57,471 bases of DNA from an uncultured Sphingomonadales bacterium (GTDB taxonomy: Bacteria; Pseudomonadota; Alphaproteobacteria; Sphingomonadales; Sphingomonadaceae), in NCBI GenBank assembly GCA_903848655.1, contig CAINGT010000098.1:1-57471 (forward strand), written 5' to 3'. The position numbers and the translations under genes are program-made. Under the pieces are notes generated by a model that searched no databases, had not been told where the DNA came from, and saw only the letters and a list, made by a program, of their open reading frames with translations. Shown piece after piece: positions 1 to 57,471 of the stretch (position 1 is its first letter; every line of letters begins with the position of its first letter).

Positions 1-99
1 ATTCGAACGCGGACCACGCTTGCCCTTGCCTCCACCAGGAACCAATGGCTTCAGCAGTTCCCACTGCTCGTCGCTCAGTTCGTCAACCAAATGATCCAT
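1..99 (-). CDS. IS5-family transposase, N-terminal fragment (runs off the left edge)
   Basis: The reverse strand opens with ATG at 99-97 and codes for 33 residues before leaving the window. The start, MDHLVDELSDEQWELLKPLV, followed by a Gly/Lys/Arg-rich stretch, matches the N-terminal DUF4096-type domain of IS5-family (IS427-like) transposases. Only the beginning is present, so whether the element is intact cannot be judged. No terminal inverted repeat could be defined with certainty between 100 and 180. A break inside a multicopy insertion sequence is a usual place for a contig to end. Confidence 0.75.
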   Translation of the reverse strand, partial: MDHLVDELSDEQWELLKPLVPGGGKGKRGPRSN

Positions 100-180
100 G
101 ACCGATCTCCAAAAATCAGTCTTGAATCACAAATCTATCCCTTAAGGAATCCCCTCGACGTTAAATTGTCACCACGACCT

Positions 181-219
181 AGAGCGGAATGCGATTCAAT
201 CTAACCGCATCCCGCTCTA
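181..219. repeat. Short palindromic intergenic repeat (AGAGCGGAATGCGATT... type)
   Basis: A 39-nt imperfect palindrome whose arms AGAGCGGAATGCGATT and its near complement flank a short A/T-rich loop. Near-identical copies lie at 4366-4407 and 43583-43621, and a diverged one at 2652-2689. The stop codon TAG of murA (reverse strand, 219-217) lies inside the right arm, so the repeat abuts and terminates the gene. Confidence 0.8.
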
Positions 220-1500
220 ATCCCCGCCGACGCGCTCGACATCCGCCCCGATCAGCGCAAGCTTTTCTTCCAGCCGTTCATAGCCGCGATCAAGGTGATA
301 GACGCGGTGGACGCGCGTTTCGTCGGCGGCGGCCAGTCCCGCGATCACCAGCCCCATCGATGCGCGCAAATCGGTGGCCATCACATCGGCGCCGATCAGC
401 CGGTCAACCCCGTGAACGATGGCGGTGCGGCCATGCGTTTCGATGCGCGCGCCCATGCGGTTCATTTCGGGCACATGCATATAGCGGTTTTCAAAGATCG
501 TTTCGGTCAGCACTGATGACCCTTGCGCCAGGCACAGCATTGCCATCAGTTGTGCCTGCATATCGGTGGCAAACCCCGGAAAGGGTGCGGTTGCCAGCGT
601 AACTGGGCGCAAGGGGCCGTCGGTGGCAATATGCAACCCGTCGCGCACCGCCGCCACGTGCACCCCGGCATCGGTCAGCGCCTGCACCGTTGCCGCCATG
701 TCGGCCTGGCGTACCCCGGTCAGCGTGACTTCACCCCCGGTGATTGCGGCGGCGCAAGCATAAGAACCCGCCTCGATCCGGTCGGGCATGACCATATAAG
801 TCGCGCCGTGCAGCCGCGCGACGCCGGTAATCGTCAGATCAGACGTGCCGATCCCTTCGATCTGTGCGCCCATTGCCACCAGCAACTGGCACAGATCGAC
901 AATTTCCGGTTCGCGCGCGGCATTGTGCAGCCGCGATGTGCCACGCGCCAGCACTGCCGCCATCAGCGCATTCTCGGTCGCGCCAACCGAGACCACCGGA
1001 AAGGTATATTCGCCGCCCGGCAATCCGCCATCGGGTGCATAAGCGCGGACATAGCCCGCCGCCAGTTCGATCCGCGCGCCAAAGGCTTCGAGCGCTTTCA
1101 GGTGCAGATCGATCGGGCGATTGCCAATCGCGCAACCGCCAGGCAGCGATACCGTGGCCTCTCCGGCGCGCGCGAGCATCGGCCCGAGCACGAGGATCGA
1201 AGCGCGCATTTTGCGCACCAGATCATACGGCGCGACAGTTGAAGTCAGCCGCGTGGCCTGCAAGGTCATCACCCGGCCAAAATCCTCGGGCCGCGCGCCG
1301 GCAATCGCGGTCGAAACGCCGAACTGGTTGAGCAAGTGTTGAAAGCTGTCGATATCGGCCAGCCGGGGCAGATTGCGCAAGGTCACCGCCTCATCCGTCA
1401 GCAGCGCGCAAGGCAGCAGCGTCAGCGCGGAATTCTTTGCACCCGAAACCGGCAGGGTGCCCGAGAGGCGGCGTCCGCCGCGAATGATGATCGTGTCCAT
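217..1500 (-). CDS. murA: UDP-N-acetylglucosamine 1-carboxyvinyltransferase (MurA)
   Basis: A 427-residue protein of normal length for MurA, the cytoplasmic enzyme that moves enolpyruvate from phosphoenolpyruvate to UDP-GlcNAc in the first committed step of peptidoglycan synthesis. The N-terminus ([20 protein letters not shown]) is the classic MurA start. The catalytic loop with its PEP-binding cysteine is visible as [20 protein letters not shown]. The C-terminal [13 protein letters not shown] segment is also family-typical. The gene is divergent from galU, with about 150 bp between the start codons that must hold both promoters. Its stop codon lies inside a palindromic repeat. It is a chromosomal housekeeping gene with no sign of transfer. 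Confidence 0.97.
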
Positions 1501-1654
1501 CGCGGTGATTTACCGGGATTTGGCCGGGGCGCAATATCGCTGGCCGCTTTGTTGTATCGGCACAGGCCGCTGGGGATATAAATCAGCGTTTGCTTCCGCA
1601 CTTGCGCACAGGATAAGGCGAAGGCGATTCTTGTTGGCGGTTGAGGCAATGGGC

Positions 1655-2548
1655 ATGACAGACACGACTATCCGCCCGCCGATCCGCAAGGCTGTATTCC
1701 CGGTGGCCGGGCTGGGCACGCGGTTTTTGCCCGCGACCAAGGCGATCCCCAAAGAAATGCTGCCGATCATCGACCGGCCCTTGATCCAGTATGCAGTCGA
1801 TGAAGCGCGCGAAGCGGGGATCGAACAGCTTATTTTCGTCACCGGGCGCGGCAAGACCGCGATTGTCGAACATTTCGACACCGCGTTCGAACTGGAAGCG
1901 ACGATGGCCGGGCGCGGCAAAGCGCTCGACGTGCTGGACCCGACGCGGATTCAGCCGGGCAATCTGGTCACTGTGCGCCAGCAAGTGCCGCTCGGGCTGG
2001 GCCATGCGATCTGGTGCGCGCGCGCGATTGTCGGCGATGAACCGTTCGCGATTTTCCTGCCTGATGAACTGATGATCGGCAGCCCCGGCTGCATGAAACA
2101 GATGGTCGAAGCCTATCAGCAGGTCGGCGGCAATCTGATCTCGGTGCTCGAAGTGCCGCACGAAGACGTATCGAGCTATGGCGTAATCAAACCCGGCGCG
2201 CAGATCGCGCCGCACCTGACCGAAGTGACCGGGCTGGTCGAAAAGCCGCGCGCCGCCGATGCGCCATCGAACCTGATTATTTCAGGCCGCTATATCCTGC
2301 AACCCGAAGTGATGCGCACGCTGGAACATCAGGGCAAAGGCGCGGGCGGCGAAATCCAGTTGACCGACGCTATGGCGCACATGATCGGCCACCAGCCGTT
2401 CCACGCGGTCACTTTCGCCGGGCGGCGCTATGATTGCGGCAGCAAGACCGGCTTTGTCGAAGCCACGCTCGAACTCGCGCTCGCCCGGCCCGACATGGCC
2501 GACGACATCACCGCGCTGATCCGGCGACTGGCCGCGCAGATTGGTTAG
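1655..2548 (+). CDS. galU: UTP--glucose-1-phosphate uridylyltransferase (GalU)
   Basis: The enzyme makes UDP-glucose from UTP and glucose-1-phosphate, the donor for exopolysaccharide, glycolipid and osmolyte glucans. The nucleotidyltransferase signature KAVFPVAGLGTRFLPATKA is at the N-terminus, followed by IPKEMLPIIDRPLIQYAVDE, both diagnostic of GalU. The reading frame is open much further upstream (from 1373), but homology begins here. ATG 1655 has GAGG (1643-1646) at a good distance, while ATG 1649 is too close to it, so 1655 is preferred (297 residues). The stop codon TAG is supplied by the edge of a composite repeat. The gene converges with the acyl-CoA synthetase gene. Confidence 0.96.
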   Translation: MTDTTIRPPIRKAVFPVAGLGTRFLPATKAIPKEMLPIIDRPLIQYAVDEAREAGIEQLIFVTGRGKTAIVEHFDTAFELEATMAGRGKALDVLDPTRIQPGNLVTVRQQVPLGLGHAIWCARAIVGDEPFAIFLPDELMIGSPGCMKQMVEAYQQVGGNLISVLEVPHEDVSSYGVIKPGAQIAPHLTEVTGLVEKPRAADAPSNLIISGRYILQPEVMRTLEHQGKGAGGEIQLTDAMAHMIGHQPFHAVTFAGRRYDCGSKTGFVEATLELALARPDMADDITALIRRLAAQIG

Positions 2549-2690
2549 AGCATGATGCGAGCCGCAGGCCACCGAAGGTAAAAAGTGGGCACCGGTTTTT
2601 ACCTTCGGCGGCCTGCGGATCGCAAAAAATCATGCGAAAACAAAGACTCCTAGAGGATGATGCGATTCTTTCTTATCGCATCATGCTCTA
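2546..2690. repeat. Composite palindromic repeat between convergent galU and acyl-CoA synthetase genes
   Basis: Two nested palindromes fill the gap. The first is a long hairpin at 2557-2623, with arms GCGAGCCGCAGGCCACCGAA and continuation around an AAGTGGGCACCGG loop. The second is a terminal palindrome at 2652-2689. A short AAAACAAAGACTC linker joins them. The same architecture recurs inverted at 4366-4510 and shortened at 43517-43621. The stop codons of both flanking genes (TAG at 2546-2548 and reverse TAG at 2690-2688) are made by the repeat ends, and the structure could act as a bidirectional terminator. Confidence 0.85.
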
Positions 2691-4220
2691 GCGACCTGCC
2701 GCCGCGCGGTATTCGTCGCGCAAGTGGCGTTTGAACAGTTTGCCGGTGGGTTCGCGCGGCAGTTCGGCGCGGAAGTCGATCTGGCGGGGGAGTTTGATGC
2801 GGCTGAGCTGCGGGGTCAGCCAGGCCAGCAAGTCGGCGGCGAGCGCGGGGCCTGCGGCGGCGATATCGACTGGTTGCACCACAGCCACGACGCGTTCGCC
2901 CAGATCGGCATCGGGCACACCGATTACCGCGACATCGGCGACGGCGGGATGGGTGATAAGCAGGTTTTCGATTTCCTGCGGATAGATATTCACTCCGCCC
3001 GCGATAATCATGAAACTCTTGCGGTCGGTGAGATAGAGATAACCGGCATCATCCAGCCAGCCGACATCACCCAGGCTGGTCCAGCCGTGGCGGTTGGTGG
3101 CGGCGCGGGTCTTGTCCGGATCGTTGTGATAGCGAAACGTGCTGGCGCCGGCAAAGAACACCTGGCCTTCGCTGCCAGGGGGCAGGTCTTCGCCCGCATC
3201 ATCGCAAATATGTACCACGCCGGACAAGGCGCGCCCGACCGAGCCGGGGCGTTGCAGCCATTCCTCGCTGGTGATGAAGGTAAACCCGTTGCTTTCGGTT
3301 CCAGCGTAATATTCGCGCAAGACCGGCCCCCACCAGTCGATCATCGCACGTTTGACCGGGACCGGGCAGGGTGCGGCGGCGTGGATCGCGCAGACCATGC
3401 TCGACCGGTCGTGGCGATCACGCGTGGCGGGGTCAAGCTTGAGCAGGCGCACGAAATGCGTGGGCACCCATTGGCTGACCGTGACGCGATGGCGCGCGAT
3501 CAGCGCCAGCGCCGCTTCGGGGTCGAACCGTTCCATGCACACGACCGTCCCGCCCAGCCGATGCACCGCCAGCGACCAGCGCAAAGGCGCAGCATGGTAG
3601 AGCGGGGCAGGCGACAAATAGACGCTGTCAGCGTTGATCCCGAATGCGCCGCGCGCGATTTCCATCAGTCCGGTGGGCGCGCCGATGGCCGGGTCTTCGG
3701 GCAGCGGCACGCGTACGCCCTTCGGCTGCCCGGTCGTGCCCGACGAATAGAGCATGTCGATCCCGCCGCGTTCATCGCCAATCGGCGTGGTCGGCATCGC
3801 CGCCAGCGCGGCGGCAAGATCGCGCGCACCCGCTTCGCCCAGCCGCAATTGTGGCAAATCAGCGACTTGCTGCGCCACCGCATCGAGCACATCGGCGAAC
3901 ACGCTATTGCCGAACAGCAGCTTTGCCCCGCTGTCATGGGCGATATAAGCGGCTTCGCGCGCGGTCAGTCGGCACGAGATCGCGACATAAATCAGCCCGG
4001 CGCGCTGCGCCCCCCATACCAAGGCAAAGAACAGCGGGTGGTTGTCGAAAAACAGCGCGACCGTATCGCCGATCTGGCAGCCGCGCGCGCGCAACAGGTG
4101 CGCAACCTGGTTGCTGCGTGCATCGAGCTCGCGATACGTCATCACGTCGCCGCTTGCGCCCATGATCACCGCCGCCTTGTCGGGCGAAGTCAGCGCATGG
4201 ATGGCAGGATGGTAATGCAT
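2688..4220 (-). CDS. AMP-dependent acyl-CoA synthetase/ligase
   Basis: A 510-residue ANL-superfamily adenylating enzyme expected to activate a carboxylic acid through an acyl-AMP to its CoA thioester in the cytoplasm. The P-loop-like A3 motif MLYSSGTTGQPKGV lies near residue 160. The A5 region YYAGTESNGF follows. The hinge and A8 region (SLGDVGWLDDAGYLYLTDR, then IIAGGVNIYPQEIENLL) and the C-terminal PTGKLFKR lysine motif are all intact. The chain length of the substrate cannot be told from sequence; medium or long fatty acids or an aromatic acid are possible. It stands alone. A LacI-type operator candidate lies 118 bp upstream of its start, but that site may serve the divergent regulator instead. 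Confidence 0.88.
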   Translation of the reverse strand: MHYHPAIHALTSPDKAAVIMGASGDVMTYRELDARSNQVAHLLRARGCQIGDTVALFFDNHPLFFALVWGAQRAGLIYVAISCRLTAREAAYIAHDSGAKLLFGNSVFADVLDAVAQQVADLPQLRLGEAGARDLAAALAAMPTTPIGDERGGIDMLYSSGTTGQPKGVRVPLPEDPAIGAPTGLMEIARGAFGINADSVYLSPAPLYHAAPLRWSLAVHRLGGTVVCMERFDPEAALALIARHRVTVSQWVPTHFVRLLKLDPATRDRHDRSSMVCAIHAAAPCPVPVKRAMIDWWGPVLREYYAGTESNGFTFITSEEWLQRPGSVGRALSGVVHICDDAGEDLPPGSEGQVFFAGASTFRYHNDPDKTRAATNRHGWTSLGDVGWLDDAGYLYLTDRKSFMIIAGGVNIYPQEIENLLITHPAVADVAVIGVPDADLGERVVAVVQPVDIAAAGPALAADLLAWLTPQLSRIKLPRQIDFRAELPREPTGKLFKRHLRDEYRAAAGR

Positions 4221-4337
4221 GGACGCCCTCTTCCGGTTTTATCGCCACAACCGTCATGTGACGCTGCGGGCCTGACTCTGCGTCAGCGATTGGGTGCATT
4301 CTGCCGCAATCGCCGGTGCTGTGCAAAGCGAATTGGC

Positions 4338-4351
4338 TTTGCATTTGCAAA
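4338..4351. promoter_or_regulatory. Candidate LacI-family operator, TTTGCA-TT-TGCAAA
   Basis: A perfect 6+2+6 inverted repeat between the divergent acyl-CoA synthetase and LacI-type regulator genes. Its core TTGCA-NN-TGCAA is shared with the palindrome at 6864-6875 between the sugar permease and TonB-receptor genes. This fits a regulator that controls itself and the adjacent sugar locus. Binding is inferred, not shown. Confidence 0.55.
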
Positions 4352-4365
4352 CCGCTCACTCACGG

Positions 4366-4510
4366 CTATAGCGCAATGCGATTAGATTGAATCGCACTCC
4401 GCTATAGAGTCTTTGTTTTCGCGTGATTTATTGCGAGCCGCAGACCACCGAAGGTAAAAACCGGTTCCCACTTTTTACCTTCGGTGGCCTGCGGCTCGCG
4501 TCACGCTCTA
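4366..4510. repeat. Composite palindromic repeat (inverted copy of the 2546-2690 element)
   Basis: This starts with the short palindrome CTATAGCGCAATGCGATTAG... (4366-4407), then an AGTCTTTGTTTTCGCGTGAT linker. A 28-bp inverted repeat follows (arms 4433-4460 and 4472-4499, one mismatch) around CCGGTTCCCAC. It occupies most of the 326-bp gap between the acyl-CoA synthetase gene and the LacI regulator, ending about 36 bp before the regulator start. The rest of that gap holds only the operator candidate. Confidence 0.85.
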
Positions 4511-4546
4511 AAGCTTTGGCCAAGCGCGCAATCGGAACTTCCACCT

Positions 4547-5599
4547 ATGTCTGATCCTACCCCGCCAGCACCACGGTTGGTCGATCTGGCGCGCCTCACC
4601 GGGCTGTCGGTGGCGACAATATCCCGGTCGCTGTCCGACCATCCCGGCATCAGCGCCGCGACCAAGCTGGTGGTCAGACAGGCGGCAGAGGCGCATGGCT
4701 ATCCTTTGCGGGATCGTCCGGCATCGACCGCGCGGACAGCGAAAGACCGCAACCGCATCTGCGTGGTCATGCCCGCCGCATTGTCCCCCGGCAATCCGCT
4801 GGCCAATCCGTTTGAACTGAGCCTGCTTGGCGGGATCGGTGCGGCGCTGCGCGACCGGCACCTCGACTTTTCGGTGGCATGGCAAGCGCCGCACGACGAC
4901 AAATCGTTGCTGAAATTCATGGCAAAAAGCAAATACCACGGCTTTATCTTTCTGGGGCAGTCGCAATATCACCCCGCGCTGAACAAGCTCGCCGAAAGCG
5001 GGCGGCGGTTTGTGGTGTGGGGGATAGAGGCCGATGACCAGCGCTATTGTTCGATCGGCAGCGACAATTTTCAGGGCGGTTTTCGCGCCACCAGCCATCT
5101 GATCCGGCTGGGGCGGCGGCGGATCGTGTTTCTCGGTCAGTCGCCGCCCGTCGCGACGGCGCACACGGCGCTGTCGCAATCGATGGTGCGGCTGGCCGGA
5201 TGTCAGGCGGCGCTGCGCGCGGCGGGCTTGCCCGTCGATCCTGCCATGGTCCATGCCGCGCCCGGCACCAGCGAAGGCGGGGCCGATGCGGTCGACAATC
5301 TGCTGGAACGCACCATCGCATTCGATGCGATAGTCGCGGTGTCAGACGTAATCGCCATCGGCGCGGTGCGCGCCTTGCAACAGCGCGGGCGCGCAGTGCC
5401 ACGCGATGTGGCAGTGATCGGCTATGATGACAGCGATATCGCCAGCTATGCGCAACCTCGGCTGACCACGGTGCGGCAGGACACGCTAAAGGCGGGCAAC
5501 TTGCTGGTGTCAAAGCTGCTGCGGCTGATGGATGGTCATGCCGTGACCTCCGAACGGCTGCTGACCGAAATCGTTATCCGCGATTCGTGCGGCGCGTAA
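4547..5599 (+). CDS. LacI-family transcriptional regulator of the alpha-glucan locus
   Basis: A 350-residue repressor-type protein. The N-terminal helix-turn-helix reads LVDLARLTGLSVATISRSLS and is followed by the LacI hinge and a periplasmic-binding-protein-like sugar sensor domain (GFRATSHLIRLGRRRIVFLG; AVIGYDDSDIASYAQPRLTT near the C-terminus). The open frame extends to 4484, but that part lies in a repeat, so ATG 4547 is chosen. The gene overlaps the 3' end of the convergent sugar permease by 26 bp. Its position beside a permease, TonB receptor and GH13 enzyme suggests it senses maltose or maltooligosaccharides. The ligand is inferred from context only. Confidence 0.88.
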   Translation: MSDPTPPAPRLVDLARLTGLSVATISRSLSDHPGISAATKLVVRQAAEAHGYPLRDRPASTARTAKDRNRICVVMPAALSPGNPLANPFELSLLGGIGAALRDRHLDFSVAWQAPHDDKSLLKFMAKSKYHGFIFLGQSQYHPALNKLAESGRRFVVWGIEADDQRYCSIGSDNFQGGFRATSHLIRLGRRRIVFLGQSPPVATAHTALSQSMVRLAGCQAALRAAGLPVDPAMVHAAPGTSEGGADAVDNLLERTIAFDAIVAVSDVIAIGAVRALQQRGRAVPRDVAVIGYDDSDIASYAQPRLTTVRQDTLKAGNLLVSKLLRLMDGHAVTSERLLTEIVIRDSCGA

Positions 5600-6806
5600 A
5601 ACGCGTCGGTTCAGTCCGCGCGAACACGCCAATCACCGCATAAGCCAGCATCGGCACCACGAACGCTTGTGCAATGCCAACCCGGTCGGCCAGTTCACCC
5701 ACCAGAATTGATACCAGCGCGCCGCCCGCAATGGCGGTGCACAGCAGACCCGATACCGCTGCGGCGGGGGCGGCGCTACGGTTAAGCGTCAACGAAAAGA
5801 TCGTCGGAAACATGATCGCATTGCACACGCCGATCGCCAGCGCGGCATAGCCCGCCAGCGCCCCGGTCATCGTTGCGGCCACCACGCAGAGTGCGGCCGC
5901 GCCACACGCCGCCAGCCATAGCAGCCGCGCGGGCGTGATCCGGGTCAAGAGCCAGCTTCCGGCAAACCGCCCGGCCAATGCGCCGCCCCAATAGAGGTTG
6001 GCAAGCGCGCGCCCGGCATCCGCAAGGTTGAGCCCAAGCACCGATGGCTGGTGCAAAAACGCGATCATGACACTGCCAATCGCGCCTTCGGCACCGACAT
6101 AAAGCGCCAGCGCGACCGCACCACCCCACGCCCAGCGCGAGGTCAGCGCCTGCCCGATGGCGACAGGATGCGCGGCATCACCGCCCGGGATCAGCCGTCG
6201 CCGGTTGATCGCAAACAGCCCGAGCGCCAGCGCCGCCATGCCGCCATTGACCAGATAGGCGCGCCCCGCCCCTGTCGTGATCGCAGCGGCACCGGCACCA
6301 TGGCCGAAGATCATCGCGGCGGCGAGATTGACGCCAATCAGCACGCCCAGCGCGTTGAAGGCCTGCGCCACCGCCAAATGGACATGGCCTTGCCCGGGCG
6401 AGCCGATGGATGCGGCCAGCGGATTGCCCGCCACTTGCACCGCCGCCGAACCAAGCGCGATGGCCGCCACCGCCACCAGCACCAGCGCAAACGGGGCCAC
6501 CCCGACCGCCAGCCCCAACGCGCCGCACCCTGCCGCCATCAACGCCAGCGCAGCGCACAGCGTGCCCACCGGTCCGATCCGGCGCATGACCACCAGCACC
6601 GGCAGCGCCACGCCGCCGCCCACCACCAGCATCAGCCATTGCGCCATCATCGCGGTACGAAAATCGATTCCATAGATAACCTGCAGCGCCGGAACCAGCG
6701 CGCCAATCATCGACCCCACCAGCCCCAGCGTGCCGAACGCCAGACACACCAGCGCCAGCCGCATGGCGGGCATGGCTGGGTCCGGATCGGGCAAAGTCTG
6801 CGTCAT
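5574..6806 (-). CDS. MFS sugar permease (FucP/GluP-like)
   Basis: A 410-residue inner-membrane protein with about twelve hydrophobic segments and the general look of the fucose/glucose MFS group (LALVCLAFGTLGLVGSMIGA in helix 1, then ALQVIYGIDFRTAMMAQWLM). ATG at 6806 is used because the upstream extension (to 6875) is not family-like and would run across the operator palindrome. It is divergent from the TonB-dependent receptor, with a shared 172-bp promoter region. It is expected to bring sugars released or transported in the periplasm across the inner membrane. Substrate assignment to glucose or maltose is inference from the cluster. Confidence 0.82.
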   Translation of the reverse strand: MTQTLPDPDPAMPAMRLALVCLAFGTLGLVGSMIGALVPALQVIYGIDFRTAMMAQWLMLVVGGGVALPVLVVMRRIGPVGTLCAALALMAAGCGALGLAVGVAPFALVLVAVAAIALGSAAVQVAGNPLAASIGSPGQGHVHLAVAQAFNALGVLIGVNLAAAMIFGHGAGAAAITTGAGRAYLVNGGMAALALGLFAINRRRLIPGGDAAHPVAIGQALTSRWAWGGAVALALYVGAEGAIGSVMIAFLHQPSVLGLNLADAGRALANLYWGGALAGRFAGSWLLTRITPARLLWLAACGAAALCVVAATMTGALAGYAALAIGVCNAIMFPTIFSLTLNRSAAPAAAVSGLLCTAIAGGALVSILVGELADRVGIAQAFVVPMLAYAVIGVFARTEPTRFTRRTNRG

Positions 6807-6863
6807 GCCGGGCGCGTAGCAGTCTATGCAAAATTCACCAAGCAGGTTGCATAAATAGCAAAA

Positions 6864-6875
6864 TTGCACGTGCAA
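6864..6875. promoter_or_regulatory. Candidate LacI-family operator, TTGCAC-GTGCAA
   Basis: A perfect 12-nt palindrome with a central CG, as is common in LacI-family operators. It lies in the divergent promoter region of the permease (start 6806) and the TonB-dependent receptor (start 6979). The outer bases match the 4338-4351 site (TTGCA-NN-TGCAA), which points to control by the neighbouring LacI protein. Confidence 0.6.
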
Positions 6876-6978
6876 ACTGCGTAAATTATCTTTGCAAACG
6901 ATTTAAGCTGCATTAAGTCCAGCGCAAGAGCCACTGCCAAGCCGTGGCCGCAACGGTTCATCAAAGGGGGATGCTGAT

Positions 6979-9837
6979 ATGACAAGGCGCACACACCACA
7001 ACTTTGCCTGCTCAACCGCGCTGGTTGCGCTGCTCGCCGCCATGCCTGCCGGGGCGCAGACCGCGCCGGACAAGCCTGCCGATGCGGCGGCACCCGCAGC
7101 AGCGGCGGACAAAACCGCTGAAATCATCGTCACCGGGTTTCGCGGCGGGTTGCAGCGCGCCGAAACAGCCAAGAAAAACGCGTTTTCCGTGGTCGAAGCG
7201 CTTGCCGCCGAAGACATTGGCAAGCTGCCGCAATCGAGCGTCGCCGATTCGCTCGGCCGCCTTGCGGGCCTTGCCGGGGAACGGCGTTCGGGCCGGGTCA
7301 GCGGAATTTCGGTACGCGGTTTCCGCGAAGATTTCGTCGGCACGACCATGAACGGGCGCGAACTGATCGGCATTGGCGACAACCGGGGGGTCGAATACGA
7401 TCTCTATCCGTCGGAAATCATCGACAGCGCGACCGTTTACAAGACCCCCAACGCTGACCTGAGCGCGATGGGCGTGGGCGGCACGGTCGATCTGCGCACC
7501 GTCCATCCGATCGAACACAAGCGCTCACTGGTGGCGAATGGCTCGTTTGAAAAGAACGACTCGAAATCGAAAAACCCCGATTTCAAGGATTCGGGCTATC
7601 GCTTTGCGCTGTCGTTCAGCGACAAATTCGCCGATGACAAAATCGGCATCGCACTGACCGCGGCGACCACGTCATCACCCACACAAGACGAATTTTTCAG
7701 CGTGTGGGGTTATGACAGTGGCGCGATCAGTTCAGGCGCGAACAAGGGCAAATATGCGCCGGCGGGTATCGACATTTCGTCGCGGTCGCGCGTGTTGAAG
7801 CGCGATACGCTGGCCGGGGTGCTGGAATTCAAGCCTTCGGATAAATTTACCGCGACCTTCGATGCGCTTTACATCAATTTTTCGGACAAAGGCATTTCGC
7901 GCGGCTTTATCGAGGCGCTGCCGATTGCTGCCGATGGCTCCACGGTGGTCAGCGCGAATGCCACCGCGATCACGTCGGCCCGCACCACCGGCTTCAATTC
8001 GGTGCTGCGGACCGACCCGCTCGACAAACGCGGCAAGCTCAAGACGTATGGCGGCAACTTCAAGGTCGAAGCCGCCGATGATCTGCATGTCGTGCTCGAT
8101 CTGTCGCATGCCGAAAGCAACAAGAGCGATACGCGCGCCGAAAGCTATGCGGGGCTGGGTCGCGCCGGGCTGACCACGCAAGGGGCGGACAATCTGCGGA
8201 CTTATGCTTATTCGGGCAATGGCCTGGCATTTTCCAACAATTCGCAAACCTTTGACAACTACAGCAAAGTCAAGCTGGCCGGGCCGCAATCGTGGGGCGG
8301 CAGCCTGTCACCGATCAGCGCGCTGAACCAGACGGCGGTGCTGGGCAAAAGCGGCATGCCGATCGGCTTTGCCCAAGCGCAAGACGGGTTCGTCAACACC
8401 GGGGTATTTGATGAAAACCTCAATGCGTTGCGGTTCGAAGTGCAGAAGGACTTCGACGGGTCGTTCATCAACCATGTCAATCTGGGCGTGCGCTATTCGG
8501 ACCACAGGAAATCAAAGGTCAACCAAGGTTTTTTCCTGACCGCACAGACCTATCCGCTCGATGGCGCGGTTCCGGAAACCGCGCGGCGCGGTGTGGCCGA
8601 TGTCAACTGGGCGGGGCTGGGCAATGTCGTGGCGTATGACGCGCTCAGCTTGATAAACAGCGGATTTTACACAAAGTACGATGCCGGCAGTCTGGAGCCC
8701 GACCGGCTGGGCGATACTTATACGATCCGCGAAAAAGTGTGGCAGCCGTTCATCAAGGCCGAATTCGAACACGATCTGAACGGCGTGCGTCTGTTCGGCA
8801 ATCTGGGCGTGCAAGGCGTGTTTACCGACCAGCAAGGGGCCGGGTTCAACTCGGTGATCGGGGCGAACCAGCTCGATATCGCCACCCCGATCACGGACGG
8901 GGCCAGCTATCACCGGGTGTTGCCCAGCCTGAACGTCAATTTCGACTTTGGCGGTGGACATACCTTGCGTCTGGCTGCTTCGAAAGTCATCAGCCGTCCG
9001 CGCATCGACTTCCTCAACCCCGGATCGTCGGTCAAATTCCGCAACAATGTCGCCAATGTCACCAACACCGATCCGGGGCTGGGGCCGTGGGTTTCGACAT
9101 CGGGCAATGCGCGGCTGCGCCCTTATGAAGCCAATCAGGTCGATGCGTCGTACGAATACTATTTCGCGCCCGACGGGTTCATCTCCATCGCCGGTTTCTA
9201 CAAAGATCTGGTCAACTGGAACGTAGCCGCCACGACTGTGCGCGATTTCACCGCGTTCTATATCCCCGGCTACCATCAGGCGGTCAGCAGCGACGGCAAA
9301 ACGATCTATACCCCCGCGACCTTCAAGGGGCTGAACACCGCTTATTCTGATGGGCTCAAAGGCTCGGTCAAAGGCGTCGAATTGCAGGCCAGCCTGCCGT
9401 TCGGCCGGTTGACTCATGCGCTTGACGGGTTCGGGCTGGTTGGTGGTGCGGCCTTTACCGACGGCGCGCTCGACAATGGCAGCGCGGTTCCGGGTCTGTC
9501 GAAACAAGTCTATCAGGTAACCGGCTTTTTCGAAAAGAGTGGGTTCTCGGCGCGCGCCTCGCTTAACAAGCGTTCGGATTTCCTGTCCGAAGACCGGGGT
9601 GGCAGCAATACGATTGCGCCGGTTAACCGCGCCGGTGAAACGCTGGTCGATGCGCAAATCGGGTTCGATTTCAAGAACACCGGGATCGCCGGGCTCAAAG
9701 GGCTGCGCCTGTCGATCCAGGGCCAGAACCTGACCAACCAGAAAGACGTCTATACCGACAGCGCCAGCGGCCAAGTAACCCGGGTCGAAACGTTCGGGCG
9801 CAATGTGCTGTTGAACCTGACGTACACGTTCTTCTGA
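6979..9837 (+). CDS. TonB-dependent outer-membrane receptor (Caulobacter/Xanthomonas carbohydrate type)
   Basis: A 952-residue outer-membrane transporter. It opens with a signal peptide (TALVALLAAMPAGAQ) and a TonB-box-like segment, AEIIVTGFRGG. The plug follows (ALAAEDIGKLPQSSVADSLG, then ISVRGFREDFVGTTMNGREL), and then a long beta-barrel ending in the typical aromatic tail NVLLNLTYTFF. The IGKLPQSSVADSLGRL pattern is that of the large Caulobacter/Xanthomonas receptor subfamily, which includes the maltodextrin receptor MalA. GGGGG (6966-6970) precedes the ATG. With the exported GH13 enzyme and the MFS permease it probably forms an alpha-glucan uptake system. It is followed by a strong hairpin, so the halogenase genes may be transcribed at a lower level. 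Confidence 0.92.
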   Translation: MTRRTHHNFACSTALVALLAAMPAGAQTAPDKPADAAAPAAAADKTAEIIVTGFRGGLQRAETAKKNAFSVVEALAAEDIGKLPQSSVADSLGRLAGLAGERRSGRVSGISVRGFREDFVGTTMNGRELIGIGDNRGVEYDLYPSEIIDSATVYKTPNADLSAMGVGGTVDLRTVHPIEHKRSLVANGSFEKNDSKSKNPDFKDSGYRFALSFSDKFADDKIGIALTAATTSSPTQDEFFSVWGYDSGAISSGANKGKYAPAGIDISSRSRVLKRDTLAGVLEFKPSDKFTATFDALYINFSDKGISRGFIEALPIAADGSTVVSANATAITSARTTGFNSVLRTDPLDKRGKLKTYGGNFKVEAADDLHVVLDLSHAESNKSDTRAESYAGLGRAGLTTQGADNLRTYAYSGNGLAFSNNSQTFDNYSKVKLAGPQSWGGSLSPISALNQTAVLGKSGMPIGFAQAQDGFVNTGVFDENLNALRFEVQKDFDGSFINHVNLGVRYSDHRKSKVNQGFFLTAQTYPLDGAVPETARRGVADVNWAGLGNVVAYDALSLINSGFYTKYDAGSLEPDRLGDTYTIREKVWQPFIKAEFEHDLNGVRLFGNLGVQGVFTDQQGAGFNSVIGANQLDIATPITDGASYHRVLPSLNVNFDFGGGHTLRLAASKVISRPRIDFLNPGSSVKFRNNVANVTNTDPGLGPWVSTSGNARLRPYEANQVDASYEYYFAPDGFISIAGFYKDLVNWNVAATTVRDFTAFYIPGYHQAVSSDGKTIYTPATFKGLNTAYSDGLKGSVKGVELQASLPFGRLTHALDGFGLVGGAAFTDGALDNGSAVPGLSKQVYQVTGFFEKSGFSARASLNKRSDFLSEDRGGSNTIAPVNRAGETLVDAQIGFDFKNTGIAGLKGLRLSIQGQNLTNQKDVYTDSASGQVTRVETFGRNVLLNLTYTFF

Positions 9838-9850
9838 TCGCCTGCGCTCG

Positions 9851-9886
9851 GGACAGCCCTGCCGGTTATATCTGGCAGGGCTGTCC
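9851..9886 (+). terminator. Strong hairpin after the TonB-dependent receptor gene
   Basis: A perfect 13-bp stem, GGACAGCCCTGCC paired with GGCAGGGCTGTCC, around a 10-nt loop. It starts 13 nt after the receptor stop codon. No T-run follows, so it may be an attenuator or an mRNA-stabilising end rather than a full intrinsic terminator. The next gene starts only 29 nt later. Confidence 0.55.
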
Positions 9887-9915
9887 TCGTGCAGGGGTTG
9901 CAAGCGGAGGCTGGC

Positions 9916-11412
9916 ATGACGGGTATGGTCAAGCGGGTGGTCGTGGTCGGCGGGGGCACCGCCGGATGGATGGCGGCTGCGCTGATTGCCAAAGTGCTGG
10001 GCCGCCGGGTCAGCGTCGATCTGGTCGAATCCGAACAGATCGGCATTATCGGCGTGGGTGAGGCGACGATTCCGCCGATCCAGACGGTCAACGCGGTGCT
10101 CGGCATTGCCGAAGCCGATTTTCTGCGCGAAACCAAAGCCACGGTCAAATTGGCGATCCGGTTCGAAAACTGGGGCGCAGCCGGACAAAGCTATTACCAC
10201 ACATTTGGCGCGGCGGGCCGCAATCTGGCGTTTTGCAGCTTTCACCATTTCTGGACGCGCGTGCGCAGTCTGGGGATCGCGGTTGACTATTGGGATTGCG
10301 ATCTCAACTATCTGGCCGCTTGCGCGGGCAAATTCGCACCCACCACGGGCAATGATCCGATCTGGGACATGCCATACGCCTATCACTTTGATTCCGCGCT
10401 CTATGGCCAATTCTTGCGCCGCCATTGCGAAGCCAATGGGGTCCGGCGCACCGAGGGGCGCATCGCCGATGTCACGCGCTGCGCGCTGACCGGCGATATT
10501 GGCGCGGTCGTGCTCGAAGACGGGCGCACTATCGCGGGCGATCTGTTTATCGACTGTTCGGGCAGTCGCGGGCTGTTGATCCAGCAGGCGCTGCGCACGG
10601 GGTACGAAGACTGGGATCACTGGCTGCCCTGCGACCGGGCGATGGCGGTACCGTCCGAACGGTTTGCCACGACCGCGCTTTATACCCGTTCGATCGCGCA
10701 GTGCGCGGGCTGGCAATGGCGCATCCCCTTGCAGCACCGCAACGGCAATGGTCTGGTCTATTCGAGCCGTCACCTCAGCGATGATCGGGCGGCAGACGTG
10801 TTGCTGGGCAATCTCGATTCACCGGCGCTCGATGATCCGCGCGTGATCGCGTTCCGTACCGGGCGTGCGCGCCGTCAGTGGCACCGCAATGTCGTTGCCG
10901 TGGGTTTGTCGAGCGGGTTTCTCGAACCGCTGGAATCGACCAGCATCTATCTGATCCAGTCCGCCGTGGTGCGCCTGCTGCATCTGTTTCCGCACGGGCC
11001 GGACATGGCGGCGTTGCGCGATGACTACAACCGCCAGTCGCAATGCGAATACGAACTGATCCGCGATTTCATCATTCTGCATTACCACGCCAACCGGCGC
11101 GATGAGCCGTTTTGGCGCGATCTGGCCGCGATGCCGGTGCCCGACCGGCTGGCGCAGAAAATCGCGCTGTTCCGCGCCAGTGGCGCACTCATGCCCGACC
11201 AGCTTGATATCTTTATGGAATCGTCGAGGGTGCAAGTGCTGCTCGGCCAAAGTGTCGAGCCACGTGCGTGGCACCCGCTCGCCGACGCGCCGGGTGAGGA
11301 CGAATTGCGCCACCAATTCGCGCAAATGGCCGCGCTCAAGGCACAGCCGCTGGCGCATTTGCCGCGGCATGACGACTGGCTGGCGGCCACGATGGGCGCG
11401 GCGCGATCATGA
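9916..11412 (+). CDS. Tryptophan-halogenase-family flavoprotein (first of a pair)
   Basis: 498 residues of the FADH2-dependent halogenase family, cytoplasmic. The dinucleotide motif GGGTAGW is at residues 12-18. The catalytic lysine is expected at K78 (RETKATVKLAIRF). The halogenase signature WxWxIP is present as WQWRIP at 266-271, and the GFLEPLESTSIYLI segment keeps the conserved Glu-Ser pair. GGAGG (9906-9910) sits properly before ATG 9916. It overlaps the second halogenase by ATGA. Homologues beside TonB receptors in Caulobacterales and Xanthomonadales have poorly known roles. BrvH-type members halogenate indoles in vitro, but the natural substrate in sugar loci is unknown. Confidence 0.9.
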   Translation: MTGMVKRVVVVGGGTAGWMAAALIAKVLGRRVSVDLVESEQIGIIGVGEATIPPIQTVNAVLGIAEADFLRETKATVKLAIRFENWGAAGQSYYHTFGAAGRNLAFCSFHHFWTRVRSLGIAVDYWDCDLNYLAACAGKFAPTTGNDPIWDMPYAYHFDSALYGQFLRRHCEANGVRRTEGRIADVTRCALTGDIGAVVLEDGRTIAGDLFIDCSGSRGLLIQQALRTGYEDWDHWLPCDRAMAVPSERFATTALYTRSIAQCAGWQWRIPLQHRNGNGLVYSSRHLSDDRAADVLLGNLDSPALDDPRVIAFRTGRARRQWHRNVVAVGLSSGFLEPLESTSIYLIQSAVVRLLHLFPHGPDMAALRDDYNRQSQCEYELIRDFIILHYHANRRDEPFWRDLAAMPVPDRLAQKIALFRASGALMPDQLDIFMESSRVQVLLGQSVEPRAWHPLADAPGEDELRHQFAQMAALKAQPLAHLPRHDDWLAATMGAARS

Positions 11413-12896
11413 CGCCGGACCAGCGGCTGGTGATCGTGGGCGGCGGCACGGCAGGCTGGATGGCAGCCAACTTGCTTGCGCACCGCTGGCCGGATATGCC
11501 GATCACGCTGATCGAAACCTCGCACATCGGCACAATCGGCGTGGGCGAAGGTTCGACTCCGTCGCTCAAACGCTTTTTCGAGCGGATCGGCATTGCCGAA
11601 GCAGACTGGATGCCGCGCTGCAACGCGACGTGGAAAACCAATATCCGCTTTGCCGGATGGAGCCCGGATGCACCCGTACCCGATTACAGCCATCCGTTTC
11701 TGAGCCAGATCGATCTCCACACCACTGATGCCTTCATCAACAATTGCCGCAACCGCCGCCTTGGCCATGCGGTGCCCACCGCACCGGCGGAATTCCTGCT
11801 GAACGGGGTGCTGGCGTCCCAAGCCAAAGCTCCGCTGGCTCCGCCGCATTTTCCGTTTCGCATGGAATATGGCTATCATTTCGATGCCGGTCTGCTGGGC
11901 GAATTCTTGCGCGAAACCGCTATGGCGCGCGGCGTCGTCCACCGCGACGCGCGCATTGTCGATGCGGTCATGACCGAAACCGGCGATATTGCCGCCGTGC
12001 TGACCGATCACGGGCAGGCGTTTGCGGGCGATATGTTTTTCGACTGCAGCGGGTTTGCCGCCTTGCTGATCGGGGCCAAGCTGGGGGTGGGTTTTACCAG
12101 CTTTCGCGACAATCTGTTCAACGATGCCGCCGTCGTGCTGCCCACGCCGATGATCGGCACGCCGCCGGTCGAAACGCTCGCCACCGCGTTGTCGAGTGGG
12201 TGGTGCTGGTCGATCCCGCTGACCAACCGGTTTGGCAATGGCTATGTCTATAGCAGCGATCACCTTTCGGCGGATGCGGCAGAGGCCGAACTGCGCAAGC
12301 ATCTGGGCTGGTGCGATGCCAGCCAGCCCGCGCGCCACTTGCGCTTTGCGGTCGGGCAGCGCAACCGGCACTGGGCGGGCAATGTGTTGGCAGTCGGGCT
12401 GGCGCAAGGGTTCATCGAACCGCTGGAAGCGACCGCGCTGCATCTGGCGCTCGGCACGCTCGACATGTTCATGACCGCGTATGAACGCGGAGGATTTACG
12501 CGCCAATACGCCGATGATGTCAACGCGCGGATCAGCGACCGGATCGAGCGTGTGCGCGATTACATCGTCGCGCATTACACGCTCAACACCCGCACCGACA
12601 GCGCCTATTGGGGCGACAACCGCGCGCATGGCCAGTTGTCCGCGCCGCTGCGCCATATTCTCGATGTGTGGTACCGGCGCGGCGATCTGGGCGAAGAACT
12701 GGCGCGGCAACGCAACCTCAGTCATTTTGGCAACGAATCATGGCATTGCCTGCTGGCAGGCTATGGCGCGTTTCCCGCCGCCACTGCCCCGCGCGACGAT
12801 GCGGTTGATTTTCACGCCGCGCGCGGCATTGGCGCATTCCTGCATGGGTGCAGCCTGAATTTTCCCACGCACGCCGCCGCACTGGCGCAAGCATAA
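11409..12896 (+). CDS. Tryptophan-halogenase-family flavoprotein (second of a pair)
   Basis: 495 residues, translationally coupled to the first halogenase by a 4-nt ATGA overlap. The FAD motif GGGTAGWMAAN is at residues 11-21. The predicted catalytic lysine is K76 (CNATWKTNIRF), and the WxWxIP motif appears as WCWSIP. The conserved EPLEST segment reads EPLEAT here: the glutamate is kept but the serine next to the chloride site in PrnA/RebH-type enzymes is alanine. This may mean an altered halide site or a different reaction. The two proteins are clearly paralogous but diverged, so this is an old duplication rather than a recent tandem copy. Confidence 0.88.
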   Translation: MTPDQRLVIVGGGTAGWMAANLLAHRWPDMPITLIETSHIGTIGVGEGSTPSLKRFFERIGIAEADWMPRCNATWKTNIRFAGWSPDAPVPDYSHPFLSQIDLHTTDAFINNCRNRRLGHAVPTAPAEFLLNGVLASQAKAPLAPPHFPFRMEYGYHFDAGLLGEFLRETAMARGVVHRDARIVDAVMTETGDIAAVLTDHGQAFAGDMFFDCSGFAALLIGAKLGVGFTSFRDNLFNDAAVVLPTPMIGTPPVETLATALSSGWCWSIPLTNRFGNGYVYSSDHLSADAAEAELRKHLGWCDASQPARHLRFAVGQRNRHWAGNVLAVGLAQGFIEPLEATALHLALGTLDMFMTAYERGGFTRQYADDVNARISDRIERVRDYIVAHYTLNTRTDSAYWGDNRAHGQLSAPLRHILDVWYRRGDLGEELARQRNLSHFGNESWHCLLAGYGAFPAATAPRDDAVDFHAARGIGAFLHGCSLNFPTHAAALAQA

Positions 12897-12915
12897 GCAC
12901 AAAGGGTCAGTCGCT

Positions 12916-14625
12916 ATGGAAAAAACGGTTCTGCGGTTCGCGCTCGCGCTGGCGGGCGCACTGCTGCTGCCCGCAGCGGGCATGGCCAAGCCCGCCGCGC
13001 CCGCGCCGTGGTGGGCCCATGCGGTGATTTACGAGATCTATCCGCGCAGCTTTCAAGACAGCAATGGCGATGGCGTGGGTGATCTCAATGGGGTGACGGC
13101 GCGGCTCGACTATCTCAAAAGTCTGGGGGTCGATGCGATCTGGCTAACCCCGTTTTACCCGTCGCCCAATGCCGATTTCGGCTATGATGTCGCCGATTAT
13201 ACCAATGTCGCGCCGGAATATGGCACGCTTGCTGATTGGGACCGGCTGGTGACCGCCGCGCGCCAGCGCGGCATCCGTGTGCTGGTCGATTTCGTGCTCA
13301 ACCATTCGTCGTCCGAACACCCGTGGTTCAAGGCGGCGCGATCATCGCGCACCGATCCCAAGCGCGACTGGTATGTCTGGCGCGACCCCGCGCCTGATGG
13401 CGGGCCGCCAACCAACTGGCAGTCGATCTTTGGCGGATCGGCGTGGACGTTGGACCCGACGAGCGGGCAATACTACTATCATGTCTTCCTGCCCCAGCAG
13501 CCCGATCTCAACTGGCGCAACCCGCACGTGGTGCGCGCGATGCACGATGTCATGCGGTTCTGGCTGCGGCGCGGTGCCAGCGGGTTCCGGCTCGATGCCA
13601 CACCGTATCTGTTCGAGGATCCGGCCTGGCCGCAGGACCCAGACCCTGCAACGGGCGCGCCAGTCGGGCTGAAACCTTACAATTCCGGGCTACCGGACAA
13701 CCATCGCATAATGCGCGGGCTGCGCACCATCGTCGATCAGTGCCCCGATGGCTGCACACTGCTGGGCGAAAACGCGATTTCGACCATTCAGGATCTCGCC
13801 AAAGTCTATGGCGCGCGCCACGACGAGATCAATCTGCCGATGAATTTCCTCTACAGCGGGGTCAAAACGCTGGATGCGCAAACGTTCAAGGCGCGGATTG
13901 ATGATGCCCACACCCGGCTGAACGGTGCCCCGCCAGTACTGTTCTTCAGCAACCACGACACATCGCGTCAGGCAACGCGGCTGGGTGATGGTGTCCACAC
14001 CGATCCGATTGCGCGGCTGCTGGCGGCAATGACGCTGACATTGCGCGGCACCGCGCTGGTCTATTACGGCGAAGAACTGGGCATGACCGACTTGCCCAAG
14101 GATTTGCTGGCGGCAACGCCGCTCAGCCCCACGCGCAAGGTGGCGGACAACCGCGATCCCGAACGCAGCCCGATGCAATGGACCGCCGCGCCGAACGCCG
14201 GGTTTACCAGCGGCGCGCCGTGGTTGCCGGTGCACCCGGCGGCGGCGGGCAGCAATGTGGCGCTGCAACAGGCCGATCCCGGATCGCTCTGGCACTGGTA
14301 CCGGTCGCTGATCGCCTTGCGCCATGACAATGCGGCGGTGCGCGATGGCGCATATGTCCCGCTGGACTCGGGTAATCCCACAGTGCTGGCTTATGCGCGC
14401 CAGGATGCCAGCGGACACGGCGTGTTGGTGGTGCTGAATATGAGCGATGCGCCGCAGGCGGCCCGGATCAGCGGCTGGGTCGGCGCTGCGCCGGTGCCCG
14501 CGCACGTGATGCTGGCCAGTCCCCTGCAACCGGCACCAAACATTGCCGATCCTGTGCTCGCGCCGTTTGCGGTGCAGATCACCGCGTTCAACCCGAGGCT
14601 GGACGGATCGCTCAACCCGCGCTAA
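12916..14625 (+). CDS. Exported GH13 alpha-glucosidase/oligo-1,6-glucosidase-like enzyme
   Basis: 569 residues. The N-terminal signal peptide (LRFALALAGALLLPAAGMA) indicates export to the periplasm. The GH13 (beta/alpha)8 barrel starts at AVIYEIYPRSFQDSNGDGVG. The four conserved regions are visible: DFVLNHSS (about 125-132), GFRLDATPYLF with nucleophile D227, LLGENAIS with acid/base E285, and FSNHDTS with D348. It should release glucose from alpha-linked oligosaccharides brought in by the TonB receptor. It lies 19 bp after the second halogenase, in the same direction. Whether alpha-1,4 or alpha-1,6 linkages are preferred cannot be decided by eye. Confidence 0.92.
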   Translation: MEKTVLRFALALAGALLLPAAGMAKPAAPAPWWAHAVIYEIYPRSFQDSNGDGVGDLNGVTARLDYLKSLGVDAIWLTPFYPSPNADFGYDVADYTNVAPEYGTLADWDRLVTAARQRGIRVLVDFVLNHSSSEHPWFKAARSSRTDPKRDWYVWRDPAPDGGPPTNWQSIFGGSAWTLDPTSGQYYYHVFLPQQPDLNWRNPHVVRAMHDVMRFWLRRGASGFRLDATPYLFEDPAWPQDPDPATGAPVGLKPYNSGLPDNHRIMRGLRTIVDQCPDGCTLLGENAISTIQDLAKVYGARHDEINLPMNFLYSGVKTLDAQTFKARIDDAHTRLNGAPPVLFFSNHDTSRQATRLGDGVHTDPIARLLAAMTLTLRGTALVYYGEELGMTDLPKDLLAATPLSPTRKVADNRDPERSPMQWTAAPNAGFTSGAPWLPVHPAAAGSNVALQQADPGSLWHWYRSLIALRHDNAAVRDGAYVPLDSGNPTVLAYARQDASGHGVLVVLNMSDAPQAARISGWVGAAPVPAHVMLASPLQPAPNIADPVLAPFAVQITAFNPRLDGSLNPR

Positions 14626-14658
14626 CCGGGCCGTCTCATCAACGAAAGTCTTGCACCC

Positions 14659-14934
14659 ATGAATACCGCCGAACTCGCCGAAGCCGTTGCCGCCAGCGAA
14701 AACCTGACCAAAGCCGAAGCCAAAAAGCTGATTGACGCGGTGTTCGCCGCGATTGCCGGCGCTGCCGCGCGCGACGAAGAAGTGTCGCTCAGCGCATTTG
14801 GCAAGTTCAAGGTCAAGCACAGCCCCGCGCGCGAAGGCCGCAACCCTTCGACCGGTGCGACGATCCAGATCGCCGCATCGCGCAAGCTGACTTTCGCTCC
14901 GGCCAAGTCGGTCAAAGACAAGCTGAACGGCTGA
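14659..14934 (+). CDS. HU-family DNA-binding protein
   Basis: 91 residues, the usual HU length. It starts MNTAELAEAVAASENLTKAE, carries the dimer core SLSAFGKFKVKHSPAREGRN, and has the DNA-contacting arm around GRNPSTGATIQIAASRKLTF. It bends and compacts nucleoid DNA as a homodimer or heterodimer. It lies 33 bp after the alpha-glucosidase gene but is probably expressed from its own promoter, since HU is a housekeeping protein. Confidence 0.95.
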   Translation: MNTAELAEAVAASENLTKAEAKKLIDAVFAAIAGAAARDEEVSLSAFGKFKVKHSPAREGRNPSTGATIQIAASRKLTFAPAKSVKDKLNG

Positions 14935-15267
14935 CACTCCAAGCGTGCGGCCATGATCGCGGCCCAGTGCGTGATCTGGTGCCCGATCTGGCCCACGCTT
15001 GCCTGCCCCGATTGTATATTGATGCTTGCCTTATCCGCCAATCGCGCCTAGGCGATTGTTTGCAAGGACGGCGGCACCCCGGGTGACGCAGGCCCGGGCT
15101 GCGTGAGATCCGCCAGAAATAGTGGCATGGATCCGCCCCGGCTGAGCGACTTTGCACCTCGCTGCTTCCCTTTCACGCGTGGGTCGCCCTTCGACTGCGT
15201 ATTCCCGCCGTCGCCCGATCATGGGCGCTCGGCTGGCGCACACCCTTGCGAAAGAACCGTACCAATC
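14935..15267. other. Gene-free stretch between the HU and DEAD-box helicase genes
   Basis: 333 bp without a convincing gene. It holds an imperfect inverted repeat (AAGCGTG at 14941-14947 against CACGCTT at 14994-15000), the hairpin at 15039-15058 listed separately, and a GC-rich leader before the helicase. The open frame that continues upstream from the helicase to 15103 shows no family similarity and is taken as 5' untranslated. Long leaders are common for cold-responsive RNA helicases, but no specific element was recognised. Confidence 0.6.
15039..15063 (+). terminator. Candidate terminator hairpin downstream of HU
   Basis: CAATCGC and GCGATTG form a perfect 7-bp stem around GCCTAG, followed by a short TTT. 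It lies about 105 nt after the HU stop codon. The T-run is weak, so confidence is moderate at best. Confidence 0.4.
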
Positions 15268-16629
15268 ATGTCGTATTTTTCCGATCTCGGCCTTGCCGAG
15301 CCGATCTTGCGCGCGCTTGCCGCCAAAGGTTATACTGATCCCACGCCCATCCAGCGGCAGGCCATTCCGGCGCTGATGCAGGGGCGCGATCTTTTGGGCA
15401 TTGCCCAGACCGGCACGGGCAAGACCGCCGCGTTTGCGCTGCCTTCGCTCCACCGGCTGGCCGCTGATGCCAAGCCGAACAAGCCTGCTTCGTGCCGGAT
15501 GCTCGTGCTGTCCCCGACACGCGAACTGGCGGCGCAGATTGCCGACAATATGCGCGGCTATGCCCGCCATCTCAACCTTCAGGTCGATTGCGTGTTCGGC
15601 GGGGTGCCGATCTCCAAACAGGCGCGGCGGCTGGTGGGAGGTACCGATGTGCTGGTGGCAACGCCGGGCCGTCTGCTCGATCTGATCGACAACCGCGCGC
15701 TGACGCTCGGCCGGGTGGAAATTTTCGTACTCGATGAAGCCGATCAGATGATGGATCTGGGCTTTATCCATGCGCTCAAGCGCGTGGCGGCGATGCTGCC
15801 GGCCAAGCGCCAAAGCCTGTTTTTTTCCGCCACGATGCCGCGCGCGATCGAAGATCTGGGCCGCCAGTTCATCAACGATCCGGTCAAAGTCGAAGTCGCA
15901 CCGCAAGCCACCACGTCCGAACGCGTGGTGCAATATGTCCATTTCCTCAATCAGGCGGAAAAGCAGGCGCTGCTTTCGCTGCGCATCCGCGCGCTGATCG
16001 CGGACAAGGCGCTTGATCGCAGTCTGGTGTTCACGCGTACCAAGCACGGTGCGGACCGCGTGGCGCGGCATCTTGAAGCGGCGGGAATTCCGGCGCGCGC
16101 GATCCATGGCAACAAAAGCCAGGCGCAGCGCACTGCCGCGCTCGAAGCGTTCCGCCAAGGGGCCTGCCCGGTGCTGGTTGCCACCGATATCGCTGCGCGC
16201 GGGATCGATGTTGCCGGGGTCAGCCACGTGTTCAATTTTGAACTGCCCAATGTTGCCGAACAATATGTCCACCGCATTGGCCGCACCGCGCGCGCCGGGG
16301 CGGATGGCATTGCGATCAGCTTGTGCGCGCCCGATGAAAAGCCCTATTTGCGCGATATCGAAAAGCTGACCGGGGTAAAGCTCGCGCCGCAATCGCTGCC
16401 GGCCGATTTCCTCGCTGAAGCTGCGCGCCTGCCGCAGCCCGCGCGCCGCGCACATGGTGAAGACGATGATCGCGGTCCGTCGCGCCAACCGCGCGGCGGG
16501 CGCGGCCAGCCCCCGCGCGGGGATCGCAGCAGCGAACGCCCCGCCGATGGCCAGCCCAAGCGCCGGTTTCACCCGCGCGGCGGGCCGAGCGTCGGCCAGC
16601 ACCGCAACAAAGTCAGCCGGGTAAGCTGA
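15268..16629 (+). CDS. DEAD-box RNA helicase, RhlE-like
   Basis: 453 residues. All core motifs are present in order: the Q motif region YTDPTPIQRQAIP, the Walker A motif AQTGTGKT (47-54), PTRELAAQI, the DEAD box LDEADQMMDLGF, FFSATMP, and HRIGRTARAGADG near the end of the second RecA domain. The C-terminal tail is Arg/Gly/Pro-rich (RGGRGQPPRGDR), typical of RhlE-type helicases that remodel ribosomal precursors and mRNA. ATG 15268 is chosen because the family N-terminus (SYFSDLGLAEPILRALAAKG) starts there. It is preceded by a long leader and followed by an unrelated desaturase-like gene. Confidence 0.93.
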   Translation: MSYFSDLGLAEPILRALAAKGYTDPTPIQRQAIPALMQGRDLLGIAQTGTGKTAAFALPSLHRLAADAKPNKPASCRMLVLSPTRELAAQIADNMRGYARHLNLQVDCVFGGVPISKQARRLVGGTDVLVATPGRLLDLIDNRALTLGRVEIFVLDEADQMMDLGFIHALKRVAAMLPAKRQSLFFSATMPRAIEDLGRQFINDPVKVEVAPQATTSERVVQYVHFLNQAEKQALLSLRIRALIADKALDRSLVFTRTKHGADRVARHLEAAGIPARAIHGNKSQAQRTAALEAFRQGACPVLVATDIAARGIDVAGVSHVFNFELPNVAEQYVHRIGRTARAGADGIAISLCAPDEKPYLRDIEKLTGVKLAPQSLPADFLAEAARLPQPARRAHGEDDDRGPSRQPRGGRGQPPRGDRSSERPADGQPKRRFHPRGGPSVGQHRNKVSRVS

Positions 16630-16683
16630 GATAACCCGAATTGCCGCTGGGCAGCCGGGGCCAGCCTTGGCATAAGGCGCGCC

Positions 16684-17394
16684 ATGATGACGATGATCCT
16701 GTCTGCGCTGGCGATGACCGTTATCGTCGCGATCCGGTACCTTGCGGTCAGCGGGCTGTTTGCATGGGCGACTGCGCGGGTGCGGCCCGGCCATTACGCC
16801 GGGCTGGGCCGCCAGATCCGCATGGAATTGGGCTGGAGTCTGGTGTCGTGCGTGATCTATGGTGTTCCCGCCGGGATCATTGCGTGGGGCTGGCAACGGC
16901 ATGGCTGGACGCAGATATATGCCGATCCCGGTGCGCATCCGCTGTGGTGGATGCCGGCCTCGCTGGTGGTCTATCTGGTGGCGCATGATAGCTGGTTTTA
17001 CTGGACCCATCGCTGGATGCACCGCCCGGCGGTGTTTCGCGCGATCCATGCGGTGCATCATGCCAGCCGCCCGCCAACCGCCTGGGCGGCGATGAATTTT
17101 CACCCGGTCGAAGCCGCAATCGTCGGGCTGTTCATCCCCGCGCTGGTATTCGTTGTGCCGATCCACGCCGGGGTGCTGGTGGCGGTGCTGGTGATTATGA
17201 CGGTAATGGGCGTGACCAACCATATGGGTTGGGAATTGTTCCCGCGCGGGCTGGTAACGTCGCGCGTCGGCCACTGGCTGATAACCGCCAGCCATCATCA
17301 GCGCCATCACGAACAGTACCGCTGCAATTACGGCCTCTATTTCCGCCTGTGGGATCATCTCGCCGGAACCGACCGTGGAGTTTCAAGACCATGA
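16684..17394 (+). CDS. Sterol desaturase/fatty acid hydroxylase superfamily membrane protein
   Basis: 236 residues with several membrane segments and the eight-histidine di-iron signature of the superfamily: HDSWFYWTHRWMH (from residue 101), HAVHHAS (122-128) and HHQRHHEQY close to the C-terminus. Such enzymes use oxygen to hydroxylate or desaturate lipid substrates at the inner membrane; in sphingomonads this could be a carotenoid, hopanoid or fatty acid, and the actual substrate is unknown. Its stop codon overlaps the start of the next gene (ATGA at 17391). The following DUF2141 protein and MFS exporter probably belong to the same operon. Confidence 0.87.
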   Translation: MMTMILSALAMTVIVAIRYLAVSGLFAWATARVRPGHYAGLGRQIRMELGWSLVSCVIYGVPAGIIAWGWQRHGWTQIYADPGAHPLWWMPASLVVYLVAHDSWFYWTHRWMHRPAVFRAIHAVHHASRPPTAWAAMNFHPVEAAIVGLFIPALVFVVPIHAGVLVAVLVIMTVMGVTNHMGWELFPRGLVTSRVGHWLITASHHQRHHEQYRCNYGLYFRLWDHLAGTDRGVSRP

Positions 17395-17834
17395 CCCGAC
17401 GCCTTATGCTGATGCTGGCGGTGCTGGCCATGCCGGTGACGCTCCATGCCGAACCCACCGGGGGGGCCACGGTGACGGTTGAGATAAAGGGCTTGCGCTC
17501 CACCGCTGGAACCCTGCGCGCGTGTCTGACCGCCAAAGTCGATACATTTCCCGAATGCGAAAAAGACCCGGCGGCGCTGCGGCTGACCGTGCCCGCGCAC
17601 GATGGGCCGGTGCTGGTGTTCCGCCATGTCGCGCCGGGTGCTTATGGTGTGTCGCTGTTCCACGACGCCAACAACAATGGGCGGCTGGACAAGACACTGG
17701 GCATTCCCAACGAAGGCTTTGGTTTTTCGCGCGATGCGCCGGTGCATATGGCACCGCCCAAATTTGATGCCGCGCGCATCGTGGTGGGCACGGCGGACAT
17801 GACCACGGCGATCACGGTGCGCTATATCCTGTGA
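17391..17834 (+). CDS. DUF2141 domain exported protein
   Basis: 147 residues, with a clear signal peptide (RRLMLMLAVLAMPVTLHA) and then a single DUF2141 domain (VEIKGLRSTAGTLRACL near the start, FHDANNNGRLDKTLGIPNEG in the middle, GFSRDA after it). The domain is a beta-sandwich of unknown function found in exported proteins of Bacteroidetes and alphaproteobacteria. The start at 17391 overlaps the desaturase stop, and its own stop overlaps the GTG start of the MFS gene. This coupling suggests a shared, perhaps lipid- or pigment-related, envelope function. Confidence 0.85.
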   Translation: MTRRLMLMLAVLAMPVTLHAEPTGGATVTVEIKGLRSTAGTLRACLTAKVDTFPECEKDPAALRLTVPAHDGPVLVFRHVAPGAYGVSLFHDANNNGRLDKTLGIPNEGFGFSRDAPVHMAPPKFDAARIVVGTADMTTAITVRYIL

Positions 17835-19102
17835 CATCCCGCGCGGCTGAACCCCGCGCGGTGGCCGGGCCGCTTGCCCCGTTCGGCTATCCGATGTTCG
17901 GCGCGATCTGGGCGGCGAACCTGGTATCGAACCTTGGTTCGGTGATGCAGATGGTCGCAGCCGCGTGGCTGATGACCGAATTGACCAGCCGTCATGTGCT
18001 GGTCGCATTGGTGCAAGCATCGAACACCATCCCGATCCTGCTGCTGGGAATGGTGGCGGGGGCTATTGCCGATGCGCATGACCGGCGGCTGGTCATGCTG
18101 TGGGCGCAAGGCTTTATGCTGGTGGTATCGGCGGTGCTGGCGATCCTGGGCTATGCCGGGGTGATTACTCCGTGGGGGCTGCTGGCGCTGACCACGCTGG
18201 TGGGCATGGGCACCGCGCTCCATGGCCCGGCGTGGCAGGCATCGGTGCGATTGCTGGTTGATCGCGCGGTGCTGCCGCAAGCCATCGCGATCAACGCCAT
18301 TGCGTTCAATCTGGCGCGCAGCCTTGGCCCGGCGCTGGGCGGGCTGGTGATCGCGCTGTGGAGCGTCAATCTGGCGTTTGCGCTCAATGCCGTCAGCTAT
18401 CTGGCGATGATCGTGGTCTTGGCGCGCTGGCACCCGGTCATGCCGCCGCCGCCGCTGCGCCTGCCGATTGGCGGGGCGATCATCACGGGAATCCGGTTTT
18501 GCTTTGCATCAAGCCCGATTTCGCGCGTGTTGGTGCGCGGGGCCGCGTTTGGGTTTGGCGCGATGGGGTTGCAAGCGCTGCTGCCCGTGGTGGTGCGGCT
18601 GCAACTGCATGGCGATCAAGCGGGGTTCGGGCTGGTGCTGGGCGCATTTGGTTCGGGATCGGTGCTGGGCGCGCTGGTGGTGAGCAAAGTGCGCCGCCGG
18701 TTTGGCAGCGAAGCCGTGGTCACGGGCGGCACGCTGGCCTTTATCGCGGCGCTGGCGCTGCTTTCGGCAACGCAGTCGCTCAGCCTCGCGATTGTGGCCG
18801 CGCTGATCGGCGGCGTGGGCTGGATTGCGACGATGACCAGCCTGAATGTCGCGATGCAATTGCGCGCGCCCGAAGCGATGCTGGCGCGGTGCCTGTCGAT
18901 CTATCAGGCGATCACGTTCGGCGGCATGGCGCTGGGGGCGTGGGCATGGGGCACGCTGGCTGATTACTATGGCTTGGTCGCGGCGCTGCGGCTGGCGGCA
19001 GGCTGGTTGGCGCTGACGCTGGTGCTGCGGCGGTTTGCGCCGATGCCCGCGCGCGGCGAAGGACGAATCGAACCGAGGGAGGCCACGCATGAACCCGCCT
19101 GA
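17831..19102 (+). CDS. MFS transporter, EntS-like (MFS_3) exporter family
   Basis: 423 residues if the GTG at 17831 (GTGA overlap with the previous stop) is used. It has about twelve membrane segments, beginning FGYPMFGAIWAANLVSNLGS, with the motif-A-like loop GAIADAHDRRLVMLW. This is the family of EntS and related drug, siderophore or metabolite exporters. The C-terminal end overlaps the start of the CitE-like gene by 14 bp. The cargo is not predictable; coupling with the desaturase-like and DUF2141 genes is the only hint. Confidence 0.82.
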   Translation: MTSRAAEPRAVAGPLAPFGYPMFGAIWAANLVSNLGSVMQMVAAAWLMTELTSRHVLVALVQASNTIPILLLGMVAGAIADAHDRRLVMLWAQGFMLVVSAVLAILGYAGVITPWGLLALTTLVGMGTALHGPAWQASVRLLVDRAVLPQAIAINAIAFNLARSLGPALGGLVIALWSVNLAFALNAVSYLAMIVVLARWHPVMPPPPLRLPIGGAIITGIRFCFASSPISRVLVRGAAFGFGAMGLQALLPVVVRLQLHGDQAGFGLVLGAFGSGSVLGALVVSKVRRRFGSEAVVTGGTLAFIAALALLSATQSLSLAIVAALIGGVGWIATMTSLNVAMQLRAPEAMLARCLSIYQAITFGGMALGAWAWGTLADYYGLVAALRLAAGWLALTLVLRRFAPMPARGEGRIEPREATHEPA

Positions 19103-19973
19103 ACCGATGCTGTTGCGTTCGGTGCTCTACATGCCCGCATCGAACCCGCGCGCGCTGGCGAAGGCGCGCACGCTCGATTGCGATGCAGTCGCGCTTGATC
19201 TGGAAGATGCTGTCGCGCCCGAGGCAAAGCCCGCCGCACGCGCCGCGCTGGCGGCAGACGTGCGCGCCGGGGGTTTTGGCCATCGCCGGGTGATCGCGCG
19301 GATCAACGCGCTGGCAACGCCATGGGGCCACGCTGATCTCGCCGCGCTGGCGCAAGTCCCGATTACCGCGCTGCTCGTGCCCAAAGTTGCTGACGCGCCT
19401 GATATTGTCGCGCTGTCAGCGGCGATGGATGCCGCCGGTTATCCCGCGCACGTCGCGCTGTGGGTGATGATCGAAACCCCGCGCGCGGTGCTCGCCATCG
19501 AACGCATTGCCGCCGCAGCGGCCACCACCCGGCTGACCGCGCTGGTGCTGGGGCTGAACGATCTGGCCAAAGATACCGGCATTGTTCAGGCCCCGGGCCG
19601 CGCGCCGTTCGTGCCGGTGCTGGTCAACACCGTGTTGGCGGCGCGCAGCCATGGCCTGATCGCGCTCGACGGCGTGTGCAATGCGATTGACGATTTCGCG
19701 CGGATCGAGGCCGAATGCGCTCAGGCGCGCGATTTCGGCTTTGATGGCAAGACGCTGATCCACCCGGCGCAAATTGCCAGCGCGAACCGCTTGTTCGCCC
19801 CCTCACCCGCCGATCTGGCCAGCGCGCAGGCGATTGTCGCCGCGTTTGCCGATCCGGCCAATGCGGGCAAAGGCGCTTTGAAAGTCGCCGGGCAATTGGT
19901 CGAAGTGCTCCACCGCGACAGCGCCGCGCGCCTGATCGCCACCGCCGCCGCGATTGCCGCGCGCGAAGGATGA
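19089..19973 (+). CDS. HpcH/HpaI aldolase/citrate lyase family protein (CitE-like CoA-ester lyase)
   Basis: 294 residues of the TIM-barrel family that cleaves malyl-, citramalyl- or citryl-CoA-type esters. The metal-binding signature LDLEDAVAP is near residue 40, then ARINALATPWG, VMIETPRAVLAIERI, LGLNDLAKD and the C-terminal DGKTLIHPAQIASAN. ATG 19089 has a good GGGAGG ribosome site and overlaps the preceding MFS gene by 14 bp. Without the CitF/CitD partners it is more likely a stand-alone L-malyl-CoA or citramalyl-CoA lyase than a citrate lyase subunit. Confidence 0.88.
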   Translation: MNPPEPMLLRSVLYMPASNPRALAKARTLDCDAVALDLEDAVAPEAKPAARAALAADVRAGGFGHRRVIARINALATPWGHADLAALAQVPITALLVPKVADAPDIVALSAAMDAAGYPAHVALWVMIETPRAVLAIERIAAAAATTRLTALVLGLNDLAKDTGIVQAPGRAPFVPVLVNTVLAARSHGLIALDGVCNAIDDFARIEAECAQARDFGFDGKTLIHPAQIASANRLFAPSPADLASAQAIVAAFADPANAGKGALKVAGQLVEVLHRDSAARLIATAAAIAAREG

Positions 19974-20041
19974 TGCCCGCTATCTGATCGGGGCGGATTG
20001 GGGTATGGACCGGGGAGACTCCTGCCCGAACGGAACAACCG

Positions 20042-20947
20042 ATGGAAAGCGCGCTTTCGTTTCTTTTTCTGGTGATCGTGCTGCTGGTGCTGGGTACCGC
20101 GATCAGCAGCTTTTTCACCGTGCAGACCGCCGAAGTCGCGATCATCACGCGCTTTGGCCAGTTCTTGCGCGCCGCTCAGCCCGGGCTGGGGTGGAAAGTG
20201 CCGTTTATCGACATGGTTGCGGGCAGGGTCAGCTTGCGCGTCAACCAGATCGCACTGGTGATGGAAACGAAAACGCGCGACAACGTGTTCGTCAAGATCC
20301 CGATTTCGGTGCAGACGCGGGTGCGGCCCGAAAAAGTCTTTGAGGCTTATTACAGCCTGTCAGACCCGGCTGCGCAGATTCAGGCTTATGTCGAACAAGT
20401 GGTGCTGGGCCATGTGCCGGGCATGACGCTCGATGAAGTGTTTGCCAGCCAGTCGAGCATCGCCGCCACCGTCAAACGCGAACTCGATGTCGATATGGCC
20501 GCGTTCGGGTTTGAAATCGTCAACGTGCTGGTCACCGACATCGTGCCCGATGCCAAAGTCAAATCGGCGATGAACGATATCAACGCGGCGCAGCGCGAAC
20601 AAGTCGCCGCCAATGCGCGCGGGGAAGCCGAAAAGATCCTCGTGGTCAAAAAAGCCGAAGCCGAAGCCGAAAGCAAAGCGCTGCAAGGTCAGGGTATCGC
20701 CAACCAGCGCCGCGCGATTATCGAAGGCCTTTCGGGGTCGATCGAAGGCTTTCAAAAAGCGCTGGGCGAAGCAACCGCGCGCGATGTGATGCAGCTGGTG
20801 CTGGTGACGCAATACTTCGACACGCTGAAATCCATCGGCGAAAGCGACCGGACGAATACGCTGTTCCTGTCGCATACCCCCGGTGCGGTCAGCTCGATTT
20901 CCGAACAGATCATGCAATCGCTGGCCGCGACGGATCACCTGAAATAG
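20042..20947 (+). CDS. SPFH (stomatin/prohibitin, band 7) domain membrane protein
   Basis: 301 residues. One N-terminal membrane helix (SFLFLVIVLLVLGTAISSFF) precedes the SPFH domain (EVAIITRFGQFLRAAQPGLG, LVMETKTRDNVFVKIPISVQ). A charged coiled coil follows (AAQREQVAANARGEAEKILV, then KKAEAEAESKALQGQ). Such proteins form ring-like microdomain scaffolds and often regulate membrane proteases. The sequence looks closer to plant HIR/hypersensitive-induced-type band-7 proteins than to HflC. No NfeD or HflK partner is adjacent. It converges with the YeiH gene, with 45 bp between the stops. Confidence 0.88.
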   Translation: MESALSFLFLVIVLLVLGTAISSFFTVQTAEVAIITRFGQFLRAAQPGLGWKVPFIDMVAGRVSLRVNQIALVMETKTRDNVFVKIPISVQTRVRPEKVFEAYYSLSDPAAQIQAYVEQVVLGHVPGMTLDEVFASQSSIAATVKRELDVDMAAFGFEIVNVLVTDIVPDAKVKSAMNDINAAQREQVAANARGEAEKILVVKKAEAEAESKALQGQGIANQRRAIIEGLSGSIEGFQKALGEATARDVMQLVLVTQYFDTLKSIGESDRTNTLFLSHTPGAVSSISEQIMQSLAATDHLK

Positions 20948-20992
20948 TGTGTGCAGCGGAAAAAGCGGGTACGCACTTTCGTGCGCGATGCT

Positions 20993-22087
20993 TTAAAACA
21001 GCACCGTCGCACACGCCAATGCGATCAAAAAGCTGGCAACCGTGGCCGACAGCACCGGGACAGCCGCGCGCCAGCCCATTTGCAACAGCAAGTCCATGCG
21101 CGATCGCATTGCCGTCGCGGTTACCGCCATCAGCAGCAGCACTTTTGATCCGGTCAACGCCGCGTGGCTGGCGGGCAGGGGGAGCGTGATCGCACTGTTC
21201 AACGCCAGCACCACCAGAAACCCGGTGATGAACCAAGGCAGCGCCAAACGCCGCCAGATTGCCGGCGCGGCACCGCTGCCCTGAACATCGTCCATCCCGA
21301 ATGCCACGCTGGCCAATGCCACCAGCGGGGCAAGCAGCGCAACGCGGGCCAGCTTGATGATCGTGGCATAGCTGCCGGCGGCGTCGGAAAAGGCATAGCC
21401 GCCGCCAATCGCCTGCGCCACGTCATGGATCGACGCCCCGATCAGGAACCCGGCCTGGCGATCCGTCAGATGCAGTTCGGTTGCGAGCATGGGATAGACC
21501 GACATCGCCAGCGCGCTCGCGAGCGAAATGCCCACCAGCGTCAGCGCGAATTGCGCCTGATTCAACCGCTCTTTGCCGATCACGCCATAGAGCGCCAGCG
21601 CGGCGCTGGCTCCGCAGATCGCCGTCGCCCCCCCCGCCAGAATGCTGGCATAGCGCGATTGCCCGGCGATCCTTCCGCCTGCGATGGCGGCAAGGAACGC
21701 CGCCAGCATGACCCCCAGCAGCGCCACAAACGGCAGTGCGCCCAGCGCGCCGATTTGCGCCAGCGTGACTTGCAACCCCAGCAGCACGATGCCCAGCCGC
21801 AGACAGGTGCGCGAGGCAAAGTCGAGCCCGCGATGGGTGCGCGGATCTTGCGCGATGAAATTGAGCGACAGCCCGATCAACAGCCCCAGCAGGATGATCG
21901 GAAAGTGGTAATGGTCCGCCAGCCAGGCCGCCGCGGCCGCGCCGACGCTGCACACTGCAAGGCCCGGAAACAGTGGCGCGGGTGCGGCCTTGCCAGGTGC
22001 GGGCGCCGTTTCGGCCAAGTGGATTTCGCCATAGAGATCACCGCCATGGGGCCATGCATCCCAATCGATCGCTTTGCCCTTTGTCAT
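20993..22087 (-). CDS. YeiH/CuyZ-family (COG2855, UPF0324) transporter, probable sulfite exporter
   Basis: 364 residues with about ten hydrophobic segments and the family core (FPIILLGLLIGLSLNFIA, LGIVLLGLQVTLAQIG, SILAGGATAICGASAALAL, GFLIGASIHDVAQAIGGGYA). This family is annotated as putative sulfate exporter. One member, CuyZ, was proposed to export sulfite released in cysteate degradation. It lies divergent from an MFS permease, and their 158-bp intergenic region carries the 22-nt motif also found before the sulfoquinovosidase and TonB receptor. The inferred role here is removal of toxic sulfite from sulfoquinovose desulfonation. Family assignment is firm; cargo is inferred. Confidence 0.85.
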   Translation of the reverse strand: MTKGKAIDWDAWPHGGDLYGEIHLAETAPAPGKAAPAPLFPGLAVCSVGAAAAAWLADHYHFPIILLGLLIGLSLNFIAQDPRTHRGLDFASRTCLRLGIVLLGLQVTLAQIGALGALPFVALLGVMLAAFLAAIAGGRIAGQSRYASILAGGATAICGASAALALYGVIGKERLNQAQFALTLVGISLASALAMSVYPMLATELHLTDRQAGFLIGASIHDVAQAIGGGYAFSDAAGSYATIIKLARVALLAPLVALASVAFGMDDVQGSGAAPAIWRRLALPWFITGFLVVLALNSAITLPLPASHAALTGSKVLLLMAVTATAMRSRMDLLLQMGWRAAVPVLSATVASFLIALACATVLF

Positions 22088-22147
22088 CCTGCCGTGCCCC
22101 TAGCGGAATCTGGCGCATGATACGATCAGAAGGAATCGCATCAGCTT

Positions 22148-22169
22148 TATGTCCCCCGGTGTCATAAGC
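22148..22169 (-). promoter_or_regulatory. Candidate operator of the sulfoquinovose regulon (copy 1)
   Basis: Read on the reverse strand it is GCTTATGACACCG, 3 nt, GACATA. It matches the forward-strand site at 29294-29315 at 19 of 22 positions (all but the 3-nt spacer). The motif is an imperfect palindrome (TATGACA facing GACATA). It lies 61 bp before yeiH and 77 bp before the MFS gene. The likely binder is the LacI protein encoded at 26213-27226. Confidence 0.65.
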
Positions 22170-22245
22170 CTTTCCTTATCCCGGTGACGCGTTACTGTGC
22201 AAGGCAGAAGCGCGCGGGCGTCCGAATTCATGCCGGGAGATTGTG

Positions 22246-23502
22246 ATGGGTGGAGGCGGGAATGGCAGCGGCAATGCCGTTGAAACGGCGGCAGACCGCG
22301 CCAGTCGGCGGCTGATGATCGCGCTGGTGGCGTTGCTGTTCGTTGGCAACGCGCTCAACTATGTCGATCGGCAAGTGCTCGCGCTGCTGAAACCCACGCT
22401 CGAAGCCGAATTCCACTGGACCGATGCCGATTATGCGCACCTGGGATCATCGTTCCAGATTGCGGCGGCGGCGGCGCTGTTGTTCGTCGGCTGGTTCGTT
22501 GATCGGCTGGGAGTGCGGATCGCCTATGGCGTGGCGGTTGCCACGTGGAGCATGGCGGGTATGGCACATGCGCTGGCCTCGACAATGCGCCAATTCGTGG
22601 CCGCGCGCATCGTGCTGGCAGTCGGCGAATCGGTCAGCACTCCGGCCGGGCTAAAGGCCGCTACGCTTTATTTGCCGGCGCGCCAGCGCAATATCGCCAT
22701 CGGACTGGTCAACACCGCTCCCAATATCGGCGCGATCATGACACCCTTGCTGATCCCGCCGTTTGCGCTGGCATTCGGCTGGAAGGCGGCATTTGTCGTG
22801 ACCGGCAGCTTGGGTTTTGCTTGGCTGATCGGCTGGCTGGCGGCCACGCGCAAGCTGAAACCTGTGGGCAACATGCCTGAACGCGCCAAAGTCGAATGGG
22901 GCGTGCTGCTGGGTGACCGCCGTACTTGGGCGGTGATCGGGGCCAAGGCGCTGACCGATTGCGTCTGGTGGTTCGTGCTGTTCTGGATGCCCGATTTCTT
23001 CAACCGCCAGTTCGCGATGAGCCAGGGCGCGATTGGCTGGCCGATTGCGATCATCTTTTCGCTGGCAGCGCTCGGCGCGTTGACCTCGGGCGCGATCTAT
23101 CCGCTGCTGCTGTCGCGCGGATGGACGGTCAATGCCGCGCGCAAGTCATCGATGCTGCTTTACGCACTCGTAGTCATGGCCATGCCGCTGGCGCTGGCGG
23201 TCAACAGCCCGTGGATCGCCGCGATGCTGATCGGGATGGGCCTGTTTGCGCATCAGGGATTTTCGACCAATATCCTTGGCATGACCACCGATATCGTGCC
23301 CGGCGTGCGCGTGGCCAGCGTGATCGCGCTGGGCGCGGTGGCGGGCAACCTGTCGGGCACCGCGATTATCGAACTGGCCGGCTGGTCACTCGGCAACGGC
23401 CACGGCTATATCCCGATGTTCGCCATCTGCGGCACCGCATATCTGGCCGCACTCGGCTTTATCCAGCTGGTCCTGCCCCGGCTTGAGCTTGCCAACGCGT
23501 GA
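22246..23502 (+). CDS. MFS permease (anion:cation symporter/hexuronate-like), candidate SQ or SQ-glycerol importer
   Basis: 418 residues with twelve predicted membrane segments. The start RRLMIALVALLFVGNALNYV and the loop GWFVDRLGVRIAYG, with VGESVSTPAGLKAATLYLPA after it, are typical of the ACS family that brings in hexuronates and other acidic sugars with protons or sodium. ATG 22246 is preferred over GTG 22243 because GGGAGA lies about 7 nt before it. It shares its promoter region and the 22-nt operator candidate with yeiH. An acidic-sugar permease is a sensible importer for sulfoquinovose or its glyceride, but the substrate is inferred from context. Confidence 0.82.
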   Translation: MGGGGNGSGNAVETAADRASRRLMIALVALLFVGNALNYVDRQVLALLKPTLEAEFHWTDADYAHLGSSFQIAAAAALLFVGWFVDRLGVRIAYGVAVATWSMAGMAHALASTMRQFVAARIVLAVGESVSTPAGLKAATLYLPARQRNIAIGLVNTAPNIGAIMTPLLIPPFALAFGWKAAFVVTGSLGFAWLIGWLAATRKLKPVGNMPERAKVEWGVLLGDRRTWAVIGAKALTDCVWWFVLFWMPDFFNRQFAMSQGAIGWPIAIIFSLAALGALTSGAIYPLLLSRGWTVNAARKSSMLLYALVVMAMPLALAVNSPWIAAMLIGMGLFAHQGFSTNILGMTTDIVPGVRVASVIALGAVAGNLSGTAIIELAGWSLGNGHGYIPMFAICGTAYLAALGFIQLVLPRLELANA

Positions 23503-23634
23503 CGGCCTTGTCGGTTAACCGAATGACCAAAACCAGCGCCCACTTTTTTCATCATGATATGGTGAAGCAGATTTCCGTGCGTTCTGATGACTGCGCACCG
23601 TACGGCGTTAAAGAAAAGCCTTGGTTTCGCTATT

Positions 23635-23650
23635 GTATGTAGCTACATAC
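23635..23650. promoter_or_regulatory. Perfect 16-nt palindrome in front of brnT (candidate BrnA operator)
   Basis: GTATGTAGCTACATAC is perfectly self-complementary and ends 7 nt before the brnT start codon. BrnA antitoxins are known to repress their own operon by binding palindromes at the promoter. There is no clear Shine-Dalgarno sequence between the palindrome and the ATG, so the mRNA may be nearly leaderless. Confidence 0.6.
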
Positions 23651-23657
23651 TATCGGC

Positions 23658-23921
23658 ATGGCGATTGAGTTTGATCCGGAAAAGGATGCAGCAAACATTG
23701 CCAAGCATGGCTTTTCGCTGGCCGACGCCGGAATGCTCGACCTCCCTAACTCGGCGGTGATGATCGATGGGCGAAGTGACTATGGCGAAGTGCGGTATCG
23801 CGCGTTCGGCCGGATTGAAGGCGAAGGCTATTGCCTGGCCTTCGCATTGCGGGGAACGGTGCTTCGGCCGATCAGCTTTCGCCGCGCGCATGACAAGGAG
23901 ATGAAGCGGTATGGCAAATAA
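23658..23921 (+). CDS. brnT: BrnT-family type II toxin (RelE-like ribonuclease)
   Basis: 87 residues, the normal BrnT (DUF497) length. It starts with the hallmark EFDPEKDAANIAKHGFSLAD and ends FRRAHDKEMKRYGK, where the conserved Arg and His/Lys region of the family lies. BrnT toxins are RelE-fold RNases that block translation. The gene overlaps brnA by 11 bp, toxin first, as is usual for this system. It sits between the MFS permease and the oxygenase end of the sulfoquinovose operon, with which it has no obvious functional link. Confidence 0.9.
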   Translation: MAIEFDPEKDAANIAKHGFSLADAGMLDLPNSAVMIDGRSDYGEVRYRAFGRIEGEGYCLAFALRGTVLRPISFRRAHDKEMKRYGK

Positions 23922-24177
23922 TCCCGTCGTCTTTGATGACGACAACCCTGAATGGACAGCAGAGGATTTCGCCAGGGCGCAAGCCGGAAGCGACGTGCTG
24001 CCGCCTGAATTCCTCAAAGCGTTCAAGCGCGCGCCCGGCCGACCAAAGGGCTCTACCACTTCCAACAAGTCGCTGGTGTCGTTGCGTCTTGACAATGACG
24101 TGCTGGAAAAATTCAGGGCGATGGGGCCGGGGTGGCAGTCCCGAATGAATGATGCGTTGCGCAAGGCGGTCGGCTAG
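23911..24177 (+). CDS. brnA: BrnA-family antitoxin
   Basis: 88 residues. The N-terminal region is acidic and binds the toxin (DDDNPEWTAEDFARAQ), followed by a Lys/Arg linker (KRAPGRPKGS) and a C-terminal ribbon-helix-helix-like DNA-binding part (VSLRLDNDVLEKFRAMGPGW). This is the DUF4415/BrnA pattern. It neutralises BrnT and is expected to repress the operon through the palindrome at 23635-23650. It converges with the monooxygenase gene, with 27 bp between. Confidence 0.9.
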   Translation: MANNPVVFDDDNPEWTAEDFARAQAGSDVLPPEFLKAFKRAPGRPKGSTTSNKSLVSLRLDNDVLEKFRAMGPGWQSRMNDALRKAVG

Positions 24178-24204
24178 CATTCCCTCGTCCGCGAACGATC
24201 CCGA

Positions 24205-25305
24205 TCACACCTCCAGCGGGCCGTGGGCGATGTGCGGCAGGACGTGGCGGGCGAACAAGTCGGCTTCTTGCGCGTGGGGGTATCCGGACAGGATGAACGC
24301 TTCGATCCCTTCGGCCTGATAGGCGCGCAGTTTCGCCAGCACCTGATCGGGGGTGCCGACAATCGCCGCGCCGCAGCCCGACCGCGCGCGCCCGATGCCG
24401 GTCCACAAGTTGGCTTCGACAAAGCCGTCGCCATCGGCGGCCCCGCGCAATTCGGCCTGACGCCGCACGCCATAATTCATCGCATCGAGCGATTGTTCGC
24501 GGATCGCCTTGCCCGCCGCATCATCGAGTTTTGACAGCAGCCGGTCGGCATAGAGCCGCGCTTCGTCCTCGGTTTCGCGCACGATCACGTGGGCGCGATA
24601 GCCGAATTTCAGCGTGCGCCCGAACCGGGCGGCGCGCGCTGTCATGTCGGCGATGATCGCGCGCATATTGTCCATCGTATCGGGCCACATCAGATAGACA
24701 TCGGCGCCTTGGGCGGCACATTCGCGCGCATCGTGGCTCAATCCGCCAAAATAGAACGCGGGGCACTGACCCGAAATGGTGGTGATGCGCGGCGGATCGA
24801 GTTTAAGCCGGTAAAACTCGCCCTGATGATCCAGCGCTTCGCCGTTGAGCAAGGCGCGCACGATCATCATCACTTCAGTCGCGCGGGCATAGCGTGCGGG
24901 CGATGTGATGGTTTCGCCCGGCATGTCGGATGAAATGATATTGACGTTAAGCCGCCCCGCCGTGCCCGCCGCATTCGGCCCCAGAATGCGGTCGAGCGTG
25001 GCAATGCGCCGCGCCAGTTGCGGGGGCCAGTCTTCGCCGATCCGCGTTGCCCACAACAGCTTGATCCGGCGCACCAGCGGCGCGACCGCTGCGGCAAAGG
25101 CGGTGGTATCAAGGCCCAGGCTATAGCCCGATGGCAGCAGGATATTGTCGAATCCGCCTTCTTCGGCGCGCAACACGATATTGCGGCAATGTTCCCAGCT
25201 TGATCGCAGCGCCGGGTCGGGGACGCCGAGAAATTCATAATCATCATCGCACAGCGCCGAAAACCAGGCGATCTCGCATGACTGTGCTGCGTCGTTGTCG
25301 GTCAT
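24205..25305 (-). CDS. SsuD-like flavin-dependent sulfonate monooxygenase, candidate SQ monooxygenase (SmoC-like)
   Basis: 366 residues of the two-component FMNH2-dependent luciferase-like family, closest by eye to alkanesulfonate monooxygenase SsuD: PAFYFGGLSHDARECAAQGA and FGYRAHVIVRETEDEA align directly. The SsuD catalytic and sulfonate-binding positions appear conserved as R237 and H239 (GYRAHV), R308 (IGRARSGCG) and Y342 (LSGYPH). In the Agrobacterium sulfo-SMO pathway the homologue SmoC converts sulfoquinovose to 6-oxo-glucose and sulfite. Here it is the last gene of an operon starting with a sulfoquinovosidase. The start at 25305 overlaps the reductase stop (ATGA). The obligatory flavin reductase is not encoded in the window. 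Confidence 0.87.
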   Translation of the reverse strand: MTDNDAAQSCEIAWFSALCDDDYEFLGVPDPALRSSWEHCRNIVLRAEEGGFDNILLPSGYSLGLDTTAFAAAVAPLVRRIKLLWATRIGEDWPPQLARRIATLDRILGPNAAGTAGRLNVNIISSDMPGETITSPARYARATEVMMIVRALLNGEALDHQGEFYRLKLDPPRITTISGQCPAFYFGGLSHDARECAAQGADVYLMWPDTMDNMRAIIADMTARAARFGRTLKFGYRAHVIVRETEDEARLYADRLLSKLDDAAGKAIREQSLDAMNYGVRRQAELRGAADGDGFVEANLWTGIGRARSGCGAAIVGTPDQVLAKLRAYQAEGIEAFILSGYPHAQEADLFARHVLPHIAHGPLEV

Positions 25306-26216
25306 GGCAGTTTCTCCCCCCGCGCGGCGACGAACACCGCGTACCATTGCGTGCGCGACCATGGCACCGCCATCGCCGCCACCGCTTCGGTGATGCGCGC
25401 CGGATTTTGCGAACCGATGATCGGGATAATGCCCGCCGGATGCGCCATCAGCCAGCTATAGGCGGCCACCGTGCGGCTGATCCCGAGCGGGCCGGCCACG
25501 GCATCGAGCGCCGCCGCGACCGCGATCTCGCGCGGCGACACTGGCGCGGCAATCCGCCCGCCACCCAGCGGCGACCATGCCAGCGGGGTCAGGCCCAGCA
25601 GCATCGCCTGATCGAGTTCGCCATTTTCGCAACAGGCGATTCGCAACGCGCTGATTTCGGGCTGGGTGGTCGCCAGCTTGTGCCCCAGAAAATGGTCGAG
25701 CGCGGCAGTCTGATGCACGGTAAAGTTCGACACGCCCAGCGCGCGGATCTTGCCCGCAACAACCGCATCATCCAGCACACGCGCCACTTCGTGCGGGTGC
25801 GCCAGAATATCGGGGCGATGGATCTGCCACAGATCGATGCAATCCACCCCCAACCGGCGCAGCGAGGCATCGATCGCGCGGTGCAGATAATCGGCGCTTT
25901 GATCGTAAGGCAGCGGCGGCAGAATTCCGCCTTTGGTGGCCAGCACAAAGCGCTGGCGCAAGGTGGGCTCGGCGCGTAGCACATCGCCCAGCAGCGTTTC
26001 GGCATCGCCAAACCCGGTTGTGCCGTCAAACCCGTAAATATCCGCCGTGTCGAGCAAGCTGATGCCGGCATCGAGTGCGGTGTGCACCAGATGCGCCGCT
26101 TCGCGCGCGGTGCGCCCGTCTTCGGCCAGCCGCCACATCCCCCAGGCAAGCGGCGATACGGTCAGCGCAGAGCGCCCAAGCGGGCGACTGGCAGGGGGCA
26201 AGGGCAGCAAACTCAT
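25302..26216 (-). CDS. Aldo/keto reductase, candidate 6-oxo-glucose reductase (SmoB-like)
   Basis: 304 residues. The AKR catalytic tetrad is visible as D56 and Y61 (LLDTADIYG), K95 (LATKGG) and H133 (WQIHRPD). The NADPH-binding C-terminal region includes LAWSPLGGGRI and IIPIIGSQNPARI. In the sulfo-SMO pathway SmoB, an AKR, reduces 6-oxo-glucose to glucose. The gene is joined by 4-nt ATGA overlaps to the LacI gene before it and the monooxygenase after it, a strong sign that the three act in one pathway. Other sugar-aldehyde substrates cannot be excluded from sequence alone. Confidence 0.87.
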   Translation of the reverse strand: MSLLPLPPASRPLGRSALTVSPLAWGMWRLAEDGRTAREAAHLVHTALDAGISLLDTADIYGFDGTTGFGDAETLLGDVLRAEPTLRQRFVLATKGGILPPLPYDQSADYLHRAIDASLRRLGVDCIDLWQIHRPDILAHPHEVARVLDDAVVAGKIRALGVSNFTVHQTAALDHFLGHKLATTQPEISALRIACCENGELDQAMLLGLTPLAWSPLGGGRIAAPVSPREIAVAAALDAVAGPLGISRTVAAYSWLMAHPAGIIPIIGSQNPARITEAVAAMAVPWSRTQWYAVFVAARGEKLP

Positions 26217-27226
26217 CGTGTCATCCTGTATGGGGGCGCAACCGAGGCGCGTTCGATCAACACATGCGGCAGGCGGCGATGCGCAATATCGCCGCCCTGA
26301 ATAAGAATTTCGGTCGCGGTGCGCGCCAGTTCGGCCATCGGCTGATGGATCGTGGTCAAAGCGGGCCAGACCGTGCGCGCCAGCGTGGTGTCATCAAACC
26401 CTGCCACCGACAATTGATCGGGCAGCGTCAGCCCGCGTCCATGCGCCACCGCCAGCACCCCGGCCGCCATTTCATCGTTGGCGGCAAAGATTGCGCTGGG
26501 CGGATCGTCCAGATCGAGCAGCCGGTTGCCGGCCGCCATGCCGCTTTCCAGATCGAACGCGCCGGCCATGACCAGATGCGGTTCAAACGCGATCCCCGCC
26601 CGATCAAGCGCGCGGCGATAGCCGAACAGCCGATCATCGCTGGCCATGTGGCTGGGATGACCCTTGATAAACCCGATGCGCCGATGGCCAAGATTGATAA
26701 GGTGCGTGGTCATGTCATCGGCGGCTTGCGCATCGTCCATGAACACCGACGATGTCAGCGCATGGTTGGTGCCGGGCGAAATCCGCACGAACGGAATATC
26801 GAGCGCATCGAGCGCGCGCAGCACCGCCGCACAATCGGTGACCGGCGATGACAGCACGATGCCATCGACATGCGTTTCGCTGACCAGCCCGCGCACTTGT
26901 TCGCCGACATCGGGATCGGCCACATCGACCGGCTGCGCGATCAGGCGAATGCCCAGCGCCTTGCAACAATCCCAGCATCCGGACTGGATCTGGAACATGT
27001 AATAAGGGCTGTGGTTGTCATAAATCAGCGCGATCTGGTTCGATTTCGATCCCGACAGAATGCGCGCGGCCACGCTGGGATGATATTCCAGATCGTGCAT
27101 CGCGCGTTCGACTTTTTCGCGCATTGGCGCGCTGACATAAGGATGGCCGTTGAGCACGCGGCTAACGGTCTTGACAGCGACGCCCGCGCGCGCGGCGACA
27201 TCGCGGATATTGGCGCGTTCGCTCAT
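26213..27226 (-). CDS. LacI-family regulator, candidate sulfoquinovose-responsive repressor
   Basis: 337 residues. The N-terminal helix-turn-helix NIRDVAARAGVAVKTVSRVL and the hinge are followed by a sugar-sensor domain (ALIYDNHSPYYMFQIQSGCW, LGHRRIGFIKGH, LSVAGFDDTTLARTVWPALT). The start at 27226 overlaps the sulfoquinovosidase stop (ATGA), so it is the second gene of the four-gene operon. The longer frame to 27367 lacks family similarity. It most likely controls this locus through the 22-nt near-palindromes at 22148-22169 and 29294-29315. The inducer (SQ, SQ-glycerol or 6-oxo-glucose) is unknown. Confidence 0.88.
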   Translation of the reverse strand: MSERANIRDVAARAGVAVKTVSRVLNGHPYVSAPMREKVERAMHDLEYHPSVAARILSGSKSNQIALIYDNHSPYYMFQIQSGCWDCCKALGIRLIAQPVDVADPDVGEQVRGLVSETHVDGIVLSSPVTDCAAVLRALDALDIPFVRISPGTNHALTSSVFMDDAQAADDMTTHLINLGHRRIGFIKGHPSHMASDDRLFGYRRALDRAGIAFEPHLVMAGAFDLESGMAAGNRLLDLDDPPSAIFAANDEMAAGVLAVAHGRGLTLPDQLSVAGFDDTTLARTVWPALTTIHQPMAELARTATEILIQGGDIAHRRLPHVLIERASVAPPYRMTR

Positions 27227-29223
27227 TGCGCGATTGTTTCGGGCAAGCGGGCAAACAGGTCGGCAAAGGCGCTGTCCGGGCGATAGAACACCGGCGGCTG
27301 GCCGATTGGCGCGGCGATGGCGTGGGTGCCGGGCGGATAATCGCGCCCGGTCCACACGTGCCGCCACTCGGCATCACCGGGCAGGATCACCACGCGTTCG
27401 ACCGCGCCTTCGTCGATCACCGGCGCGACCAGCAGATCGGCACCGTACAAGAATTGGTCCTGCACCGCATAGAGCGCGCGGTCAGCGGGATAATGCAGAA
27501 ACAGCGCGCGTTGCGCGGGCAGGCCATCGGCCACCGCCTCTGCGCACACGTGGCGGGTATAGGGCGCGAGATGGGCATGAACCCGGCTCCACCGGGCAAA
27601 AGCGGCAAGCAATTCGGGGGTGCTGTCATATTGCAGATTGTCGTCGGGCCGGTTGCCTTCATGGCTGCGCATGACCGGGGCAAACGCGGCGAGTTCGCAC
27701 CAGCGCTGCAGCAATTCGGCGCTGCGCACATTGCCATGCAGCGAGGTATAGCCACCACAATCGGAATGGCTGAAACTGTTGCCGACCAGCCCTGCCGACA
27801 GCGCGGCGGTGATGACCGTGCCGATGCCGTCATGGCGGGTAAAATCGACCGACTGATCGCCCGCCCACAGCAGCGGGCAATAGCGCGAAACGCCCGAAAA
27901 TCCGGCGCGCATGAAAAACAGCGCATCACCCTGCCGCCCCCGCAGCGCCAGCGCGCGGTCGTTGACGTGCGCCCACAGCACGGGCCAGCGATTGTGCGCC
28001 TCCATCGCGTCAATCCCGCTGGCCAGCCGCACATCGGTAGGCAGATATTCGCCGAAATCGGCCATCCAGCCATCGATGCCGATATCGATCATTTCCTGCA
28101 CGAGGATCCGAGCCGCAAACCATTCGCACGTTTCCTCGCGCGTGAAATCGACCACTCCGCAGTCAAATTCGCCGAAATCCACGCGATAGACGGCATCGCT
28201 GTCCTGCCGCAGACACAAATGATTGCCCGCCAGCGCTTCGGCATAGAGTGCGCCGTCAACTGCGAGATAGGGGTTGGCATAAGCCAGAAACCGGATGCCG
28301 CGCGCATGGAGCGCGCGGATACGATCGGGCAGGCCGGGGTAGCGCGCGGGGCTGTAGCGCCAATCCCAGAACAATCGGCGGCCAAAGCTGGTTTCGCGAA
28401 TCCCGGCCCAGTCTTCGCACCACAGCGCCGATACTGCGGCCCCGGCGGCGATGAATTGGTCAAGCCGGGCAAAACTGGCCTCGCCTTGCTTCAACCCGAT
28501 GATCGCGCCGCCGATGGCCCAATCGGGCAAGGCGCGCGGGCGGCCGAAATTTGCGGACAACTGCCCCACCAGTTCGCGCGGCCCGGCTGCGGCAAACACG
28601 TCAAAACCGGCGCTGCCCGCCCAGACTTCGCAAACATGGTGCGCCGGATCGGTAAAATCGAGCACACTGTAACACGTCGTGCGGCAATGGATGGCCAGCC
28701 AGCGCGATGTCAGGAATGTCGGCTGCGGGTAATTGGTGGTCCAGTAATCGCCCCCGGCCATGCCGGTTTCGTCCATGATCTGCGTCAGCGCGGTCGATTT
28801 GTCGCGCCCCACGCCCGGCTCGCTGGTCCACATCGGAAATCTGCGGCCATTGAGCGCAAAATAGCTCATCTGTTCGCCGCCGCCCCACACCGTTTCACCC
28901 GGATCGGCATGGAACCGCAGCCACACCCGGTCACACGCCGGATTTAGCGCGGTGACTTCGAAACCAGCGTCATTCCATGCGATCGCCGCGACCGCTGCGC
29001 CCCCTTCGGTAAAGACCACCCGATCCTGTTCGCGATACCACTGCCGGGGGGTGACCAGCGAATGCGGGGCATCGTCGATGCGGAAATTGCCGCGCAGCAT
29101 GGTCACATCGCTGCGGCCTTGGCCGATGGTCAGCACCGGATGCGACGGGCTGTGGCGCAGCACCGTTTGCCCCGCGATGGTCAGCGCGAATCCTGCCTCG
29201 ACGACTGAAAACCCGACTTTCAT
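27223..29223 (-). CDS. smoI: GH31 sulfoquinovosidase (YihQ/SmoI-like)
   Basis: 666 residues, similar to E. coli YihQ along its length (MLRGNFRIDD; PMWTSEPGVGRDK; FGEFDCGVVDFT; MRSHEGNRPDDN; APIGQPPVFYRP). The nucleophile is D389 in GWMADFGEYLPTDV and the acid/base is D456 in LLWAGDQSVDF. The sulfonate pocket reads K245 (IIGLKQG), E270 (LWCEDWAG), R283 and W286 (GRRLFWDW). This is the KERW form of the sulfoquinovosidase signature seen in Agrobacterium SmoI, where E. coli has Q, Q, R, W. There is no signal peptide, so SQ-glycerol is probably cleaved in the cytoplasm. ATG 29223 is chosen because family homology begins there, not at 29289. First gene of the operon; divergent from a TonB receptor. 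Confidence 0.92.
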   Translation of the reverse strand: MKVGFSVVEAGFALTIAGQTVLRHSPSHPVLTIGQGRSDVTMLRGNFRIDDAPHSLVTPRQWYREQDRVVFTEGGAAVAAIAWNDAGFEVTALNPACDRVWLRFHADPGETVWGGGEQMSYFALNGRRFPMWTSEPGVGRDKSTALTQIMDETGMAGGDYWTTNYPQPTFLTSRWLAIHCRTTCYSVLDFTDPAHHVCEVWAGSAGFDVFAAAGPRELVGQLSANFGRPRALPDWAIGGAIIGLKQGEASFARLDQFIAAGAAVSALWCEDWAGIRETSFGRRLFWDWRYSPARYPGLPDRIRALHARGIRFLAYANPYLAVDGALYAEALAGNHLCLRQDSDAVYRVDFGEFDCGVVDFTREETCEWFAARILVQEMIDIGIDGWMADFGEYLPTDVRLASGIDAMEAHNRWPVLWAHVNDRALALRGRQGDALFFMRAGFSGVSRYCPLLWAGDQSVDFTRHDGIGTVITAALSAGLVGNSFSHSDCGGYTSLHGNVRSAELLQRWCELAAFAPVMRSHEGNRPDDNLQYDSTPELLAAFARWSRVHAHLAPYTRHVCAEAVADGLPAQRALFLHYPADRALYAVQDQFLYGADLLVAPVIDEGAVERVVILPGDAEWRHVWTGRDYPPGTHAIAAPIGQPPVFYRPDSAFADLFARLPETIAQ

Positions 29224-29293
29224 CCTGCATCCCGTGGCGTTGCGGTTTATGACGGCAACAGGCACCGGGTGCGCCCGGCAACGTGCCATTCCA

Positions 29294-29315
29294 GCTTATG
29301 ACACCGATTGACATA
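29294..29315 (+). promoter_or_regulatory. Candidate operator of the sulfoquinovose regulon (copy 2)
   Basis: GCTTATGACACCG, then ATT, then GACATA, matching the site at 22148-22169 (reverse strand) at 19 of 22 positions. The inner part TATGACA-CCGAT-TGACATA is a 7+5+7 inverted repeat with one mismatch. It lies 71 bp before the sulfoquinovosidase and 107 bp before the TonB receptor. A consensus -35 hexamer TTGACA (29308-29313, pointing to the receptor) is inside it, so binding would block that promoter. Confidence 0.7.
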
Positions 29316-29421
29316 TCGGGCGTCCTGCGGCAGATCAAGGCGCAATTGCAAACTTGGAGTTGATCCGGGAAGCAATACCTGACAGGCGCCACCATGCGAC
29401 CTGCAGATGGGGAGGATTGTC

Positions 29422-31785
29422 ATGAAATCAACACACTACGCACTTTTGTCGCTGCCGTTGCTGGCTCTGGCCAGCGCTTCCGCATGGGCCGCAGATGCGC
29501 CGCCCGCAGATTCGCAGGCCCCCGCCGAAATCATCGTGACCGCGCAAAAACGGTCCGAGCCGCTGCAAAAAGTGCCCGTGTCCATCACTGTGGTGTCGGG
29601 CGATGCGATGGCGCGGCTGTCAACCAACAATATCGAAGATACGCAACGCCTTGTCCCGGCGCTGACATTCGTCAAAGGAACCACCAGCCTCAATTCGGCG
29701 CTGTTTCTGCGCGGGCTGGGCACGGTCAGCTTTTCGATTGCCGCCGAACCGAGCGTGACCAGCGTGCTCGATGGCGTGGTACTGGCGCGCGCGGGCGAAA
29801 GCTTTGGCGATCTTTATGACATTGATCGCGTTGAAGTGCTGCGTGGCCCGCAGGGTACGTTGTTCGGCAAGAATGCTTCGGCCGGGGTCATCAATATCGT
29901 GACCAAAGAGCCGGGCAAGACGCTGGGCGGGTACCTCGACATCGGCGCGTTCGAAGGCGGCGAATACAAAGCAAAGGCCAGCCTCGGCGGACCGATCGGC
30001 GACAACTGGCGCGCCGGGGTGACCGCGTTCTACAGCGAATACAAAGGCAATATTTCAGACGCGACCCTCGGAACCAAGATCAACGGTTACAAGCATTATG
30101 GTGTGCGCGGCCAAGTGATCGGCGATGTGACCGAAAACCTGCGGGTCAAGCTGATTGCCGATTATCGCAAGGGTGATGACCAATGCTGCGCCTTTGTCGT
30201 CGGCGCGCTCAATCCGAACCCGGTTGCCAGCCAATCGGCGGCGCAATTGGCAATCCAGAGCATTCTGCCACCCGCGCTGGGCGGGGCCACGCGTCAAAGC
30301 ATCCAGTCGATGGCCAACCGCACGGTCGAAGAGACTTATGGCGTATCGCTTCAGGCTGATCTTAAGCTGGGCACTCATACGCTGACGTCGATCACATCGT
30401 GGCGGAAATGGGACAATCGGGAAATCCGCGATGGCGACTGGGTGGATCAGGTCTACCTGACCAATCCGCTGATCCATGACGATGGCCCGGAAGGCGCGCA
30501 TACCTTTACGCAGGAACTGCGCCTGGCATCACCCACGGGCGGTTTCGTCGATTATGTCGCCGGTGCGTTTTATTATCAGGCAGTGGCACAGCGCACCTAT
30601 ACCCGCTCGGATACGTATTGCACCGCGACCACGGCAGCCAAGCTGGCCAATGGCCTGACCCCGTGCCCGGCCGCCTTGTCAACGCTGGTCAATCCGGTCG
30701 GGACTGCGGTGTTCGGATCGACATTCGACAATATCGCCGCTTATGGTCAGGCGACGTGGCATTTTGCGCCGACATTCCGCGCGGTGACCGGCTTGCGCTA
30801 TACTCATGACAAAGTTTCTGCGTTTCATTCGCGCAACAGCAACTTTGCCGGGATCGCCGGCCCGGCGGGGATTGGTGACAGCTTTGATGCCAATGTCGCC
30901 ACGGGCGGCACGTACAATGGCACGCCGTGGACTGGTGAAACCAGCGCCGACAGCCTGTCGGGCAAATTTGCCCTGCAATATGATATCGCGCCCAATAATA
31001 TGCTGTATTCCAGCTATTCGCGCGGATATAAAGGCCCGGCCTTCAACGTATTTTTCAATATGTCAAAGGCCAATATTTTGCCGATTTCGGCAGAAACGTC
31101 CAATGCTTTTGAAGTCGGGCTAAAAAACAGCTTTAATAACGGCCGGTTGATTGTGAACGTTGGCGGGTTTTACACCAAAGTTTATAACTATCAGGCCAAT
31201 TACCCGACAACAGTCAATGGCACGGTAACGACGACGATCATCAACGCGGGCAACGTGTCCACCCGCGGCGGTGAAATCGAAGTGCTGTTCCGTCCGATCC
31301 GGCAATTGACCATCAATGGCGGCTACAGCTACACCGACGCCCACGTCGATCAGTTTCTGCAGCCGCCTGCTGCGCAAGCGTCCAACTATATCACGCCCGG
31401 CACGCCTTTGGCCTTTGCGCCGAAGAACAAGGGCACGCTGGGCGGGACATATTCGGCTGAACTGCCAGGCCTGCCCTTCGCGCTCGAATTCAATGCGCTG
31501 GCTTCGTACACAGATCGGCAGGTCTCGACACTGGCTGCGACCAACAATGCTTCGCAAATCCTGGCCTTCGACAGCCAGACGCTGAAGGCTTATACACAAG
31601 TTGATCTCAGTTTGGCCGCAGTCGATCTGGCCAAGCATTATCGCTTGGCGGTGGTTGTCAAAAACCTGCTGAACAATCACTACGCCTCAACCATCGGCTC
31701 GGGCGGTCCGGGCGGATCCTATCTCTACCAGATCCCGCGCGACTCTGATCGCTATTGGGGTGTGACCTTGCGCTATTCGTTCTGA
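29422..31785 (+). CDS. TonB-dependent outer-membrane receptor, candidate SQ-glycerol/SQ transporter
   Basis: 787 residues. The signal peptide is STHYALLSLPLLALASASAW and a TonB-box-like AEIIVTAQKRSEPLQ follows. The plug is typical (VPVSITVVSGDAMARL, IDRVEVLRGPQGTLFGKNAS, GVINIVTKEP). The barrel ends in the aromatic strand YWGVTLRYSF. ATG 29422 is preferred over 29407 because GGGGAGG (29410-29416) is correctly placed before it. It is divergent from the sulfoquinovosidase operon and shares its operator region, so the cargo is likely a sulfoquinovosyl compound. The family alone would allow many other substrates. Confidence 0.88.
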   Translation: MKSTHYALLSLPLLALASASAWAADAPPADSQAPAEIIVTAQKRSEPLQKVPVSITVVSGDAMARLSTNNIEDTQRLVPALTFVKGTTSLNSALFLRGLGTVSFSIAAEPSVTSVLDGVVLARAGESFGDLYDIDRVEVLRGPQGTLFGKNASAGVINIVTKEPGKTLGGYLDIGAFEGGEYKAKASLGGPIGDNWRAGVTAFYSEYKGNISDATLGTKINGYKHYGVRGQVIGDVTENLRVKLIADYRKGDDQCCAFVVGALNPNPVASQSAAQLAIQSILPPALGGATRQSIQSMANRTVEETYGVSLQADLKLGTHTLTSITSWRKWDNREIRDGDWVDQVYLTNPLIHDDGPEGAHTFTQELRLASPTGGFVDYVAGAFYYQAVAQRTYTRSDTYCTATTAAKLANGLTPCPAALSTLVNPVGTAVFGSTFDNIAAYGQATWHFAPTFRAVTGLRYTHDKVSAFHSRNSNFAGIAGPAGIGDSFDANVATGGTYNGTPWTGETSADSLSGKFALQYDIAPNNMLYSSYSRGYKGPAFNVFFNMSKANILPISAETSNAFEVGLKNSFNNGRLIVNVGGFYTKVYNYQANYPTTVNGTVTTTIINAGNVSTRGGEIEVLFRPIRQLTINGGYSYTDAHVDQFLQPPAAQASNYITPGTPLAFAPKNKGTLGGTYSAELPGLPFALEFNALASYTDRQVSTLAATNNASQILAFDSQTLKAYTQVDLSLAAVDLAKHYRLAVVVKNLLNNHYASTIGSGGPGGSYLYQIPRDSDRYWGVTLRYSF

Positions 31786-31789
31786 TCTG

Positions 31790-31819
31790 TTGCCGGGCTG
31801 GCGTATGCCAGCCCGGCAA
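31790..31819 (+). terminator. Strong hairpin after the TonB-dependent receptor gene
   Basis: TTGCCGGGCTGGC and GCCAGCCCGGCAA form a perfect 13-bp stem around GTAT, starting 4 nt after the stop codon. There is no T-run. Its design matches the hairpin behind the first TonB receptor (9851-9886), so it is probably the mRNA 3' end. Confidence 0.6.
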
Positions 31820-31865
31820 ACCCAGTACGACGAAGCGACCAACCATAGCGCGACCACAGGTCCAA

Positions 31866-32072
31866 CGGGGGTGCTCCGCGCTTTCGGGAATGGTGCCGGC
31901 TGAGGGATTTGAACCCGCAGCGGAGCCGCTTGCGGCGCAGCGCAACAAAGACTCATCGGGGGTTCATCGCGCTTTGGGGAATGGTGCCGGCTGAGGGATT
32001 TGAACCCGCAGCGGAGCCGCTTGCGGCGCAGCGCCACGAAGACTCATCGGGGGTTCATCGCGCAATTTGCGA
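31866..32072 (-). repeat. Two and a partial 91-bp repeats carrying the 3' end of tRNA-Thr
   Basis: The last 26 nt of the tRNA gene (TGGTGCCGGCTGAGGGATTT and six more on the plus strand) recur at 31891 and 31982, exactly 91 bp apart. The second copy is 91 bp from the true tRNA end at 32073. Each is followed by a conserved GCAGCGGAGCCGCTTGCGGC segment and a GACTCATCGGGGGTTCATCG segment. A diverged partial unit lies at 31866-31890. On the transcribed strand they are downstream of the tRNA. The layout is like the rtT repeats behind E. coli tyrT. Confidence 0.85.
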
Positions 32073-32147
32073 TGGTGCCGGCTGAGGGATTTGAACCCCC
32101 GACCTTCGGTTTACAAAACCGCTGCACTACCACTGTGCTAAGCCGGC
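32073..32147 (-). tRNA. tRNA-Thr (anticodon TGT), CCA encoded
   Basis: The reverse strand folds as a cloverleaf: acceptor GCCGGCT with AGCCGGC, a D-stem GCAC/GTGC, the anticodon loop TTTGTAA (anticodon TGT, threonine), a T-loop TTCAAAT with a GGGGG/CCCTC stem, and an encoded 3' CCA. Length is 75 nt with CCA. It is followed by repeats of its own 3' end (31866-32072). Confidence 0.95.
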
Positions 32148-32172
32148 CCCCAGCTATGCGTTGCCCATAGCG

Positions 32173-33045
32173 CTATCGGGCACCAAAGGTCCAGCCCTCG
32201 GTTGCGGCGATGGCGGGGGTCAGTGCGGCGGGGTGCCATAGCGCGGGGTCGGCGGCGGCGTGGCGGAGCCATGCGGCGGTGATGACGGCGTCGCTGACAT
32301 GGTCGGACATCGCGCCGCTGTGCCCGAATGCGCGGGTGTCAAAGTGCGCCAGCGCCGAATCGAGTTCGGCCCCGGTGCGGATTTTTGACCGCGCCGGGCG
32401 GCGGCCCGCGGCGACGGCGGCGATGGTGGTATAGATTTCGCAGAGCACCGATCCGGACAGTGGCACCGGGTCGATGGGCCAGACCGGGATTGCGTGCGGC
32501 AAATGGTGCAGCACGCGCATCCCCGTCAGGCTGGATTTGCCGACTTGCGCCGCGCCGACCAGATTGAAGTTTGACGTTGGCGTGCAGCCCATCGCGGCTT
32601 GCGCGCGCTCGGTCACGCGCATCCGCCCGGCTCCGGGTGGGAATTGGTCGCCGCAACGCCCGCCATGGCGGCGGAAATGGCGGGCCACGGCGGGGTGATC
32701 GACAAAGCTGCCGACCGCATGATGCGGGTCGGGCGCGGCGATTCGGTCGATCAGCGCCCATAGCGCGCGCGCATCGGCGGGGCTGTGCTCCCAGCCGGGA
32801 AAGAACGCTCCAGCGTCGGCAAAAGGCAGCGAAATGCCAAGATCAAGGCCGACGAGCGTGCCATCGGGCAACTGCTCGCGCAGCCAGCCAAGCACGTCGG
32901 CGCGCGACCAGACATGGCCGGGGCGAACGATCTGTGGTGCAGCATGGCCTGTGCCGCACCACGCCAGCGCAATGCCGCGCTGCCGCTCGCCCGCCGCACC
33001 CGACCAGTCGATGGCGACAAAGTGCCGAAACCGGGTGGGGGTCAT
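32173..33045 (-). CDS. Conserved protein of unknown function coupled to rarA (RNase H-like fold suspected)
   Basis: 290 residues. I do not recognise a characterised family. The opening FRHFVAIDWSGAAGERQRGI and the later LVGLDLGISLPFADAGAFFP have the spaced acidic residues after beta-strands that are seen in DUF429-like, RNase H-fold predicted nucleases. SDHVSDAVITAAWLRHAA near the end fits the last acidic position of such folds. The ATG at 33045 overlaps the rarA stop (ATGA), so the protein is translated together with this replication-repair ATPase. A DNA or RNA transaction role is plausible but unproven. Confidence 0.7.
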   Translation of the reverse strand: MTPTRFRHFVAIDWSGAAGERQRGIALAWCGTGHAAPQIVRPGHVWSRADVLGWLREQLPDGTLVGLDLGISLPFADAGAFFPGWEHSPADARALWALIDRIAAPDPHHAVGSFVDHPAVARHFRRHGGRCGDQFPPGAGRMRVTERAQAAMGCTPTSNFNLVGAAQVGKSSLTGMRVLHHLPHAIPVWPIDPVPLSGSVLCEIYTTIAAVAAGRRPARSKIRTGAELDSALAHFDTRAFGHSGAMSDHVSDAVITAAWLRHAAADPALWHPAALTPAIAATEGWTFGAR

Positions 33046-34373
33046 GGTTCGGGCGGGTGCTGACGCCGCTTGTCCCACCACTCCATGCGGCGGCGCACTT
33101 CGCGTTCAAACCCGCGTTCGACCGGGGTGTAAAACGTCTGCCGCGCCACTCCCGCAGGCCAGTAATCCGCCCCGGAAAAGCCGTCGGGCGCATCGTGGTC
33201 ATAAGCATAGCCTTCGCCATAGCCGATGTCTTTCATCAGTCGGGTGGGCGCGTTGAGGATATGCGGCGGCGGGGCGAGCGATCCGGTGTCGCGCGCTACG
33301 CCGAATGCGGCTTTTTGCGCGCGATAGGCGGCGTTCGATTTGGGGGCGGTGGCGCAATAGAGCGCGGCCTGGACAATCGCCAGTTCGCCTTCGGGGCTGC
33401 CGAGAAAGTCATAGGCATCTTTGGCGGCAAGGCACTGGATCAGCGCTTGCGGATCGGCAAGGCCAATATCTTCGCTGGCAAAGCGCACCAGCCGCCGCAG
33501 CACGAACAGCGGATCTTCGCCCGCCACCAGCATCCGCGCCAGATAATAGAGCGCGGCTTGCGGGTCTGACCCGCGCAAGCTTTTGTGCAAGGCCGAAATC
33601 AGGTTGTAATGGCCATCGCGGTCTTTGTCATAGACCGCCATGCGCCGCATCAGAAACGCCGACAGCCCCGCCGGATCGAGCGGCGCGGGCAGCGAGACAT
33701 CGAACAGCATTTCAACCTGGTTGAGCAGGAACCGCCCGTCGCCGTCAGCCGAAGCAATCAGCGCCTCGCGCGCCGGCCCGGTCAGCGGCAGCGGCACACC
33801 GGTCGCCATTTCGGCGCGCGCCAAGAGCGCCGCCAGCGCCCCGGCATCGAGCCGGTGCAGGATCAGCACTTGCGCGCGGCTGAGCAGCGCGGCGTTGAGC
33901 GCAAAGCTGGGGTTTTCGGTGGTCGCACCAATCAGCGTGACCGCGCCGCGTTCGACGTAGGGCAGAAAGCCGTCTTGCTGTGCGCGGTTGAAGCGGTGGA
34001 TTTCATCGACGAACAACAAGGTCCGCCGTCCCAGCGCGGCCATGGCATCGGCTTCGGCAAACGCCTTGCGCAAATCGCCGACGCCTGAAAACACTGCGCT
34101 GATCGACACATAGCGCATCCCCACGGCATCGGCGAGCAGCCGCGCAATGCTGGTCTTGCCGGTGCCGGGCGGTCCCCACAGGATCATTGAGGACAATTTG
34201 CCCGCTGCCACCATCCGCCCAATGGCACCTTGCGCGCCGGTCAGATGGTCCTGCCCGATAATCTCGGCCAAAGCCGCCGGGCGCAACCGTTCGGCCAGCG
34301 GTTGCTGTTCGGCATGGTGCGCCGCGCTGGCGGCAGCGCCATCGGCGGGGGGTGGGGCAAACAGATCGGCCAT
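33042..34373 (-). CDS. rarA: Replication-associated recombination protein A (RarA/MgsA), AAA+ ATPase
   Basis: 443 residues of the clamp-loader-like AAA+ family that acts at stalled replication forks. The Walker A motif is WGPPGTGKTSIARLLA, Walker B is LLFVDEIHRFNRAQQD, and sensor 1 is IGATTENPSFALNAALLSRA, all diagnostic of RarA/WRNIP1. The C-terminal tetramerisation region includes SDPQAALYYLARMLVAGEDP and ASEDIGLADPQAL. The length is as expected. It is the first gene of a two-gene unit with the unknown protein downstream. It is divergent from the PadR regulator across a 314-bp gap that is mostly a repeat. Confidence 0.96.
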   Translation of the reverse strand: MADLFAPPPADGAAASAAHHAEQQPLAERLRPAALAEIIGQDHLTGAQGAIGRMVAAGKLSSMILWGPPGTGKTSIARLLADAVGMRYVSISAVFSGVGDLRKAFAEADAMAALGRRTLLFVDEIHRFNRAQQDGFLPYVERGAVTLIGATTENPSFALNAALLSRAQVLILHRLDAGALAALLARAEMATGVPLPLTGPAREALIASADGDGRFLLNQVEMLFDVSLPAPLDPAGLSAFLMRRMAVYDKDRDGHYNLISALHKSLRGSDPQAALYYLARMLVAGEDPLFVLRRLVRFASEDIGLADPQALIQCLAAKDAYDFLGSPEGELAIVQAALYCATAPKSNAAYRAQKAAFGVARDTGSLAPPPHILNAPTRLMKDIGYGEGYAYDHDAPDGFSGADYWPAGVARQTFYTPVERGFEREVRRRMEWWDKRRQHPPEP

Positions 34374-34430
34374 TCCCGACCATAGACCGGGTTGGCGAAA
34401 TTTTCATCCCGGGGTTGCGGGATTTTGCGG

Positions 34431-34444
34431 AAGATATATCGCAG
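34431..34444. promoter_or_regulatory. Candidate PadR-type operator AAGATATATCGCAG
   Basis: The sequence matches 44588-44601 (AAGATATATCGAAG, before the siderophore-interacting reductase and TonB receptor) at 13 of 14 positions and contains the palindromic core GATATATC. It lies between rarA and the PadR gene, 243 bp before the PadR start, with a 135-bp repeat in between. This fits autoregulation of the PadR protein. Confidence 0.5.
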
Positions 34445-34505
34445 GGCAAGAGGTGGTGGGGCCTATGGCCTTCGCGTATGAAACTGCCGCTACGCTAGGA
34501 TTAGG

Positions 34506-34640
34506 TCCTCCCCCTTTGGGGGAGGTGGCAGCCGGAACGGCTGACGGAGGGGGCGCAACTTATAGAAATAGCAGGATATTCTTCCCGTCGTACCCCCTCC
34601 GTCAGCGCTTCGCGCTGCCACCTCCCCCAGTGGGGGAGGA
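34506..34640. repeat. 135-bp long inverted repeat (copy 1)
   Basis: Outer arms TCCTCCCCCTTTGGGGGAGG with GGTGGCAGC...GGCTGACGGAGGG, and their complement at the other end, enclose an A/T-rich centre. The element is the same length (135 bp) as the copies at 39521-39655 and 43658-43792 and is cut short at 57341-57426. It fills most of the 314-bp gap between rarA and the PadR gene. Confidence 0.9.
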
Positions 34641-34687
34641 CCCGGCGCGGGGCAGTTTCCTTATTTACCGGGTGAAAGGCACGCACG

Positions 34688-35200
34688 ATGCGGCACGATG
34701 ACAGTTTTGCGAGCCACGATCATCGCGGGCGGCGGGGTGCTCGGATGTTTGCGCAAGGTGAATTGCGGCTGTTGCTCGTTGCCTTGCTGACGGGCGAAGC
34801 GCGCCATGGGTATGATCTGATCCGCGCGGTCGAAGAGCTAAGCGGGGGTGGCTATGCGCCCAGCCCCGGCGTGGTCTATCCGACGCTGGCTTTGCTGGTC
34901 GATGAAGGGCTGATTGCCGATGTGCCCGGCGCGGGCGCGCGCAAGGCTTTTGCCGCGACGGCAGAAGGTGCGGCGCTGGTGGCGGCGCGCGGCGACGCAA
35001 TCGCGGCGATCAAGGCGCGGCTGGCGACATGTGCCGAGGCGAGCGGACGCGCGGCCAACCCGGTTATCATGCGCGCGATGACCAATGTGAAGCTCGCGCT
35101 GCGCGGCCGGGTCCATGCCCCCGGTTTTGATGACAGCGCGGCGCACCGGATTGCCGATATCCTTGATGACGCGGCGCGGCGCATCGAACGGCTTATGTGA
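34688..35200 (+). CDS. PadR-family regulator, YqjI-like (metal-responsive type)
   Basis: 170 residues. A short His-rich N-terminus (HDDSFASHDHRGRRG) precedes the winged-helix domain (MFAQGELRLLLVALLTGEAR, HGYDLIRAVEELSGGGYAPS, then PGVVYPTLALLVDEGLI). This order matches E. coli YqjI, a nickel/iron-responsive repressor of the ferric reductase gene yqjH. A YqjH-like gene lies 9 kb away (43804-44556) and shares a putative operator with this gene's upstream region. ATG 34688 is kept to include the His-rich part; ATG 34745 is an alternative. The 3' end overlaps the convergent glycosyltransferase by 8 bp. Confidence 0.85.
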   Translation: MRHDDSFASHDHRGRRGARMFAQGELRLLLVALLTGEARHGYDLIRAVEELSGGGYAPSPGVVYPTLALLVDEGLIADVPGAGARKAFAATAEGAALVAARGDAIAAIKARLATCAEASGRAANPVIMRAMTNVKLALRGRVHAPGFDDSAAHRIADILDDAARRIERLM

Positions 35201-36401
35201 TAGGTTGTTTCGCGCGGTTTTGCCGGATCAGCCGCTGGTAGGTTTCGGCGACAGTCTGGTTGATGCGGTCCCAACTGAAATCAAGGCTGCGCTGCGCGCC
35301 CGCCGCGCCGTGCCGCGCGCGCAAATCGGGATCGACCAGATAGGCGCGCAAGGCTTCGGCAAAGGCGTGGATCGCGCCGGGGCGTACCAGCCGTCCGTTG
35401 ACATGGTTTTCCACCAGACTTTCGCTGCCCGTCGCTTCGGCGGCAACCACCGGCAGCGCGCAGGCCATCGCCTCGAGCGTGACATTGCCGAATGTTTCGG
35501 TAACCGACGGGTTGAACAGCACGTCCATCGATGCCAGCGCGCGCCCGAGATCGGCCCCGCCCTGAAACCCGGTGAACACCGCCTGCGGCAGGCGCGCGGC
35601 AAACCACGCGCGCGCCGGGCCTTCGCCAATCACCATCACGCGATGCGCAAAGCCGCGCCGCGCCAGATCATCGATCGTATCGGCGAACACATCGAGCCCT
35701 TTTTCCATCACCAGCCGCCCGAGAAAGCCGATCACCACATCATCATCGGCAAGCCCGAGCCCACGCCGCCACGCCAAATCGCGCCGCGCCGGATGGAACG
35801 TGTCGCGATCAACCCCGCGCGACCAGAGCGAAATATCGTAATTCATGCGTTGATCGCGCAAGACTTGCGCCATCGATTCGGATGGCGCGACGAGCGCGTC
35901 GCAACGGCGGTAAAACCGCCGCAGCATCGCGGTGAGCACCGGTTCGATCCACGCGAGGTTGTAATAGCGCGGATAGGTATCGAACCGGGTGTGCACGCTG
36001 GCGAGCACTGGCAGGCGACGGCGGCGCGCCCATGATACCACGCGATGCCCGGCAATATCGGGGGATGAGACGTGGATCACATTGGGCGCAAACGATGCCA
36101 GATCGCGCCGCGCGCGCCAGCCCAGCGCGAGCGGAATGCGGTACTCCGCGCGCCCCGGCAGCGGCAGCGCGGGCAGCGCGATCAGATCGCCGGTCGGGGC
36201 GAACGCCGGTTTATCAACCACCGGCGCATAGACCCGCACATGCGCGCCGTGGCGCAGCAGATAGCCAACCAGCCGGTTGAGCGCCTGATTGGCCCCATCG
36301 CGCACATAGTTATAGTTTCCGCTGAACAGCGCCACGCGCAAATCCGACAGATCGGGATGGGCGGGGCGGGTTTCAGCGGATTCTGGTGAGAGCGGCATCA
36401 T
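35193..36401 (-). CDS. GT4-family glycosyltransferase
   Basis: 402 residues of the GT-B fold, cytoplasmic or peripheral at the inner membrane. The N-terminal acceptor domain includes LRVALFSGNYNYVRDGANQA and ASVHTRFDTYPRYYNLAW. The C-terminal nucleotide-sugar domain has VIGFLGRLVMEKGLDVFADT and the E-x7-E region TETFGNVTLEAMACALPVVA. Relatives transfer mannose, glucose or uronic acids to lipids (MgtA/PimB-like). Some distant relatives (SQD2/SqdX) make sulfoquinovosyl lipid, but nothing here supports that specific role. It stands alone between the PadR gene and trmJ. Confidence 0.88.
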   Translation of the reverse strand: MMPLSPESAETRPAHPDLSDLRVALFSGNYNYVRDGANQALNRLVGYLLRHGAHVRVYAPVVDKPAFAPTGDLIALPALPLPGRAEYRIPLALGWRARRDLASFAPNVIHVSSPDIAGHRVVSWARRRRLPVLASVHTRFDTYPRYYNLAWIEPVLTAMLRRFYRRCDALVAPSESMAQVLRDQRMNYDISLWSRGVDRDTFHPARRDLAWRRGLGLADDDVVIGFLGRLVMEKGLDVFADTIDDLARRGFAHRVMVIGEGPARAWFAARLPQAVFTGFQGGADLGRALASMDVLFNPSVTETFGNVTLEAMACALPVVAAEATGSESLVENHVNGRLVRPGAIHAFAEALRAYLVDPDLRARHGAAGAQRSLDFSWDRINQTVAETYQRLIRQNRAKQPIT

Positions 36402-36440
36402 CCGCGCGTTCTTATCCGGCTTGGTGCCGCTTGTCTTGCT

Positions 36441-37160
36441 TCAAGCGCGCGGCTTGCGCGCCAGCGTGGTCAGCACGCCGCGAAACGTGCGCAGTTCGAG
36501 ATGATTCCACGCCGCTTTGGTCAGCATCGTGCGCAATGTGCGGCGGGTGACGGCGGCGCGGATCGCCGGTTCGAAAAAGCCCAGCGGTTCGAGCATCGTG
36601 GTCAACTGGGTGAACATCCCTTCGAATTCGGCTTGCGGCGCAGGGGGCAGCAACGCTTCGAGCGGGGGTTGCACCAATTCCATCGGCTTTGACCATTCAT
36701 AAGCGCAGACCAGCACCGCTTGCGCGAGGTTGAGCGACCCGAACGCGGGGTTGATCGGCACGGTGATGATCGTGCGCGCCAAGGCGACATCGTCGCTGTC
36801 CAGCCCGGATCGTTCGGGGCCGAACACAATGGCACATTGCGCCGGGGCGTGGTGGATCGCGCGCACCGCCGCTTCGGGAGTCAGCACGGGCTTGGTCACG
36901 CCACGTTTGCGCACAGTGGTGGCATAGACATACGCGCAATCGGCCACCGCCTCAGCCAATGTGGCGAACACTTCGGCCTCGGCCAGCACGCTGTCCGCCC
37001 CGGCGGCGGATGGTCCGGCGGCGGGGTTGGGCCAGCCATCGCGCGGGGCCACCAGCCGCAGCCGGGTCAGCCCGAAATTGAGCATTGCGCGCGCCGCTTT
37101 GCCGATGTTTTCACCCAGTTGCGGGCGCACCAGCACGATAATCGGGGGAATGCTGGTCAA
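36441..37160 (-). CDS. trmJ: tRNA (cytidine/uridine-2'-O-)-methyltransferase TrmJ
   Basis: 239 residues of the SPOUT/TrmH superfamily. The N-terminal [20 protein letters not shown], the central [18 protein letters not shown] and the knot region [20 protein letters not shown] are the three TrmJ/TrmH motifs that bind S-adenosylmethionine. It is expected to 2'-O-methylate position 32 in the anticodon loop of several tRNAs. The start overlaps the nrdR stop (4 nt), placing it last in the rpiB-glyA-nrdR-trmJ operon, an order common in sphingomonads. Confidence 0.92.
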
Positions 37161-37618
37161 CGTTCACCCATATCGCGCACGCTGCTGGCAAAGGCTTCGA
37201 AATCGCGCGCCTCGGTAAAATCGCGATAGACGCTGGCAAAACGGATATAGGCGACGCTGTCGACCTGGCGCAGCCCTTCCATCACCATTTCGCCGATCTG
37301 GCGCGAGGTGACATCGCTGTCACCCAGCGTTTCGATCTGCCGCTGGATGCCGGTAATCAACCGGTCGAGCCGTTCCGGTTCAATCGGGCGTTTGCGGCAG
37401 GCCAGCGCCACGGCGTGTTCGATCTTGGCGCGGTCAAAGCTTTCGCGCTGGTCGTTCGATTTTATCACCATGATTTCGCGCAGTTGCACGCGTTCAAACG
37501 TGGTGAACCGCGCGCCGCAGCCTTCGCATTGCCGTCGCCGCCTGATCGAGGTGTTATCCTCGCTCGGGCGGCTGTCTTTTACCTGGCTGTCATCGTGGGC
37601 GCAGAACGGGCAGCGCAA
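37157..37618 (-). CDS. nrdR: Transcriptional repressor NrdR
   Basis: 153 residues. It has the zinc ribbon [20 protein letters not shown] with [17 protein letters not shown], then the ATP-cone ([20 protein letters not shown]). NrdR senses dNTP/ATP and represses ribonucleotide reductase genes. The start codon is TTG at 37618, directly after the TAA of glyA, with GGAG about 8 nt before it inside the glyA end. The MRCPFC start is fixed by the family, so the TTG start is well supported. Such a direct TAATTG junction implies translational coupling with glyA. Confidence 0.95.
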
Positions 37619-38944
37619 TTACAGCTCCGGATAGATCGGATAAGCGGCGCACAAATCGGCCACGCGATCGCGCACGCGCTGCTCGGCCTGTCCATCGCCT
37701 TCATCGCCATTGCGCGCCAGCCCGTCGACCACGTGGGCGATCAATTCGCCCACCTGGCGGAATTCAGCCTCGCGAAATCCGCGTGTCGTCGCCGCCGGGG
37801 TGCCCAGCCGGATGCCCGAAGTCACGAACGGAGACCGCTTGTCAAACGGCACGCCGTTTTTGTTGGCGGTCAGCCAGGCGCGATCCAGCGCCTTTTCGGC
37901 CGCTTTGCCGGTCACGTCTTTGACGCTGAGATCGGCCAGCATCAGGTGGTTGTCGGTCCCGCCCGACACGATGGCAATGCCATGGTCGATCAGGCTGGCG
38001 GCCAGCGCTTGGGCATTGGCCACCACCTGATGCGCATAAGCGCGAAATTCGGGGCGCAGCGCTTCGCCGAACGCCACCGCCTTGGCAGCGATCGTGTGGA
38101 CCATTGGCCCACCTTGCAGACCGGGGAACACGGCGGTGTTGAACTTTTTGGCGAGCGCTTCGTCATTGGTCAGGATAATGCCCGAACGCGGACCGCGCAG
38201 CGATTTGTGCGTGGTGGAGGTTACCACATGGGCATGGGGAAAGGGCGAAGGATGCGCGCCGCCCGCCACCAGCCCGGAAATGTGCGACATATCGACCAGC
38301 AGCCACGCGCCCACTTCATCGGCAATCGCGCGGAATGCCGCCCAGTCCCAGATCCGCGAATAGGCCGTGCCGCCCGCAATAATCAGCTTGGGCCGATGTT
38401 CGCGCGCCAGCGCGGCGACCGTGTCCATGTCGATGCGGTGATCTTCGGGCCGCACGCCATAAGGGATCGGGGTGAACCATTTGCCGCTCATATTCACAGG
38501 CGATCCGTGCGTCAGGTGCCCGCCCGAATTGAGATCGAGCCCCATGAAGCTGTCACCCGGTTGCAGCAGCGCAAGGAACACCGCCTGATTCATCTGGCTG
38601 CCCGAATTGGGCTGAACATTGGCAAAGTTGCAGCCAAACAGTTCCTTGGCGCGCTCTATCGCCAGATTTTCGACCACATCGGCAAATTCGCAGCCGCCAT
38701 AATAGCGCTTGCCCGGATAGCCTTCGGCATATTTGTTGGTGAAGATCGATCCGGTCGCTTCCAGCACGGCAAGGCTGGTGACGTTTTCCGACGCGATCAG
38801 TTCGATGCGCGTCTGCTGGCGATGCAGTTCATCGCGGATCGCGGCATGGATGACCGGATCGGCGCTGGCGAGGTGTTCGGTAAAGAACCCCGGTTTGCGG
38901 ATATCCGGCCCGGAATCGCGAACGGTGGCAACGGTTGCGGTCAT
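37619..38944 (-). CDS. glyA: Serine hydroxymethyltransferase (GlyA)
   Basis: 441 residues. The PLP enzyme interconverts serine and glycine with tetrahydrofolate, feeding one-carbon metabolism. Hallmarks are [20 protein letters not shown] near the N-terminus, [42 protein letters not shown], and the PLP-lysine motif [22 protein letters not shown] 38944 has a strong AAGGAG site 9 nt upstream; the frame continues to 39052 but runs through the rpiB end. It lies 23 bp after rpiB. Confidence 0.97.
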
Positions 38945-38967
38945 CGTGGTGGCTCCTTTTGGCCGGG

Positions 38968-39423
38968 TTACAAAGTCGGGTGCGACAATTTGGCGACGCG
39001 CGCCACATGGCGGCCACCGGCGAAGGGGCCCGCCAGAAACGCCGACAGGCAAGCGCGCGCCTGATCGGGGCCGATCAGCCGCGCGCCCATCGCGATGACA
39101 TTGGCATCGTTATGTTCGCGCGCCAGCGTGGCTGAATACGGGTCGGACACCAGCGCCGCGCGGCAGGCGGGGTTGCGATTGACCGCGATGGATATGCCGA
39201 TCCCCGATCCGCACAGCGCGACTCCGCGCTCCGCCTCTCCGCTCGCCACGGCTTGCGCCAGCGCATAGCCGAAATCGGGATAATCGACGCGCGCATCGCT
39301 GAAGGGGCCAAGGTCGATAACCGCATGGCCCCATTCGGCCAGCGCCACCGCCAATTCGGCCTTGAGCGCAAACGCGGCATGATCGGAGGCGATGGCAATG
39401 CGCACAGTCCGGGGCACCTGCAT
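38968..39423 (-). CDS. rpiB: Ribose-5-phosphate isomerase B (RpiB)
   Basis: 151 residues of the RpiB/LacAB family. The N-terminal [20 protein letters not shown] binds the substrate, and the catalytic cysteine lies in [20 protein letters not shown], with [14 protein letters not shown]-like residues following ([20 protein letters not shown]). It interconverts ribose-5-phosphate and ribulose-5-phosphate in the pentose phosphate pathway. It is the first gene of the rpiB-glyA-nrdR-trmJ operon. The promoter should lie within 39424-39520, before the 135-bp repeat. Confidence 0.95.
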
Positions 39424-39520
39424 GACGTCTGGCGGGATTGGCCCGACGACAGCGCCATAAGCCGATCACCGCTTAGGTACCACATAATTTGCCGTAATGG
39501 CCGCAAGGGCGGTTCCGGGC

Positions 39521-39655
39521 TCCTCCCCTTCTGGGGGAGGTGGCAGCCCGCCGGGCTGACGGAGGGGGCGCAACTTCCTGAAACCGCACGATATTTTGCG
39601 CGTCGCACCCCCTCCGTCAGCGCTCCGCGCTGCCACCTCCCCCAAAGGGGGAGGA
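39521..39655. repeat. 135-bp long inverted repeat (copy 2)
   Basis: Same element as at 34506-34640, with arms TCCTCCCCTTCTGGGGGAGG and complement, and the centre CAACTTCCTGAAACCGCACG. It lies between the rpiB start and the response regulator stop. Confidence 0.9.
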
Positions 39656-39694
39656 GCTAGATTCCATATGCGGTTGTCCGTTGGGGGCCGCGCG

Positions 39695-40492
39695 TCAATG
39701 CACGAAGCGCGCCACCACATCGCGGTAAGACCGGCTGACTTTGACTTCGGCACCCGATTGCAGCACCAGAAAGCATTCGCCATTGGTATGCGGGCGGACT
39801 TGGCGCACAAGGTCAAGGTTGACAATCTTTGACCGGTGGACGCGCTGAAACACGCGCGGGTCAAGCCGCCGTTCAAGGTCTTTCATCGTTTCGCGCAAGA
39901 TCAGCGATGTGTCGCCGGTATAGATGCACATGTAATCACCTGCCGCCTCGATCCGTTCAATCGAATCGACATCGACGCGAAAGATCTGGCCGCGATCTTT
40001 GATATTGATCAGCTTTTCAAACCGTCCGGCAGCCGGTTCGGCGTCATCGGGCATATCGGGCATCGCTTCGGGCGCGACTTCGGCGAGCACGGTTTTCAGC
40101 TTTTCGACTTCTTCCAGCCCGCGCCGTTCGGCCAGCCGCGTGCGCGCGCGGTCAAGCGCATCGGCCAGCCGGTCCGGATCGACCGGTTTGAGCAGATAAT
40201 CGACCGCATTGGCCTCGAACGCTTTGAGCGCGTGTTCAGAATAAGCGGTGACAAACACGAACAGCGGCGGATCGATTTCCATCACCCCTTTGACCACGCT
40301 GAACCCGTCAAACCCCGGCATCTGAATATCGAGAAACACCAGATCGGGCTTTTCAGTCTTGATCTTGCGGATCGCCTCGCGCCCGTTGATGCAGGTTTCG
40401 ATGATTTCAACATCGGGAAACGCCGCCAGGCGCAGCGCTAGCCCTTGGATCGCCAGTTTCTCGTCATCGACAAGGATCGTGCGGATGGTCAT
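39695..40492 (-). CDS. LytTR-family response regulator
   Basis: 265 residues. The receiver domain has acidic residues D9/D10, phospho-acceptor D55 in LVFLDIQMPGFDGF, and the lysine in DYLLKPVDPDRL. A linker of about 40 residues leads to a LytTR DNA-binding domain (IERIEAAGDYMCIYTGDTSL, RVHRSKIVNLDLV, KVSRSYRDVVARF). It is expected to act with the histidine kinase encoded 27 bp upstream. Target genes are unknown; such pairs in other bacteria control membrane transport, autolysis or nutrient scavenging. Confidence 0.94.
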   Translation of the reverse strand: MTIRTILVDDEKLAIQGLALRLAAFPDVEIIETCINGREAIRKIKTEKPDLVFLDIQMPGFDGFSVVKGVMEIDPPLFVFVTAYSEHALKAFEANAVDYLLKPVDPDRLADALDRARTRLAERRGLEEVEKLKTVLAEVAPEAMPDMPDDAEPAAGRFEKLINIKDRGQIFRVDVDSIERIEAAGDYMCIYTGDTSLILRETMKDLERRLDPRVFQRVHRSKIVNLDLVRQVRPHTNGECFLVLQSGAEVKVSRSYRDVVARFVH

Positions 40493-40519
40493 GGCGATTC
40501 CTTTGGTCAGATCGGGAAT

Positions 40520-41689
40520 TCACGCTGCGCCTGGCGGGTTGAGCGCGGGCTGAACGGATCGCGCTGCGGGGGCTTCGCGCGCGGTAAACGGCAATTCGAT
40601 GGTCACCACCACCCCGCCTTCGGCCCCGCTGGCGATTTCGAAACGCTGGTTTTCGCCATAAGCCTGCCCCAGTCGGTCGCGGATATTGGCAAGACCAATG
40701 CCGGTGGATGTGCTGCCGGGGGTGCGGTAGTCATGGTTGATACCGAACAAGTCGGCAATTTCGATACCCGGCGGCAGGCCCGGCCCGGTGTCGGCGATGG
40801 CAATGCGCAATGTCGCGCCGATCACTTGCGCGGTAATGGTGATTTCGGCCCCGTCCTCCAGCACGCCGACGGCATATTTGATCGCGTTTTCGACCAGTGG
40901 CTGCAACAGCAGCGATGGCATCAGCGCCTGTCCCGCCGCGTCATCGATCACGAACCGCGTGCGCAAGCGGTCTTCAAACCGCATCCGTTCGATTTCCAGA
41001 TAGAGTTTAAGCGTTTCGACTTCTTGCGCCACGGTGACTTGCGCGGTCGGTTCATTGATCAGCGTATAGCGCAAAAACGAGGACAGCCGCGACAGCATCG
41101 CATTGGCCGGTTCGGTCTGTTTGAGCAGCACCAGCGTCGAAATCGAATTGAGCGTGTTGAACAGGAAATGCGGGTTGAGCTGATAGCGCAGCATTGCCAG
41201 TTGCGAGGCGGTTGCCTGCGATTCGAGCTGAAGCAGTTGATCGTTCTGTTCTTCGACCTGAATGTAGAAATTGATCGCGTAATAGAGCGCCGACCATGCG
41301 CCGAGCAGCGTCAGATCGAGATAGAACACTCCCAGGAACAATTGCGCAAAGCTGGTATCGGCATTCGTGCGATAGAGGCTGACCACCCACGAATCGATAA
41401 AGGCATAGAGCCCGACCGCAATCGCGAGCACCACCGCTGTCACCCCCCAAGTGACAATCGCGCGGCGGTTGATGAGCGCGCGATAGATTACCGACAGGAT
41501 CAGCGAGATCGAAAACCCGGTGATCGAGGCGATGACGACGATAATGAGGAACGACCACGGCACCGCATTGGCAAGGCTCGACATCGCGCGCAGCAGCATC
41601 GCGCCGCCCCAGCCAAGGAATTGCAGCCGCCAGAACGCGCGGTTCTTGTTGCCGAAAAACGGCGTGGGGGGCAGCGGCAGCATCGCCAT
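40520..41689 (-). CDS. LytS/YehU-family sensor histidine kinase
   Basis: 389 residues. Four N-terminal membrane helices without a large extracytoplasmic domain (WSFLIIVVIASITGFSISLI is one) are followed by a short coiled coil. The His_kinase motif comes next with H174 in QLNPHFLFNTLNSISTL. The ATPase end has PSLLLQPLVENAIKYAVG, IADTGPGLPPG and STGIGLANIRDRL. It probably senses a signal within the membrane and phosphorylates the LytTR regulator that follows it. GGT lies behind it in the same direction but is 45 bp upstream with its own repeats before it. Confidence 0.93.
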   Translation of the reverse strand: MAMLPLPPTPFFGNKNRAFWRLQFLGWGGAMLLRAMSSLANAVPWSFLIIVVIASITGFSISLILSVIYRALINRRAIVTWGVTAVVLAIAVGLYAFIDSWVVSLYRTNADTSFAQLFLGVFYLDLTLLGAWSALYYAINFYIQVEEQNDQLLQLESQATASQLAMLRYQLNPHFLFNTLNSISTLVLLKQTEPANAMLSRLSSFLRYTLINEPTAQVTVAQEVETLKLYLEIERMRFEDRLRTRFVIDDAAGQALMPSLLLQPLVENAIKYAVGVLEDGAEITITAQVIGATLRIAIADTGPGLPPGIEIADLFGINHDYRTPGSTSTGIGLANIRDRLGQAYGENQRFEIASGAEGGVVVTIELPFTAREAPAARSVQPALNPPGAA

Positions 41690-41734
41690 GGCGCAATGCC
41701 TTAGCCGGTTGGCGGCAAATGCGCCATGGGGCGA

Positions 41735-43492
41735 TTACCAGCCTTGCGCCGCACCCATCGGCAGGCGCGGGTCGATGGCACCGAACAGCCGCGCGGGCAG
41801 GATATCGACGCCGATATCGTCGGCTGGCGGCGGGGCCGCCCCGGCGATGCGCGGGCCGCCGACAAGGATCGCGGCGATGTGATTGTCCTGCAACCGTTCG
41901 ACCAGCGTGTGCCCGCGCGCGGTCAGGATCGCTTGGGTATCGCGCGACATCCCATAGCGTTCAAACCAGGTCTGATCGGGCAGCCATTGCTGATGCAGGC
42001 GCGGCGCGTCGATGGCCTCGGTCAGTGTCATGCCATGGTCGATCAGATTGCTGATGACTTGAATCACACCGGTGGGGATCTGGCTGCCCCCCGGCGTGCC
42101 GATCACCAGCGCGAGCGCGCCGTCTTTGGTGACGATGGTGGGGCTCATCGACGAAAGCGGGCGCTTGCCTGGCGCGATGGCGTTGTTCAGCCCTTCGACC
42201 AGCGCATACATATTGCTGGCCCCGGCCTTGGCGGAAAAATCATCCATTTCATCGTTCATCAGAATGCCGGTGCCGGGTGCCATGACGCGCGCGCCGAACC
42301 AGTCGTTGAGCGTATAGGTCAGCGCGACCGCATTGCCCGCCGCATCGACGATGGAAAAATGGGTGGTGCTGCGGCCTTCGGGTGTGGGGCTGACCCCGCC
42401 GAGCGAACGCGACGGGGTGGCTTTGTCGAGCGCAATCCCCGCGCGCAAGGCAGCGGTATAGGCGGGCGATATCAGCCGTGCGGTATCGACGGCTACGAAA
42501 TCGGGATCGCCCAGCCCAAGATTGCGATCATGAAACGCGCGGCGCAATGCCTCGATCAGCACATGCGCGGAATTGGCCGAATTGAACCCCCATTGCGCCA
42601 GCGGATAGCCCGACAGCACGCCCAAAGTTTCGCAGATCACCACCCCGCCCGAACTGGGCGGCGGCGCGGCGATGATGTGATAGCCGCGATAATCGCATTC
42701 GAGCGGGGTGAGTTCGCGCACGCGGTATCCGGCCAAGTCTGCCGTGGTCAGAATGCCGCCGCCGCCCGCGCTGGCTTTGGCGATCTGCGCGCTGACCAGC
42801 CCGCGATAGAAACCCGCCGCGCCTTTGTCAGCGATTAACCGCAACGATTGCGCCAGATCGGCCTGCACCAGCCGGTCACCCGCGCGCCATGGCTGCCCGG
42901 CGTTGAGAAAGATCGCCGCGCTCGGCGCATCTTTGCGGAAATCGTCGGCAGCTTGCGCCAGCATGGCCGCATCGCCCCGGTCCAGCACAAAGCCCTGCCC
43001 AGCCAGATCAATCGCCGCTTGCATCAGCGCGGCGCGCGGGCGGCTGCCCCAATGTTCGCGCGCATATTCCAGCCCCGCGACCGTGCCGGGAACCCCGACC
43101 GCCAGCCAGCCGCGCGTTGATTTTTCCGGAATCACCGCGCCTTCCGCATCGCGATACATGTCCGCGCGCGCCGCGCCCGGCGCGGTTTCGCGAAAATCGA
43201 GGAAATGGCTGGTGCCATCGGCCAGCCGCACAGTCATGAACCCGCCGCCGCCCAGATTGCCCGCTTCGGGAAAGGTCACTGCCAGCACATAGCCCACCGC
43301 AATCGCCGCATCGACCGCATTGCCACCACGGCGCAAGACATTGAGCCCCGCCGCGGTCGCAAGCCGGTGCGCCGAAACCACCATTGCATGATCGGCCGCC
43401 ACCGGTTCGGGCGAAGCGGCGTGGGCGACCGGGGCCATCGCCAGCGCGGCCCCTATCAGCCAGCGCCGCATCCGTTTGTAAATAAGGGTCAT
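41735..43492 (-). CDS. ggt: Gamma-glutamyltransferase (exported)
   Basis: 585 residues from ATG 43492. A signal peptide (RRWLIGAALAMAPVAHAAS) sends it to the periplasm. Ntn-hydrolase features of GGT are clear: NAVDAAIAVGYVLAVTFPEA, GNLGGGGFMTVRL, DFRETAP, and the autocleavage site with nucleophile threonine in GRSTTHFSIVDAAGNAVAL. The small subunit contains SSMSPTIVTKDGALALVIGT and GGSQIPTGVIQ. It hydrolyses or transfers the gamma-glutamyl group of glutathione and related peptides. The frame runs on to 43564 through a repeat, so the later start is chosen. Confidence 0.93.
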   Translation of the reverse strand: MTLIYKRMRRWLIGAALAMAPVAHAASPEPVAADHAMVVSAHRLATAAGLNVLRRGGNAVDAAIAVGYVLAVTFPEAGNLGGGGFMTVRLADGTSHFLDFRETAPGAARADMYRDAEGAVIPEKSTRGWLAVGVPGTVAGLEYAREHWGSRPRAALMQAAIDLAGQGFVLDRGDAAMLAQAADDFRKDAPSAAIFLNAGQPWRAGDRLVQADLAQSLRLIADKGAAGFYRGLVSAQIAKASAGGGGILTTADLAGYRVRELTPLECDYRGYHIIAAPPPSSGGVVICETLGVLSGYPLAQWGFNSANSAHVLIEALRRAFHDRNLGLGDPDFVAVDTARLISPAYTAALRAGIALDKATPSRSLGGVSPTPEGRSTTHFSIVDAAGNAVALTYTLNDWFGARVMAPGTGILMNDEMDDFSAKAGASNMYALVEGLNNAIAPGKRPLSSMSPTIVTKDGALALVIGTPGGSQIPTGVIQVISNLIDHGMTLTEAIDAPRLHQQWLPDQTWFERYGMSRDTQAILTARGHTLVERLQDNHIAAILVGGPRIAGAAPPPADDIGVDILPARLFGAIDPRLPMGAAQGW

Positions 43493-43516
43493 CTTTGCGC
43501 CTCCATGCCGCCAGCC

Positions 43517-43621
43517 TAGAGCGTGATGCAAAAAAGTGGGAACCGGTTTTTTGCAATAAATCACGCGAAAACAAAGACTCTAGAGCGGAATGCGATTCAA
43601 TCTAATCGCATTCCGCTCTAG
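43517..43621. repeat. Composite palindromic repeat (short form)
   Basis: TAGAGCGTGATGCAAAAAAG with GGAACCGG and its complement, an ATCACGCGAAAACAAAGACT linker, then the palindrome AGAGCGGAATGCGATTCAAT and its complement. This is the same design as 2546-2690 but lacks the long CCACCGAAGGTA arm. It lies directly before the gamma-glutamyltransferase gene and beside a 135-bp repeat. Confidence 0.85.
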
Positions 43622-43657
43622 CACGAGCCACCGTCCGAGCAAGCGCTGTCGCCCAAT

Positions 43658-43792
43658 TCCTCCCCCTCTGGGGGAGGTGGCAGCGCGAAGCGCTGACGGA
43701 GGGGGTACGACGGGCAGAGTATAGTGCGATTTCGAGAAGTTGCGCGCCCTCCGTCAGCCCTGCGGGCTGCCACCTCCCCCAAAAGGGGAGGA
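43658..43792. repeat. 135-bp long inverted repeat (copy 3, opposite orientation)
   Basis: Same 135-bp element as at 34506 and 39521, judged inverted by its centre (GAAGTTGCGC rather than GCGCAACTT). It lies between the ggt start and the end of the siderophore-interacting reductase gene. Together with 43517-43621 it fills the 311-bp gap. Confidence 0.9.
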
Positions 43793-43803
43793 GCTGGCGG
43801 AGT

Positions 43804-44556
43804 TTAGCCGTCGAGCGTCTTGTCCGGCGCGTCGGCGTGGCCACGGGTCCAATACCCCGCGGCTTTCAGCCAAGCGCGGGGGTGGCCCAGCCGGGTTTCT
43901 ACATCGTGGCGCAGCGCGCGCGCTACATTGGTTTCAGCCGCAATCCAGATATAGCCTTCGCCCTGCGGCAGGGTGATCGCGCCCAGCGCGGCCAGCAGCA
44001 ATGCGGCATCGTCGGTGCCAACTCCGGCGCGGTGGACCCAGTGGCCGCGCCAGTCGGCAGCGCTGGCAAACTGCTGTTCGTCGGCAGTGCCATTCACTAC
44101 CGCCAGCGTGATGACGGGCACGGCGGGGCGCGCCTCTTCGACCCGCCGCCCAATGGCGGGCAGCGCGGTTTCATCGCCGATCAGCAGGTACCAGTCGAAA
44201 TCATCGGGCACCACGACCGACCCGCGCGGCCCGCCGATGTCCAGCCTGTCGCCCACTTGCGCAGCGGCGGCCCACGCGGTGGCGGGTCCGGCCTCATGCA
44301 GCGCAAAGTCGATAGTCAAGGCGCACGCGGCGCGGTCGAACCGGCGCGGGGTGAAATCGCGCATCGCCGTGCCGCCATCGGGCATGGGGAAAAACAGCTT
44401 GATGTGATCGTCGGGCGCGGCGCTGACAAAATCGGCAAGTTCAGGTGCGGTAAACACCAGCCGCCGCATGGACGCGCCCAGCGGTTCGATGCTGGCAACG
44501 GTCAGCGTGCGGCGACGCGTATCGTGGCGCAGGCGGGTGGTTTCGTGGCGGGGCAT
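43804..44556 (-). CDS. Siderophore-interacting protein (SIP) family ferric-siderophore reductase, YqjH-like
   Basis: 250 residues. The N-terminal FAD domain has LRHDTRRRTLTVASIEPLGA and MRRLVFTAPELADF, with the flavin motif RDFTPRRFDRA. The NAD(P)H part follows (DWYLLIGDETALPAIGRRVE, GYIWIAAETNVARALRHDVE) and ends in the typical LKAAGYWTRGHAD. It reduces ferric chelates in the cytoplasm to free the iron. The ATG at 44556 is chosen because the extension to 44676 crosses the promoter palindromes. It is divergent from a TonB receptor, and E. coli yqjH likewise is controlled by a PadR protein. Confidence 0.9.
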   Translation of the reverse strand: MPRHETTRLRHDTRRRTLTVASIEPLGASMRRLVFTAPELADFVSAAPDDHIKLFFPMPDGGTAMRDFTPRRFDRAACALTIDFALHEAGPATAWAAAAQVGDRLDIGGPRGSVVVPDDFDWYLLIGDETALPAIGRRVEEARPAVPVITLAVVNGTADEQQFASAADWRGHWVHRAGVGTDDAALLLAALGAITLPQGEGYIWIAAETNVARALRHDVETRLGHPRAWLKAAGYWTRGHADAPDKTLDG

Positions 44557-44580
44557 TAACGGTCCTGACGGTTTGTTCAC

Positions 44581-44601
44581 TATATCTAAGATATATCGAA
44601 G
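44581..44601. promoter_or_regulatory. Candidate PadR-type operator between reductase and TonB receptor
   Basis: TATATCT-A-AGATATA is a perfect 7+1+7 inverted repeat (44581-44595). The part from 44588 to 44601 (AAGATATATCGAAG) matches 34431-34444 upstream of the YqjI-like PadR gene at 13 of 14 positions. It lies 25 bp before the reductase start and 17 bp before the proposed receptor start. Confidence 0.6.
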
Positions 44602-44617
44602 ATTAGGGTTTGGCAAG

Positions 44618-46768
44618 TTGAAAAGATATATCTTTGGCGCTGCGTTCCCGGCCAGCCTGATGCTGGTGGCGGGCATCGTACCGGCGAATGCAATGCAAAC
44701 ATCCGATTCGCCCGCTGCGGATCACCCTGCGCCCGATGCGATTGTCGTGACCGCCCGGCGGCTCGATCAGGCGCGCGCGGCGGTGCAGAAAAGCCTTGGC
44801 GCGGATTCGTATGGTGTGACCAATGCTGCCATCCTCGCGCTGCCGGGCGGTGACAATCAGGCGTTCAACCAGATCATGCTGCAATTGCCTGGCGTGGTGC
44901 AAGACGGGTTTGGCCAGTTCCACGTGCGCGACGATCACGCCAATCTGCAATACCGCATCAACGGTACGATCCTGCCCGAAGGGCTGGCGGTGTTCGGCCA
45001 GACACTGTCGCCGCGCCTGATCGATCATTTCGACCTTCTGACCGGGGCCTTGCCCGCGCAATATGGGCTGCGCACCGCCGGGGTGATCGATATCCACACC
45101 AAAACCGGCTTTGCCAATGGCGGCGAAGCGGCGATCTATGGCGGCAGCCATCACACGCTTGCGCCAAGCGTCGAATATGGCGGCACGACGGGCCAGACCA
45201 ACTATTTCGTGGCGGGCAGTTACCACCATGACGCGCTGGGGATCGAAAGCGTCGATGGTGAACGCGGCGCGCTGCACGATGCCACCGATCAGGTGCAGGG
45301 ATTTGCCTATCTGGATCGCATCGTTTCAACCAATGACCGGGTCAGCCTGGTTGCCGGTTATTCCAACCAGTGGTTCCAGATCCCCAATCCGCGCGGGCTG
45401 ATCGCCACATCGCCGCAGCCCGTCCAGGGCCAGACGCAGTTTCTGTCTGACCAGCTTGACCAGCGCCAGCTTGAACGCACCGGGTTTGGCCAAGTGGCTT
45501 TCCTGCACGACAGCGGCCCGTTGACGCTGCAACTGGGTGGCTTTGCGCGCTATTCGGCGCTGACCTACCGGCCCGATGTGGTGGGGGAACTGATCTTCAA
45601 CCGGCTGGCGCAAGCCGCGTTCAAGAACGATCTGGCATTGGGCGGGCAGGCAGATGCGGCCTTGCGCGCCGGGGGCGGGCATACGCTGCGGTTTGGCGGA
45701 TTTGTTCAGCACGACCACACGCTCAGCGATACGGTAACGCAGGTATTCCCCGTCGATGGCACCGGGATCGCGAATGGCCCGCCCATCATGATCCCCGACC
45801 GGGGCAATCGGCAGGCGCTGATGGCGAGCGCTTATGCGCAAGACGAATGGCAATTTTCGCCTAAGCTTACGCTCAATTACGGCGCGCGGGTCGATTACTA
45901 CAGCGCCTATCGCCGCGAACACCAGATCAGCCCGCGCATCAATTGGGTGTGGCAGCCTGACGGAAAAACCACGCTGCACGGCGGCTATGCGCGCTATTTT
46001 TCGCCGCCGCCGTTCGAACTGGTCGCCACCGCCAGCCTGACCGCGCTGGCCGGTACGAGCGGCGCGGCGCAGGCGCTGACCGCGACCGTGCCGCGCGCCG
46101 AACGCCAGCATTACTTTGACGTCGGGTTGCAGCGCAAACTGGCACCGGGGCTGATGGCGGGGCTGGATGGCTATTACCGCCTGTCGCGCCACATGATCGA
46201 TGAAGGCCAGTTCGGCGCGCCGATCATCCTGACCCCGTTCAACTTTGCCAAGGGGCGGGTGCGCGGGATCAATCTCTATGCCAATTATCAACGCGGACCG
46301 TGGCTGGTTTATGCCAACTTTGCCATGGCCAAAGGGCAGGCGCGGCAGATCGAATCGGGCGAATTCGCGTTTTCTGCGTCGCAACTGGCCTATATTGCCG
46401 CCCATTATATCCATCTCGATCACGACCAGACGTATACCGGGTCCGCCGGGGCCAGCTATGCGGTGCGCGCTGGCGCGTTGGCGGGGCTGAAGCTGGGGGC
46501 GAGCCTGATCTATGGTTCGGGCTTGCGATCCGACCAGACCGCCGCCGATGGCAGCGACATTCCCAACGGCGCGCATCTGCCCGGCTATGCGCAAGTCAAC
46601 ACCGCGATCAGCTACAAATGGGCGCAGCCCGGGATCGAAGTGCGGTTCGATGTTATCAATCTGTTCGACGCGCGCTATCAGATCCGCGATGGCACCGGCA
46701 TTGGTGTCGGCGCGCCGCAATGGGGCCCGCGCCGGGGGGTGTTTTTCGGCCTGTCGAAAGACTTGTAA
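44618..46768 (+). CDS. TonB-dependent outer-membrane receptor, probable ferric-siderophore type, TTG start
   Basis: 716 residues from TTG 44618, which gives a textbook signal peptide (KRYIFGAAFPASLMLVAGIV then PANA). The ATG frame opens at 44468 but crosses the divergent reductase gene and both palindromes. TonB-box-like DAIVVTARRLDQARA, plug motifs GDNQAFNQIMLQLPGVVQDG, YRINGTILPEG, and the barrel follow, ending GVFFGLSKDL. It is probably co-regulated with the reductase and so may import a ferric chelate. The lack of the usual final Phe (it ends KDL) is unusual for these barrels. It converges with an FAD oxidoreductase, 18 bp apart. Confidence 0.82.
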   Translation: MKRYIFGAAFPASLMLVAGIVPANAMQTSDSPAADHPAPDAIVVTARRLDQARAAVQKSLGADSYGVTNAAILALPGGDNQAFNQIMLQLPGVVQDGFGQFHVRDDHANLQYRINGTILPEGLAVFGQTLSPRLIDHFDLLTGALPAQYGLRTAGVIDIHTKTGFANGGEAAIYGGSHHTLAPSVEYGGTTGQTNYFVAGSYHHDALGIESVDGERGALHDATDQVQGFAYLDRIVSTNDRVSLVAGYSNQWFQIPNPRGLIATSPQPVQGQTQFLSDQLDQRQLERTGFGQVAFLHDSGPLTLQLGGFARYSALTYRPDVVGELIFNRLAQAAFKNDLALGGQADAALRAGGGHTLRFGGFVQHDHTLSDTVTQVFPVDGTGIANGPPIMIPDRGNRQALMASAYAQDEWQFSPKLTLNYGARVDYYSAYRREHQISPRINWVWQPDGKTTLHGGYARYFSPPPFELVATASLTALAGTSGAAQALTATVPRAERQHYFDVGLQRKLAPGLMAGLDGYYRLSRHMIDEGQFGAPIILTPFNFAKGRVRGINLYANYQRGPWLVYANFAMAKGQARQIESGEFAFSASQLAYIAAHYIHLDHDQTYTGSAGASYAVRAGALAGLKLGASLIYGSGLRSDQTAADGSDIPNGAHLPGYAQVNTAISYKWAQPGIEVRFDVINLFDARYQIRDGTGIGVGAPQWGPRRGVFFGLSKDL
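44622..44635. promoter_or_regulatory. Perfect palindrome AAAGATATATCTTT overlapping the receptor start
   Basis: A 14-nt perfect palindrome directly after the TTG start (codons 2-6). It shares the GATATATC core with the sites at 34431 and 44588, so a second PadR-type site is likely. Binding here would sit over the translation start region of the DNA. Confidence 0.45.
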
Positions 46769-46786
46769 CAATCAGTCGATTAAGGA

Positions 46787-48199
46787 TCAGGTGATGCGCG
46801 CGCCTTGACGGCGCAATTCCGCCTGCACCACCGCCATATCGACTTCATGAAAATCGCGCCCGGTGCGCAACGATACTGCCGCCGCCACCCCGGCCCCTTG
46901 CCCCGATACCGCACAGGCCATCATATTGCGCACGGCGGCGTGGCTGACTTTGTCACCGCCAATGCTGCGCCCCGCCACGATCAGATGGCGCGGGCCGGAC
47001 CGGGGCAGCAGGCTGCGGTATGGAATGTGGAAATAGCGTCCGGTGGTGGGGATGATAAGCAGGCCATAACCATCGACGAATTCGGGAAAAATGCCGATCG
47101 AATCATCAAACCGGGCTTCGCCGCGCACATCGCCATCGACCAGATTGTATACCGCATCGATCTTGCGCGTATCGCGAATCCCCAATGTCATGCCGAAATT
47201 GCGCAATTTCGCGCCGCCGCAACCGGGCATGAACCCGCGCAACGCGGCAATCGCCTGCATCGCTTGCGCGCGGCCTTCGATTTCGCCGCTGGTCAGATCA
47301 TCGGGGTCAGTGCCATCGCGCGTCATGTGCACGAGGTTGAGATACGTCAGATCGCCCTGATCGGACACCGTGCCCCATGTGCCGGCAATCGTTTTGAGGC
47401 TGTCGGGCAGCAGCCCGGCGCGGTGCGCGGCCTGAAACGGTTTGCGCAAAAACGGTGAAAACAGCGCGTCTTCTTTGCCCGCTGTCGTTACCGCCCATTC
47501 GCCGTCTTTGGCCCAATCGGCATATGTCTGCGGATCGGCCTGAACCGCAGCGATAAACCCCGCCTTGTCCACGCCGGACATCGAAAACATCACCGAAACG
47601 CTCATCATTTCGTCGCGCGGGGTCTTGAACACCGGCGCACCCGCGCGCGTGGCGATATCGGCATCGCCCGTCGCGTCGATCACGCGGTCGGCCAAAATCG
47701 CCTCGCGCCCCGCTTTGCTTTCCACGATAATGCCGCGAATTTCGCCTTGCGCGATAATCGGCGCGACGAACTGGCGGTGCAGCATCGGGTGCACCCCGGC
47801 CTCGATCACCAGCCGGTCGGCAACATGTTTGAACGCTTCGGCATCGAGCGCGTGGCTGATCGATTGCGGTTCGGGCAAAGCCGCGCCCATCGCTTTGGCG
47901 CGGTCTTCGAATTCGCGGCCAATGCCTTCGCTGTCGATGGTCGCCGGGTGGCGGTACCACGCAAAGCCTTCGACCCCGACTTGGGTAATATTGCCGCCAA
48001 AACAGCCATAGCGTTCGACCAGCGTGGTCTGCGCCCCGGCGCGCGCTGCCGCCAGCGCGGCGGCAAGGCCGCCCGGCCCCGATCCGACCACCAGCACTTG
48101 CGTGCGGTGGATGATCGGGATGTCGCGAGCGGGTTCGGTAATCGTGTCCATGGGCAGCATGGCTGCGCGACTTGGTGCCGCGATGCTATCGCCAACCAT
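46787..48199 (-). CDS. FAD-dependent oxidoreductase (FAD_oxidored, PF12831-like)
   Basis: 470 residues from the first ATG; starts at 48160 or 48151 are also possible. The dinucleotide-binding motif VLVVGSGPGGLAAALAAARA, TTLVERYGCFGGNITQVG, the second FAD contact DRVIDATGDADIATRAG and the C-terminal LIVAGRSIGGDKVSHAAVRN are typical of this family, whose members often sit in sugar-acid or aromatic catabolic loci and remain mostly uncharacterised. No signal peptide is seen. It has no operon partner here: the TonB receptor converges on it and the chemoreceptor stop is 38 bp beyond its start. Confidence 0.84.
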   Translation of the reverse strand: MVGDSIAAPSRAAMLPMDTITEPARDIPIIHRTQVLVVGSGPGGLAAALAAARAGAQTTLVERYGCFGGNITQVGVEGFAWYRHPATIDSEGIGREFEDRAKAMGAALPEPQSISHALDAEAFKHVADRLVIEAGVHPMLHRQFVAPIIAQGEIRGIIVESKAGREAILADRVIDATGDADIATRAGAPVFKTPRDEMMSVSVMFSMSGVDKAGFIAAVQADPQTYADWAKDGEWAVTTAGKEDALFSPFLRKPFQAAHRAGLLPDSLKTIAGTWGTVSDQGDLTYLNLVHMTRDGTDPDDLTSGEIEGRAQAMQAIAALRGFMPGCGGAKLRNFGMTLGIRDTRKIDAVYNLVDGDVRGEARFDDSIGIFPEFVDGYGLLIIPTTGRYFHIPYRSLLPRSGPRHLIVAGRSIGGDKVSHAAVRNMMACAVSGQGAGVAAAVSLRTGRDFHEVDMAVVQAELRRQGARIT

Positions 48200-48237
48200 G
48201 CCTCATGACAAAAAGGCATGGCCCATGATCGACACCA

Positions 48238-49986
48238 TCAGGCCGCCGCCAAGTGCCGCGCCGCGCGCATCGAGGACCGCGCTGCCGGGCGGGTGCGGAA
48301 TTGGCTGACCGCATCGGTCAATTCAGTGGCTTCATCAGCCAAGCTGTGCGCGGCGGCAGTCGATTGTTCGACCATCGCGGCGTTTTGCTGGGTTACGCGG
48401 TCCATTTCGTGCATCGCGGTGGTAACATGTTGCAGCGTTACCGCTTGCGTCTGCGTGCTGGCGGCGATTTCGGACACGCGCTGGCTGATTTCGCCAACAT
48501 TGCTGACGATGGCTTCGAGCAAAGTGCCGGTTTCGGTAACCAGCGACACGCCCGAGCCGACGTGTTCGGTGCTGGTGTTGATTAGCGCCTTGATGTCTTT
48601 GGCGGCATCGGCGGCGCGTTGCGCCAGCGCGCGCACTTCGTTGGCAACCACGGCAAAGCCTTTGCCCGCATCGCCCGCGCGCGCCGCTTCGACCCCGGCA
48701 TTGAGCGCGAGCAGATTGGTCTGGAACGCGATCCCGTCGATCACGCCGATGATCTGGCTGATTTCCTGCGCCGAGCGTTCGATTGCGGCCATCGCTTCGG
48801 TGGCGCGTTCGACCACTTTGCCGCCTTCGCTCGCTTCGTGGTGCGTGCTGGTGATCGAGCGCTGCACCGATGCCGCATTGTCGGCGGTATCGCGCACCAT
48901 GCCGGTGACTTGTTTCATCGAGGCGGTGGTTTCTTCGAGGCTCGATGCCTGCTGTTCGTTGCGGTTGGCAAGATCATCCGATGCGGTGCGGATTTCCGAT
49001 GCGCCCGTGGCCACGCGTTCGGCCGAAGCGGTAACATTGTGCAGCAAGTCCGACAGCCGCGTAACGGTCTGGTTGAATGTCGCGCGCAATCCTTCGTACG
49101 ATGCGGCAAACGGCGTTTCCAACTGGCGCGACAGATCGCCTTCGGCCAGTGCCTCAAGCCCTTGCGCCAGCGCGGCGACGACGACTTGCTGCTGTTGATC
49201 GGCGGCGCGTTTGGCAAGGCCGGCTTCGCGGAACGCGCGCGCGGCGGACTGGATCGCGGCGATTTCATCCTGACGGCGGTCGGTGGGGATTTCGACGTTG
49301 AAATCGCCCGCAGTCATCTGGTCAAGCTGGCCCGCCAGTTCGCCGATGGGGGCGACCACATCGCGGCCCAAGAGCTTCAGCGCAAAGGCGATCATGCCCA
49401 GGATCGCGCCCGCCAGCAGCGCCAGCACGATGGTTGTAATCATCAGCGTGGTGCTGCTCGTGGCGGTCAGATCGGCCTGTTTGCGCTGCGCGGCGGCCAC
49501 CAGCGAATCGATCTGCGCGCGGTGGCGGGCATAGATCGTCGATAGCCGCGCATAGCTCGCCATCATTGCGTCATGATCGTTCGACCGCGCGGCGGGCAGC
49601 AGCCGGGTGTCGATTTCCTGCCAGAACTGGCCTGCCGAAACCCCCGCTTCGTTGAGCACTTGCGCCTTGATCGTGTCGTCAAGGCTGGAATCGCGCCACA
49701 TCTGTTCTTCAGCCGTATAATCCTTTTCCAGCTTGGTCAGCCGGATCGAATGGTCGAGATAGGCTGCCGGGTTCTGGATCAGCATCGTCGCTTCGAGATA
49801 GGGTTCGATCACATAGAGCGGCGGCGGCAGGATGTCGGAAATCAGCAGGCTGTAGCGGTTGTTTTCCTCGCTCAGCGGTCCGCCGAGCCGGATGCGGTTT
49901 ACCCCCAACCCCGCGACGATAAAGGCGCACAAGAGGATGAGCGAAATCACCACTCCGAAAATCCGGATTCTCTGCCGTACGGTCAT
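48238..49986 (-). CDS. Methyl-accepting chemotaxis protein
   Basis: 582 residues. The layout is a first membrane helix ([20 protein letters not shown]), a periplasmic four-helix-bundle-like sensor of about 160 residues, a second helix ([20 protein letters not shown]), and a HAMP segment ([20 protein letters not shown]). The signalling domain has the universal hairpin tip [20 protein letters not shown], followed by [23 protein letters not shown] 49986 ([10 protein letters not shown]) is chosen; the open frame further upstream is not similar to anything. No che genes are nearby, so this is an orphan receptor working with a distant array. Confidence 0.93.
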
Positions 49987-50259
49987 GCTGCTGGTCCCGA
50001 TCAATGATGGGCCGCTTGCGCCATAGGCGTGACGCAAGGGTTCGGGCGAGAGGGGTAGCGGCAAGGGCATGGGGATTGTGTTGCCGGTGCGATCCGCACT
50101 ATCCCGCATGGGCCACTTACCATCGGCACAAATCGGGTACCTGGCCCCTGCCCTTTGGGGCTGACGGGTTGTATAGGACGCGCGCGCAATGCGGTGCGTT
50201 TCGGATTGACCTGACAGGGCAGATCGCCAAAGCTGATCGCGCGGTTTACGAAAAAAGCG
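49987..50259. other. Divergent promoter region between chemoreceptor and formate dehydrogenase genes
   Basis: 273 bp with no gene. A GC-rich inverted repeat around 50149-50162 (GCCCC facing GGGGC) and a GTTGTATAGGA stretch at about 50168 that could be part of a -10 region for the fds operon are the only features noticed. No recognised operator or riboswitch (for example a molybdenum-cofactor motif) was seen. Confidence 0.35.
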
Positions 50260-50688
50260 ATGAAAATGGCCCCCGATAGCGATATTGATGATATTCTGAC
50301 TGAGCACGCCGGGCGCGAAGGCGCGCTGCTGCCGATCCTGCACGATATTCAGGCGCGATTCGGCCATGTGGGCGAAGCCGTGATCCCCACCATCGCGCAA
50401 GCCTTGAACATCAGCCGCGCCGAAGTGCATGGCGTTATCAGTTTTTATCATGATTTCCATACCACGCCGCCGCGCCTGCCGGTGATCAAGCTGTGCCGCG
50501 CCGAAAGCTGCCAGGCGCGCGGGGTGGAGGCGCTGGCAGCGGCATTTGCCGATGAAACCCGCGTAAGCATCGAACCGGTCTATTGCCTCGGGCTGTGCAG
50601 CGTCGGGCCGAATGCCTGGGTGGGGGATCAGCTCTATGCCCGGCTGACGCCCGAGCGGCTGGCCGCGCTGGTGGAGCAAGTGGCATGA
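50260..50688 (+). CDS. fdsG: NAD-dependent formate dehydrogenase gamma subunit (FdsG, NuoE-like)
   Basis: 142 residues. It carries a thioredoxin-like [2Fe-2S] domain with the four cysteines in [13 protein letters not shown] and [15 protein letters not shown]. The N-terminal helical part ([20 protein letters not shown]) is that of NuoE/HoxE/FdsG. It passes electrons between the Mo subunit and the FMN subunit. It is first in an operon joined by ATGA overlaps (next gene begins at 50685). ATG 50266 is a second possible start. Confidence 0.93.
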
Positions 50689-52223
50689 CCAGGACCGTGC
50701 GGATCAGCAACGATGCGCTGGCGCTGGCGTGCGGCGCGGATCACGTCGCTGCTGCGTTTGCCGCAGCGGGATGCGTGGTCGAGCGGGTGTCGAGCTGGGG
50801 GATGCACTGGCTCGAACCGCTGGCAGAGATCGCGGGCGAAGGGTTTGGCCCGCTGACCGCCGACGATGTTGCCGCCGTGCTGGCCGGGACCAGTGCGCTC
50901 GGGATCGGCGCGATTGCCGCGCACCCGTTCATCGCGCGCCAGCAGCGCTTTACATTTGCGCGCGCGGGGCAGACCCGCCCGTTAAGCCTTGATGACTATG
51001 CCGCGCATGGCGGCTGGGCCGGGCTGGACGCCGCGCGGCGGATCGGGCCGGACGGGGTGATTGGCGAAGTCACGCGGTCGGGCTTGCGCGGGCGCGGCGG
51101 AGCGGGCTTTCCCGCCGGTATCAAGTGGACCACGGTGGCCAAGGCCCCGGCGGCGCGCAAATATGTCGTGTGCAATGCCGATGAAGGCGACAGCGCGACT
51201 TTTGCGGATCGCATGGTGATGGAGGGCGATCCGTTCGGGCTGATCGAAGGGATGGCGATTGCCGCGCACGCGGTCGGCGCGCAAATGGGCTATATTTATG
51301 TCCGCAGCGAATATCCCCACGCCATCGCCACTTTGCGCGGCGCGCTCGATCTGGCCGCGCCGATCATCGCGCCGTTCCGCATCGAAGTGCGCGTCGGCGC
51401 GGGGTCTTATGTTTGCGGTGAAGAAACCGCGCTGCTCAACAGTCTGGAAGGGCGGCGCGGCGAAGTGCGTGCCAAACCGCCGCTGCCCGCCATCGAAGGA
51501 CTGTTCGGTCAGCCCACCGTGGTCAACAATGTGCTGACACTGGCGGCGGTACCGTGGATCATGGCGCATGGGTCGGCGGCTTATGCGGCGGTCGGCTATG
51601 GCCGGTCGCGCGGCACGATGCCAATCCAGCTGGCGGGCAATGTGCGCTATGGCGGGCTGTTCGAGGCCGGGTTCGGCATGACGCTGGGCGAATTGGTGAT
51701 GGAGATCGGCGGCGGCACCGCCAGCGGTCGCCCGGTCCATGCGGTGCAAGTCGGCGGGCCGCTCGGGGCCTATCACACCCCCGCCGATTTCCATCTGCCG
51801 TTCGATTATGAAAGCTTTGCGGCGGCGGACGGGCTGATCGGCCATGCCGGGATCACGGTGTTCGACGATAGCGCCGACATGAGCGCGCAAGCGCGGTTTG
51901 CGATGCAGTTTTGTGCGGTGGAAAGCTGCGGCAAATGCACCCCGTGCCGGATCGGCTCGACCCGCGGGGTCGAAGTGATCGACCGCATCCGCGCGCGCAG
52001 CGGGCGCGGGGCGGACCCGGTGGAGAGCCTGCCGCAGATGCACAATGCGCGCAAAGGCGGGCGCAGCCTGGCCGAAGATATCACGCTGCTCGAAGACTTG
52101 TGCGAAACGATGAAATTCGGATCGTTGTGCGCGCTCGGCGGGTTTACACCTTATCCGGTGCTGTCGGCTTTGCGCAATTTCCCGCAGGATTTCGGGCTGC
52201 CCGCCGCAGCCGCCGCCGAATGA
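50685..52223 (+). CDS. fdsB: NAD-dependent formate dehydrogenase beta subunit (FdsB, NuoF-like)
   Basis: 512 residues. A short thioredoxin-like N-terminal part precedes the NuoF-type core: the FMN/NADH site [15 protein letters not shown] and [20 protein letters not shown], the [19 protein letters not shown] segment, and a C-terminal [4Fe-4S] site [16 protein letters not shown] with CALGG later. It reduces NAD+ with electrons from formate. It is coupled to fdsG (ATGA at 50685) and to mobA (ATGA at 52220). Length and motifs are normal for soluble FdsABG-type enzymes. Confidence 0.95.
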
Positions 52224-52765
52224 GCGGGCTGCGGGTCTTGGGCGTGGTGCTTGCGGGTGGGCAAGCGCGCCGCTTTGGCAGCGACAAGGCGCTGGTCGAG
52301 ATCGGCGGGCGCAGCTTGCTAGATCGTGCGGTCATGGCGTTGACCCGGCAATGCCACGCGGTGGTGGTGGCCGGGCGCGACCACGCCCCGGCGCCGGTGC
52401 TGGCGGATCATCCGCGCGCGGGGCTGGGGCCGCTTGGCGGTGTATGCGCGGCGCTGCATTACGGCGCGCGGCACGGGTTTGACGCAGTGCTGTCGCTGCC
52501 GGTTGATGGGTTTGCCGTGCCCGCCGATCTGGTCGGCGAACTGTCGCCCGCGCCTGCTTATGCGCTGGGCGCGCCGGTGATCGGGTTGTGGCCGGTATCG
52601 GCGCGCGCTATGCTCGACGGGCTGCTCGGCGAAGCGTGCGTGCATTCCATGCGCGCCTTTGCCGCGCGGATCGGCGCGCGCGCGGTGGCTTTGTCGCGTC
52701 AGCCGCACAATATCAACACTCCGGCCGATTGGGCCGCGCTGAAGGACCATGCCCATGGGCTATGA
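52220..52765 (+). CDS. mobA: Molybdenum cofactor guanylyltransferase (MobA)
   Basis: 181 residues. The nucleotidyltransferase signature GVVLAGGQARRFGSDKALVE is at the N-terminus, with GLGPLGGVCAALHYG and LSLPVDGFAVP further on, then NINTPADWAAL at the end. It attaches GMP to molybdopterin to form the bis-MGD cofactor needed by the FdsA subunit. It is unusual in being set between fdsB and fdsA, with overlaps on both sides (4 bp and about 17 bp), so it is made in step with the enzyme. The protein is slightly short compared with E. coli MobA. Confidence 0.9.
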   Translation: MSGLRVLGVVLAGGQARRFGSDKALVEIGGRSLLDRAVMALTRQCHAVVVAGRDHAPAPVLADHPRAGLGPLGGVCAALHYGARHGFDAVLSLPVDGFAVPADLVGELSPAPAYALGAPVIGLWPVSARAMLDGLLGEACVHSMRAFAARIGARAVALSRQPHNINTPADWAALKDHAHGL

Positions 52766-55598
52766 ACCGCAAGCCGATTTCGGCACCCCGGCGGTAACCG
52801 CGCAAACCCGCGTCAGCCTGCTGATCGACGGGCGCGCGATCAGCGTGCCGACCGGAACGACAGTCATGCGCGCGGCCGCGCTGGCGGGCGGATCGATCCC
52901 CAAATTGTGCGCCACCGATACGCTCAAACAGTTTGGCTCGTGCCGCCTGTGCCTTGTCGAGATCGACGGAATGCGCGGCACCCCCGCTTCGTGCACCACG
53001 CTCGCGAGCGAAGGCATGGTGGTCCACACGCAGACATCGCGGCTGGAAAAGCTGCGGCGCGGGGTAATGGAGCTGTATATTTCCGACCACCCGCTCGATT
53101 GCCTGACGTGCAGCGCGAACAACGATTGCGAATTGCAGGACACCGCCGCGCAAGTCGGCTTGCGCGATGTGCGCTATGGCTATCAGGGCGATAATCATCT
53201 GGGGGCCGCGCCCGATCAGTCGAACCCCTATTTCGATTTCGACCCGTCAAAATGCATTGTCTGTTCGCGCTGCGTGCGCGCGTGTGACGAAGTGCAGGGC
53301 ACATTCGCGCTCACCATCGCCGGGCGCGGGTTTGAGTCCAAAGTCAGCGCCGGGGTGGCATCGGACGATTTCTTCAGTTCCGAATGCGTGTCGTGCGGGG
53401 CTTGCGTCGCCGCCTGCCCGACCGCGACGCTCAACGAAAAGGCGGTGACCGCCATCGGCAAGCCCGAACGCGCGGTGATTACGACCTGCGCCTATTGCGG
53501 CGTGGGCTGCACATTCCGCGCCGAAATGCGCGGGGAGCAAGTCGTGCGCATGGTGCCGTGGAAAGACGGCAAAGCCAATCGCGGCCATTCGTGCGTCAAA
53601 GGCCGGTTCGCGTGGGGCTATGCGCGCCATCAGGACCGCATCACTACGCCGATGATCCGCAATGCCATCACCGAGCCGTGGCGCGAAGTGAGCTGGGACG
53701 AAGCGATCAGCTTTGCGGCGAGCGAATTCAAGCGGATTGCTGCGCAGCATGGCAACAATGCGCTCGGCGGGATCGTGTCGAGCCGCTGCACCAATGAAGA
53801 AGGCTTTCTGGTGCAAAAACTCGTGCGCGCCGGGTTTGGCACCAACAATGTCGATACTTGCGCGCGGGTGTGCCATTCGCCCACTGGCTATGGCTTGAAA
53901 AACACTTTTGGCACATCGGCGGGAACGCAAGATTTCGACAGTGTCGAAGCGTGCGACGTAATGCTGGTAATCGGGGCCAACCCCACCGACGGCCACCCAG
54001 TATTCGCCAGCCGCATGAAACGGCGGTTGCGGCAGGGGGCCAAGCTGATCGTGATCGACCCGCGCCGCACCGATATCGTGCGTTCGCCGCATATCGAAGC
54101 CGATTACCATCTCGCTTTGCGCCCCGGCACCAATGTCGCGGTGCTGACCGCGCTGGCGCATGTGATCGTGACCGAAGGGCTGGTCGATGAAGCCTTTGTG
54201 CGCGACCGCTGCGATCAGGACGAATTTCGCGATTGGGCCGAATTCGTCGCCGATGCGCGCCACAGCCCCGAATTCCTTGCCCCGGTGATCGGGGTCGCGG
54301 CGCAGGATTTGCGCGGCGCGGCGCGGCTGTTCGCCACCGGTGGCAATGGCGCGATCTATTACGGGCTGGGGGTGACCGAACACAGCCAGGGATCATCGAC
54401 CGTGATGGCGATTGCCAATCTGGCGATGGCGACAGGCAATATCGGGCGGCGCGGTGTGGGGGTCAATCCCTTGCGCGGGCAGAACAATGTGCAGGGCGCG
54501 TGCGACATGGGCTCGTTTCCGCACGAATTGTCGGGATATCGCCATGTGTCGGACCCCGCTGCGCGCGCGCTGTTCGAAGCCGAATGGGGTGTGCCGATCG
54601 ATCCCGAGCCGGGCTTGCGCATTCCCAATATGCTCGATGCCGCAACCGACGGGCTGTTCAAGGGGATCTATATTCAAGGTGAGGACATTCTCCAGTCCGA
54701 CCCCGATACGCGCCATGTTGCCGCCGGGCTGGCGGCGATGGAATGCGTGATCGTGCAGGACTTGTTCCTCAATGAAACCGCCAATTACGCGCATGTGTTT
54801 CTGCCGGGATCGACGTTCCTCGAAAAGAGCGGCACGTTCACCAATGCCGAACGCCGCATCCAGATGGTGCGCAAAGTGATGGAGCCGCTTAACGGGTTTG
54901 AAGACTGGCAAGTCACGCAAGCGCTCGCGCGCGCGATGGGGCTGGACTGGAATTACACCCATGCGCGCGAAATCATGGACGAAATCGCGCGGCTGACGCC
55001 GACCTTTGCCGGGGTCAGCTTTGCCCGGCTCGATGCCGAAGGGTCGTTGCAGTGGCCGGTCAATGCCGCCTTTCCCGATGGCGCGCCGATCATGCATGTC
55101 GATGGCTTTGTGCGCGGCAAAGGCAAATTCGTGGTGACCGACTATGTCCCCACCGACGAACGCACCGGGCCGCGTTATCCGCTGCTGCTGACCACCGGGC
55201 GCATCCTGTCGCAATACAATGTCGGCGCGCAGACCCGGCGCACCGAAAATGCGCGCTGGCATCTCGAAGACGTGCTGGAAATCCACCCGTCGGATGCGGA
55301 AAACCGCGGCTTGCGCGATGGCGACTGGGTGCGGCTGGCGAGCCGCGCGGGCGAAACCACGTTGCGCGCGCAAATTACCGACCGTGTCGCGCCCGGCGTG
55401 GTCTATACCACGTTCCACCACCCCACCACGCAAGCCAATGTCGTGACCACCGACAATTCGGACTGGGCGACCAATTGCCCCGAATACAAAGTGACTGCGG
55501 TGCAAGTGACCCCGTCCAACGGGCCGAGCCAGTGGCAGCTAGACTATGACGCGCAAAGCGATGCAGCGCGGCGCATTACCGCGACGGCGGCAGAATGA
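52749..55598 (+). CDS. fdsA: NAD-dependent formate dehydrogenase alpha subunit (FdsA), molybdenum enzyme
   Basis: 949 residues (ATG 52755 is an alternative). Order: an N-terminal [2Fe-2S] domain (C54, GSCRLCLVE, C82), a His-Cys-rich NuoG-like cluster (HPLDCLTCSANNDC), a double [4Fe-4S] ferredoxin part (CIVCSRCVRAC, then CVSCGACVAACP), then a Mo-bisPGD domain with its own cluster (TTCAYCGVGC). The metal ligand is predicted as C375 in CARVCHSPTG, where E. coli FdhF has selenocysteine; H376 follows as in active formate dehydrogenases. It oxidises formate to CO2. It overlaps mobA and fdsD. Confidence 0.96.
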   Translation: MPMGYEPQADFGTPAVTAQTRVSLLIDGRAISVPTGTTVMRAAALAGGSIPKLCATDTLKQFGSCRLCLVEIDGMRGTPASCTTLASEGMVVHTQTSRLEKLRRGVMELYISDHPLDCLTCSANNDCELQDTAAQVGLRDVRYGYQGDNHLGAAPDQSNPYFDFDPSKCIVCSRCVRACDEVQGTFALTIAGRGFESKVSAGVASDDFFSSECVSCGACVAACPTATLNEKAVTAIGKPERAVITTCAYCGVGCTFRAEMRGEQVVRMVPWKDGKANRGHSCVKGRFAWGYARHQDRITTPMIRNAITEPWREVSWDEAISFAASEFKRIAAQHGNNALGGIVSSRCTNEEGFLVQKLVRAGFGTNNVDTCARVCHSPTGYGLKNTFGTSAGTQDFDSVEACDVMLVIGANPTDGHPVFASRMKRRLRQGAKLIVIDPRRTDIVRSPHIEADYHLALRPGTNVAVLTALAHVIVTEGLVDEAFVRDRCDQDEFRDWAEFVADARHSPEFLAPVIGVAAQDLRGAARLFATGGNGAIYYGLGVTEHSQGSSTVMAIANLAMATGNIGRRGVGVNPLRGQNNVQGACDMGSFPHELSGYRHVSDPAARALFEAEWGVPIDPEPGLRIPNMLDAATDGLFKGIYIQGEDILQSDPDTRHVAAGLAAMECVIVQDLFLNETANYAHVFLPGSTFLEKSGTFTNAERRIQMVRKVMEPLNGFEDWQVTQALARAMGLDWNYTHAREIMDEIARLTPTFAGVSFARLDAEGSLQWPVNAAFPDGAPIMHVDGFVRGKGKFVVTDYVPTDERTGPRYPLLLTTGRILSQYNVGAQTRRTENARWHLEDVLEIHPSDAENRGLRDGDWVRLASRAGETTLRAQITDRVAPGVVYTTFHHPTTQANVVTTDNSDWATNCPEYKVTAVQVTPSNGPSQWQLDYDAQSDAARRITATAAE

Positions 55599-55822
55599 GC
55601 GGGGTTGATACCACGGCCAAGCTGGTGCGCATGATCAACCAGATTGTGCGCAATTTGCTGCACGACAAAGACCCGGTCGGCGCGGTGGCGGGCCATGTCC
55701 ATGCGTTCTGGTCGCCGCGGATGGTGCAGCAATTGCGCGCGCACGGCAGCGATGGGCTCGATCCCGTGGCGATTGCCGCGCTGGAGCGGCTGGGGCAGGA
55801 CCATGGGCACGCCGCTGGGTAA
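55595..55822 (+). CDS. fdsD: Formate dehydrogenase delta subunit (FdsD)
   Basis: 75 residues, in the expected position between fdsA and fdhD. The sequence KLVRMINQIVRNLLHDKDPV with VAGHVHAFWSPRMVQQL is the conserved FdsD pattern. FdsD is needed for assembly or stability of the soluble enzyme. It is coupled to fdsA by ATGA (55595) and overlaps the fdhD start by 20 bp. Confidence 0.93.
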   Translation: MSGVDTTAKLVRMINQIVRNLLHDKDPVGAVAGHVHAFWSPRMVQQLRAHGSDGLDPVAIAALERLGQDHGHAAG

Positions 55823-56600
55823 TGGCGCGCATCACGCGGCGGTGGTTGAACATTTTGCCGATGGCGCGCCGCCGCGCGCACTGACCCGCGCGCTGATTGA
55901 TGAAGCGCCGGTTGCTATCGAGATCAACGGCATTGGCTATGCCGTGATGATGGCAACGCCGAGCGATCTCGACGATTATGCGCTGGGGTTTTGCCTTTCC
56001 GAACAGATTATTACCGCGCAGCATGAATTTATTTCCGCGCGCGCTGCCCAAGTGCCCGGCGGGGGCTGGATGCTGCGGATCGCGCTCGATGCCCCCGCCG
56101 CCGGGCCGCTGCTGACCCGCGCGCGGCTGCGGCTGGCCGAGGGCAGTTGCGGGCTGTGCGGGATCGAAAGTCTGGAGCAAGTGCTGCGCCCCTTGGCCCC
56201 GGTGACCGCGCGGCTTGATGTGGCACCGGCGGCGATATTTCGCGCGGTCGCCGCGCTCGACGCGCATCAGGCCTTGGGCCGCGCGACCCGCGCCGCGCAT
56301 GGAGCGGCATTTTGCGCCGCCGATGGCACGATCCGCATGATGCGCGAAGATGTCGGGCGGCACAATGCGCTCGACAAGCTGATCGGCGCGCTGGCGTTTG
56401 CCGGGATCGATCCGGCGTGCGGGTTTGTCGTGCTGACCGCGCGGTGCAGCTTTGAACTCGTGCAAAAGGCGGTGATCGCGCAAGTGCCGGTGCTGGTGAC
56501 GCTGTCGGCAGCATCGGGGCTGGCGGTCGAACAGGCGCGCGCACACGGGCTGACGCTCTACAGTCTGGCGCGTGCCGACAGCGTGCTCGCAATGGGGTAA
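55803..56600 (+). CDS. fdhD: Formate dehydrogenase accessory sulfurtransferase FdhD
   Basis: 265 residues. FdhD carries sulfur from a cysteine desulfurase to the bis-MGD cofactor before it enters the enzyme. The essential CxxC loop is present as GSCGLCGIESLEQV. Other family parts are APVAIEINGIGYAVMMATPS, DDYALGFCLSEQII, MREDVGRHNALDKLIGAL and CSFELVQKAVIAQVPVLVTL. The start at ATG 55803 lies inside fdsD in another frame, which keeps it coupled to the operon. It is the last fds gene. Confidence 0.95.
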   Translation: MGTPLGNGAHHAAVVEHFADGAPPRALTRALIDEAPVAIEINGIGYAVMMATPSDLDDYALGFCLSEQIITAQHEFISARAAQVPGGGWMLRIALDAPAAGPLLTRARLRLAEGSCGLCGIESLEQVLRPLAPVTARLDVAPAAIFRAVAALDAHQALGRATRAAHGAAFCAADGTIRMMREDVGRHNALDKLIGALAFAGIDPACGFVVLTARCSFELVQKAVIAQVPVLVTLSAASGLAVEQARAHGLTLYSLARADSVLAMG

Positions 56601-56641
56601 GCCGCGCCATCGCTGGCCCCGCGCTGTCGCGGCGCGCGCGG

Positions 56642-57280
56642 ATGGCTGTCGCCGGGGCGGTCGTGGTGCTGCACGGCGCGGTCGCAATCGCGCTGATCGC
56701 GGGGATGCGCGCGGCGCGCGCGCCATCAGCATCGGCCACGCTGGTTTCAGCCATTCCCATCGCGCGCCCGCCGCCCGCAATCAGCGCCAGCCCCGCCCGC
56801 CAAGCCGCGCGCGCTGCGCCGGGGCGGCAGGCCCGCGCCGCGTTCGTGGGACCCCCTCCCATGGTTGCGGTACCCGGCCCCAGTGCAGCCCCGGTGGCGG
56901 GCACCCAAAGCGCGGCGCAAGCGGGCGCAGTCGATCAGGGCGACGGCCCCGGCGGCGGAGGCAGTGGCAGCGGCGACGGCGGACGCCATGTGGTGACCGC
57001 GCCGGTCAAAATCGCCGGAGATCTGGCCGAACCGGATTTTCCCGCCGCAGGCCGCGCCGCTCGGCTGGGAACGGCGGTGATCGTGGTGCTGACCGTGGGC
57101 ACCGATGGCCGCGCCAGCACCTGCCGCATCCACCGCCCCAGCGGCGATCCCGCCACCGATACCGTAACCTGCACGCTCGCGCGCGACCGATTTCGCTTTG
57201 AACCCGCACGCGATCAATACGGCGACCCGATTGCCGCCCCGTTCGGGTGGGAACAGCGCTTTTTCACGAAGCAGCGCTAA
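56642..57280 (+). CDS. TonB-like C-terminal domain protein
   Basis: 212 residues. One N-terminal membrane helix (VAGAVVVLHGAVAIALIAGM), a long Pro/Ala/Gly-rich spacer (about residues 40-115, including GGGGSGSGDGG), and a C-terminal region with the TonB pattern AAGRAARLGTAVIVVLTVGT, DGRASTCRIHRPSGDPATD, FRFEPARD. It could energise a TonB receptor or be a non-energising paralogue. ExbB/ExbD genes are not visible, though the contig ends here. It lies 41 bp after fdhD and has no evident link to formate oxidation. A few residues may be missing at the N-terminus, since no strong ribosome site precedes the ATG. Confidence 0.75.
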   Translation: MAVAGAVVVLHGAVAIALIAGMRAARAPSASATLVSAIPIARPPPAISASPARQAARAAPGRQARAAFVGPPPMVAVPGPSAAPVAGTQSAAQAGAVDQGDGPGGGGSGSGDGGRHVVTAPVKIAGDLAEPDFPAAGRAARLGTAVIVVLTVGTDGRASTCRIHRPSGDPATDTVTCTLARDRFRFEPARDQYGDPIAAPFGWEQRFFTKQR

Positions 57281-57340
57281 CGCCCCGCATCGACCAAGCC
57301 CCCACCCCTGAAAACAGGACTATCGCCCAAGCGACGTAGC

Positions 57341-57426
57341 TCCTCCCCCTCTGGGGGAGGTGGCAGCGCATAGCGCTGACGGAGGGGGTTGGAAGGGTAG
57401 AATATCGCGTTGTTTCAGAAGTTAGT
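57341..57426. repeat. 135-bp long inverted repeat (copy 4, truncated)
   Basis: The first 86 bp of the element (TCCTCCCCCTCTGGGGGAGG with GTGGCAGC, CTGACGGAGGG and the A/T-rich centre ATATCGCG), in the same orientation as the 43658 copy. The second arm is missing because genomic sequence stops and adapter begins at 57427. Confidence 0.9.
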
Positions 57427-57471
57427 AGATCGGAAGAGCACACGTCTGAACTCCAGTCACTCTCGGTTATC
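57427..57471. other. Illumina TruSeq adapter sequence (artefact, not genomic)
   Basis: From 57427 the sequence begins AGATCGGAAGAGCACACGTC and continues exactly as the standard TruSeq read-1 adapter for 34 nt, then the 8-nt index TCTCGGTT and ATC, the first bases of the following adapter part. These 45 nt are library sequence left at the contig end. Confidence 0.98.

Follow-up and report, generated by a model that had tools for sequence, protein, structure and literature searches.

The window analysed here, the whole stretch of 57,471 nucleotides from contig CAINGT010000098.1 of an uncultured Sphingomonadales bacterium, contains a group of genes around a sulfoquinovosidase (SQase) gene of family GH31. 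Enzymes of this known kind release sulfoquinovose (SQ), the sugar of the plant sulfolipid. The SQase gene is the first of an operon and is followed by the genes of a LacI-family regulator, a SmoB-like reductase and a SmoC-like monooxygenase, with ATGA start/stop overlaps at the three junctions. The operon is divergent from a gene for a TonB-dependent receptor, and further out are genes for a candidate exporter of the YeiH family and for an MFS-type carrier. The features, in window positions, are:

20993 to 22087, minus strand: membrane protein of the YeiH/PSE family (PF03601) and candidate for sulfite export (Pfam; shared operator-like site)
22148 to 22166, plus strand: operator-like site B, TATGTCCCCCGGTGTCATA, between the YeiH-family and MFS genes
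22243 to 23502, plus strand: MFS carrier, candidate inner-membrane importer; nearest NCBIfam model TIGR00893, under its cut-off
24205 to 25305, minus strand: SmoC/SquD-like candidate for an FMNH2-dependent SQ monooxygenase, 366 aa; best PDB match 7olf; ATGA overlap with the SmoB stop
25302 to 26216, minus strand: SmoB/SquF-like aldo-keto reductase (AKR), 6-dehydroglucose reductase candidate, 304 aa; best PDB match 7bbz, E 1.8e-49; ATGA overlap with the LacI stop
26213 to 27226, minus strand: LacI-family regulator, 337 aa (Pfam PF00356/PF13377); its ATG overlaps the SQase stop (ATGA); tracks the operator-like site
27223 to 29223, minus strand: GH31 SQase (smoI/yihQ type), 666 aa, ATG start (alignment, NCBIfam, PDB search, predicted fold)
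28366 to 28491, minus strand, inside the SQase gene: codons of the sulfonate-pocket residues K245, E270, R283 and W286 (PDB and YihQ alignment)
29297 to 29315, minus strand: operator-like site A, TATGTCAATCGGTGTCATA, between the SQase and receptor genes
29422 to 31785 (open frame from 29407), plus strand: TonB-dependent receptor (PF07715, PF00593), divergent from the SQase; candidate outer-membrane receptor for SQ glycosides

An antisense open frame lies on the plus strand opposite the SQase gene (27223-29223), whose own strand, minus, had been left unstated, like the surrounding locus, in an earlier, sequence-only reading. The SQase carries the GH31 barrel and C-terminal domains (PF01055, 3e-36; PF21365, 2.4e-18; Pfam) and reaches 854.9 bits with the NCBIfam model NF007746, which has a cut-off of 553, a match far above chance level. 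The top matches in the PDB search were entries of the Agrobacterium enzyme AtSQase/SmoI (GH31; 5ohy and 5ohs, E 2.4e-230 and 9.7e-230; a further entry is 7ofx), with approximately 50% identity, and characterised SQases scored 581-770 bits as opposed to 135 bits for the next GH31 enzyme. As the alignment with AtSQase is gap-free over query residues 106-344, K245, E270, R283 and W286 have identical numbers in both enzymes, and the SmoI numbering given in that earlier reading was correct. The catalytic pair D389/D456 corresponds to 388/455 in AtSQase, shifted by one gap; the titles of 5ohs and 7ofx name D455N mutants. In E. coli YihQ, the four pocket residues align with Q262, Q288, R301 and W304, and D389, D456 and Y492 with D405, D472 and Y508. 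All three of the latter are intact in the window SQase, as had been claimed for the nucleophile and the acid, and together with R283 and W286 they are invariant across 19 aligned sequences. The positions of K245, E270, R283, W286 and Y492 are taken by us to bind the sulfonate as in YihQ and AtSQase, and the alignment with both enzymes upholds the earlier placement of the first four in this pocket.

A structure prediction, part of a check proposed in that reading, gave a model that matched AtSQase chains best in the structure search (TM 0.94), with a VIA Z of 49.4 for AtSQase versus 36.4 for the first non-SQase GH31 enzyme; among the 50 matches listed, SQases reached TM 0.90-0.94 and Z 47-49, other GH31 enzymes at most 0.72 and 36.4. 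Although GH31 includes many neutral alpha-glucosidases and NCBIfam still names NF007746 'alpha-glucosidase', it is extremely improbable that the cytoplasmic enzyme is one of these or has lost its SQ specificity, as every sulfonate-pocket residue is present, the gene shares an operon with SmoB/SmoC, and the PDB search scores and the fold comparison, in which the SQases stand above the other GH31 enzymes listed, led us to reject a neutral alpha-glucosidase identity. Judged by sequence and predicted fold, the gene encodes a genuine GH31 sulfoquinovosidase. No leader was visible at its N-terminus, either by eye in the window protein and 75 relatives, the start codons of which were picked by homology, or in a hydrophobicity window, in agreement with the earlier statement that a signal peptide is lacking. 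Together with the operon shared with SmoB/SmoC-type genes, this supports a cytoplasmic location.

The pocket residues were surveyed in 138 sequences, including the window SQase and YihQ: 129 contain K-E-R-W, six Q-Q-R-W and two Q-Q-Q-W, and the remaining one (L107) is a partial SQase that could not be read. Alphaproteobacteria predominate in this census because the relatives were picked by similarity to the window SQase. In the phylogenetic tree, the KERW (129) and QQRW (6) enzymes form separate clades with a support of 0.90 and 0.89, respectively. An alignment of the two groups had also been proposed beforehand, and the assignment to the K-E-R-W class, which is already known, is borne out by alignment, tree and predicted fold. 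KERW enzymes are also present in dioxygenase-type (TauD-type) and ABC-type loci, which rules out that the K-E pair is bound to the monooxygenase pathway.

According to the available part of PMC13372026, a sulfo-SMO/ASMO locus is recognised by a SmoC-type SQ monooxygenase together with a SmoB-type reductase, and candidates for both are joined in the operon of the window. The SmoC candidate matches 7olf with an E value of 2.5e-109 compared to 1.1e-56 for the SsuD-type 7jv3, so that a general SsuD is ruled out as its nearest match. In the Agrobacterium SQase locus L201, the monooxygenase agrees in sequence with 7olf and the reductase with 7bbz. A flavin reductase in the cluster is usual in such loci and is not demanded by the criterion as worded in that part of PMC13372026; none of the SmoA/SsuE type was found by Pfam among the cluster genes. 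A 173-aa open frame (23643-24164, minus strand) was rejected as a flavin reductase, having no Pfam or NCBIfam match and lying opposite a BrnT/BrnA pair between the MFS and SmoC genes. Two PF01613 genes are found elsewhere in the genome, on other contigs, and a search of the window's own genome, run without a positive control, returned neither an FMN_red-type reductase nor a sulfite oxidase like those of the relatives.

By its gene content, the window locus belongs to the sulfo-SMO (ASMO) kind, which has been reported from Novosphingobium aromaticivorans. The sulfo-ASMO cluster of strain DSM 12444, whose pathway enzymes have been produced and studied, as far as it is described in the accessible text of PMC9594981, comprises a YihQ-type SQase, an SQ monooxygenase and an AKR without SsuE, and in this comparison, which concerns gene content alone, it resembles the window. 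The original report of that cluster (Liu et al., 2021) may already contain the receptor. The A. tumefaciens locus L201, in contrast, has an ABC importer with a binding protein and a flavin reductase, whereas the window has a TonB-dependent receptor and an MFS carrier and no flavin reductase in the cluster. The yih cluster of E. coli encodes a homologous SQase, YihQ, and differs by the Q-Q-R-W pocket, the sulfoglycolysis genes, ompL and yihO.

The gene families near the SQase were counted in 137 non-redundant loci, after removal of 13 near-identical ones and without six loci (L070, L106, L108, L153, L180, L199) in which the SQase frame was partial or uncalled. With families named by Pfam on one or two representatives each, we counted the receptor in 100, LacI in 94, SmoC in 93, SmoB in 91, MFS in 80, YeiH in 60, GlpD in 53 and an FGGY kinase in 27 loci, all of which are approximate numbers, because the gene caller misses single genes (e.g. 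SmoB in L125). SQ-glycerol fits as a substrate in view of the glycerol genes in the relatives' loci; relatives of GlpD and the FGGY kinase lie side by side in the window's own genome, away from the SQase locus.

The YeiH-family protein scores 176.2 bits with PF03601 (cut-off 24.5; Pfam) and 110.2 bits with TIGR00698 (NCBIfam), under the cut-off of 232.6, and is therefore named a family relative, not YeiH. Salmonella yeiH is needed for sulfite stress resistance, its function being otherwise poorly known according to the available text of PMC12880088; the window protein differs in that it falls below the YeiH subfamily cut-off and is linked to the sulfite predicted from SmoC. The MFS carrier reaches 140.3 bits with TIGR00893 as opposed to a cut-off of 395 (NCBIfam).

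Both divergent promoters of the locus share an operator-like core, TGTCNNNCGGTGTCA, which occurs without mismatch at just two places in the 2.95-Mb genome, the SQase/receptor and the YeiH/MFS promoters. The two arms of the inverted repeat do not pair perfectly: site A reads TATGTCA-N5-TGTCATA, and in site B the left arm is TATGTCC. With one mismatch allowed, the core has 19 genome matches, compared to 4 for the reversed control, and weaker sites therefore cannot be judged; when 3 mismatches were allowed, 4/100 shuffles of the window contained at least two matches. A preliminary palindrome count gave a mere hint of the motif. A motif trained on 92 SQase-upstream regions, all from loci with a LacI-family gene, scored above 10 in 78 of these and in 0/92 shuffles, an in-sample result, with 14/92 below 10. 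In a separate step, the L189 region, with a full-scoring site at its edge, was set aside. Independent of the training, divergent YeiH/MFS intergenic regions carried the motif at up to 4 mismatches in 22 of 25 cases (0/250 dinucleotide shuffles) and at up to 5 mismatches in 24 of 25 (5/250 shuffles). Upstream of MFS genes, where the spacer is different, the trained motif for that reason exceeded 10 in only 5/74 regions. The site was present in 83/85 loci with a LacI identity of at least 69%, in 2/24 at 40-69% and in 2/83 with none or less than 40%. The conservation of motif and LacI partly reflects common descent.

The YeiH-family and MFS genes could also be unrelated neighbours and the motif a general promoter element. 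The BrnT/BrnA pair that parts the MFS gene from SmoC, the resemblance by eye of the motif halves to a -35 box and the few MFS promoters detected point in this direction, but the two exact core matches both lie at the SQase locus, the YeiH/MFS intergenic regions far exceed their shuffles, and the presence of the site tracks LacI identity, which makes this explanation improbable. As is characteristic of a LacI operator, the inverted repeat is conserved ahead of the genes presumed to be regulated and tracks the regulator, and sites A and B are candidate operators of the LacI-type protein, which would act as a repressor.

The receptor has plug and barrel domains (PF07715, 2.6e-17; PF00593, 7.8e-45; Pfam). 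In 397 genomes of the family, two listings with agreeing handles being taken as one set, relatives of the receptor occur in 56/61 genomes with a GH31 SQase and in 53/336 others, which rules out that it is exclusive to the former. The best relative lies within 6 kb of the GH31 SQase in 52 of the 56 genomes. Its occurrence in genomes without a GH31 SQase is mostly due to loci with a GH188 candidate, which is found within 8 kb of the receptor in 44/56 further receptor stretches (a second receptor place in G007 was left out). Of 109 genomes, 96 have a receptor relative close to an SQase of family GH31 (52) or to a GH188 candidate (44). Six of the 56 stretches end at contig ends (L251, L258, L268, L274, L277, L282), and in six (L237, L242, L244, L270, L276, L281) our queries found no SQ genes. 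GH188 SQases, such as SqgA (PDB 8QC2/8QC3), have an unrelated, NAD+-dependent fold according to the available text of PMC10755693, and none is encoded in the window. In other Sphingomonadaceae, the GH188 candidates take the position of the SQase near this receptor family, mostly with SmoB/SmoC close by; the PDB comparison covered the L227 protein alone, which the other candidates match at 66-87%. The operator core was found in 0 of the first 20 further receptor stretches, outside the GH31-SQase genomes.

Even with a real SQase, the receptor and the MFS carrier might transport other cargo, such as neutral glycosides or nothing but free SQ, while SQ-glycerol enters via porins. SQ-glycerol is small enough for porins, and ompL adjoins yihO-yihQ in E. 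coli; the sphingomonad genomes listed contain 14 to 211 first-look receptor candidates, perhaps not all of them receptors, and six relatives of the receptor are found away from SQ loci. However, the receptor family keeps to the locus even where the SQase changes from GH31 to a GH188 candidate, and in GH31 loci it mostly shares the divergent promoter and the operator-like site with the SQase (67/145 sites). We consider other cargo unlikely, while granting it some weight. The linkage to SQ loci makes the receptor a candidate for binding and transporting SQ glycosides, and import of the whole glycoside, which the sequence-only reading had concluded, gains indirect support from the presence at one locus of a receptor gene and an MFS carrier gene that have an operator-like site in common.

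We are confident that the locus as a whole is a sulfo-SMO/ASMO locus with a cytoplasmic K-E-R-W SQase in which the receptor, the MFS carrier, the YeiH-family protein and LacI have the following roles. Alpha-SQ glycosides, most likely sulfoquinovosyl glycerol, would cross the outer membrane via the divergent TonB-dependent receptor and the inner membrane via the MFS carrier, and would be split into SQ and glycerol by the SQase, presumably through retaining GH31 catalysis in which D389 is the nucleophile, D456 the acid/base and K245, E270, R283, W286 and Y492 the sulfonate pocket. SmoC, with reduced flavin and O2, would release sulfite and leave 6-dehydroglucose, which SmoB would reduce to glucose; these reactions are assigned from the named enzyme families. 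The sulfite would be expelled by the YeiH-family protein, and the LacI-type protein would repress both divergent promoters at TATGTC-N3-CGGTGTCATA for as long as SQ compounds are absent. We infer the substrate of receptor and carrier, sulfite as the cargo of the YeiH-family protein, repression by LacI and the source of reduced flavin. For the Sphingomonadaceae in general, we lean towards a dedicated TonB receptor for SQ glycosides, co-regulated with MFS carrier and YeiH-family sulfite exporter through LacI and TATGTC-N3-CGGTGTCATA, in a module that would remain constant while the SQase is swapped between GH31 and GH188.

Annual SQ production amounts to some 10 billion tonnes (PMC10755693, available text), and the consumers of SQ in samples from mangroves and freshwater include Novosphingobium (PMC13372026, available text). 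The word 'TonB' is absent from the main text of PMC9594981, PMC12890257, PMC13372026 and PMC10755693, and in the accessible parts of these four papers we found no treatment of SQ-glycoside uptake and sulfite disposal in these Gram-negatives. A literature search, at the level of titles and the beginnings of abstracts, returned no paper that deals with a receptor for SQ or with the operator of an oxidative SQ pathway. If the reading is true, this would be, within the titles and abstract beginnings searched, the first named outer-membrane receptor for SQ and the first operator of an oxidative SQ pathway. The locus supplies concrete candidates for receptor, carrier, exporter and operator in one culturable genus, and represents a gene set widely shared in one bacterial family, which probably serves SQ import, desulfonation and the export of toxic sulfite under one control switch.

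The SQase gene of the window encodes a GH31 sulfoquinovosidase (SQase):

27223-29223, minus strand, SQase gene, 666 aa

All residues named by the sequence-only reading (K245, E270, R283, W286, D389 and D456) are present in the translation. The alignment to Agrobacterium SmoI (AtSQase; 5ohs, 5ohy) is gapless over query residues 106-344, so that the numbering of K245, E270, R283 and W286 is identical in AtSQase, as that reading had stated, and they align to Q262, Q288, R301 and W304 of E. coli YihQ, the Q-Q-R-W pattern it had given for this enzyme. D389 and D456 correspond to 388 and 455 in AtSQase in the PDB-search alignment and, together with Y492, to D405, D472 and Y508 of YihQ (taken from NC_000913). 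In agreement with the predicted absence of a signal peptide, no leader is visible by eye at the N-terminus. The top PDB matches were AtSQase (5ohy, 2.4e-230; 5ohs, 9.7e-230), followed by 8r56, 6pnr and YihQ, all of them SQases, and the first other GH31 enzyme appeared at 2.8e-38. A structure model computed from 18 sequences (mean pLDDT 84.6, pTM 0.87; loops 136-147, 156-164 and 493-496 below 50) matched the AtSQase chains with a TM of 0.94 and Z of 49.4, other SQases with Z of 47-48 and other GH31 enzymes with Z of at most 36.4 among the matches listed.

Abayakoon et al. reportedly described in 2018 that two pocket classes exist, both of which bind the sulfonate. The alignment of both groups, proposed earlier as a check, places the window protein in K-E-R-W and YihQ in Q-Q-R-W. 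Among its 138 sequences (the window, YihQ and 136 loci, a sampling that favours Alphaproteobacteria), 129 were K-E-R-W, six Q-Q-R-W, two Q-Q-Q-W and one partial, with no mixed K-Q or Q-E pocket; a smaller count of 76 gave 67, five, two and two, respectively. A FastTree tree with the two Q-Q-Q-W sequences as its root separated KERW and QQRW into distinct clades with support of 0.90 and 0.89. In the two Q-Q-Q-W proteins (SQase-like GH31 proteins at L122:9041-11257 and L123:3019-5265, loci from other genomes), Gln replaces the sulfonate Arg, and by eye the N-terminus seems to span the membrane; they probably differ in specificity or location. In one family genome (G007, locus L107), the SQase is split into two separate pieces, the larger of which is found at two places on the contig.

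The SQase is followed 3' by genes for a LacI-family regulator, a SmoB-like reductase and a SmoC-like monooxygenase, with an ATGA overlap at each junction. The best PDB chains of the latter two are 7bbz and 7olf, whose PDB names differ from SmoB and SmoC; we take them to be the Agrobacterium-type enzymes, and the residues printed for them are consistent with the genes adjoining the SQase of A. tumefaciens (L201). A TonB-dependent receptor gene is divergent from the SQase. On the far side of SmoC, an MFS gene and a PF03601 (YeiH/PSE) gene form a divergent pair. SQ glycosides would enter through the receptor and then the MFS carrier and would be hydrolysed in the cytoplasm by the SQase, as family knowledge and its residues suggest. 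SmoC would then desulfonate sulfoquinovose (SQ) and SmoB reduce the resulting aldehyde, steps reviewed in the available parts of PMC9594981 and PMC12890257. Reduced flavin would be supplied by a general reductase, as is likewise presumed for Novosphingobium aromaticivorans in the former, and sulfite may leave via the YeiH-family protein; Salmonella yeiH is required for sulfite stress resistance, its function being otherwise poorly known (PMC12880088, in part).

In the window and in L125, the YeiH/MFS pair (20993-23502) is found on the side of SmoC, but most L049-L123 loci having both have it, as judged by eye, on the side of the receptor; the module has therefore changed its position in the locus. 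A BrnT/BrnA toxin-antitoxin pair (PF04365, PF14384; 23658-23921 and 23911-24177, plus strand) separates the MFS gene from SmoC in the window; it is absent at the corresponding place in the gene lists of its two nearest relatives (L125, L126) and gave no printed tblastn match in L049-L123. Elsewhere in the window, 4484-14625 consecutively encodes a LacI-type regulator, a receptor plug protein, two tryptophan-halogenase-family proteins and an alpha-amylase, and looks like a sphingomonad alpha-glucan utilisation locus.

In the genome scan, a GH31 SQase was found in 61/397 family, 4/385 class and 16/398 phylum genomes, with the genome of the window counted in each set. SQase, receptor, LacI, SmoB and SmoC occur together in 46 of 60 family loci (L049-L108, own reading). 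Across 137 non-redundant loci (own gene caller, representatives named by Pfam), the families were receptor (100), LacI (94), SmoC (93), SmoB (91), MFS (80), YeiH (60), GlpD (53), FMN_red (38), FGGY kinase (27) and a sulfite-oxidase-type molybdenum oxidoreductase (23). The glycerol genes point to SQ-glycerol as the substrate; in the window's genome, GlpD and FGGY-kinase relatives adjoin each other away from the locus. FMN_red and Mo-oxidase queries gave no match in this genome in searches run without a positive control, and two PF01613 flavin reductases are encoded outside the locus. The molybdenum oxidoreductase (e.g. L159, L132, L172; the L159 member is PF00174 and adjoins a DHBP-synthase-family gene) could be an alternative sulfite sink.

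Other locus types were also observed. Five loci (L090, L099, L100, L103, L109) form a second kind, in which a KERW SQase is accompanied by a receptor and by an acyl-CoA synthetase-like enzyme of the AMP-binding type; all except L103 also contain GlpD, FAD oxidase and FGGY kinase families, which suggests the use of acylated sulfolipid. A PhyH-type dioxygenase family is present in L103 and L099. In L084, L097, L101, L102 and L104, the KERW SQase adjoins a SmoB-like reductase and a family including the L101 TauD-type dioxygenase (PF02668), which looks like a dioxygenase (sulfo-ASDO) route in Sphingomonadaceae; the available part of the review PMC12890257 assigns this route to Gammaproteobacteria. 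In Elstera litoralis (L195), the KERW SQase adjoins an EDD-type dehydratase and a TauE-family protein; in the available part of PMC13372026, the reference for the Elstera sequence studied there, perhaps of a different species, is reported to have no canonical SQ cluster.

A palindrome-constrained motif search of 92 SQase-upstream regions resulted in TATGTCAAGCGGTGTCA, the core of which is almost invariant in 77 aligned sites. The model scored above 10 in 78 of the 92 regions, the same as used for training, in none of the shuffles and in only 5/74 MFS-upstream regions. In the window, TATGTCAAKCGNTGTCA is matched exactly at 29299-29315 and, with three mismatches, at 22148-22164 within the YeiH/MFS intergenic region of 155 bp (0.42 matches expected; two or more in 4/100 shuffles), and both sites extend to CGGTGTCATAAGC. 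The 25 divergent YeiH/MFS intergenics, including the window's, showed three (15), four (7), five (2) or seven (1) mismatches to TATGTCAAGCGGTGTCA; among 250 dinucleotide shuffles, none had four or fewer and five had five. The spacer following TGTC is not alike in SQase-type and YeiH/MFS-type sites. In the whole assembly, the core TGTCNNNCGGTGTCA is matched exactly only at the two window sites; with one mismatch allowed there are 19 hits, as opposed to 4 for the reversed control. TGTCNNNCGKTGTCA yielded 145 sites across the 137 loci: 67 at SQase/receptor and 24 at YeiH/MFS promoters, others at a single member of these pairs (YeiH 18, SQase 8, MFS 7, receptor 6), a few at GlpD, FMN_red or SmoB, five without a nearby gene start and one near unnamed genes only. 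Excluding the window and taking the best LacI per stretch, the site was present in 83/85 stretches at a LacI identity of at least 69%, in 2/24 at 40-69% and in 2/83 with none or below 40%. Common descent contributes to this pattern, but the pattern is the one expected of a regulator and its operator.

The SQase enzyme and pathway are already known, also in Novosphingobium. Assignments of the receptor, carrier, exporter and operator were not met in the parts of the SQ literature surveyed, but some of them may already be in print, for instance in Liu et al. 2021 or Sharma et al. 2022.

Receptor relatives (E <=1e-110) were found in 109/397 family genomes: 56/61 with and 53/336 without a GH31 SQase. 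In 52 of the 56 former genomes, no more than 6 kb separates the best relative from the SQase. From 57 receptor places away from a GH31 SQase, 56 stretches were fetched, and 44 of them (among L227-L246, L247-L280; 17/20 in the first batch, 27/36 in the second) contain a GH188 candidate within 8 kb of the receptor, mostly with SmoB/SmoC; L276 and L281, with weak matches of 28-29%, were left out of this count. Six of the 56 stretches end at contig ends and six are without SQ genes. In the first 20, the operator core was not found, and the LacI relatives, where found, are 61-67% identical. The L227 candidate best matches FlSqgA (8QC2, 4e-102) and ArSqgA (8QC3, 7e-101) in the PDB, named as GH188 SQase (SqgA) entries in the available part of PMC10755693; the other candidates match the L227 protein at 66-87%, and none occurs in loci L049-L226. 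In these 44 stretches, the GH188 candidate stands near the same receptor family instead of the GH31 SQase, a swap of unrelated enzymes.
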